A stretch of 37,541 nucleotides of DNA from assembly GCA_902500715.1 (NCBI GenBank), contig CABVRO010000021.1:1-37541 (forward strand). The letters run 5' to 3'. Shown here piece after piece: positions 1 through 37,541 of this stretch. The notes below the pieces were generated by a model. It made no database searches, had not been told where the DNA came from, and saw nothing but the letters and a program-made list of their open reading frames with translations. The stretch comes from an uncultured Nitrospira sp. (lineage in GTDB: Bacteria; Nitrospirota; Nitrospiria; Nitrospirales; Nitrospiraceae). Made by a program: the position numbers and the translations under genes. Position 1 is the stretch's first letter. The number at the start of each line of letters is the position of its first letter.

Positions 1-2589
1 GCCCGCTCCATGAACTCATATTGACCGGACCAGGCAATCGTATAGCCCGGCGGCAATGCGACATTGGCTGCCACCACCCGTTTAAGATCCTCCACGTATC
101 CGCCGACATCACGTCCCGTCATGTCGAGAAAAACGTAGCCAGCCAACATGCCGTTTTCATCCCGAATCATGGGCGGGCCGTTGACGAATCGGAGCGTCGC
201 GAGTTGCGCGAGCGGCACTTGCGCGCCGGTTGGCGTATCCACGAGCACACGCTTCAGCTTTTCAGGATCATCCCGCAACTCACGGAGATAACGGACGTTG
301 ATGGGATAGCGCTCACGGCCCTCGATCGTGGTGGCAATATTTTCACCCCCGATGGCCGTTTCGATGACCTTGCCGACATCCATCAGCTTGAGGCCGTAGC
401 GGGCGATCTCGTCACGGTTGATGTCGAAGTCCATGAAGTAGCCGCCGGACACCCGCTCTGCATAGACGCTCCGTGTCCCTGGTACGTCTTTGAGCACCAT
501 TTCCAGATATTCACCGATCTGTTCGATCTGTTTGAGGTCGGGACCGAAGATCTTGATCCCCACCGGCGTGCGGACGCCGGTGGTCAACATGTCGATCCGC
601 GCCTTGATTGGCATGGTCCAGGCGTTCGTCACACCAGGAATCTTGAGCGCGCGGTCCATCTCATCCACAAGTCCTTCATAGCTCAGACCTGGTCGCCACT
701 GCTCCTTCGATTTCAGCTCGACGACCACTTCCATCATGCTGAAGGGCGCCGGGTCGGTGGAGGTTTCCGCCCGTCCCGCTTTGCCGAAGACATGCTCCAC
801 CTCGGGGAATGAGCGAAGCTTCCGGTCCATCATCTGGAGCAGTCGACTGGCCTCCGTGACCGAGAGCCCTGGCAGGGTCGTGGGCATATAGAGGATCGTG
901 CCCTCATACAGAGGCGGCATGAACTCCGACCCCATGCGCTGATAGACGGGGACAATGCTGATCAGGAGTCCGATGGCGAGGGCCACCACGGTTCCGCGAT
1001 GCAGTAACGTCCATTTCAACAACGGCGCATAGAGGCGTTGGAGGCTCCGACTCACGGGGTGCCGTTGTTCCGGAAAGATCTTTCCGCGAATGAAGGTCGG
1101 CAAGCAGGCGGGCACCAGGGTAATGGCCAACACCGCGCATATGGCGATCGCGAGATTGTTCGTCCAGGCCAGCGGCTTGAACATGCGCCCTTCCTGAGAT
1201 TCGAGGGCAAAGATCGGGATAAACGAAATGGCAATGACGAGGACGGAGGCAAAAATCGGCGGACCGACTTCCTTGGCGGAATCGATCAGGACTTGCAGCC
1301 GTTCGCCCGCTCGTCCGTCTCGCTCCCAGTCCTCCAAACGCTTGTGGGCGTTGTCCACCATCACGATGGCGGCGTCCACCATGTCGCCGATCGCGACGAT
1401 GATACCGCCCAGCGACATGATGTTGATGCCAATCTGCATGAGATACATGGGAATGAACGCGATCAGCACGGCCAACGGAAGGGTCAGGATCGGCACGATC
1501 GCGGAGCGGACATGCAGCAAGAAGGCGATAATGAACACGCCCGTCACCATCAGTTCTTCCAGCAGGCTTTCCTTGGCCGTGGCGATGGATGCGTGGATCA
1601 AGTCGCTCCGGTCATAGACCGGGACGACCTTCACGCCTTTTGGCATGGAGGGTTCGAGTTCTTTGAGCTTGGCTTTGATCCGTTCAATCACGGTCAACGC
1701 GTTCTCGCCGAACCGCATGATCACGATGCCGCCGGCAACCTCGCCTTGACCGTTGAGCTCCGCCAGCCCGCGTCGCATGTCCGGCCCGAGCCGGACCGTC
1801 GCCACGTCGCGCAAGAGAATGGGCGTGCCGTTCTCGTTGACCCCCACGGCGATCTTTTCGATGTCCTCCGCCTTCTTGATGTAGCCGCGGCCACGGACCA
1901 CGTACTCGATCCCGGAAAACTCCACGACGCGGCCACCCACGTCGTTGTTGCTCTGGCGAATCGTTTCGACAATCGACGGGAGGGAGAGGCGATAGGCCTG
2001 GACCTTGGTCGGATCCAGATTGACCTGGTACTGCCGGACGAACCCCCCGATACTGGCCACCTCGGCCACGCCTTCCACGGCCCGCAGCCAGTACTGGAGA
2101 TACCAATCCTGGAAACTACGCAAGGCGGCGAGATCGTGTTGTCCCGATTCATCCACGAGAGCATATTGGAACACCCAGCCGACTCCAGTGGCGTCGGGAC
2201 CGAGCTGGGGCATCACTCCTTCCGGCATGCGGCCTGAGAGTTGACTCAACCGTTCGAGGATGCGCGACCTGGCCCAATAAATGTCTGTACCATCCTTAAA
2301 GAGAATGTAGACGTAAGAATAGCCGAAGTCCGAGAATCCTCGAACGACGGTGACCTGGGGCGTGGAGAGCAGTGCCGTGACGATTGGGTACGTGATCTGA
2401 TCTTCAACGAGATCAGGCGAGCGTCCCGGCCAGGTGGTGTAGACGATGACTTGCGTGTCGGAGATATCCGGCAGGGCATCGATCGGAGTCTGCCACATGG
2501 CCCAGAGTCCGACCGCTGAGAATGCAAAGACCAGCAGAAAGACAATGAAGCGGTTTCTCGCACTAAACTCGATGATCCGTTCGACCATG
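1..2589 (-). CDS. cusA: CusA-like HME-RND metal efflux pump, 3' end beyond window, apparent frameshift at start
   Basis: Inner-membrane proton-driven pump of the heavy-metal RND family, expected to export Cu(I)/Ag(I) through the fusion protein and outer-membrane channel encoded just upstream. About 860 of the usual 1030-1050 residues lie inside the window; the rest runs off the left edge. Visible hallmarks are the TM4 motif MVDAAIVMVDNAHKRLEDWE near 1345-1400 and three methionine contexts matching the CusA periplasmic triad: LYMPTTLPG (about 870-900), FSMMEV (about 727-745) and RIDMLTTGVRTP (about 570-605). The expected N-terminus MVERIIEFSARNRF is encoded, but the ATG at 2589 is out of frame with the body: one extra A in the run at 2580-2582 makes the ATG frame stop after eight codons, and no ATG/GTG/TTG precedes the body in its own frame before codon ~30. 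It may be a sequencing error or an inactive gene. The upstream fusion-protein gene ends five bases away, so the gene is the last of operon 1. Confidence 0.85.
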
Positions 2590-2594
2590 GACGG

Positions 2595-3848
2595 TTAATC
2601 CTTCATCTTCATGCCCGGCATGCCACCCATGCCTTCGACCACGGACTTGAGCCGGCTTTCGCTGTCGATCAGAAAATTGGCCGAGGTCACCACATGCTCA
2701 CCTTCTTTCAGTCCCTCCAACACTTCCGTCCATTCGCCGGTCTTCATCCCGGTCTTAATCAAGCGCGGCTCCAACTTGCCTCCGCCGTGATGCAGAAACA
2801 CGACTTGCTTCTGACCGGATTCGATGATGGCTTCTTGCGGGATTGCGAGCTTGGTACCCAGGGTTACCCGCAATTCCACGTTGGCATACATGTCCGGCTT
2901 GAGCTTTTCATCACGGTTGTCGAGTTCGAACCGCACCTTTGCCGTGCGGGTCTTCGGGTCTAAGGTGGGATAGATGAAGCTCACGTGCCCGGTCAGGACC
3001 GTGCTCGGATCATAGGACAGGGTGACGGCCGCCTGCTGTCCCGCTTTGACGAACGACAGCTCGTATTCGTAGATGTCCGCCAAGATCCAGACGCGCGAGA
3101 GATCCGCAATGGTATAGAGCTCCTGGCCAGGCTCCACATGCGCCCCGGCGAGAGCCTCCTTCTTGATGACCGTGCCGGTGATGGGCGAATGGATCGGCAA
3201 GGCCTTCAGCACCTTCCCGGTCTTTTCGAGCTCACGAACGTGATCGGCCGTGATATCCCAGAGCTGAAAGCGGCGCTTGGTCGCTTCCAGCAGATCCTGT
3301 GAACCCCGCGCCACTTCCGGGAATTCGCTCTCCCCCATTTGCTTGCGACCTTGCAACGCCAAGAGATACTCCTCCTGAGTCGCAACTAGATCAGGACTGT
3401 AGATCGTGAAGAGCTGCTGCCCTTTCTTGACATGATCTCCTGTCGCACTGACGAACAGCTGCTCGATCCACCCGTGAAACTTGATCGTGACTTTGGCCAG
3501 CTTACGCTCATCCACGGCAACGCGCCCGACGGTCCGGATGATCTTTTCCAGAGGACGACGCGCCACCGGCTCATACTTCACGCCGATCGTTTGAAGGCGT
3601 TCCGGTGCAATGGTCACGATGCCTGGCACACCGTCAGACTCGAGGGGAGTCTCTGGTCCAACCGCTTCTTCCACCGGGGCCGGCTTCCTCTGTTGCTCCT
3701 TTCCCATCCCCGGCATGTCCATTGCGGCCATCTCGTCCTGTCGGGAATCCGCCGGTGGCAGCACCACCGGCCTCGCCATCAACCAGACGACGGCGGCAGC
3801 GACTATGATGAGGACCGCTGCTAGACCGATGACACGCTGACGAGTCAT
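2595..3848 (-). CDS. cusB: CusB-like periplasmic membrane-fusion protein
   Basis: Periplasmic adaptor (HlyD/RND-MFP family, 417 aa) that links the RND pump to the outer-membrane channel and, in CusB, captures metal. An N-terminal membrane anchor or signal (residues ~5-26, hydrophobic) is followed by a methionine-rich stretch MAAMDMPGMG around residues 41-50, then the lipoyl/barrel-sandwich half GWIEQLFVSATGDHVKKGQQ, the helical hairpin beginning at IYSPDLVATQEEYLLALQG, and the beta-barrel domain. A second Met cluster (GMGGMPGMKMKD) closes the protein, which fits Cu/Ag handling. The start is chosen because ATG at 3848 overlaps the stop of the outer-membrane factor by four bases (ATGA), with a purine-rich RBS upstream. 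Middle gene of operon 1. Function by family; metal identity is inferred from the methionines and the CusA-like partner. Confidence 0.9.
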   Translation of the reverse strand: MTRQRVIGLAAVLIIVAAAVVWLMARPVVLPPADSRQDEMAAMDMPGMGKEQQRKPAPVEEAVGPETPLESDGVPGIVTIAPERLQTIGVKYEPVARRPLEKIIRTVGRVAVDERKLAKVTIKFHGWIEQLFVSATGDHVKKGQQLFTIYSPDLVATQEEYLLALQGRKQMGESEFPEVARGSQDLLEATKRRFQLWDITADHVRELEKTGKVLKALPIHSPITGTVIKKEALAGAHVEPGQELYTIADLSRVWILADIYEYELSFVKAGQQAAVTLSYDPSTVLTGHVSFIYPTLDPKTRTAKVRFELDNRDEKLKPDMYANVELRVTLGTKLAIPQEAIIESGQKQVVFLHHGGGKLEPRLIKTGMKTGEWTEVLEGLKEGEHVVTSANFLIDSESRLKSVVEGMGGMPGMKMKD

Positions 3849-5188
3849 GATCCCGGCTTCCTTTCCGACAGCGGGCCACCTAATGGTCCACCGGTCACGG
3901 CTTCGAGTCGGGCAAGCGCTTTCTCGTGGTTGACCATCTCGCCGTGCAGCTCTAGCTGGCTGTCCTGCAGGATCAAGAGACTATTGAGCAATGTCAGAAA
4001 GTCCACTTTCCCCACCGCATACCCGGCTTGCGCAGCCTGTAACCCAAGTGTGGCCTGCGGAATAATGGCGTCGCGCAAGATCGTAATCAGCCGCTCGGCG
4101 CGCTGCGCTTGTACGAAATTATCCTTCACTTGGAACAAGACATCCTGCCGGGCCGCCGAGAAGTCTTCACGCGCGCCCTCCAGACCGGCCAGGGCTTCCC
4201 GCACGCCTTGCTTCTGCTTGGTCTCATAAAACAGGGGGATCTTGATCCCCACCATCACCTGGTACCCGTTGTCGTTGATCCGATCGTTGCGGAGTCCCAA
4301 GGCCGTGACATCGAAATCAGGGTAATACTGCCGCTTGGCGAGCGAGACGGATCTTTCGGAACGATCGATACTTTTAGCCGTGGCTAGCAGCGCGGGGGAG
4401 AATTCATCGGCGCGCTGGCTGAGTTCCTGAAGAGGGATCGTCAAAATCGTGGTGTGAATTTCCTCCGGTGTCCCCAATGGGTCAGCCGGCGGTCGATTCA
4501 CGAGACGATTGATCGCGGCGTGAAGACTCTCTTTTTGTTGGTCCAAGACCGCCAGTCGGTCGAGAACTCGTGAAATCTCAACCTGGGCGCGGAACACGTC
4601 CTGCTGAGCGGCTTGCCCGACACTGTATCGCGCTTTGGCAGTTTTCTCGAACTGCATCAGGAGAACTTTGTTCTTTTCGACGATCTCGATGCTCTTGTGC
4701 ACATAGTGGAGGTTGAAATACGCCTCCTTCAACGCCGCGATGAGCCTCAGCCGCGTGGCATTGAATTCCTGCTCCAGCCGGTCGACTTCACTTTGCGCCA
4801 CCTCGCCCTTCAATCTGAGCTTCCCTGGGAACGGAATCTCCTGGCCAAATCCATACATTGCACCCTGGAGCGGATCGGTCATCGGCATGCGCTGATACCC
4901 TAATTGGAGCCTCGGATCAGGGAGTGTCTGGACTTGCGGCACAACGGCCTTGGCCGCATCCCATCGTTCGCGAGCCGCCTTGATTTCCGGGCTCCGGGCG
5001 ACCAGTTCCTCGATGAGACTCTGGACATTGATCCGATCATCACCAGATACCGTATGGACTGCGGCATTCGAGCGCGTGCCACCACCAGTCTCTTGCGCGC
5101 CGCTGGCCCACAGCGGGGTGAGGCCCAAGACGGAGAGTGTGAGGGTAGAGAAGATCCACGACGGGATATGAACGAGTGATCGTTGCAT
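3845..5188 (-). CDS. TolC-like outer-membrane efflux factor (CusC/CzcC type)
   Basis: Outer-membrane channel of operon 1 (447 aa), OEP family. It carries a signal peptide (hydrophobic residues ~10-30 ending LWASGAQ), then two long coiled-coil repeats typical of TolC-like proteins: the first around LIEELVARSPEIKAARERWD, the second in the C-terminal half ending NHEKALARLEAVTGG. The GYQRMPMTDPLQGAMYGFGQ segment and PFPGKL are common to Cus/Czc-type outer-membrane factors. RBS GGAGG lies seven bases before the ATG at 5188. The gene overlaps the downstream fusion-protein gene by 4 nt. A short GC hairpin (5221-5237) lies between it and the preceding small secreted gene. Confidence 0.9.
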   Translation of the reverse strand: MQRSLVHIPSWIFSTLTLSVLGLTPLWASGAQETGGGTRSNAAVHTVSGDDRINVQSLIEELVARSPEIKAARERWDAAKAVVPQVQTLPDPRLQLGYQRMPMTDPLQGAMYGFGQEIPFPGKLRLKGEVAQSEVDRLEQEFNATRLRLIAALKEAYFNLHYVHKSIEIVEKNKVLLMQFEKTAKARYSVGQAAQQDVFRAQVEISRVLDRLAVLDQQKESLHAAINRLVNRPPADPLGTPEEIHTTILTIPLQELSQRADEFSPALLATAKSIDRSERSVSLAKRQYYPDFDVTALGLRNDRINDNGYQVMVGIKIPLFYETKQKQGVREALAGLEGAREDFSAARQDVLFQVKDNFVQAQRAERLITILRDAIIPQATLGLQAAQAGYAVGKVDFLTLLNSLLILQDSQLELHGEMVNHEKALARLEAVTGGPLGGPLSERKPGS

Positions 5189-5220
5189 GGCAGCACCTCC
5201 AGACCGTATTGAAGAACGAA

Positions 5221-5237
5221 AGCGGGCATCGCCCGCT
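5221..5237 (-). terminator. Intercistronic hairpin, possible attenuator
   Basis: Perfect 7-bp inverted repeat AGCGGGC/GCCCGCT with a 3-nt loop, followed on the minus strand by the T-rich TTTCGTTCTTC. It sits between the small secreted gene and the outer-membrane-factor gene of operon 1. It could reduce transcription into the pump genes or protect the mRNA; it is short, so a structural role is only suggested. Confidence 0.4.
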
Positions 5238-5283
5238 CAACCCAAGCAGTCGAGCGGCGAGCACAAGCACTGGAGGTGTGGAA

Positions 5284-5652
5284 TCAGATTCGAAGGACCG
5301 AGGAAGAACCGATGGAGATGGGGACAATAGAACACGCGCTGCTCCAGGACCACCGCGTCGGGGCCGAGGGAACTGTGAGCACGGCAGCAGGACTGAGCAG
5401 GATCGGCCCATGATCAAGGTCTATGGCTGTGCCATTCTTCACTTGGCGTTCCGGCGAGGACGTTGCGGATGGCGGGCACATGCTAGTTCCGTCCATGGGG
5501 CAAGCCATTCCCTCTTCCACGAGCAGCGTCGCACCTTCCGCCACCGAGAGATCGGGCAACGCACACACCGCCCCGATTACCTGGCACAAGGTGAAGAAGA
5601 GCACGAGGGCAAAATATTGCGTATTGACTCGTCGAATCATGGGATTGACCAT
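5284..5652 (-). CDS. Small secreted Cys/Met protein heading efflux operon 1 (CzcI-like position)
   Basis: 122-aa exported protein of unknown function. Residues ~12-32 are a hydrophobic signal segment (ALVLFFTLCQVIGAVCA), followed by the potential metal-binding patch GMACPMDGTSMCPP, a short acidic linker, and a C-terminus ending SSSVLRI. Two other operons in this window also begin with a small secreted cysteine protein, and the one at 26337-26708 ends in the near-identical ISVLRI. By position it resembles CzcI, the small periplasmic protein encoded ahead of czcCBA in Cupriavidus; sequence homology to CzcI was not tested. Met1 is preceded closely by AGGAA; Met5 is an alternative start. Confidence 0.6.
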   Translation of the reverse strand: MVNPMIRRVNTQYFALVLFFTLCQVIGAVCALPDLSVAEGATLLVEEGMACPMDGTSMCPPSATSSPERQVKNGTAIDLDHGPILLSPAAVLTVPSAPTRWSWSSACSIVPISIGSSSVLRI

Positions 5653-6165
5653 TTCCTACAAGACCTGAGACCTGTCAACTTCGATGCCCAGTCTCTATCA
5701 ACTGCAGCAGACACGTCAAGTGTCACCGATTACCCATAATATTGTCTAAGCATCGGCGGTGCCAGAAAGAACGGCTGCCAGATCTTCTAGGAGCCCCATA
5801 TGATTTCATGAGCTTATGCAAACTAGCAGGCCGCGCTTCGAACCTCATAATTGGATGCCACTGAGGCATTTCGGGTCAGTCTCCATATCGATATCCGTGG
5901 CAAATCGCGTCAGCTGAGGAGATCCTGTTAAAGGATTCAGCCGCGAGTATTCCGATGCTGTTGTTCTGGATGAAAAATGAATGTGGGCAGGTCTGAATAC
6001 AATCACGGAATGTGGCCACCTGGAATCATTCAAAGTGGCCCCTCTCGATCAAGAAGGTCGATGGGAAGATCATTAAGCTGGGGAAACTGGTCTCACCAAT
6101 GGCTGTTCCGTTTCAAGCCGAGCCCCTTGCACGTTTGGCAGGACCCGTCGTCAGATTTGGTTCAT
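5653..6165. other. Intergenic region, no recognised gene
   Basis: About 510 bp between the CMD-family gene and efflux operon 1. I see no convincing gene. Near the operon-1 end on the minus strand there is TTGACG with a TAGAGA 16 bp later (about 5694-5721), a weak sigma70-like candidate, and a small palindrome GACAC-TTGAC-GTGTC that overlaps it and could be an operator. A 62-codon minus-strand open frame at 5845-6033 has no recognisable features. Confidence 0.4.
5680..5696 (-). repeat. 17-bp repeat, copy 1 (28 nt upstream of operon-1 leader gene)
   Basis: AGAGACTGGGCATCGAA on the minus strand is identical at 26205-26221. In each case its last base is exactly 28 bp before an annotated start codon (5652 here, 26177 there), and AGGTCTT recurs in the downstream leader, so the two leaders are probably related. 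It may be a shared regulatory site or the residue of a duplication. Confidence 0.7.
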
Positions 6166-6522
6166 TTAGTGAGCGCAGCACACAGCATCTGCCTGCTCCT
6201 GCCCGCTCACACATTCTTTGAAAGCCGCGTAAGCTTTTTGCGCCCACTCTTCCCCAGGACAGCCTTGCATCGTCATGGCCACTTCAAGGAATTCAATCAG
6301 CTCCTCCTGTGAGACACCCTTATCATAGGCCATTCTCACATACGCCCTGATACAGGGCTCGCAACGAATCGCAATGGAGACAACCATGGCCGCCAGCAGT
6401 TTATATTTGGCGGCGACAGCCGCATCCCGATAGGTCTCCTGGCGCATGCGCAGTAAGCTACCGGTTACCTTGGGACTCAAGCGACGTAATTCCGCGAACA
6501 GACTCTCGCGTTCTGTTGTCAT
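6166..6522 (-). CDS. Carboxymuconolactone decarboxylase (AhpD-like) family cysteine protein
   Basis: 118-aa cytosolic all-helical protein of the CMD/AhpD family. The family's CxxC pair is C54-E-P-C57 in RCEPCIRAYV; the His four residues after the second Cys that AhpD uses is Tyr61 here, so classic AhpD peroxidase chemistry is doubtful. Additional cysteines are C88 (MQGCPG), C104 and a terminal VCCAH, an unusual enrichment that would suit thiol chemistry or soft-metal binding. The start overlaps the stop of the Hg-type merR gene by 4 nt (ATGA), implying translational coupling and the same MerR-controlled promoter. No merA, merT or merP is visible nearby. Role in metal or redox stress is an inference from context. 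Confidence 0.8.
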   Translation of the reverse strand: MTTERESLFAELRRLSPKVTGSLLRMRQETYRDAAVAAKYKLLAAMVVSIAIRCEPCIRAYVRMAYDKGVSQEELIEFLEVAMTMQGCPGEEWAQKAYAAFKECVSGQEQADAVCCAH

Positions 6523-6959
6523 CTTTTTGCCGCTCCCTTCTTCTCGCCGGCTTTTGTTTCTTCTTCAAGGCTCATTAGAATCGGACAGTGGCCGGTGGGC
6601 CGGCCAACGCTGCAAGCCCGGATCAGACTCTCCAGCGCACGGGCCAGTGCCTGTAAGTCGTCAATTTTGGATTCGACCTGCACCAGTTTCGCCCGAGCCT
6701 TTTCCTGCACTTCACCACAGCGAGCCGTTGAGGCAACTCGGAGAGCGAGCAACTCAGCGATCTCGCGCAGCGTGAAGCCGAGCGCTTGGGCGTTCTTGAT
6801 GAACCGCAAACGTCGTTCCTCTTCATGACTGTACAGTCTGTACCCCGAAGGCCTCCGCGTTGATGGAGCGAGCAAATTCACACGCTCGTAGTAACGGATT
6901 GTTTGGATATTCACTCCAACAATTCTGGCAAGCTGACCGATCGTTAGTTGAGCAGCCAT
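6519..6959 (-). CDS. merR: MerR-family regulator with Hg-type cysteine triad
   Basis: 146-aa transcriptional activator/repressor. The N-terminal winged helix-turn-helix starts LTIGQLARIVGVNIQTIRYY and continues PSGYRLYSHEE; a dimerisation helix follows. Cysteines at C81, C116 and C125 have spacings of 35 and 9 residues, the same as C82/C117/C126 of Tn501 MerR, and the context CSVGRPTGHCPIL closely parallels the MerR metal-binding loop. This supports Hg(II), or another thiophilic metal, as ligand. The gene has its own MerR-type promoter (6978-7009) and overlaps the CMD gene. A second MerR-type promoter points away from it toward a 28-codon ORF. The absence of mer transport or reductase genes is odd; they may lie elsewhere, or this protein may regulate efflux operon 1 downstream. 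Confidence 0.88.
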   Translation of the reverse strand: MAAQLTIGQLARIVGVNIQTIRYYERVNLLAPSTRRPSGYRLYSHEEERRLRFIKNAQALGFTLREIAELLALRVASTARCGEVQEKARAKLVQVESKIDDLQALARALESLIRACSVGRPTGHCPILMSLEEETKAGEKKGAAKR

Positions 6960-6977
6960 GTCACCACCATGGGAGAC

Positions 6978-7009
6978 AGTCTACACCTTGTACTCTGGTA
7001 TAGAGTCAA
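6978..7009 (-). promoter_or_regulatory. MerR-type promoter/operator of merR
   Basis: Minus strand: -35 TTGACT (7009-7004), a 20-bp spacer and -10 TAGACT (6983-6978). Over-long 19-20 bp spacers are the signature of MerR-activated promoters. The spacer contains an imperfect dyad ACTCTATACC / GGTGTAGACT, 8 of 10 positions complementary, ideal for a MerR dimer. The merR ATG is 18 bp beyond the -10, so the site is probably autoregulatory. Confidence 0.75.
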
Positions 7010-7035
7010 GCGCCTCAACAAACAGCTGATACCCC

Positions 7036-7067
7036 TTGACCCAGTACCACGGTATAGGCCGTAGGAT
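7036..7067 (+). promoter_or_regulatory. Divergent MerR-type promoter ahead of a microprotein
   Basis: Plus strand: TTGACC (7036-7041), a 20-bp spacer and TAGGAT (7062-7067). The spacer holds TACC-AC-GGTA, a short dyad. The site lies just beyond the merR operator in the opposite orientation, and an RBS and 28-codon ORF follow 14 and 27 bp later. Control by the adjacent MerR is inferred from the shared geometry. Confidence 0.6.
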
Positions 7068-7093
7068 AGCGTGCACGAAGGGAGGTGATGACC

Positions 7094-7180
7094 ATGTGTC
7101 CCTGGATAGACCAATTCGGCTTTTGCCCCTATGAGGCCGCATCCAAGGCGTGGCAGTGGGTGCATAACCTCGTGAGCTGA
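7094..7180 (+). CDS. 28-aa two-cysteine microprotein divergent from merR
   Basis: A very small plus-strand ORF that I do not recognise. It begins MCPWIDQFGFCPY and ends WVHNLVS, so it carries Cys at positions 2 and 11 plus several aromatic residues. Support for it being real: a strong Shine-Dalgarno GGAGGTGAT (7081-7089) eight bases before the ATG, a MerR-type promoter just upstream, and a perfect 11-bp hairpin 14 bp after the stop. It could be a metal-binding or membrane-associated peptide, or a leader peptide. It is the only strongly supported plus-strand gene in the left half of the window. Confidence 0.6.
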   Translation: MCPWIDQFGFCPYEAASKAWQWVHNLVS

Positions 7181-7193
7181 CCGCTGAGAGGGC

Positions 7194-7225
7194 AGAAGGG
7201 CGGCTTCTCAATATGCCGCCCTTCT
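7194..7225. terminator. Hairpin terminator after the microprotein gene
   Basis: Perfect 11-bp inverted repeat AGAAGGGCGGC (7194-7204) / GCCGCCCTTCT (7215-7225) with a 10-nt loop. There is no strong U-run on the plus-strand side, so it may act with Rho or as an mRNA 3'-end stabiliser; it could serve both strands because the next gene fragment (7255-7461) converges on it. Confidence 0.6.
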
Positions 7226-7254
7226 GTGGCTTCCCGAATTCAGGCGAAGCACAC

Positions 7255-7461
7255 TTACTCTTGTTCATGACTTCCTACCGAAACGGTTCCGAAGACGAGC
7301 CGAACAGCTATGGTGTTTCGAGCAACAACCACGAAGTTAGCTGTCCAGCGTCGAAGCTTTGACGTCGCCAACCTGCGTCGTGGTGCAAGGAGCTCCCATG
7401 ACGCCATCAAGACCAGCACTCCTGCAAATGCCACTAGTCGGATCAGGAAATCGGTGTTCAT
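7255..7461 (-). pseudogene. Sterol desaturase/fatty-acid hydroxylase family, N-terminal stub
   Basis: A 68-codon frame whose first ~55 residues (FLIRLVAFAGVLVLMASWEL, then APRRRLATSKLRRW and NTIAVRLVFG) match the usual N-terminus of membrane-bound sterol desaturase-like proteins: one TM helix, the APRR motif and the start of the second TM region. The family is normally 250-300 aa with His-box motifs, all absent here. The sequence breaks off 30 bp from the hairpin of the merR/microprotein unit, so the rest was probably lost when that unit arrived or by deletion. Assignment is from memory of the family and moderately certain. Confidence 0.55.
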
Positions 7462-7546
7462 AGTTCACGCCTACCAAGTGCAATGCGATAAGTCCTGCCG
7501 GTGTCTGTGCCTTTTCGCGTATGACTGTGTGTGAGAGGAACTTATT

Positions 7547-7882
7547 TCACACAGTCACGCGAGGTGTGTACATGATGACCGCCATACCTACGAGACAAAT
7601 GGTGGCCCCGATAATATCGAATCGGTCCGGACGAGAGCTGTCCACAGTCCATCCCCAGAGGAGCGACAGTATAATGAACATGCCGCCATAGGCGGCATAG
7701 ACCCGACCAAAGTGGGCCGTCTGATATGTCGGAATGATACCGTAGACAATAAGAAGGGCCGCTCCAGCAATCCCGTAACCAAGTGGCCTTCCCTCGCGGA
7801 ACCAGAGCCACACAAGATACCCGCCTCAAATCTCGCACTGACCGGCGAGTACTAATAATCCAAGAACAATCGGCAGCCTCAT
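7547..7882 (-). pseudogene. ynfA: YnfA/UPF0060-family small membrane protein, interrupted by an internal TGA
   Basis: Reading from ATG at 7882 gives MRLPIVLGLLVLAGQCEI, then TGA at 7828-7826, then in the same frame GGYLVWLWFREGRPLGYG and the YnfA hallmark HFGRVYAAYGGMFI, ending at 7547. The family expects Gly at the TGA position (CEIGGGYLVW pattern), so a single GGA-to-TGA change would explain it. With the stop ignored the length is ~111 aa, the normal size for this four-TM family, which is often found near metal-resistance genes and has been suggested to be an SMR-like exporter. Translation could restart at GTG (7813) but would lose the first TM helix. Confidence 0.75.
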
Positions 7883-8072
7883 GATGTCCTCCCGCAGTCT
7901 TCTAAAGAGTGTTTGTTCTGCTCGATCTCCTAGGGGTTTGCTCAATACGCTGCTGGAGAGTAAGTAGGATCAGCAACAGTGATAGACCCCGGTGACAACT
8001 CTTGTCGTTGACGCCAAGCGAACTGGGCTAGATGGGAAAGGAAAACTCATAAGTAAGCACTTTCGCTGACTC

Positions 8073-8954
8073 CTATTCCACCTGAACCCGGTCCGATCGA
8101 TCTTCCACAATCTGCAGCGTGACATGATCGATTCCGTAGCGCTCTCGTAGAAGCTGTTGGAGGCGGTCCAACACTGCATCCCGGTCCTCCCCGACGAGGA
8201 CCACCACGTGGGCACTGAGGGCGTCGAGGCCGGAGGTAATGGTCCAAATGTGAAGATCATGAATCCCTTTCACTCCAGGCATGCCGGCCATGGCTTGTCC
8301 GACCTCTTTGGCGTCCAGATGCGTCGGCACTCCTTCCATGAGCACATGCACGGCCTGAGTGAGCAGTGCCCACGTGCGCCAGACGATAAAGACACTGATG
8401 CCCGCGCTCAGGAGAGGATCGATGAGATACCACCCAGTGAGCCAGATCGTAACCCCACCAAGAATGACTCCGACCGAGCTGATCGCATCGCTGAGCACTT
8501 CCACATAGGCACTGCGAACATTCAGACTCGACGCGGATTCGTCAGCGAGCAGCTTCATGCTTGCAACATTGACGGCGAGACCGAGGAGCCCGATGAACAA
8601 CATGGGAATGCCAAGCACGTGTGCCGGCTCGAAGACACGCCGGTACGCTTCATAGAGAATCCAGACGGACAGCAGCAACAGAACTACGGCGTTGGTGACA
8701 GCGGTAAGGATCTCGGCACGGTGATACCCGTAACTTTTCTCGGGCGTCGATGGCCTTGCTGCCATCCACATGGCGAAGGCACTGAGTCCAAGCGCGGCCA
8801 CATCTGTCAACATATGGCCTGCGTCTGCCAACAACGCCAAACTGCCCGTGAGCAGACCGCCGACCACCTCGATGATCATAAACGTCCCGGTGATCAGCAA
8901 GACACGTAGCAGATTCTTTTGCTGCGTGGGTCTACTCTCTGATTTGATATGCAT
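8073..8954 (-). CDS. CDF-family cation efflux protein (CzcD/ZitB-like)
   Basis: 293-aa inner-membrane proton/metal antiporter of the cation diffusion facilitator family, probably moving Zn(II), Co(II) or Cd(II) from cytoplasm to periplasm. TM2 carries the metal site ADAGHMLTDV (H-x3-D). TM5 has VEVLSDAISS, i.e. E-x3-D where ZitB has H-x3-D, which could alter selectivity. Six hydrophobic segments are followed by a cytoplasmic C-terminal domain with GIHDLHIWTITSGLDALSAH, the typical CDF dimer/metal region. It is the last gene of the long operon-2 series, 86 bp after the TPR gene, with its own RBS-like GAGG before ATG. Confidence 0.92.
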   Translation of the reverse strand: MHIKSESRPTQQKNLLRVLLITGTFMIIEVVGGLLTGSLALLADAGHMLTDVAALGLSAFAMWMAARPSTPEKSYGYHRAEILTAVTNAVVLLLLSVWILYEAYRRVFEPAHVLGIPMLFIGLLGLAVNVASMKLLADESASSLNVRSAYVEVLSDAISSVGVILGGVTIWLTGWYLIDPLLSAGISVFIVWRTWALLTQAVHVLMEGVPTHLDAKEVGQAMAGMPGVKGIHDLHIWTITSGLDALSAHVVVLVGEDRDAVLDRLQQLLRERYGIDHVTLQIVEDRSDRVQVE

Positions 8955-9040
8955 GGAACCTCGTCATTCTATGTTGCCGATAGTCTTCCAAGCGGTGCAC
9001 GACGTACGAAGCCTCGTCATGAACGCCGACTTGGCGAGCG

Positions 9041-9448
9041 CTAGTGGCCATGGCCGTGCCCGTCGGCCCCCCCTGGAGGCTCTTTCTCCGGAACCGTCAC
9101 ATGCTTGAGGGCCGGTGAATCCCAAATCACTTTGTTCCCCGGTGCCAAGTTGGCCGCCTCAATAAAATGGGTATCGCCTTCCTTGAAAGCCTTCAATTTG
9201 TAGAGTGTCTTTCCGAGGTTGTAATGTGCTTCTGCCAGGTGCGACGCGGCGCTGATGGCGGCTTCGAAATGCTGCTGAGCTTCGGCCCACCGATTCTGCT
9301 TGTACGCGAGGATCCCTTCTTCATTGTGCTGGGCTGCCGTTGCGCTCACACCTGTCGGCGCGGACAACAACGTAGGCGGGGATGCCGACTGACATCCGCT
9401 CTCCACGATTAACACGATCGCAACAACCACCACCGTCTTGTTCAGCAT
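9041..9448 (-). CDS. Secreted TPR protein with His-rich tail
   Basis: 135-aa exported protein. The chosen start is the ATG at 9448 (MLNKTVVVVAIVLIVESGC), because GGAGG lies six bases upstream; a longer frame to 9538 would overlap the ATPase gene. Residues 4-18 form a signal segment and Cys19 in ESGCQS could be a lipidation site, although Glu at -3 is atypical. Two to three TPR units follow (EEGILAYKQNRWAEAQQHFE, then AEAHYNLGKTLYKLKAFKEG). The C-terminus ends GGADGHGHGH, a possible metal-binding tail. TPRs usually mediate protein contacts; a role as a periplasmic partner of the ATPase or efflux system is inferred only from gene order. Confidence 0.75.
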   Translation of the reverse strand: MLNKTVVVVAIVLIVESGCQSASPPTLLSAPTGVSATAAQHNEEGILAYKQNRWAEAQQHFEAAISAASHLAEAHYNLGKTLYKLKAFKEGDTHFIEAANLAPGNKVIWDSPALKHVTVPEKEPPGGADGHGHGH

Positions 9449-9467
9449 CGATTCCTCCTTCGATCGG

Positions 9468-11420
9468 CTACTCCGAGATTGAGACGCGGGCTGCTGGCCA
9501 GCCAACCCGGAGCCCATTCGCCACGGCCAGAAGTTCACTCACCTCATGGACAAGGACCGCAACGGCGACGCTGAGGAAGCCGCCGACCGCCAAGGGAATC
9601 AGGACCGCGAGCAGCAAGAGGGAGAAGGCAATGTTCTCCGTGCTGATCCGCCTCACTTTGGCTCCCAGCCGTAGCGCCTCACCCACCTTCGAGAGATCAT
9701 CGGCCATCAGGGCCACATCGGCGGCTTCGATGGCGGCATCGGTCCCCGCAGCCCCCATTGCCACCCCGCAGGTGGCGGCGGCTAAGGCCGGCGCATCATT
9801 GATCCCGTCCCCCACCATCACCACAGCGCCATAGCGGGCTTCCAGGTCGTGCACCGCTCGGACTTTGTCTTCCGGCTTGAGATCCGCCAGGTAGGAGTCG
9901 ATTCCCAGCGCCTGGGCGACGCTCCGCGCCGTTCGCGCATTGTCCCCTGTCAGCATGACGACGCGGACGCCCATGGTATGCAGGCCAGCGATGACCTCGC
10001 GCGCGCCCTCACGGATACGGTCCTGCAGCGCGAGCAGGCCTCGCAGGATGTGTTGATTGCCCACCAGCACCACGGTCTTCCCGTCTGCCTGAAGCGCGCG
10101 CACATGGTCCTCGATCGTCGTCAGGTCCACGCCGAGCTGTTGGAATAGATCGGGACTCCCCACGTACCAGCTCTGGTCTCCCACGACCGCGGTCGCTCCC
10201 GCACCCATGAGCGCGTGAAACGCTCGCACCTCCACCGGAACGATCTCGGCGCCCTGCGCTCGGTCCACAATCGCCCTGGCCAGTGGGTGCTCCGAGCCAT
10301 ATTCCATGCCAGCGGCCAATGCGAGCAGTTCCTCTTCGGAACCGGTGAACGGAATGAGATCCGTCACCACTGGTCTCCCGTAGGTGAGAGTCCCGGTCTT
10401 GTCGAACGCGACCGCGCGAATCCGGCCGAGGTGCTCCAGATGCACGCCTCCTTTGATCAAGATGCCGTGCTTGCCTGCTGTGCCGATGGCGGCGGCAGTC
10501 GCAACCGGCGTGGACATCACCAGCGCGCAGGGCGCCGCTGCCACCAAGAGCACCACGGCTCGCATCGCCCAGTCGGCTACTGGCAACCCCAGGAGTCCTG
10601 GCACAAGAAGAAACCCCAGGGACACCAGCAGGACCAGCGGGCTGTATCGTCGACCGAACCGCTCGATCCATTGCTGGGCCGCGCCTTTTCGTTCCTGCGC
10701 TTCTTCAACCAGGTGAATGATCTTCGCTAGGGTATTATCCTTAAACGAGGCCGTCGCGTCGACTTCCAAGAGGCCGTGCCGGTTGAGCGATCCGGCGAAG
10801 ACCTTCATTCCTGGACCCTTGTCCACGGGAATGGATTCTCCCGTAATCGGGGATTCATCGAGACTCGAACTGCCCGATCGGATGATCCCGTCGGTAGGAA
10901 GCGTCTCGCCAGGGCGAATCAGGAAGCGATCGCCCACCTGGAGGCGTTCGGCCGGGATGGTCAGCTCCTCTCCGTTCCGCAGCACATGGGCTTCCTTGGG
11001 GGCAAGATCGAGCAAAGCTCGAATCGCCGACCGCGTCCGGGCATACGTGTACTCCTCCAAGCCCTCAGCGGCCCCGTAGAGAAAAACGAGAAAGGCCGCT
11101 TCATCCCAAAGACCCAAGATGCCGGATCCGACTGTCGCCGCCAGCATCAAAAGGTCAATCCCCACGACCCGTTCGCGCACCAGTGCCTCCACCGCCTCGC
11201 GACTCCAGTGATACCCGCCTAAGGGGATCGCAAGGAAGTAGAACAGGCGCTCGGCTTGCGACGAGATCAGTCCCAGATGGGCGAGAACGAATCCCGCACC
11301 AGCCAGCGCGCCCGCTATGAGCGCGTTGCGAAGCACGGGATAGCGCCACCATGGCCCGTCAAAGCCGTCTCGGTGATCACGTCCTTCCGGCATCACGGGG
11401 CTCATTCTGCTCTCACACAT
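9468..11420 (-). CDS. P1B-type heavy-metal ATPase (P1B-4-like, no N-terminal HMA)
   Basis: 650-aa ATP-driven metal exporter in the inner membrane. Visible in order: no HMA metal-binding domain, paired N-terminal TM helices, actuator motif SPITGESIPVDK, intramembrane motif AAAPCALVMSTPVA, phosphorylation motif FDKTGTLTYG, nucleotide-domain HP motif in GSEHPLARAI, hinge MVGDGINDAPALA, and a last TM segment HEVSELLAVANGLRVGW. The metal site is APC rather than the usual CPC, SPC or CPH, and the final helix has HEVSE where P1B-4 enzymes have HEGxT; this resembles P1B-4 (Co/Zn/Fe-type) pumps but is divergent. RBS GAGGG precedes the ATG at 11420. It lies in the operon-2 series, 120 bp after the SHOCT gene. 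Confidence 0.92.
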   Translation of the reverse strand: MCESRMSPVMPEGRDHRDGFDGPWWRYPVLRNALIAGALAGAGFVLAHLGLISSQAERLFYFLAIPLGGYHWSREAVEALVRERVVGIDLLMLAATVGSGILGLWDEAAFLVFLYGAAEGLEEYTYARTRSAIRALLDLAPKEAHVLRNGEELTIPAERLQVGDRFLIRPGETLPTDGIIRSGSSSLDESPITGESIPVDKGPGMKVFAGSLNRHGLLEVDATASFKDNTLAKIIHLVEEAQERKGAAQQWIERFGRRYSPLVLLVSLGFLLVPGLLGLPVADWAMRAVVLLVAAAPCALVMSTPVATAAAIGTAGKHGILIKGGVHLEHLGRIRAVAFDKTGTLTYGRPVVTDLIPFTGSEEELLALAAGMEYGSEHPLARAIVDRAQGAEIVPVEVRAFHALMGAGATAVVGDQSWYVGSPDLFQQLGVDLTTIEDHVRALQADGKTVVLVGNQHILRGLLALQDRIREGAREVIAGLHTMGVRVVMLTGDNARTARSVAQALGIDSYLADLKPEDKVRAVHDLEARYGAVVMVGDGINDAPALAAATCGVAMGAAGTDAAIEAADVALMADDLSKVGEALRLGAKVRRISTENIAFSLLLLAVLIPLAVGGFLSVAVAVLVHEVSELLAVANGLRVGWPAARVSISE

Positions 11421-11540
11421 GTTGTTCCCTCACTGATCACTCAGACGACCGGTCAAGCTCAGGGATTCTTCCTGTCGAGACTCGCTAGCCCCAGCGATGC
11501 GGGCGCTGTCCAACGTTCCGATCTGCGCGATCCGAAGTCT

Positions 11541-11771
11541 CTACAGAAGATCCTTCCGCTTCTCTTCGAACTCCTGCTTATTGATCTCCCCACGGGCGTA
11601 GCGCTTTTTCAGAATCTCCAAGGCCGATTCCGGCTCGCGAGAGGCTGACCCAAATCCCTTTTCCAACCAGGACTTGACCCACAACATCGCTGCGATCGCC
11701 CCGGCCGACAAGAACAGAACCATCGCAGCATAGCCCACCCAGCCCCAAAGCCCCATCATTGGTTCGTGCAT
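11541..11771 (-). CDS. Small SHOCT-domain membrane protein
   Basis: 76-aa protein with one N-terminal TM helix (about residues 8-34) and a C-terminal SHOCT motif, ALEILKKRYARGEINKQEFE, a short domain seen at the ends of many membrane proteins. Function unknown; SHOCT is thought to support oligomerisation or localisation. RBS GGAGA lies just ahead of the ATG. It begins 11 bp after the preceding lipoprotein gene, so it is co-transcribed with the operon-2 cluster; small SHOCT proteins are frequent neighbours of metal P-type ATPases. Confidence 0.8.
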   Translation of the reverse strand: MHEPMMGLWGWVGYAAMVLFLSAGAIAAMLWVKSWLEKGFGSASREPESALEILKKRYARGEINKQEFEEKRKDLL

Positions 11772-11782
11772 GGCTGTCTCCT

Positions 11783-12718
11783 TCAGCTTTGCAATAACTC
11801 CTCATGCCGCGTGTCTCCGGGTACCTCTTCGGACCCACAAGGCTTCAGCCGAAGCGACTGGCCCGCTGCACCCGCAATGTCTCTGATGGCGCGTTCCAGA
11901 TTCACCCCAAGCTGGACCTCTTTCCGCCGTCGCTCTTCGGAAGGGAACACGGCAAGCGTTTTCCCGGGGATCAGGACCATGACCGTCTGCGTACTCCACA
12001 GCGGTCCGCCACAGGGTCCTGTCTGCACGGCCTCGACTTCGACGCGCACCGGGCGCAAGGCCCAGCCAAAGGCATAGGCCCCGCCCCACCAAAATGGCAG
12101 ATCCGTGGACAGATCGAGCGCCATGAAGCCGCCCACGACGGCCGGGTTCCAGCCGGAGGCGAACCCGACGGTCATGAGATGAGCGGTCGCTGTCATCGCC
12201 CAACCTCCCACCCAGTACTGCCAGCGCACGGCACCATAATCTGGGATGCGTCCCGTGATAATGATATCGGCTCCGCTCTCGTCGGCCAGGGCACGGAGTT
12301 GCGCTTCACTGAACCGGTCCCGCCGAACGCCGAGATTGCCGACCAGACGCCTGGTCTCGCCGAATGGCACGACCCGGAATCCCGGTTGCGCGGCCACCTG
12401 TTCCGTCAACAGCCGCTGCGCTTTGAGTTCGACCTCCTCGATGAGCTGAGCCCGGACGATCGGTTCGAGTTCTGCGGGCGGCGTTTCCTCGAACGTGTGC
12501 ACCTGCGTGCTCTTCGTGATAGGCGCCTCCAGCCTGACCTGCGCCACCATGATCGTCATCGGGGGATCCGGCGGCGGCAGTTTCCTGGACCACCAGCCGG
12601 CACATCCACCGGTCAGGCTGAATAGGATCAGGGTGAATGCAGCGAGCAGGCGGGGCCTCCCGCGCGCGCTTTTAATGGCTCCGGACGCCACGCCCTCATC
12701 GCTTGCTACGACTGTCAT
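11783..12718 (-). CDS. Lipoprotein of unknown function in efflux operon 2
   Basis: About 311 aa from the ATG at 12718, which is preceded by a purine-rich AAAGAGGGG; upstream in-frame starts (GTG 12736, ATG 12760, ATG 12799) are possible, but the longest would overlap the previous gene. A type II signal peptide ends LTGGCAGW. The mature part has a domain with TPPAELEPIVRAQLIEEVEL and ADESGADIIITGRIPDYG that recalls the CsgG/TolB-N-like fold used by envelope lipoproteins, then hydrophobic glycine-rich stretches (residues ~180-220 of the mature region) that may touch the membrane. I do not recognise the family. Position directly behind an RND operon suggests an accessory envelope component. Confidence 0.65.
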   Translation of the reverse strand: MTVVASDEGVASGAIKSARGRPRLLAAFTLILFSLTGGCAGWWSRKLPPPDPPMTIMVAQVRLEAPITKSTQVHTFEETPPAELEPIVRAQLIEEVELKAQRLLTEQVAAQPGFRVVPFGETRRLVGNLGVRRDRFSEAQLRALADESGADIIITGRIPDYGAVRWQYWVGGWAMTATAHLMTVGFASGWNPAVVGGFMALDLSTDLPFWWGGAYAFGWALRPVRVEVEAVQTGPCGGPLWSTQTVMVLIPGKTLAVFPSEERRRKEVQLGVNLERAIRDIAGAAGQSLRLKPCGSEEVPGDTRHEELLQS

Positions 12719-12765
12719 CCCCTCTTTCCCTTGCACCGCCCCTCCTTGTGAAGAAACCATGAGGT

Positions 12766-13176
12766 CTACGGTCCACAACGCTGAAAGATCTCTTCGCAAT
12801 GCTCATGCGTGGCCGTCGATTCCGGCGTCATCTCGTACTGCACCTGAGTCACCCGACCATTCTCCAATGTCACGATTGCCGTGCAGCCATGCCGCACGCC
12901 CTCCGGACGGCTGCCTTTGGTTCCAGGGAATGAGCCTTCGAGCAAGCCTCCCTCCTTGTAGTAGCTCAAGACTCTCAGGCGATCCTGCGACGAGACTGTC
13001 CGCGGTGCCTCTGCGCAGGCCAGAACCTCCGACTCGGATTTGCCGAGGAGCGCTTGCTTGGCGGTGATATGGCGAGAGGAAAGTGTCTCGACGCAGCCGC
13101 TGATCGTGACCGGGGCGAGAATCACGAGCATCCTGATTAGGAACCACCGAAGATCATTACGACAATTGAACCTCAT
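12766..13176 (-). CDS. Small lipoprotein translationally coupled to the RND pump
   Basis: 136-aa lipoprotein; signal peptide with lipobox TISGC at about residue 28. The mature region contains LLGKSESEVLACAEAP, similar to the SmpA/BamE-like lipoprotein pattern in which a 'signature' helix is followed by a small beta-sheet, and has several cysteines (CTAIV, EHC, QRC). The ATG overlaps the stop of the RND gene by 4 nt (ATGA), strong evidence of operon membership. Function unknown; likely an outer-membrane or periplasmic accessory to the pump. Only the fold resemblance is claimed. Confidence 0.75.
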   Translation of the reverse strand: MRFNCRNDLRWFLIRMLVILAPVTISGCVETLSSRHITAKQALLGKSESEVLACAEAPRTVSSQDRLRVLSYYKEGGLLEGSFPGTKGSRPEGVRHGCTAIVTLENGRVTQVQYEMTPESTATHEHCEEIFQRCGP

Positions 13177-16100
13177 GTGGCCACCTCTCTGTCAGAAGCC
13201 GGTGTGAGTACGGCTGCCTCCACGGCGCGCCGCTGTGTGATTCGCTGTTCCATCCAGCGATAGAGCACGGGAAGCACGACCAGGGTCAGAACGGTGGATG
13301 AGAACAACCCCCCGATGACGACTGTCGCAAGCGGCCGCTGGATCTCGGAGCCGGGACCCGTCGCCAGCAGCAGCGGGATGAGCGCCATCATGGCCACGAT
13401 CGCGGTCATCAGCACAGGCCGCAACCGGAGGACCATACCGGTCAGCACCGCCTCGTCCAGTGCCATGCCCTGTTCCCGCAGTTGGTTGATATAGGCGATC
13501 TTCACCACTCCGTTGAGCACCGCCACCCCGAACAAGGCAATGAAGCCGACGGAGGCCGGCACCGACAGATACAGTCCGCCGAGCATCAGTCCCAGTAGCC
13601 CGCCGACCATGGCAAACGGAATCGCCAGCAGGATCAGCGCCGCTTGTCTCAGGTTCCCGAACGTAAAAAAGAGCAGCAGAAAGATCAGGCCGATGACCAG
13701 GGGGACGACCACGGCCAGGCGTGCCATGGCCTGCTGCTGGTTTTCGAATTGACCGCCCCACGTCACATAGTACCCGGGGGGGAGCTGCACCTGACGGGTT
13801 ACGGCCGTCTGGGCCTCTTCGACGGCGCCAACCAGGTCACGCCCGACCACATTGGCTTCGATCACAATCCGGCGGCTCGCATGCTCACGGCTGATCTGTG
13901 CCGGCCCTTCCACGATTCGGATGTCGGCCAGGTCGCGCAGGGGAATGCGGGACCCGTCCGGCGCCGTCACCCACAATGCCGCAATCGTGTCCACATCGGC
14001 GCGCTGAGCATCCGGAAATCGCACCCGGATCGGAAAGCGCCATTGCCCTTCGAATACCTCCCCGGCGGCAATCCCAGCCCCGACGGCTTCGATCACCTCC
14101 GTGATCTCGGCCACGTTGATCCCATGGCGTGCGATCTTGCCGCGGTCGATGTCGAGCTTCAAATAGTAGAGACCCGACACCTGCTCGACCCGGAGATCCG
14201 TCATGCCCCGCACCTGCCGCACCTCCCGCGCGATCTCGTCCGCTTTCATCCGTAACGTCTCCAGGTCATCGCCGAACAATTTGATGGCGACCTGGGATCG
14301 GACCCCCGACACCAGTTCATCGACCCGCATGGCAATCGGCTGAGACAATCCGAACGCGATGCCGGGCACTTGTTCCATCCGGTGACGGACCTGCTCCTCA
14401 ATATCGGCTTTGGATGGGGCCTGCCACTCGGAGGTGGGCTTGAGCAAGACATACATATCACTGAGTTCCATCCCCATCGGATCCGTCCCCAGTTCGTTAG
14501 CGCCCGTGCGCGAGACCACGGAGCGCACGTCCGGGATCTCCAGTAACACCCGCTCGACGTCCCCCGCAATTTTCAGCGATTCAGTGAGGCTGATGCTCGG
14601 GAGCCGCATCATATTCACCACGATGGTGCCTTCGTCCATGCTCGGCACGAATTCCCGGCCGATGAACGGGACCAATGCCGCCCCGCCGACAAGCACGCCA
14701 ACCGCCGCCAGCACGATCAGACGGGTTCTGCGGATCGCCCCCTCCAACATCTGCCGATACCGCCGCCTGACTCGGTCCAACAAACGCCCGCCCTCGGTGG
14801 CCGCACGCGGCTTCATCAGGATCGCCGCGAGTACCGGGACCACCGTCATTGACAGCACCAGGGAACTCAGGAGGGCGATCACCACCGTGAGGGCCAGCGG
14901 AATGAACATCTTACCTTCCATCCCTCGGAGCGTCAGGAGCGGGACAAAGGTCAAGGCGATGATCAACTCTCCGAAGAGGCTCGGCTTCCGGACTTCCAGA
15001 ACAGCGCGCAAGACGACGGGCAACCGCTCGGCGATCACGAGGGTTCGCCCTTGGGTCCGCTCGCTCAGATGGCGCTCCACATTTTCCACTTGCACGATCG
15101 CCGCATCGACAATCATCCCCAGCGAGATGGCCAAGCCGCCCAAGGACATCAGATTCGCCGACAGGCCGACTTGCTGCATAATCAGAAACGTGGCCAGGAT
15201 GGCCAGCGGCAGCGTCAGGGCGACGACGAGCGCCCCGCGGAGATTCCGGAGAAACAGATACAGCACGAGGATCACGACTGCGATACCCTCCAGCAAGGCC
15301 CGCTCGACGGTGTCCAGCGCCCGCGCGACTAATTCGATGCGGTCATAGAACGGGATCACCGAGACGCCGGACGGCAAGACCCGGTTGATCAGCTCGACCT
15401 TGTCTTTCACCGCTGAGACCACCTCCCGGCTATTGCCGCCGCGGAGCATGACGGCAATGCCTTCGAGCACCTCGCCCTTCCCATCTCGCGTCACGCCCCC
15501 CAAGCGGATCGCGGTCCCTTGGCGAACCTGGGCGACGTCTCGGAGATAGATGGGCGTGCCTTTGTGCGCCGCTACGACAATCTGTTCCAAATCCGTTGCA
15601 GAGCGGGCGAGACCTACGCCGTGGACCACCAACTTATCTCCCCCCTGCTCGATGTACCCGCCCCCGGCATTTTGGTTGTTCCCCACGACCGCCACATGGA
15701 CTTGGCGCAACGTGAGCCCAAAGCTCGTCAATCGATTGGGATCGACGAGGACTTCATACTGCTTCGCCAGGCCGCCCAACGTATCGACATCCGCAAGGCC
15801 CGGAACCGCGCGCAGCATCGGACGGATGACCCAGTCCTGGAGGGTCCGCAATTCCATTAAATTTGTTTGTGTCGAGCCCTCGACGAGATACATAAAGACT
15901 TCACTCAATCCCGTACTGACCGGTCCGAGCTCAGGTTCGGCGCTTGGGGGAAGACTGGATCGCGCTTCGAGCATTCGTTCCAAGACGAGTTGCCGGGCGA
16001 AATAGATATTCATCTTGTCTTCAAAGACCACCGTAATCACCGAGAGCCCGAACCGCGACACCGACCGCAGTTCCTTTTTGCCCGGCAGGTTTGTGAACTC

Positions 16101-16313
16101 GATTTCCAGGGGAAAGGTCACGAGGCGTTCGATTTCGGCAGGAGCAAGCGCGGGCATCTTGGTAATCACTTGGACCTGGACCGGCGTCACGTCGGGAAAG
16201 GCATCGATCGGCAGATGGCGGAACGCCGCCACGCCGCTCACGATCAGTCCGAGAACCGTAAGCAGCACGATGAGCCGTTGTGCGAGCGCGGTGCGGATCA
16301 GTCGTTCAATCAT
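13173..16313 (-). CDS. czcA: CzcA-like HME-RND metal efflux pump
   Basis: 1046-aa inner-membrane proton/metal antiporter, full family length. Duplicated RND architecture with TM1 near residues 12-30 (LIVLLTVLGLIVSGVAAF), a large periplasmic loop with PIDAFPDVTPVQV, TM4 motif GMIVDAAIVQVENVERHLSE near residue 405, and a second periplasmic loop with AMRVDELVSGVRSQVAIKLF. At the positions where CusA has its methionine triad this protein reads NMMRLPS, LSDMYV and VDELVSG, the last like the NELISGVRSDVAVK of CzcA, so a divalent substrate (Co, Zn, Cd, Ni) is more likely than Cu/Ag. It overlaps its fusion protein and the following lipoprotein by 4 nt each. Substrate is inferred. Confidence 0.9.
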   Translation of the reverse strand: MIERLIRTALAQRLIVLLTVLGLIVSGVAAFRHLPIDAFPDVTPVQVQVITKMPALAPAEIERLVTFPLEIEFTNLPGKKELRSVSRFGLSVITVVFEDKMNIYFARQLVLERMLEARSSLPPSAEPELGPVSTGLSEVFMYLVEGSTQTNLMELRTLQDWVIRPMLRAVPGLADVDTLGGLAKQYEVLVDPNRLTSFGLTLRQVHVAVVGNNQNAGGGYIEQGGDKLVVHGVGLARSATDLEQIVVAAHKGTPIYLRDVAQVRQGTAIRLGGVTRDGKGEVLEGIAVMLRGGNSREVVSAVKDKVELINRVLPSGVSVIPFYDRIELVARALDTVERALLEGIAVVILVLYLFLRNLRGALVVALTLPLAILATFLIMQQVGLSANLMSLGGLAISLGMIVDAAIVQVENVERHLSERTQGRTLVIAERLPVVLRAVLEVRKPSLFGELIIALTFVPLLTLRGMEGKMFIPLALTVVIALLSSLVLSMTVVPVLAAILMKPRAATEGGRLLDRVRRRYRQMLEGAIRRTRLIVLAAVGVLVGGAALVPFIGREFVPSMDEGTIVVNMMRLPSISLTESLKIAGDVERVLLEIPDVRSVVSRTGANELGTDPMGMELSDMYVLLKPTSEWQAPSKADIEEQVRHRMEQVPGIAFGLSQPIAMRVDELVSGVRSQVAIKLFGDDLETLRMKADEIAREVRQVRGMTDLRVEQVSGLYYLKLDIDRGKIARHGINVAEITEVIEAVGAGIAAGEVFEGQWRFPIRVRFPDAQRADVDTIAALWVTAPDGSRIPLRDLADIRIVEGPAQISREHASRRIVIEANVVGRDLVGAVEEAQTAVTRQVQLPPGYYVTWGGQFENQQQAMARLAVVVPLVIGLIFLLLFFTFGNLRQAALILLAIPFAMVGGLLGLMLGGLYLSVPASVGFIALFGVAVLNGVVKIAYINQLREQGMALDEAVLTGMVLRLRPVLMTAIVAMMALIPLLLATGPGSEIQRPLATVVIGGLFSSTVLTLVVLPVLYRWMEQRITQRRAVEAAVLTPASDREVAT

Positions 16314-17524
16314 GGCTCACCCGGTATCTGTTCGCGAAGGTACTCTGACTTCAGGGCATAACTGCCTTCCGTGACCACTTCATCTCCAGAAGTGAGCCCC
16401 GCGACGACCTGGATGTACTCGCTTGAGGCCTGACCGAGGGTCACCTCGCGGGACTCGAACCGACGCGGTCCCCGCACCACGAAGGCGACCGTCCGGCTGC
16501 CGACCTGCTGCACTGCCGCGCGCGGCACGCTTAAGACGGATTGCTCGTCCGTGACCAAGGTGACTTCGGCAAACATCTCGGGCCGCAACTGGCCGTCAGG
16601 GTTGGCCACGTCCGCACGCGCCGTCACCGTCCGTGTCGCGGGATCGATCACGGCCCCGACGTAGGTAATCGCGCCTCGAAAGATGGTGTCCGGATACGCC
16701 GACACCCGCACTTCGACGGGAAGCCCCGTCTTCAGCCGACCGGCTTGCTGCTCCGGGAAATCGGCGCGCACCCAGACGGTTGAGAGATCCGCCACTGTGA
16801 ACAGGATCTTATTCGGGTCGACGACTTCGCCGATCGTGGCGTTCCGCACGATCACCTCCGCGGTAAAGGGGGCTCGGAGCGAGACGCGCGCGACCTCCGC
16901 ATGGGGTAAGGTCCTGGCGGCCAGCCGCTGGATCTCCCGCTCGGTCATGCCGAGTAAATGCAGCTTCTCCTCCGATTCATGCAGATCGGCTCGCGCGTTC
17001 TCATACTCGGCCTCGCGCCGCTGCTGTTCCCCCCCCCCGATGGCGCCGCGATCGAGGAGCGCTTGGGCCCGTTCGAGCGCCTTTTCCATCACGCTCAGCG
17101 TGGTTCTCGCTTTCCGGTATTCCAACTGGGCTGCGGCAAAAGCAGGGCTATCGAGCAAGAGCAGCCGATCACCTTCCTTCACTCGACCGCCAAGGTTCGC
17201 GTACACGGCCACGATATGACCGGGGACTCGCGCACTGAGCTGCGCCAAGCGATTCTCGTTGGGCAAGATTTTCCCCGCTTGCGCTTTGAGGGTCGCCCGA
17301 ATCGGACGGAGCGTCACACGATCCGTCTGAAGGTGTGCCAGGATCAGGCTCCCTTCCGACAGTTCGAGGATACCCGGCTCAGCGGATGTCCTAGCTGTCT
17401 CCGAAGGCGGCTTCGGCTGATCCTCTTGCTTCGACCCACAAGACATCTGAACGATGGCGACCAACAGCAGCACGGCGATCCGTAGAGGGAGCCTTGATGA
17501 AGACATCCCGAAGCGACTATTCAT
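16310..17524 (-). CDS. czcB: CzcB-like membrane-fusion lipoprotein
   Basis: 404-aa periplasmic adaptor for the operon-2 pump. The N-terminus has a hydrophobic signal and possible lipid attachment at QMSCGSKQ. Then come the barrel-sandwich half (ARVPGHIVAVYANLGGRVKE, DRLLLLDSPAF), a coiled-coil hairpin rich in Ala/Arg/Glu, the second lipoyl half, and a beta-barrel with YVGAVIDPATRTVTARADV. It lacks the Met-rich stretches of the other two fusion proteins, fitting a Czc- rather than Cus-type system. The coding sequence contains a run of ten G (17029-17038) in the hairpin region. Start overlaps the outer-membrane-factor stop by 4 nt; Met7 is an alternative. Confidence 0.88.
   Translation of the reverse strand: MNSRFGMSSSRLPLRIAVLLLVAIVQMSCGSKQEDQPKPPSETARTSAEPGILELSEGSLILAHLQTDRVTLRPIRATLKAQAGKILPNENRLAQLSARVPGHIVAVYANLGGRVKEGDRLLLLDSPAFAAAQLEYRKARTTLSVMEKALERAQALLDRGAIGGGEQQRREAEYENARADLHESEEKLHLLGMTEREIQRLAARTLPHAEVARVSLRAPFTAEVIVRNATIGEVVDPNKILFTVADLSTVWVRADFPEQQAGRLKTGLPVEVRVSAYPDTIFRGAITYVGAVIDPATRTVTARADVANPDGQLRPEMFAEVTLVTDEQSVLSVPRAAVQQVGSRTVAFVVRGPRRFESREVTLGQASSEYIQVVAGLTSGDEVVTEGSYALKSEYLREQIPGEP
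17029..17038 (-). repeat. Homopolymer tract (ten G on the coding strand) inside the fusion-protein gene
   Basis: Ten consecutive G on the coding strand encode a Gly-Gly-Gly turn in GAIGGGEQQRRE. The frame is intact at this length. Tracts of this length are prone to slipped-strand length changes, which would switch the gene off. Confidence 0.8.
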
Positions 17525-18774
17525 GTCAACCCTCCCACCGCCCGTTCTAATCGGGCCAGCGCAATGGAATGATCGGCTCGCGCTTGGGCATATTCGAGGA
17601 GGGTCTGACGGTTGACACGTTGCGCGTCAATGACCTCGAGCAGGCTGGTCGCTCCACGGCGAAAGCTGAACTGCGCAATGTCGAGGGCTTCCTGGGCCTG
17701 ATGGAGAAGCCCCTGCTCAAAGACCTGCATTTGTGCCTGCGCCGTTTGCATCTCCTGAAAATACTGCGTGATGGTCTGCTCCAATTCCTGTTGAAGGCGA
17801 TCTCGCTCCGCTTGGGCCTGGCGATGGATTCCCATCGCGCTACCGATTTCTCCCTGTCGGCGATACCAAAGAGGCAGCGGCACGCTCAATCCTGCCGTCA
17901 TGGATTCATCGCCGGTTTCCCGATGATAAGTGCCAAACACCGCCACGTTCGGCATGCGTGAGGCGCGTTCCTGCTCGATGGTGAATTCGGCTTGTTCAAC
18001 CACTCGCTGCTGTCGACGAAGTGCCGGATGTCGGTCGAGCGCCTGATCCGTCAGGACACGTAGTTCCAGTCCCGACCTTACCGTTTCAAACTCCCCCTGA
18101 ATGACAAATGATTCTCCGAGGGCTTTGCCTGTCACTGTATTCAGTTTGCCTCTCGCCACGAGCAGCGCGTTGTCCGCCCTCGCCAGATCTTTTTTGGACT
18201 TCTGGAGTTCGACGGTGGCCTTGATCAACTCAAACCTTGCCGCTTCCCGCGTGCTGACGCGGGCACTCACCACTTTCACGAGGTCTTCGACGGTCTTCAG
18301 GTTCTCCCGCGCAAGCTGTGCGTCTTGTTGCGCGAAGAGTAAGTGGAAAAACGCCTCTTTGACCTCGGCCGTGACCATCACTTTGGTTTCTTCCATGCCA
18401 GCGAGAGCGCCGGCCACCCTCGCGTCAGCAGCGCGTTGTCGGGCTCTGCGTTTGCCCAGCCACTCCAGCGGTTGCTCTACGGTGATTGTCCGTTCGATAA
18501 TCCGAGTGCCGGTACTGGGATCTCGAATTGCGCCTGGCCCAGCTGCTCCGATGATCGATGGGTTGAGGTATGCTCCCGCAGCGACTCTTTGCCCCTGGCT
18601 CTGCTCCACTGCTCCCTCCGCTGCAGCCAGAGTCGGATTGCGATTAAGTGCCAATTCAATCACGTCATCGAGCTTGAAGGTACGAGCATCTGTGTTGGCG
18701 GCCGCTGATTCCCCGCTCCAGATGCTTCCTACCAGCGAGGCAATGGCGATAAAACGCATGGATGTGTATTGCAT
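17521..18774 (-). CDS. TolC-like outer-membrane efflux factor (CzcC type)
   Basis: Outer-membrane channel of operon 2, about 417 aa. ATG at 18774 (MQYTSMRF) is preferred since GGAGGGAG precedes it by five bases; a frame from 18798 is also open. Signal peptide ends GESAAANTDA. The two OEP repeats are visible as FKLDDVIELALNRNPTLAAA and a second copy with LTDQALDRHPALRRQQRVV, with long helical stretches. It overlaps the fusion-protein gene by 4 nt. A stem-loop (18787-18810) lies just in front of its RBS. Confidence 0.88.
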   Translation of the reverse strand: MQYTSMRFIAIASLVGSIWSGESAAANTDARTFKLDDVIELALNRNPTLAAAEGAVEQSQGQRVAAGAYLNPSIIGAAGPGAIRDPSTGTRIIERTITVEQPLEWLGKRRARQRAADARVAGALAGMEETKVMVTAEVKEAFFHLLFAQQDAQLARENLKTVEDLVKVVSARVSTREAARFELIKATVELQKSKKDLARADNALLVARGKLNTVTGKALGESFVIQGEFETVRSGLELRVLTDQALDRHPALRRQQRVVEQAEFTIEQERASRMPNVAVFGTYHRETGDESMTAGLSVPLPLWYRRQGEIGSAMGIHRQAQAERDRLQQELEQTITQYFQEMQTAQAQMQVFEQGLLHQAQEALDIAQFSFRRGATSLLEVIDAQRVNRQTLLEYAQARADHSIALARLERAVGGLT

Positions 18775-18786
18775 GAGAACTCCCTC

Positions 18787-18810
18787 CATTGCCCGCATGC
18801 CTGGGCAATG
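18787..18810 (-). promoter_or_regulatory. Stem-loop immediately upstream of the operon-2 channel gene
   Basis: Perfect 8-bp inverted repeat CATTGCCC/GGGCAATG with an 8-nt loop, between the small secreted gene (ends 18855) and the channel gene, immediately upstream of its RBS. Operon 1 has a different hairpin in the same relative place. It could influence translation or mRNA stability at this junction. Confidence 0.45.
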
Positions 18811-18854
18811 CTTCGACTGTTGCTAAGTTATGAGAACAGCTAAGTTGCGAAGAG

Positions 18855-19166
18855 TCAGAGACTCAGGGGAGGGTGGAAAAGGAACTTGACGAAGGTCGGC
18901 ACATACAATGGAGAGTTCAGGATGACATCAACTGCAAACGGAGAGATGATGTCAGGAGCAGGAGGAGACACTGACTGGAACAGAAGATGGCAAGGACACC
19001 CATCATCTATCACGGCCCCATCGGGAGACGGAGAATCGTCCGTCATTTCGGCCTGAGCTGCGACGGGCCCGAGTGGCCACTCACCGAGGCAAGCGAAACC
19101 CGTGAGTTGGACTCCAAGCAAAAGAACCAGCCCGATGAGCGGTAAATGTGAATTCTGTCTTTTCAC
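18855..19166 (-). CDS. Small secreted Cys protein heading efflux operon 2 (CzcI-like position)
   Basis: About 103 aa from GTG at 19166 (TTG at 19172 also possible), with AGAGG nine bases upstream. Hydrophobic signal residues 8-28 (PLIGLVLLLGVQLTGFACLG) are followed by an acidic segment and DDGCPCHLLFQSVSPP, a C-P-C-H cluster that could bind metal, then a C-terminus ending FHPPLSL. It occupies the same leader position as 5284-5652 and 26337-26708. No family recognised; function probably regulatory or periplasmic metal-sensing by analogy to CzcI, untested. Confidence 0.6.
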   Translation of the reverse strand: MKRQNSHLPLIGLVLLLGVQLTGFACLGEWPLGPVAAQAEMTDDSPSPDGAVIDDGCPCHLLFQSVSPPAPDIISPFAVDVILNSPLYVPTFVKFLFHPPLSL

Positions 19167-19190
19167 CCGCAACTACCTCTTCCTGGTCAA

Positions 19191-19219
19191 AATATAGCAC
19201 GATCCTCGCAAAAAAACAG
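19191..19219 (-). promoter_or_regulatory. Candidate promoter of efflux operon 2
   Basis: Extended -10 TGCTATATT (-10 hexamer TATATT, 19196-19191) with a weak -35 CTGTTT 17 bp upstream (19219-19214). It lies 24 bp before the GTG start of the small secreted gene. The spacer includes a run of T's. Confidence 0.5.
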
Positions 19220-19420
19220 TACATTCGTTGGTGGCGAGTAACAGTTGGTTTCAAACCGGTGATCGGCGAGGCGATCCATTTCATGATCACGGCGCCGAGG
19301 TCCGCATGATAAAGCGAGCCTATGATCGTGTGGTGTTCCTGGTCATCTAACTGCGAACCCTCTGTCCTTTTCTTAAATTGCAAAATAATCCACCGAATCA
19401 AGAAGGGGTGGCTGAAGGGA

Positions 19421-19978
19421 TCAACTGCCCCTTCCGATGCAGGGTTCGTGATTAGGTATCAGCCCGCTGCCAAAGGCTAAATAGGGCCGACCAGAGACAG
19501 CCAATTCCTCTTCCAAGGGATATGGGGTATCACCTCCTAAACGGTTTACTCGGGATTCCCAATCCGGATGATCAAATTCATGGCTCCTACATTCGCTCTC
19601 CAGACAAAACGGACAGGGTAGGCAGCCATACCCTGTCGCATTCCCGATCACCGACCAGATCTTAGTCAGAAAGGCAAGTAAAGGAGCCTGATCCGCTCCT
19701 CCAAAGCCTGAATTTTGTTTTCCGTCCACTTCACCACATCGGAGCAAGATGTACCTTCCCTCTGAGCTGTATCGAACAGGCGTGCAATCTCAACCAGCGT
19801 GAACCCCCAAGCTCTTCGCTTTTTGGATGAATGTGACCCGTTGCACGGCTTCTGGTTTATAGAGACGATAGTTGCTGTAATTGCGATCTGGCCGCGGAAG
19901 TAGTCCCACGCTTTCCCAGTATCGCAAGGTTTTTGAGGAAACTCCGGTCCTTCTATTAAGTTGCAGAATGGTGAGCAT
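19421..19978 (-). pseudogene. MerR-family regulator, frameshifted
   Basis: From ATG at 19978 the frame encodes a clear MerR winged helix (LQLNRRTGVSSKTLRYWESV, SNYRLYKPEA, FIQKAKSLG) but stops after GVHAG near 19790. Removing one G from the run of five at about 19808 restores LGFTLVEIARLFDTAQREG, then TSCSDVVKWTENKIQALEER to about 19680. A second change of frame there leads into LLAFLTKIWSVIGNATGYG and a cysteine cluster CLPCPFCLESEC before a stop at 19421. So two indels separate the parts. It follows the operon-3 pump gene on the same strand and was probably its regulator. Sequencing error in the G run cannot be excluded; the exact C-terminus is uncertain. Confidence 0.7.
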
Positions 19979-20054
19979 ATGTGATTCCATCCGAGTTCTT
20001 GGTTTGTAGGTTAGTCCAGTTGCAGGAAAGTGCAACCTTGCTCTACAGACCATT

Positions 20055-23000
20055 TCAAGGCTTTGGGTTCAACCAAAGAGCCCTGCCCCGCCACAAAGCA
20101 TACAGCACTGGTATCACCACCAGCGTCAGGATGGTTGAGCTCACCATGCCGCCGATCATCGGTGCGGCAATCCGTTTCATCACATCGGCGCCCGTGCCGG
20201 CGGTCCACATGATCGGGAGTAATCCCCCCATAATCGCGGCAACCGTCATCATTTTCGGGCGCACACGCTGGACGGCTCCTTCCATGATGGCTTCGCGCAA
20301 GTCATGAACCGTCACCATGCGGCCTTCGCGCACTCGCCGCTCACATGCTTCATCGAGATAGACGAGCATCACGACCCCCGTCTCTGCCGCCACACCGGCC
20401 AGCGCGATGATCCCCACCCAGACCGCCACACTGAGGTTGTAGCCTAGATAGTCGAGATACCAGATGGCCCCGATCGCGGCGAAGGGGACGGACAGCAAGA
20501 CGATCAGCGATTTCGCGAGCGAGCGGAAATTGAGGTACAGGAGCAAGAGGATCAAGGCCAGGGTCACGGGGACGACTAGCTTTAATCGCTCTTCGGCCCG
20601 CACCAGATGCTCGTATTGACCGGTCCAGATCAGCCGGTACCCAGGGGGTAATGTCACTCGGTCTCGGACCGCGCGTTGGGCATCTTCGACATAGCCGCGC
20701 AGGTCGCGTCCACTGACCGCGACCGACACCAGCCCGGCCAGCGCCCCGGCCTCATCCGCGATCGACGTCGGCCCCTGCGTGATGACGAGATCTGCAATTT
20801 GTCCGAGCGGAATCTGCGCACCGCTTGGCGTGGGGATCAGCACCCGCTTGAGTCGGTCTGGGTCATCGCGTAGTTCGCGCTTGTAGCGGACATTCACAGG
20901 ATACCGCTCCCGCCCCTCGACAGTGGTCGTCACGGTTTCTCCCCCGATGGCCGAGGTGATCACCGCTTGCACATCCCCCACCGTCAGACCATAGCGGGCC
21001 GCTTCGCGTCGGTTGACGGTCAGGTCCAGGTAATATCCTTCGTTGAGCCGTTCCGCGAAGGCGCTCTTGGTGCCTGGCACGCTCGCCAAGACCTGCTCGA
21101 TTTCCACTCCGATTCGCTCGATCGTCTTCAGATCCGGTCCCAGGACTTTGATCCCTACAGGACTCCGGACGCCGGTCGTGATCATTTCGGTGCGGGTCTG
21201 GATCGGCATCCACCAGATGTTCGGAAAGCCGGGAATGCGCAGCTTGGCATCCATCTCATCCAATAACCGGTCCCAGGTCAGGCCGGCGCGCCATTGCGCT
21301 TCCGGTTTCAGGGTGACTGTGATCTCGGCCATTCCCACGAAGGCTGGATCGGTGGCCGTCGGGGCCTTCCCCATCTTGCCGAACACCCGTTCCACTTCCG
21401 GGAAAGTCATGAGCAACTGGTCCTGGACCTGCAACACCTTGGCCGCTTCGGGGATCGAAAGGCCAGGCACGGTGGTCGGCATGTAAAGGATCGTCCCCTC
21501 GTTCAGCGGAGGCATGAACTCCGCCCCCAGGCGCATGAACACCGGCACCGTGAGCCCGACCGCCGCCACCGCCAGCGCCAGCGTCAGCCAGCGAACGCGC
21601 AGTACGCCTGAAAGGATGGGCCGGTACAGCGCGATCAGCAGCCAGTTCAACGGATTCCTGGTTTCCGCCCGGATGCGCCCCCGGATCAGGAGGACCATCA
21701 GCACAGGAGCTAACGTTACCGACAGCGCGGTGGCAGAGAGCATCGCAAATGTCTTGGTATACGCCAACGGTGTAAACAGTCGGCCCTCCTGTGATTCCAG
21801 TGCAAAGATCGGCAGGAACGACACGGCGATCACCAGCAGCGAGAAGAACAAGGGACGGCCGACTTCTTTGGCCGCTGCAATGATGGTCTCGATCCTGTCC
21901 GAATGGGGATGTTGTTCCAACCGCTTGTGCGCGTTCTCCACCATCACAATGGCGGCATCGACCATCGCGCCGATGGCAATGGCAATCCCTCCGAGCGACA
22001 TGATGTTGGACGTGATCTTCAAGTAGGCCATCGGAATGAACGCGAGGAGTACGGCCACGGGCAGAATGAGGATGGCCACGCATGCACTGCGGAGGTGAAA
22101 CAGGAAGACCAGCGCGACCAGGCTGACGATGACACTCTCCTCCAACAGCTTCTCGCGGAGCACGGCGATGGCCCGATGAATGAGATCAGACCGGTCATAC
22201 GTGGGAATAATGCGCACACCGTGAGGCAGGGCTGGTGTGATTTCTGCCAGCCGTGCTTTGATTCGTTCGATCACGGCGAGCGCGTTCTCTCCGGCCCGCA
22301 TAATCACGATACCGCCGACCGTCTGGCCCTTGCCGTCCAACTCGGCGATGCCCCGACGCTGGTCTGGCCCGACGTGGACATGGGCAATGTCCCGGATCAA
22401 GATGGGCGAGCCACGACCATCTGTCCCGACGGGGATCAGCTCAATATCCTCAATCGATCGCAGGTAACCTCGCCCTCGAATCACGTATTCCGTGCCGGCC
22501 ATTTCTAAGACACGGCCGCTCACCTCCGCATTACTGTTCCGGACCGCTTCAATGATCGTCTTGATCGGTAATCGGTAGGCGGCCAACGTGTTCGGGTCCA
22601 CTTCGATTTGATACTGCTTGACGAACCCGCCGACCGCCGACACTTCTGCCACGCCGGGCACACTTTCTAGTTGGTAGCGCAGGGACCAATCCTGAAGGCT
22701 GCGGAGCTGCGCCAGGTCGTGTGCGCCAGACTCATCGACCAGTGCATACTGATACACCCACCCGACGCCGGTCGCGTCAGGGCTTAGAGTCGGTGTGACT
22801 CCGGAGGGCAACTTCCCGGTCAACTTCTGCAGATATTCCAGCACACGACTTCTTGCCCAGTACAAGTCCGTCCGATCTTCGAAGATCACGTACACGTAGG
22901 AGACCCCGTATTCCGAGACCCCCCGCACTCGTTTGACTCTCGGCCCGGCAAGCAGAGACGTGACGATCGGATACGTGACCTGGTCTTCCATCAACGTGGG

Positions 23001-23171
23001 GCTGCGCCCCTGCCACTCGGTGTAGATGATCACCTGGACATCGGACAGATCCGGGATCGCATCCAGCGGAACCTGAAATACCGCCCAGGCCCCCCAGGCT
23101 GTCAGCATCAACACACAAAGGATGACCAGGATTGGATTGCGGGCGCTTCCTTCAATGAGTCGCGCGATCAT
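20055..23171 (-). CDS. cusA: CusA-like HME-RND Cu/Ag efflux pump
   Basis: 1038-aa inner-membrane pump, complete. N-terminus MIARLIEGSARNPILVILCV (TM1), PLDAIPDLSDVQVI, TM4 motif GAMVDAAIVMVENAHKRLEQ around residue 405, and C-terminal TM segment ending TLVVIPVLYALWRG. The three methionines that line the CusA metal path are in matching contexts: LYMPTTVPG (~570), FVGMAEI (~620) and RTEMITTGVRSP (~670). It starts six bases after its fusion-protein gene. It resembles the operon-1 pump closely by eye, suggesting paralogy by duplication or separate acquisition. Confidence 0.92.
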   Translation of the reverse strand: MIARLIEGSARNPILVILCVLMLTAWGAWAVFQVPLDAIPDLSDVQVIIYTEWQGRSPTLMEDQVTYPIVTSLLAGPRVKRVRGVSEYGVSYVYVIFEDRTDLYWARSRVLEYLQKLTGKLPSGVTPTLSPDATGVGWVYQYALVDESGAHDLAQLRSLQDWSLRYQLESVPGVAEVSAVGGFVKQYQIEVDPNTLAAYRLPIKTIIEAVRNSNAEVSGRVLEMAGTEYVIRGRGYLRSIEDIELIPVGTDGRGSPILIRDIAHVHVGPDQRRGIAELDGKGQTVGGIVIMRAGENALAVIERIKARLAEITPALPHGVRIIPTYDRSDLIHRAIAVLREKLLEESVIVSLVALVFLFHLRSACVAILILPVAVLLAFIPMAYLKITSNIMSLGGIAIAIGAMVDAAIVMVENAHKRLEQHPHSDRIETIIAAAKEVGRPLFFSLLVIAVSFLPIFALESQEGRLFTPLAYTKTFAMLSATALSVTLAPVLMVLLIRGRIRAETRNPLNWLLIALYRPILSGVLRVRWLTLALAVAAVGLTVPVFMRLGAEFMPPLNEGTILYMPTTVPGLSIPEAAKVLQVQDQLLMTFPEVERVFGKMGKAPTATDPAFVGMAEITVTLKPEAQWRAGLTWDRLLDEMDAKLRIPGFPNIWWMPIQTRTEMITTGVRSPVGIKVLGPDLKTIERIGVEIEQVLASVPGTKSAFAERLNEGYYLDLTVNRREAARYGLTVGDVQAVITSAIGGETVTTTVEGRERYPVNVRYKRELRDDPDRLKRVLIPTPSGAQIPLGQIADLVITQGPTSIADEAGALAGLVSVAVSGRDLRGYVEDAQRAVRDRVTLPPGYRLIWTGQYEHLVRAEERLKLVVPVTLALILLLLYLNFRSLAKSLIVLLSVPFAAIGAIWYLDYLGYNLSVAVWVGIIALAGVAAETGVVMLVYLDEACERRVREGRMVTVHDLREAIMEGAVQRVRPKMMTVAAIMGGLLPIMWTAGTGADVMKRIAAPMIGGMVSSTILTLVVIPVLYALWRGRALWLNPKP

Positions 23172-23177
23172 GATCGA

Positions 23178-24863
23178 TTACAGGCCTCCCCCGACGACCG
23201 AGAACTGAAACTTTTCGGCAATGGGGGGTCGCCCTGGGACCGTCAGGTTGACCGTCACCATCCAGGTGCCGCCCATGCCGAACCTCACCGTCCCTTCGTA
23301 GAACCCGTCCTTGGTGTGGCGAGCCGGCGCCTTGGAATCGGTCATGCCCGGCATCGGCATGGTATAGACAAAGACGACCTGCGCATTCGTCACCGGCTTG
23401 CCGGCCTGATCCCTCACGTTAAGCCGAAGTAGCACGTCACCGGCCTTGGGGTTTTCCGGCACCGTTGCGAGGGAGAGAGTGAATCCGTCCATCTGACGAG
23501 TCTCAGCCACTGTCATCCCGTTCTTGCTCCCCATCTCCATGCCCGGCATATCTTCCATCTTGCCCTCATGGGCGCCGCGCATCTGCCAATCGGCCATGCC
23601 GATCCGACCCATCATGGCCTGCATGCTCGACGCCGAGGCCAACTTGCTCTCTGCGTCCAACAAGAAATTGGCTGAGGTCACGATCCGATCTCCTTCCTTG
23701 AGTCCTTCCAGCACCTCCACAGAGTCCTGACTCCGACGCCCCAACTTGACCGACGCCGGCTCATAACGGCCTTGCCCCCGATCCATGAACACGAGTTGGC
23801 GGAGCCCAGTCTCCAGGACCGCTTCCTTTGGCACCACTAAGGTGTGGATCGCATCCGTGTGCAAGGTCACGTTCCCGTACATGCCGGGCTTCAGTTTCAG
23901 CCCAGGATTCGGCAATTCCACCCGCACGCGCGCCGTACGGGTGTCGGTATTCAACGACGGGTAAATGTACGACACGTTGCCGCGAAAGGTTGTTCCTGGA
24001 TAGGCGGCGAACGTCACTAAAGCCGGCTGATTGAGCCTTACCGCCGCGACCTCGGATTCATAAATGTCGGCAGAGATCCAGACCGTGGAGAGATCCGCTA
24101 CCTCATACAGTGTCGTGCCTGGTTCCACATATTTCCCAGGCAAGGCTTCTCGCTTCAGGACGATCCCGGAGGACGGGGCATAGACCGTGAGCTCCGGCGT
24201 GGCTGTCCCTCGACGCTCCAGCGTGGCAATTTGCAGATCGGTCACGTCCCACAAGTGCAGGCGCTCCCGCGCACTCGCCACGAGGGACGCCGCGTTGGCT
24301 GTGACCTCAGCGAGCGGACTCGCAGCCAGTTGGCCCTGCATTTTCACGGCGAGAAGATACTCGTCTTGCGTGGCCAGGAGGTCCGGTGAGTAGAGGGTGA
24401 AGAGGGGTTCGCCTTTGCGTACGGGGCGACCGATCGAATCGACGAAGACCTCTCGCACCCACCCGGAGATTTTCATTGTGACCTGAGTTAAGCCACGTTC
24501 GTCATAGCCGACCGTGCCGACGGCGCGAATCTCTTGCCCCAAGGACGCGTAGGTGACCGGGGCACTCCGGACTCCGATCAACTGTCTCATCACAGCCGGA
24601 ACCACCACCGCCCCCGATGGCGCTCCGGACATGCCGGGCATCTCACCCGCCCGCCCCACGGGCGCTGAGGCGCCCGCTTCTCCCATGCGGCCCATGTCTT
24701 TCATGGGCATCGTGCCCTCCATCGGCATCCCTTTCATGTCCCTCTGCTTCAAGTCACCCGTCATCATTCTGTGAGCAGTGAAGAAGCCAACGGCGACTCC
24801 GGCGATCACAGCGCTCGCCACGACGCCAACTACGAAACTGTTTTTGAGTGTCTGCCGGTTCAT
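23178..24863 (-). CDS. cusB: CusB-like fusion protein with extra C-terminal YtkA-like domain
   Basis: 561 aa, about 150 longer than the operon-1 homologue. N-terminal anchor (residues ~9-30), then a Met-rich linker (MKGMPMEGTMPMKDMGRM and GEMPGMSG), lipoyl/barrel-sandwich GWVREVFVDSIGRPVRKGEP, the hairpin starting YSPDLLATQDEYLLAVK, beta-barrel and membrane-proximal domains to about residue 430. A second Met cluster (EDMPGMEMG) leads into an Ig-like domain from about residue 455 (GFTLSLATVPENPKAGDVLL, VFVYTMPMPGM, FGMGGTWMVTVNL) resembling the YtkA-like/FixH-like copper-associated fold. RBS GGAG precedes ATG. The appended domain may be a built-in metal chaperone module. Confidence 0.88.
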   Translation of the reverse strand: MNRQTLKNSFVVGVVASAVIAGVAVGFFTAHRMMTGDLKQRDMKGMPMEGTMPMKDMGRMGEAGASAPVGRAGEMPGMSGAPSGAVVVPAVMRQLIGVRSAPVTYASLGQEIRAVGTVGYDERGLTQVTMKISGWVREVFVDSIGRPVRKGEPLFTLYSPDLLATQDEYLLAVKMQGQLAASPLAEVTANAASLVASARERLHLWDVTDLQIATLERRGTATPELTVYAPSSGIVLKREALPGKYVEPGTTLYEVADLSTVWISADIYESEVAAVRLNQPALVTFAAYPGTTFRGNVSYIYPSLNTDTRTARVRVELPNPGLKLKPGMYGNVTLHTDAIHTLVVPKEAVLETGLRQLVFMDRGQGRYEPASVKLGRRSQDSVEVLEGLKEGDRIVTSANFLLDAESKLASASSMQAMMGRIGMADWQMRGAHEGKMEDMPGMEMGSKNGMTVAETRQMDGFTLSLATVPENPKAGDVLLRLNVRDQAGKPVTNAQVVFVYTMPMPGMTDSKAPARHTKDGFYEGTVRFGMGGTWMVTVNLTVPGRPPIAEKFQFSVVGGGL

Positions 24864-24887
24864 GAGGGTTTCTCCTTTAGGTCTGAA

Positions 24888-26177
24888 TTAGCTCTGGCGA
24901 TCGAGGTCGACCCCAACGACCTGCTCGAGTTCAGCCAGTCGATGCTGTCGGTCCACGAGGGCCTTGAAATACTCAAGCTGAAATCCTCGCCACGCCCGCT
25001 GGGTTTCAATCAGATCCAGAAACCCTGCTTTGCCCGCACGATACCCGACACGCGCCGCGTCCAGGCTTTGCTCGGCCTGTGGCAAGATGGTGGTGCGATA
25101 CAACGTGGCCACCTGATCAGTGGCCCGGAGCCTGGCCAGGAGATCTTTGACCTGAAACCGGGTCAGGTTTTCTAAGGTATGGTGTTGCGCCCGCGCGGCC
25201 GAAACCGCTGCCGCGGCCTCCTGTACGCCTGCGTCATACTTCGGTTTGGTCCAGAACGCGAAGGGGATGCTCATCGCCACGTAGGCGCCGAATCCGTCGT
25301 TGGCCTGAAAGTTCTGGAAGCGCTGGAACGCCACATTAAAATCCGGGTAATACTGCCGCTGGGCCAGGGCACGGGACTGCTCGTTCCGTTGCACGGCCAG
25401 CTCGGCGGCTTTGAGCTCCGGCCTGTCGTTCAGTGCGAGACGGTGGAGATCGTCGAGAGTTTTGTCGAGTGGGATCTGAGACGGCTCTTGAGGGATGCCC
25501 AAGGGTGAGGTGGAATCCCGATCCAGCAGGGTATTCAGCATCGCTTCGGCGGTCTCGCGACGCTGTTCCAGGACGGGAAGCTGCTGGAACAGCATGGACA
25601 GCTCGACCTGGGCTTTGAGGACATCGGCTTGGCTTCCCTTGCCCGTACGGAACTTCGCGGTCGTAATCTCTACGAATTGTCCGAGCAGCTCGACTTGTTC
25701 ATGATGAATCTGGATCGCCTTGTGTGTGAGGAACAGATCGTAGTAGGCCTGCTTGAGGCGGGCGACGAGCTCCCGTTCCTTTCCACGGACCGCCTGCTCG
25801 GTCATCTCGGCCGAACGACTCGCTACGTCGCCTTTGAGCGCGAGTTTGCCGGGAAAGGGGAGATTCTGCGAGAGACCGAAGATACTGTTCTGCGTCTGCG
25901 TGACGTTGAAGGTCTGGGGGACATTAAACAACGTGACGGACAGGGTGGGGTCATCCAATGACCGCGCCTGTGTAATCCGATTCGTGGCGGCTTCCCATTG
26001 TTTACGCGCCGCCGCAAGCTCAGGATTCCTGGCCAGGACCTCCTGAATCAATTCTGGCAACGCCAGTCTGTTACCGGGTAATGAGTTGGGGTCCTGTGCC
26101 TTCGATAGTCCGCTGCTGAAACACAGTACCAGCACCGACGCAACCGCCACACACTGACGTCGTTTATTCTGTCTCAT
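24888..26177 (-). CDS. TolC-like outer-membrane efflux factor (CusC type)
   Basis: 429-aa outer-membrane channel of operon 3. Signal peptide residues ~8-28 (CVAVASVLVLCFSSGLSKAQ). OEP repeats are visible as ALPELIQEVLARNPELAAAR and, later, LHRLALNDRPELKAAELAVQ, with FGLSQNLPFPGKLALKG and QRQYYPDFNVAFQRF as in the operon-1 channel. RBS GGGAGG precedes ATG by eight bases. A 17-bp element shared with operon 1 ends 28 bp upstream of the start. It is 24 bp from the fusion-protein gene. Confidence 0.9.
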   Translation of the reverse strand: MRQNKRRQCVAVASVLVLCFSSGLSKAQDPNSLPGNRLALPELIQEVLARNPELAAARKQWEAATNRITQARSLDDPTLSVTLFNVPQTFNVTQTQNSIFGLSQNLPFPGKLALKGDVASRSAEMTEQAVRGKERELVARLKQAYYDLFLTHKAIQIHHEQVELLGQFVEITTAKFRTGKGSQADVLKAQVELSMLFQQLPVLEQRRETAEAMLNTLLDRDSTSPLGIPQEPSQIPLDKTLDDLHRLALNDRPELKAAELAVQRNEQSRALAQRQYYPDFNVAFQRFQNFQANDGFGAYVAMSIPFAFWTKPKYDAGVQEAAAAVSAARAQHHTLENLTRFQVKDLLARLRATDQVATLYRTTILPQAEQSLDAARVGYRAGKAGFLDLIETQRAWRGFQLEYFKALVDRQHRLAELEQVVGVDLDRQS

Positions 26178-26204
26178 TGTAAGACCTCCCAGAGTTCCCC
26201 CACG

Positions 26205-26221
26205 TTCGATGCCCAGTCTCT
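26205..26221 (-). repeat. 17-bp repeat, copy 2 (28 nt upstream of operon-3 channel gene)
   Basis: Identical to 5680-5696 in sequence, strand and distance (28 bp) to the next start codon. Here it lies between the small secreted gene and the channel gene rather than ahead of the leader gene. Confidence 0.7.
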
Positions 26222-26336
26222 GCTCGGTCGTACGCGTCCAAAAGAAAGAATGAGACGGTAGGCCGGACGCCGAAACCGAGCATCGAGCAGCACAGGTTAT
26301 TGCAATGGAACGATTACGAGATGAGGGCTGGGAAGA

Positions 26337-26708
26337 TCAGATGCGAAGCACGGAAATCTTGAGTAGGAGATCCCGGGGAGGACCGTCCGGAGAATGATCA
26401 TCCACACGGCTATTGTGCGAGAGGACGGCGACACGAAGAGCTATTGAGGCGGTATCTTCCGGACAGAGCGCTTGAGAGTCACTGTCGACGTGGAGCTTAT
26501 CGGCAGACTGCACACCGAGCGTCTTAAACGCATCGCAGAACTGATAGACCGGTGGTTCCTCTGGAGTCGAACAGCCTTTACCCATTGCAGCTTCCGTGAT
26601 GCCACTCACAGGCAAGAGGCAGGCATAGGCATTGAAGCTCAACGCGAAAAAGAGCACGATGAGCGTGCAGGCTAGAATAGAACTGGAGTGATGAAACCGT
26701 ACGTGCAT
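26337..26708 (-). CDS. Small secreted Cys protein heading efflux operon 3 (CzcI-like position)
   Basis: 123-aa exported protein of unknown function. Signal segment residues ~10-30 (ILACTLIVLFFALSFNAYAC), then KGCSTPEEPPVYQFCDAF and ALCPED cysteines, an acidic linker, and a C-terminus ending LLKISVLRI, closely matching SSSVLRI in the operon-1 leader protein. With its counterparts at 5284 and 18855 it forms a set of leader genes, one per pump operon. A promoter ends only six bases before the ATG, so the mRNA may be leaderless. Confidence 0.62.
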   Translation of the reverse strand: MHVRFHHSSSILACTLIVLFFALSFNAYACLLPVSGITEAAMGKGCSTPEEPPVYQFCDAFKTLGVQSADKLHVDSDSQALCPEDTASIALRVAVLSHNSRVDDHSPDGPPRDLLLKISVLRI

Positions 26709-26714
26709 AGCGTC

Positions 26715-26744
26715 AGTCTATTCCCCTTCCATCTCAGGCGTCAA
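26715..26744 (-). promoter_or_regulatory. Promoter of efflux operon 3
   Basis: Minus strand TTGACG (26744-26739), an 18-bp spacer and TAGACT (26720-26715). The -10 equals that of the merR promoter. Transcription would begin near 26708, at the ATG of the small secreted gene. The 18-bp spacer is between normal and MerR-type. Confidence 0.55.
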
Positions 26745-27091
26745 CGGTGTTCCTCATATACTACTTTTGGCACCACCGCCTCAAACGGAACGGATCCAAG
26801 CAGATACTCAACCAGCCACTCACACCGACTAGCCAGAACGTTGAAGTATCACTCATCAGGAATTCCCAGATGCATCAGCAAACGCGCGCGATAGCGGGTC
26901 CCATACGGCACTGAGCTTTTCCGCTTCTTGGCAGACAGATTTACTTCTCGATCTGATCTGGGAAAGCACAATATTAATGAAAGCAGATTGTTGGAATTAC
27001 AAGGACTTGTGCGGGAGGTGATGTTACGACTTTTACTTCCACGGACAAATGTCGGGCTTGTCGGGTGCTGGGAGAACCGCGTTCGCCCCAA
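26741..27091 (-). pseudogene. Possible decayed coding sequence with internal TGA
   Basis: A minus-strand frame encodes SVPYGTRYRARLLMHLGIPD then Glu and TGA (26851-26849), and continues in the same frame with ASRCEWLVEYLLGSVPFEAV to TGA at 26743. The sequence reads like a protein interrupted once, perhaps at a former Trp codon, but I do not recognise it, and its end overlaps the operon-3 promoter. Weak call. Confidence 0.25.
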
Positions 27092-27597
27092 CGGTCACGA
27101 CGCTGCTTCGTGCGACGGCTGGCGGGGCAATCATTTACGAGTCGAACGGATCTGGCGACGCGAAGGACTCAAGGTGCCGCAGCGGCAACCAGGCCGACGG
27201 CTGCGCGCCGATGAGGTGCTCTTCTGCTTGGCAGCGTTGTGTGTGCACCGCAGTGCCGACACATATTCGCAGCGACAACGGCCCTGAATTCGCCGCGAAA
27301 GCGGTGCGCCAGTGGTTACAGTGAGTGGGTGTGCGGACGTTGTTCATTGAACCCGGCAGTCCGTGGGAGAACGGCTATGTTGAGAGTTTTAACGGCAAGT
27401 TACGCACTGAACTGCTGAATCGGGAACTGTTTGCTACACTGTGGAAGGTGCGAGCGCTCGTCGAACGCTGGCGGCGACACTATAACCAGGTGCGGCCGCA
27501 TCGGGCGCTGGTGTTACGGCCACCTGCTCCAGAAACGATCGCGCCCCAGTGTGCGTAGGTGACAATCGACCTGGTATAACCACGGGGGGGCCGGTCA
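27085..27597 (+). mobile_element. IS3-family transposase (orfB) remnant
   Basis: Plus-strand fragments of an IS3-type DDE transposase lie in different frames. NHLRVERIWRREGLKVPQRQ (about 27129-27190) is the N-terminal HTH region; IRSDNGPEF (27265-27291) contains the second catalytic Asp; GSPWENGYVESFNGKLRTEL (about 27355-27415) contains the catalytic Glu; NQVRPHRALVLRPPAPE closes the domain. The part with the first catalytic Asp is missing, a frameshift separates the first two pieces, and TGA at 27322 interrupts WLQ-VGVRTLF. The sequence just after the stop (up to GGCCGGTCA near 27597) may be the terminal repeat. Clearly inactive. Confidence 0.75.
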
Positions 27598-27599
27598 TT

Positions 27600-28000
27600 C
27601 TACCAGCTAATCTGGACGGCTTGACTGATGGCAGAGAGAAACGTGGTTTCGTAGGTCTGCAACCAAAGCAGAGGCAAGCTGATGGCAACCAATCCCAGAA
27701 CCAGCGACCAAGATGCAACAGCCCATGATTTCCATGACAAGTGCGAATATAAGCCATGAGTAACGCCGAGGTCGCGGCAAGACCGATGTACAGGAAACCG
27801 ATCACGTGGGCCATCCACTCGAGAGAGTGCTTGGCGACAATCAAACCTGCCATGAGTCCCATGGAAAAGAGGCAGAGATCCCGCCCACCCTACGTACAGC
27901 TGTCGCCCCATGTCGATTGGTGCAACATGCGCCCAGCCGCGATGACTACAAATGCCAGGAACACACCCGCAGCGATGAGAGATGTCAGAAAGATCATCAT
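27600..28000 (-). pseudogene. Frameshifted small inner-membrane protein
   Basis: Hydrophobic segments occur in successive frames: MMIFLTSLIAAGVFLAFVVI from ATG at 28000 (RBS GGAG upstream; frame ends TAG near 27893), then GLMAGLIVAKHSLEWMAHVI and GFLYIGLAATSALLMAYI around 27745-27862, then SLVLGLVAISLPLLWLQTYE ending at TAG 27600. Together they look like one ~130-aa, four-helix membrane protein broken by at least two indels. Family not recognised. Its stop is only a few bases from the end of the IS remnant. Confidence 0.45.
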
Positions 28001-28230
28001 TGTTTTCCGCTCCTGAGCGGCAGAGCGTCCGGTGGCCTCAACCCCACTGAATGTCTAATTTAGCCCTCTTTCCTGGATTCTGGCAACCAGCCCGATCCCA
28101 AGCCCACAGTTCATTGCTCCGGCTTGCCCGGCTAATCTAGCTTCGCACCCGTGGGCGTGGAGTGGCGACATGCTGATGCCCGAACAACCGGCGTTTCGGC
28201 GGGAGGCTAAAGTGACTCGCGCAGGACTAA

Positions 28231-28938
28231 CTAGCTGTACACACCGTGATCGATCCGACCGAGGATCATCCTGACCCGATCCGCACCAGCCTGGTCAGTC
28301 AAGAGACTTAGTGGCGTGCATCCTCCGAGTGCTCGGTTTGGCCGATTCAACCATGCGTGTGCCTTCTGCGCAGAGCCAAATGTCTTCCTAGTCAGCCGCG
28401 TTACTTCATCCGGATCGACCTCCACAAACGGCCTGCGCAGACTCAAGCGGCCCTTCAGACGGACTAGGTTACGGTCAAGCTGCCTATCGGCTTTCTTCAA
28501 TCGTGCCAGCTTGGCAGTACGGTCCTTGGCGGCATTAGGCTGACCCCGGCGGACGCCTTTGAGGGGGAAAAGTTCTTGTCCTCCCGATCCAGACGAGTTC
28601 CTCTCAGGATCGGGATCGAAGCGAATCTTGCCCTTCAACTTTCGGATACCAGTTTGTTTCTTGATCTGCCGATCCAATCCTATTCCACCAGAGTCAGAAA
28701 CACTGTCATCATGACCTCCAGACATCCATCGCTCTAGTTGCTCCATTCTTGCGTTGGACGCGTCACAAAAAGCGATTGCGGCCTCCAAGCTACGCTTCAT
28801 TCGTCGCTGTGCAGCTTGTAGCTGCTTCAACAGGTAAGACAGAGCCTCTGCAATCAGCTCGTCAGTAGTGGAGGGCTCGCCATATTTACGGTGGGCGGGA
28901 CGAAGTCTTTTAGCGTTGTTATTTGTCTTCTTGGCCAC
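28231..28938 (-). CDS. Protein with DUF2384 (MbcA/ParS/Xre-type) C-terminal domain, orphan antitoxin-like
   Basis: 235 aa from GTG at 28938 (MAKKTNNN), or 240 aa from GTG at 28953. The N-terminal half is charged and helical (LLKQLQAAQRRMKRSLEAAI) with a low-complexity middle. The last ~60 residues, TFGSAQKAHAWLNRPNRALG then TPLSLLTDQAGADRV and LGRIDHGVYS, match the toxin-binding domain of Xre/MbcA/ParS antitoxins that pair with RES-domain toxins. The usual Xre HTH is not evident, and no RES gene lies downstream (27600-28230 holds only remnants). It may be an orphan that lost its toxin, or a regulator. The long N-terminus is unusual for the family. Confidence 0.65.
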   Translation of the reverse strand: MAKKTNNNAKRLRPAHRKYGEPSTTDELIAEALSYLLKQLQAAQRRMKRSLEAAIAFCDASNARMEQLERWMSGGHDDSVSDSGGIGLDRQIKKQTGIRKLKGKIRFDPDPERNSSGSGGQELFPLKGVRRGQPNAAKDRTAKLARLKKADRQLDRNLVRLKGRLSLRRPFVEVDPDEVTRLTRKTFGSAQKAHAWLNRPNRALGGCTPLSLLTDQAGADRVRMILGRIDHGVYS

Positions 28939-29234
28939 GTCCGACCATACCACGATGAGATACCGCCATTACACAGAAGCTAGACCGCATTAAGAATGCG
29001 AAACCCCATTTCTGTGTCGTCGAAATCTAGTACCCCCATTTACTTAGCAAGATGCCAACTTTGGAGCGGCGAAACACTGCGCCAGGTATGGCGTTGCATT
29101 AGCGGTCTTTGCCCTCAGTAAAACCAGGCGTTAATAACCGCAATGGTTTCAGCTATTTGAAGGTTATGGGTTCCGAGTAAGCCAAAGAAATGGGAACAAG
29201 CTCACGAAACGTGCAGTCCTTGACTCCCCGTCGT

Positions 29235-29438
29235 TCATCTCTTCTTGTTCTTCAAGATCTCCATGTACGCTTGGGACGCTTTAACAAGACGCTTATTGGG
29301 AGCAGACGGATTCACAAGCGCAGTGACAAACGCAACACGATCACGGTCAGATAACTCGATGACCTCATGTTGATATTTTCTTGTGGTTTTGTTCTGCATC
29401 TTTCCCATCGGAAGACTATCTCGCCACTGCCTCTTCAT
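29235..29438 (-). CDS. Truncated DUF1778-like (TacA-type) antitoxin
   Basis: 67 aa from ATG at 29438, chosen because AGGAA lies nine bases upstream; the frame is open to 29507. The core VIELSDRDRVAFVTALVNPS and APNKRLVKA matches the C-terminal, toxin-binding half of DUF1778/TacA-like antitoxins. The N-terminal ribbon-helix-helix DNA-binding part is absent, and no GNAT-type toxin gene follows. Could be a degraded toxin-antitoxin remnant or an anti-toxin decoy. Confidence 0.5.
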   Translation of the reverse strand: MKRQWRDSLPMGKMQNKTTRKYQHEVIELSDRDRVAFVTALVNPSAPNKRLVKASQAYMEILKNKKR

Positions 29439-29507
29439 GTCAACAGTTCCTGGGCACGACTTTCCTGAGCGTCTGACGAACCGGTTATGATTCCCAAGGA
29501 ATCTCAC

Positions 29508-29911
29508 GTACGTTGATACTTATATGTTGAGAGGAAAAGAGCCTGAAAAGCGATCTAAGAGGTGCCGCATCTCTGTCATGAGATTTTGTTCTGACCGCTC
29601 CTTTGTCAGAATATTTAGCCTCCGAGATGCATGCCGGTGAATTGCTTTCATGATCAGAGATAGGCTGTAATAACAATAACTTGCGATGCTATAGCGGTAG
29701 AATTCTTACTTCATCGGACATTGACCCACCCCGCGGTTTGGTTAAGTACGATAACTAAAATGATCCCCCTATCCTATTGAGCAGATGAGAATCTTGTAGA
29801 ATTCATAAGCATCTGTCCAATTTTTGAAGCAACCGCGATCTACATAACGACAAGTCACGTCTCTGTGTTGCTGGTGAGCTGCTGGATGAATTTGGGTACA
29901 CTATCCTAGCT
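29508..29911. other. Intergenic AT-rich region, no recognised gene
   Basis: About 400 bp between the antitoxin-like fragment and the metallopeptidase gene. It is AT-rich compared with the left of the window, and I see no gene, tRNA or clear repeat. It lies in the downstream region of the metallopeptidase and hsdR remnant. Confidence 0.4.
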
Positions 29912-30640
29912 CTAATAACCCCACGTTTCATCGGCTAACGGCGCGTGATTCAACTCATCTCGACGCATTCGCCAGTTCGGTAAAAACTGATCCATCAGAG
30001 TCGTAAATCGGTCATTGTGGTGCCGTTCAATCAGGTGAACCATCTCATGAACCACAATGTATTCAAGGCATTGGACTGGCTTCTTTGCGAGTTCCAAATT
30101 CAACCAAATTCGGCGTGCAGCGTCAGTGCAACTGCCCCACTTTGTTTTCATTCTTCTTATGCCCCAGCTCTCAACTCTCACGCCCATCTCGGCTTCCCAC
30201 TTCTCGACCAGGGGAGGGACCAATGCTTTAAGATTCTCACGGTACCAGGCAAGCAGGATCTGCTCACGCTGATCCTTGCTGGCACCTGTGGGAACCTGAA
30301 GCGCAAGAATCGTATTGCCTCTTCTGGAGACTCGCGAAGGACCTTCATGCTCGACGATATGCAGCAGATAGCGGCGACCGAGAAAATAGTGGCTCTCGCG
30401 CGACACATATTCGCGAGGTGATTGCCGCTCTTGCGTCTGGAACCGGCGGCGTTGGCGTTTGATCAACGCCAGCCTTGAGACAACAGCAAGGCGTACAGCT
30501 TCGTTCCCCACCCTCTTGGGAGCAGCCACCCGCACTCGGCCATTTGGCGGATAGACACCAAGATGAAGGTTCTTGATCCCCTTCCAGGCAATCTCTACCG
30601 GCAAACCGCCGACGGTGATTCGGCTCCGTTCAGTATTCAT
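29912..30640 (-). CDS. YgjP/M48-type zinc metallopeptidase
   Basis: About 242 aa from ATG at 30640 (MNTERSRITVGGLPVEI), preferred over ATG 30682 because it overlaps the hsdR stop by 11 bp and gives the usual family start. YgjP-like (DUF45) fold: N-terminal region IKNLHLGVYPPNGRVRVAAP, then RMKTKWGSC, and the zinc motif VVHEMVHLIERHHNDRF, an HExxH with a further downstream His. This family is commonly found immediately after hsdR in type I restriction loci, as here. Its substrate is unknown. The gene looks intact although the restriction genes upstream have been destroyed. Confidence 0.85.
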   Translation of the reverse strand: MNTERSRITVGGLPVEIAWKGIKNLHLGVYPPNGRVRVAAPKRVGNEAVRLAVVSRLALIKRQRRRFQTQERQSPREYVSRESHYFLGRRYLLHIVEHEGPSRVSRRGNTILALQVPTGASKDQREQILLAWYRENLKALVPPLVEKWEAEMGVRVESWGIRRMKTKWGSCTDAARRIWLNLELAKKPVQCLEYIVVHEMVHLIERHHNDRFTTLMDQFLPNWRMRRDELNHAPLADETWGY

Positions 30641-31200
30641 CTTGATTCTGAACCAATACGAGAACCCGATCGGCTCGATCATCTAACGACTCGGCCGATG
30701 GCGTGTGGTAAATCTCATGCCCCTCTACGGATAGGTCAGAACTCACATCTGAGGATGAGGCGCTGCCTTGGCCTTCAGCTTTTTCCAGAGCGGTCCTGAT
30801 CCCATTCCTCACCCTCTTTATCTTGAACTGATTACCTCGCCAATCATCTTGCCGACTGTCACGGACGGCAGCATCCACCGCGAGAGCCAGCGCTTCATTT
30901 TTGTTCAGATTGTCATACAGTGCTCGCTTGCCTGAGGTGTTCAAAGCCTTGGGATACGCCGCACCCGTCTCCGGGTTCGTCACCTGCTTGGTCAGCTCGA
31001 CGATCCGACGCAGGTATTCTTGGTAGCCCAACGCCTGTTCACGCCGCTGCTTGATCAACGCATCCAGCAGTTGAGACATCTTCTCGTAATACTTTGGGTT
31101 GATCGGTTGCTCGTCGATGATCAGCTTGCGGACGTTGTTCTCGATAGCTTCAGCCACAGCTTCTTTATTCTTGCGAATTCCAGCAGGAGACGTATTTCAT
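30630..31200 (-). pseudogene. hsdR: Type I restriction subunit HsdR, C-terminal remnant
   Basis: In the frame ending TGA at 30630 the sequence reads SPAGIRKNKEAVAEAIENNV, then KYYEKMSQLLDALIKQRREQ, the C-terminal helical domain of HsdR. About 185 codons remain of a protein normally near 1000 aa; the nuclease and helicase parts are gone. The frame has no proper start (GTG at 31157 only) and is preceded in the same frame by a TGA inside the hsdM fragment. The upstream end is a deletion junction with hsdM around 31190. Confidence 0.8.
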
Positions 31201-31311
31201 GAACAATAGGACGAGGACGTAGTCCTTGTACTGTGAGGCATCCATCCCGCCGCGCAGCTCATCGCAACTCGCCCAGAGAGAACTGTAGAGTTCGGATTTC
31301 TTAATCGCCAT
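31165..31311 (-). pseudogene. hsdM: Type I modification subunit HsdM, N-terminal remnant
   Basis: From ATG at 31311 the frame encodes MAIKKSELYSSLWASCDELR and DASQYKDYVLVLLFMKYVS, the standard start of HsdM, then leaves homology (CWNSQE) and stops at 31165. About 42 of ~500 codons remain. The break coincides with the start of hsdR homology in another frame, so a deletion removed most of hsdM, all of hsdS if it lay between, and most of hsdR. Confidence 0.8.
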
Positions 31312-31443
31312 GGATGAGTCGATTCCTTCGGTAAAGACAGGGGGGAAATGCCGCAGAAGAATACCCGTTTCCTTGCGAAAAATCACCACGGGTTGGATAG
31401 AGCGAATGACAATGGGCGTGATTACTGTGAAACCATATCCGCG

Positions 31444-32793
31444 TTAAGCGGCTTTCCTTCCTAAAGCACTTTCTGTATCTCTTTCTAAGAATTGTCGAGG
31501 GCGAAGGCCTAATCGTTTTGCTTGACGTTTGACCGTTGCAAAACAAACCCCCAATTGAGTTTGCATGTCCTTGAATCCAATTGTCGGATCCATCCACAGC
31601 TCTCTTAGGCACTCCTCCCACCACTTTCCCCAGATCTTCACCCTTCCGATTCGGAAGGCACCTTCGGGTGCTTCGTCAGGACCTCGTCGTACGTACGTAA
31701 ATTGGCACGTCGCACAGGAGAAGAGTCCTAGTGGCGCACTGCCCTTCGCCGAACGAGACACCCGGCAGGTCTTAATTCGCAAATCCTTGTAATGATTTGT
31801 AGATGGATTCAGACAGGGCCAAGGCCCATTACCGAAAGGCAACGCCTCCCGCTCAAGAGACATAAATGCGGAAACTGAAAAGCCCAACCACTGAATAACT
31901 AGGAGATGTTGTAACGGATGTGCTTGTTCGATTCGGCTCTTATGAAACATCCGTATTGCCCAGTTATTACGATCTGGAGGACCAAGATCGCATCCAATGT
32001 GGCCTAACACCTCTCGCGAGTAATATTTGCTCAGTTCTGCAACAATACGGGATCTGCGCAAACGGCCAGCCCAGGTAGCAAACTGTCGTTCTTGGAGTAG
32101 AGATAAGTACCTTCTCCTCAGCTCCAGAGTGTTGACCCCGGTACACGACGTACTTAATAACCATTCACAATCTCGGGCAATTCTGAGAATGGTTTCGTGA
32201 TCTCTTTTATCGCGAATTGATCTGGGCAGCCTGGTTCGTAGACGAATTCCCTCCTCCGCCGTCACCAACCTTTGCCACTTACCTAGTACGCGCGCTGGAA
32301 TGGTGGTGTCCTCTAACCTTGTCGCATGCACTGCACAGATATTTACGCCAGGCAACTGATGAAGCCGATGCCAGTATCGAAATCCTACTTTCTGACGATC
32401 TCCCTGTGAACATTCAGGGCAGTATCGCAGCCATTGCGGCAACTTTACATGACTTGCATGAAGACCAGCCGAAGGCTCTGCCTTACTTTTAGAGGCATAC
32501 CGCATAGACCTGCGAAGATTAAGGATCCTTCTTGGCGACCAAAAGCACCCATAGAATGGAAGTAGCGTATGTTGGTTGATTAGAGTCTCAACGGACAAGT
32601 CATGATGAGGTGGAAGAACACGATCAATGTGATCTAAACGACTGGGAAGAACTGTCAGATTCACAGGATTTACTGATCCAGTAAGCTCGCGGATCAATTT
32701 TACCTGACTGGGGTACTGAACCCGATCCCCATACCGCGCGAATAGGCTATACAGAGTTTCATCGGGCTGAGGCTCAACAAAAAATCCAAGCAA
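31444..32793 (-). CDS. tnsD: TnsD-like TniQ family target-selection protein
   Basis: 449-aa TniQ-domain protein that, in Tn7-like systems, recognises the attachment site and recruits TnsC. N-terminus FVEPQPDETLYSLFARYGDR is the TniQ signature. A zinc site C125-x2-C128 (YCPECSQ) and C153-x2-H156 (CAVH) frames YWHRLHQLPGVNI. The C-terminal part contains FSCATCQFTY, a possible second zinc ribbon, and a helix-turn-helix DMQTQLGVCFATVKRQAKRL. It is 30 bp after the short TniQ gene and last in the tns operon. Target sequence unknown. Confidence 0.88.
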   Translation of the reverse strand: MLGFFVEPQPDETLYSLFARYGDRVQYPSQVKLIRELTGSVNPVNLTVLPSRLDHIDRVLPPHHDLSVETLINQHTLLPFYGCFWSPRRILNLRRSMRYASKSKAEPSAGLHASHVKLPQWLRYCPECSQGDRQKVGFRYWHRLHQLPGVNICAVHATRLEDTTIPARVLGKWQRLVTAEEGIRLRTRLPRSIRDKRDHETILRIARDCEWLLSTSCTGVNTLELRRRYLSLLQERQFATWAGRLRRSRIVAELSKYYSREVLGHIGCDLGPPDRNNWAIRMFHKSRIEQAHPLQHLLVIQWLGFSVSAFMSLEREALPFGNGPWPCLNPSTNHYKDLRIKTCRVSRSAKGSAPLGLFSCATCQFTYVRRGPDEAPEGAFRIGRVKIWGKWWEECLRELWMDPTIGFKDMQTQLGVCFATVKRQAKRLGLRPRQFLERDTESALGRKAA

Positions 32794-32823
32794 TTTTCAC
32801 CACCCCGCAGTGTTGCTAGCCTC

Positions 32824-33717
32824 CTAAGGCACTGGAATTTGCAAATACCGCATCATGACGAGGTGGTCTAATGGGTGGTAGATATGGCCAGCCGCTATTT
32901 GTTTTATCCACGGTCCCACACCTTTCGAATGCGAATCGAACGACAACCGTTGAAGCACGGAGGGTGAAAGCCTGTTGATAAAGCCGTCGGCTGCTTTCTC
33001 TGTTAAAAGCCGCCCCTTTCTTAATACTCTCATCGCCTCAAGTTGAACTCTGTACTGCTGCCTGAGCAAAAAGAGCGACAGATGTATATTGTCTTCCAAA
33101 ATCCTTCGCGCATCATTTGCCAGCTCTACTAGGATCCTGTCAGGCTTGGAATCATTGCCAGCAGGTATCGGACTTCGTTGGATCTCATACTTAGCCCGCA
33201 TCAGACACGCACCATGCATTGTCACTTTCGTTGGACGAAGAAATTCGCCATGTTTCGTGCAAACTAGCACACCGGGCAGCTGATGATTCCGATGCCAGTA
33301 CGGTTCTCCATATAGCACTTCATCTTCCAAGGCACATTTGAGGCAGAAGCGGAGGAGTTCCACACATCGCTTCCGATATTGAATCATGCCCACCGCTTTA
33401 TAAATAACGGTCGATGGCGCTTCGCCAATCTGTCTTTCTAGTTGCGCTACTCGCTCAGCCGAATGCAGACTGACATAGAAGGGAAACAGCGTGTGTTTAT
33501 AAAGTATCTCTTGCGGTGAATAAGATCCCTGACTTGGCAGCTGCCCTACCAAATGATTCAGATGACCAGGAACATCGTAAGCAACCCGACTACAGCCGGC
33601 GCCAAACAATTCCCGCACCGCTGTATGTTGAGTTGGATACTCCAGCCGATCTGTATATCTCGCACAGGCACTTGCTAACAGTTCATCTGGATAAAGCTCT
33701 GGAAACCATCCGAGCAT
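32824..33717 (-). CDS. tniQ: Short TniQ family protein (second target selector)
   Basis: 297-aa TniQ protein. Start PELYPDELLASACARYTDR is the TniQ motif. Zinc ligands C125/C128 (FCLKCA) and C153/H156 (CTKH) are at exactly the same residue numbers as in the following TnsD-like protein, and YWHRNHQLPGV parallels YWHRLHQLPGV, so the pair arose by duplication or shared origin. It ends at HPLDHLVMMRYLQIPVP, aligned with HPLQHLLVIQWLGFSVS of the longer protein, and lacks its C-terminal DNA-binding part. Short TniQ proteins serve as adaptors to other target-finders in some Tn7-like elements; no such partner is visible here. Confidence 0.85.
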   Translation of the reverse strand: MLGWFPELYPDELLASACARYTDRLEYPTQHTAVRELFGAGCSRVAYDVPGHLNHLVGQLPSQGSYSPQEILYKHTLFPFYVSLHSAERVAQLERQIGEAPSTVIYKAVGMIQYRKRCVELLRFCLKCALEDEVLYGEPYWHRNHQLPGVLVCTKHGEFLRPTKVTMHGACLMRAKYEIQRSPIPAGNDSKPDRILVELANDARRILEDNIHLSLFLLRQQYRVQLEAMRVLRKGRLLTEKAADGFINRLSPSVLQRLSFDSHSKGVGPWIKQIAAGHIYHPLDHLVMMRYLQIPVP

Positions 33718-33738
33718 GACGATATCGGCAATAGGAGA

Positions 33739-35088
33739 TTAGGCCGCCTTCTTCTTAGTGGCTTTCGTTTTGAGAGGCTTTTGTCCGGCCTTTGTACTCG
33801 ATGCTTTTAACTGATCCGACTTTCTGATTTCTCGGGTCATAAACTCCTCGAGATCAATTGGAAGAGCATCTTCCATGGACAATAAAGCGTGTCTATCTTT
33901 CTTCCGTAGGGCGTCGAGAAATGGTTCCGCTTGTCTTAGCAGATCACGAGCCACTGAGCGAATGATCGGAGGGGTAATGCGCTCCTGTCCCACCCCGATA
34001 GCTCTGACCTGCGCCGCCGCAAAGATTTTCACAACATAATCCGTGATCCCTTGAGTGACATCATAAAGTGCTTCTCTCAACGCAGGAGATAACTTTACCG
34101 GATGCTTCACATATTGATATTCGAACAGTGCTTCAGCAAGAAAGTTGAAGTCACTGCTATTTGACAACCAGTTGTCCCAAATAAGTTCTCCTTCCGTGCC
34201 TCCTGCTCTTCGTATATGAAGCATGTGCTTTTGAAGAACCGTCATCGCACTGTAGGTCCCGACTATTACAACTGGAATACCTATGGTGTTGACCAGCTGA
34301 ACCAAGAAATTAAGGAGACGATCCCTCCCCCCACTTTTCGCCGCACTAACAAACTGAATTTCATCGATCACAAGAAGACCCAATGCTTGCTCTTTCGCAA
34401 CGAACGCCATACCTCGACCAAGTTCCTCAGCAGTCGCGCCGCTAAAATTGTCATCGTATTTTGTCCCTATGAGCTCATCGATTTGGCCAAAAAAGTTCTT
34501 ACACAACTCCTTCAACGAAGCGCCATCAGAAGGGCATGACAGAATGAGCCATGGTACTTGTTTGAGCAGCAGTCGACGGTCTTTATATTTTTCATGCTCA
34601 ATAACTTGTGGATATAGTCCCTGCAGGATGGCCGCAAGAGATGTCGTTTTCCCCATCCCAGACATGCCGATAAGCGCAAAACCGAGTGGCGCTGTCTGTA
34701 AGGAAGGCGATTCCTTCACACCAGGCTTAAAATGCTTTAATCGTTCTTCGGCGGCGATCAGGTCCTCAAAACGACCAAATGGATTTCGCAAAACATACCC
34801 TGTTCGGATGCTTTGGGAGAGTCGTCGTGTCAATCCAAAATGTGGTGATAACGGCTGGAACAGGGATCGAACTTGTGGTGCAATCATGCTCAATCGCTTT
34901 TCTTTAGGCCAGCGATGGATACCCTTAGGCAGCACAGGCTTGAAACTCAAATATTCAGCAATTTGATCATTATCGTATTCCGGCGGCAACGCTTCGATTA
35001 ATGGGTTGCCGTCAAATTCAGGATTCCCCGTTTTACGATAATTTGCCGAACATTTCTGCCCACGATTAAATCCACTGTGACTAGCCAT
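33739..35088 (-). CDS. tnsC: TnsC AAA+ ATPase, transposition regulator
   Basis: 449-aa AAA+ ATPase that links the target selector to the transposase. Walker A GMSGMGKTT (residues 141-149, Lys147), Walker B LGLLVIDEIQ (Asp242-Glu243), and sensor-1-like VVIVGTYSAM follow in order. The N-terminal ~120 residues are specific to TnsC-type proteins, and the C-terminus is lysine-rich (TKATKKKAA pattern), perhaps contacting DNA. ATG directly abuts the tnsB stop (TGA-ATG), so translation is coupled. 21 bp separate it from the short tniQ gene. Confidence 0.92.
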   Translation of the reverse strand: MASHSGFNRGQKCSANYRKTGNPEFDGNPLIEALPPEYDNDQIAEYLSFKPVLPKGIHRWPKEKRLSMIAPQVRSLFQPLSPHFGLTRRLSQSIRTGYVLRNPFGRFEDLIAAEERLKHFKPGVKESPSLQTAPLGFALIGMSGMGKTTSLAAILQGLYPQVIEHEKYKDRRLLLKQVPWLILSCPSDGASLKELCKNFFGQIDELIGTKYDDNFSGATAEELGRGMAFVAKEQALGLLVIDEIQFVSAAKSGGRDRLLNFLVQLVNTIGIPVVIVGTYSAMTVLQKHMLHIRRAGGTEGELIWDNWLSNSSDFNFLAEALFEYQYVKHPVKLSPALREALYDVTQGITDYVVKIFAAAQVRAIGVGQERITPPIIRSVARDLLRQAEPFLDALRKKDRHALLSMEDALPIDLEEFMTREIRKSDQLKASSTKAGQKPLKTKATKKKAA

Positions 35089-37293
35089 TCATTTCCTCCT
35101 GAATGCTTTTGCGATCACATCTGACAAATCTGGATCATCAATATGTTCAGTATCAGCGCCTGATTCTTCCTCTTTCGCCCGTGGCCTTTTCCGATCAAGC
35201 CGCTCTTCAGCAATACGATTTTCCCTAATTCCCTTCGTTCTTGCTGACCTTGATTCGTTCACCTGTGCTTTGGCTGTCTCTCCCGTGGCTTTGGCGATGA
35301 TATCGTCGAATGCTGCTCTGGACTCAGCGAGGCGTTGTTCTCGCTTAGGCCGCGCACGTTCACTGTCCTGTTTCTTAAACTCGAAATAGTCCAGCACGTC
35401 GTCCCAGTGACGATCGGCAAAGGCGCTATGGCGTTCAAGCAGATAGCATCGTTCCAAGCGACCGTTAGGTAGTCGGGCGAACACAGTATTGGTATTTTCT
35501 TCATTAAAGTTGACTCGGATGGCAGAAGAACCTTTGACTCTCGCCTTATCAAACCATCTTCCCTTGATAGCTGCCGGACAGCTATAGGAAAGTCCATGAA
35601 CAATAATGCCACTGGCTGTAACACGCGCCTCAGCACTTGGCAGTAGGTTGGCCATGATGCCGGGAGAGACTTCTCGCACGTGGCTACGATTCCGTATTCC
35701 CCAATGCCAGAGGTCAACAGGATAAGGCGGCACGTTGTCCTCGATCATGAACTCGTCATACGGGTAATTTTTTATTGGATGCACATTGTTGTGTTGATAA
35801 AAGAGATGAGCAAACAATTGCCTACACTCAAGCAAATTCAATTTGGCGTCCAGCCGGTAATCCACGCCCATTAGTTTTCTTTCTTCACGGACGGCTCCCG
35901 GCGCCCAATGCAATCCACGCTCATCCATTAATTTAAATTGGCGTTCTACTAGCCCTTTCCAATCCGCACGATAGGACGCGGTGTTATCCATTCGAATGTT
36001 AAGCCCATTCACAAGATCGTCGGAGGCGTAACTCAAGTATTCTTTGCCGCGGTCTGCACAAATGCTCTCCGGCAAGAAATGGCAAGGCCATTCCTTCTCA
36101 GTCATCGGCATGGACAACCCGATAGACTTGCAGTACTCAGTTTTATCCTCAGCAGCATTTCTGAGTGCTGCTATCGCGCCTCGCCACGAGGCAGGCCTAA
36201 GGCCAATATAGAAGCCAACAATCAGTCGACTGAACACATCAATCACAACGTAGATGATCGGGCGACCAATAATATGCCCACGGTTCAGCTGGCTTACGAG
36301 ATATATGTCTGCAACAGTCGAATCGATTTGGAAGCACGATCCTGGTCCGAAGGCTTGCTTGGTGGGACTCCCAATCATTCCTCTATACTTTAGATTCACA
36401 ATCCGCTGGCCTTTCCTCTTGGGCAGATCGGTCAACCAGCGATCATTGTGGTTATACCAGTAGCGCGCCTGTCCTTTCGTTGGACGCTCCGCTGGCGGTA
36501 GTAACATTGGAACAAGCACGCGGCTTTGCAGTCGATAGGATCCGGCATTGAAATACTGCTCGGTCAGTTTTCTGAATGCTTCTGCGAAGGATATCCCCTT
36601 GTGCTTAGCAAATATTTTTCGAAGCCCTCGCAATACTTTATCTCTCATTTCAATTGTCATATTTGGCCCAGTCGCCTCTTTTGTAGCTTTGCTCAGATCA
36701 CTGGGCCGCCCTCTTTTGACGCACTTTCCTTTTCTCTCTTCCTTGTCTGATCGAAGTCTTGTTTTCCCTTTACCGCCGCATCGGTCAAATAGTGGCAGAA
36801 ATGCATTCTTGACCTGCCCCGTTTGCCACCAGCGATGCAAGTATTTATAGATTACAGGCTTCGTCCACTCGTGTTTTTCAATTATGCGATCGACTATCTT
36901 GCCACGCTTTTCTCGATTCAGGATTTTGAGCCCTTGCACATACTGTCCCAATACCTCCCAAACCTCGTCCCGTTTGGTCCGATGTTCTTTTGATAGCTCC
37001 GCTTCCTTCCATAAAAGACGAGGAACAGGGGTTCCGGTATCATTACCATCTATATTGTCGTTGGATGGGCTTAGACTGTATGGATCTTCTGGGACAATTT
37101 GGGCCGCACCGTTTTCGATGGAGTCCTTAAGAATCTGCGCCTCAGTGTCGTAAGGCATACCGATGGCCTTTTTACTATTAACCGGTATTGGGTACATTGA
37201 GGCCCAATTTCTATCGAAATCGATGTGGAGCACGCGCTCCAGTCGAGCGTCTTCTCCAATCCACTGAATGAGCGAGTTCTTGCTGATACGCAT
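35089..37293 (-). CDS. tnsB: TnsB DDE transposase
   Basis: 734-aa transposase that binds the transposon ends and joins them to target DNA. N-terminal DNA-binding region (HTH around EWTKPVIYKYLHRWWQTGQ) precedes an RNase-H-like rve domain: Asp324 in FQIDSTVADIY, Asp414 in ICADRGKEYLS and Glu450 in WKGLVERQFK form the DDE triad. A beta-barrel and a charged C-terminal tail (residues ~650-734) follow, the tail expected to contact TnsC. The ATG at 37293 shares its A with the stop of tnsA (TAATG). Length fits the family (Tn7 TnsB is about 700 aa). No disruption seen. Confidence 0.93.
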   Translation of the reverse strand: MRISKNSLIQWIGEDARLERVLHIDFDRNWASMYPIPVNSKKAIGMPYDTEAQILKDSIENGAAQIVPEDPYSLSPSNDNIDGNDTGTPVPRLLWKEAELSKEHRTKRDEVWEVLGQYVQGLKILNREKRGKIVDRIIEKHEWTKPVIYKYLHRWWQTGQVKNAFLPLFDRCGGKGKTRLRSDKEERKGKCVKRGRPSDLSKATKEATGPNMTIEMRDKVLRGLRKIFAKHKGISFAEAFRKLTEQYFNAGSYRLQSRVLVPMLLPPAERPTKGQARYWYNHNDRWLTDLPKRKGQRIVNLKYRGMIGSPTKQAFGPGSCFQIDSTVADIYLVSQLNRGHIIGRPIIYVVIDVFSRLIVGFYIGLRPASWRGAIAALRNAAEDKTEYCKSIGLSMPMTEKEWPCHFLPESICADRGKEYLSYASDDLVNGLNIRMDNTASYRADWKGLVERQFKLMDERGLHWAPGAVREERKLMGVDYRLDAKLNLLECRQLFAHLFYQHNNVHPIKNYPYDEFMIEDNVPPYPVDLWHWGIRNRSHVREVSPGIMANLLPSAEARVTASGIIVHGLSYSCPAAIKGRWFDKARVKGSSAIRVNFNEENTNTVFARLPNGRLERCYLLERHSAFADRHWDDVLDYFEFKKQDSERARPKREQRLAESRAAFDDIIAKATGETAKAQVNESRSARTKGIRENRIAEERLDRKRPRAKEEESGADTEHIDDPDLSDVIAKAFRRK

Positions 37294-37541
37294 TAGGCAG
37301 CACTCAACTTCTTTATGAGGGGTATCTCAGCTGAGGAGGTCAGAGACAGAGGAAGTCGGGGGTTATATCTTTTTGTCAGATCTACAGGCCACTCCTGGTT
37401 ACCGATTAAATGACGTGACACCTTTAAGCACGTTCCCACCCGATACCCAAGCCTACAATCAAGATCAGAACACAACTCAGCAAGACTCTCCTCCGCCCCA
37501 CGATTTCCTTGGACACTCCATTGGGGCATACTGCCCCCTGA
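37293..37541 (-). CDS. tnsA: TnsA-like endonuclease, C-terminal part (5' end beyond window)
   Basis: The frame is open to the right edge. The visible 82 or so residues include EESLAELCSDLDCRLGYRVG, then VSRHLIGNQEWPVDL, which fits the winged-helix C-terminal domain of TnsA that contacts TnsC. The catalytic N-terminal nuclease domain is outside the window. The one-base stop/start overlap with tnsB and the order tnsA-tnsB-tnsC are as in Tn7. Assignment rests mainly on position plus the C-terminal pattern. Confidence 0.72.
   Translation of the reverse strand, partial: SGGSMPQWSVQGNRGAEESLAELCSDLDCRLGYRVGTCLKVSRHLIGNQEWPVDLTKRYNPRLPLSLTSSAEIPLIKKLSAA

Follow-up and report, generated by a model that had tools for sequence, protein, structure and literature searches.

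A Tn7-like element at the nrdJ stop codon of Nitrospira that encodes a short TniQ beside a TnsD-type protein and no visible CRISPR machinery

INTRODUCTION

Tn7-like elements that encode two TniQ/TnsD proteins are a kind already known. A survey of such elements counted 998 dual TniQ-TnsD loci, which are polyphyletic and mostly pair one protein of >400 amino acids (aa) with a smaller one, and noted numerous short TniQs that have no identifiable partner (Faure 2023, PMC10293859). Short TniQs act as adaptors in CRISPR-associated transposons (CASTs) and in Tn6022, and a short TniQ in a dual locus has been taken as the hallmark of an additional selector (PMC10293859). That a short TniQ works with a partner of another kind, the main idea of the earlier note, has likewise been proposed as a general hypothesis (Faure 2023, PMC10293859). 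Tn7-like elements are also known from Nitrospirae (PMC8649781).

Here we describe a dual element from an uncultured Nitrospira sp. The window analyzed, 37,541 nucleotides, is the whole of contig C21 of a 241-contig draft genome (G000). The dual elements without Cascade (Faure 2023, PMC10293859) resemble it most closely, having tnsABC, a small TniQ and a TnsD of >400 aa in tandem, no cas genes, and no identified partner; the window element differs in that it homes to the nrdJ stop codon and in that the nearest pairs seen all belong to the Nitrospiraceae and branch by themselves in the TniQ tree. Type I-B1 CASTs (AvCAST-like; Nostoc carneum, L176, and FACHB-63, L088) share the order tnsB-tnsC-short TniQ-...-TnsD and a TniQ of ~300 aa with the same endpoint, but they carry Cas6/8/7/5 between TniQ and TnsD, which the window element does not, and the TniQ clades differ. 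The N. carneum CAST adjoins a glmS-like gene. Escherichia coli Tn7 likewise has TnsABC, a TnsD that directs insertion to a conserved gene's 3' end, a 5-bp duplication, and TGTGG-type ends, whereas the window element has two TniQs, no TnsE that could be found, nrdJ rather than glmS as its site, and a shorter TnsD tail. Tn6022, with its short TniQ and TnsF, is the published example of a short TniQ adaptor for a separate DNA-binding selector; unlike Tn6022, the window operon contains no TnsF-like gene and does encode a TnsD. The new contributions are complete elements, a homing site at nrdJ that appears to be unreported, and a clean case, free of CRISPR, in which the role of a lone short TniQ can be tested.

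RESULTS AND DISCUSSION

Organization of the tns operon

The features of the window and of the adjoining contig C44 are listed below; G020 is a genome of the same genus that consists of a single complete contig.

1..26177, minus strand: heavy-metal efflux cargo (Cus/Czc-type RND systems, P-type ATPase, cation efflux protein, MerR regulator)
28231..28953, minus strand: Xre/MbcA/ParS C-terminal domain protein (Pfam, 3.4e-15)
29912..30682, minus strand: YgjP-like metallopeptidase, cargo (Pfam, 3.8e-59)
30630..31157, minus strand: C-terminal remnant of HsdR (type I restriction), cargo (PADLOC REase_I, 8.4e-42, profile positions 889-1013)
31444..32793, minus strand: long TniQ, a TnsD-type protein of 449 aa with a TTG start; core, zinc ribbon, and helix-turn-helix (HTH) (Pfam TnsD, 4e-53)
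32824..33717, minus strand: short TniQ of 297 aa; TniQ/TnsD core only (Pfam TniQ, 1.3e-20)
33739..35088, minus strand: tnsC, AAA+ regulator (AAA_22/TniB Pfam match; 66% identity to G020 TnsC)
35089..37293, minus strand: tnsB transposase (70% identity to G020 TnsB)
37296..37541, minus strand: C-terminal part of tnsA, cut by the contig edge (Pfam TnsA_C, 2.3e-5)
L021:9424-10129, at the end of contig C44: N-terminal part of tnsA (TnsA_N profile match)

The tnsB, tnsC, short TniQ, and TnsD-type genes form a single minus-strand operon, in which both TniQ open reading frames (ORFs) lie directly downstream of tnsC and are separated from each other by 30 bp. The order equals that of type I-B CASTs minus the cas block. 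TnsB is 35 to 38% identical to TnsB of other Tn7-like loci; it has no Pfam match at 1e-3, and NCBIfam provides no name for any of the Tn7 proteins here. The tnsA gene is present but divided between contigs C21 and C44, both of which are spanned by the G020 TnsA, and an absence of tnsA was rejected once the N-terminal part had been located on C44. With tnsA split at the contig joint, the locus thus holds in one operon the tnsA, tnsB, tnsC, and TniQ/TnsD genes by which Tn7-like elements are recognized. The tnsA reading frame is broken at this joint (L021:10058-10129; window 37498-37541), and the inverted repeat CACGATTTC(C)TTGGACAC stands at both contig ends; an insertion sequence has probably entered tnsA in this genome.

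Extent of the element and its insertion site

Both ends of the element, whose recovery the earlier note had proposed, were mapped on two other contigs. CusA runs past window position 1 into contig C125, the contig ends overlapping exactly by 55 bp; this overlap places the window cargo inside the element, and its assignment to host DNA was rejected. The right end lies at C44:20490 and the left end, located by pattern search, at C125:8668, both flanked by the target duplication CATAG, so that the element runs from C44 through the whole window into C125 and measures ~50.8 kb by summed contigs (~51 kb). The window is entirely internal to this one Tn7-like element. The termini are TGTGGAGA, with TnsB-type repeats. 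On C44, TGTGGAGAAAAATAAAGTCATTAAC overlies the stop codon of the B12-dependent ribonucleotide reductase gene nrdJ, identified from its sequence, and is followed by two further repeats at 20-bp spacing; the usual nrdJ terminator stands after the left end on C125.

Insertions at the nrdJ stop codon were found in this genome, G020, and G035, and a degraded right end was found in G029. The G020 element occupies 423877-468967 (LE 423877, RE 468967; 45.1 kb) of its complete genome and is flanked by the duplication CTACG; its tnsA is intact. Identities to the window proteins are 66% for TnsA, 70% for TnsB, 66% for TnsC, 56% for TnsD, and 49% for the short TniQ, and its TniQ pair measures 296 and 460 aa. 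The G035 element, of 14 kb, has the same ends and the duplication CGTAA and carries a CBASS effector and copper efflux genes; it contains no tns genes and therefore looks nonautonomous. TGT...ACA ends, arrayed TnsB-type repeats, and a 5-bp duplication are thus present in three elements (CATAG, CTACG, and CGTAA). These ends, together with the tns genes, bear out the description of the locus in the earlier note as a Tn7-like element with a TnsD-like long protein and a short TniQ.

The 3' region of nrdJ was matched in 27 of the 29 genomes of the genus, 4 of which have an element-type end. Because such ends stand at the same position across these genomes, the nrdJ stop codon is the fixed target of the element; the earlier note had associated a fixed site with the TnsD of known type I-B CASTs, and a chromosomal site of this kind, with 5-bp duplications, was indeed found. 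From its family, TnsD is inferred to be the recognizer of the nrdJ site. Neither nrdJ nor ribonucleotide reductase was found as a target of Tn7-like elements or TniQ in the open literature searched, and the site appears to be unreported so far. As nrdJ is widely conserved, its recognition by TnsD would add one more defined homing site for Tn7-like elements.

In two genomes without an element, G028 and G022 (L034 and L050), TGTGGAGAAA(A/G)AT directly follows the nrdJ stop codon, in the 13 bases next to it, and resembles the right end of the element; it may be native or may be left over from an element since lost. Sister dual-TniQ elements of two other genomes begin just 3' of a response-regulator gene (L028:4880-5100; L026:17335-17480), and this sister group seems to have a different fixed site there.

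Searches for guide machinery and TnsE

The earlier note had seen no guide machinery in the window, and this observation stands: no CRISPR-like repeats were found in the window, in C125, or in the C44 part, no Rfam match was found in the window, and no Cas-type Pfam match was obtained among the ORFs scanned. Nor was there a Pfam match to TnsE, a fast-evolving protein, in the subset of ORFs scanned. The earlier note had suggested that cas genes might lie elsewhere in the element, and this was not borne out: a type I cas locus turned up neither in the element nor in this genome or G020. Cas5 is absent from both genomes by a model that does find the type I-B CAST of N. carneum, and Cas1 is absent from this genome, which is 93.5% complete, so that its absence is not absolute. 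Queries with Cas6, Cas8, Cas7, and Cas5 of the N. carneum CAST (tblastn) had no match in the window, C44, C125, or the G020 element, and the same queries do recover CASTs among other fetched loci. Cas5 and these direct queries were used in place of PF01905, whose Cas7 result carries little weight because the profile misses Cas7 of genuine type I-B CASTs. The locus therefore fits the non-CAST dual TniQ-TnsD elements, with a smaller TniQ beside a TnsD of >400 aa and no Cascade.

The two TniQ proteins

Pfam TniQ matches the long protein at 1.1e-23 and the short one at 1.3e-20, and the Pfam TnsD match to the short TniQ (1.6e-5) is below the cutoff. The two cores are ~30% identical. As the earlier note had read from the sequence, zinc ligands occupy matching positions in both: C125, C128, C153, and H156 are invariant, in the same numbering, and are found in every aligned relative. 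Its second reading, that the short TniQ stops where the DNA-binding C terminus of the long protein starts, also agrees with the alignments; the short ORF extends no further than the TniQ/TnsD core (HPLxHLxMMRxL), and only the long protein continues with a zinc ribbon and HTH.

The AlphaFold2 model of the short TniQ has a complete, confident fold (mean pLDDT 91.6, pTM 0.90). It matches E. coli TnsD(1-318), the TnsD fragment whose structure was solved bound to TnsC (8glw), with Z 26.4 over 291 residues (rmsd 3.1 A); the match to the type I-B CAST TniQ 8fcu is clearly below this score (Z 11.7, 231 residues), and matches to type V-K TniQs reach Z 8 to 9. In the model of the long protein, the core fold also matches TnsD(1-318), and residues 386-430 of the tail resemble the DNA-binding domain of GcrA (Z 6.9 over 44 residues).

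The short TniQ has kept its length (297 aa in the window, 296 aa in G020) at 49% amino acid identity. Differences between the two genes at codon positions 1, 2, and 3 are 0.40, 0.27, and 0.61, and the short TniQ is, judging from this excess at the third position, under purifying selection. It is given without a dN/dS figure because synonymous sites were saturated in 3 of the 4 genes analyzed with YN00. The conserved length, the codon-position bias, the zinc ligands, and the confident fold disfavor a truncated nonfunctional copy, one of the outcomes that the earlier note had named as refuting its reading.

Phylogeny and distribution of dual TniQ loci

In a tree of 56 TniQ cores, whose deep branches are weakly supported, the short TniQs of the window and G020 are sisters (100/100). 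Next to this pair stands the full-length TnsD of a Chloroflexota MAG (L113, 638 aa; 99/95), a neighbor that was kept once most of the long-branched rows had been removed; with a full-length sister, the short form probably originated through tail loss. The phylogeny that the earlier note had called for thus places the short TniQ outside the TniQs of type I-B CASTs, which form a separate clade (100/100). Grouping the window protein with them was rejected by the AU test, modestly (p 0.032), and an in situ duplication of the window pair was not rejected (p 0.143).

Six of the 175 genomes of the family have such TniQ proteins, each with two side by side. The pair lengths are 297+449, 296+460, 266+599, 265+604, 378+597, 696+585, and 644+632 aa; the protein adjoining tnsC is highly variable in length, and in N. 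moscoviensis and G053 this paralogue retains a long C terminus. A scan of genome contigs with the short TniQ alone gave no match, whereas an alignment-based query gave matches. The close pair of the window type occurs in only two genomes, this one and G020. Outside the family, 79 named loci mostly have one TnsD of ~630 aa, with roughly a dozen tandems.

Possible roles of the short TniQ

We propose, with about an even chance of being right, that TnsD homes to nrdJ and that the short TniQ serves as the adaptor of a second, non-CRISPR target selector. The C-terminal zinc ribbon and HTH of the long TnsD would bind nrdJ at its 3' end, and the protein would recruit TnsC for homing, a half of the proposal that derives from the site data and family knowledge. 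The short TniQ, by analogy with CASTs and Tn6022 and less surely, would be a TnsC-binding adaptor without a DNA-binding domain of its own; its full-length match to TnsD(1-318), its purifying selection, and the CAST-like gene order agree with this role. In the second pathway, it would bring TnsC to DNA held by another protein, not CRISPR, which may be encoded by the host, a plasmid, or the element. Against this second pathway, no insertion of the family away from nrdJ was confirmed in 29 genomes of the genus. No uncharacterized gene is operonic with the short TniQ as a candidate partner, and the only non-tns genes common to the window and G020 elements are two small ORFs near the right end and the MbcA/ParS-domain gene. 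Relatives of the latter are present in every Nitrospira dual-TniQ element examined (L028:12994-13530; L027:6453-6989; L024:4806-5039). They follow tnsD by 18 to 19 bp in three sister elements and lie near it in others; the window gene is 2.5 kb from tnsD, and the G020 gene is ~1 kb in from the left end. It is conceivable, if doubtful, that the short TniQ ties TnsC to a new non-CRISPR selector, possibly this Xre/MbcA/ParS-domain protein, which may equally be an antitoxin or regulator.

The short TniQ might instead form a mixed pair with TnsD that loads TnsC at nrdJ, one member contacting DNA and its partner TnsC alone. In E. coli Tn7, the complex has two TnsD per TnsC ring (8glw, 7:2:1 by title), the short gene adjoins the long one throughout the Nitrospira elements, both cores fold like TnsD(1-318), and every element for which both ends were found sits at nrdJ. 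We nevertheless regard this as somewhat unlikely: the two cores share only about 30% identity, E. coli Tn7 and most of its relatives manage with one TnsD, and a pure bridging subunit would have no need of the long C terminus of the tnsC-adjacent paralogue in N. moscoviensis and G053. A restraining role, in which the short TniQ occupies TnsC and competes with or modulates TnsD homing, has a precedent in a type I-D CAST, where TniQ sharply lowers TnsD homing and TnsD lowers the TniQ pathway (PMC10293859); the TniQ of that system has a positive role too, and such a role is unlikely here.

A short TniQ that is a TnsD duplicate, truncated and in decay, would agree with its full-length sister in the tree (L113) and with the AU result for in situ duplication, but the 297 and 296 aa kept at 49% identity, the intact zinc ligands, the purifying codon bias, and the pLDDT make decay very improbable. 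Scarcely credible is a type I-B CAST that has lost its cas genes: the gene order without the cas block and the structural match to 8fcu would suit it, but the CAST TniQs form their separate clade, a joint clade was rejected, and no Cas5, Cas1, or CAST Cas homologue was found. To return to the adaptor proposal, the complete elements, the exact site, and the minimal set of tnsABC, short TniQ, and TnsD make a lone short TniQ testable without CRISPR.

Cargo

The cargo of the window element comprises defense and metal-resistance genes. A CBASS lies between the right end and tnsA in both full elements (L021:6168-9230; L023:3911-8423), and the kinds differ, with an HNH-SAVED effector, cyclase, and E2 in one and a phospholipase effector, cyclase, E1-E2, and JAB in the other. 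An ORF of 58 to 63 aa encoding a zinc ribbon just inside the right end (L021:5579-5770) is 76% identical in G020 and decayed in G035 and G029; it bears a weak likeness to phage Com proteins. The G020 element also carries genes for a LexA-like S24 peptidase, an ImuB/DinB-like protein, and a DnaE-like protein (L024:10115-14905), a mutagenesis cassette as cargo.
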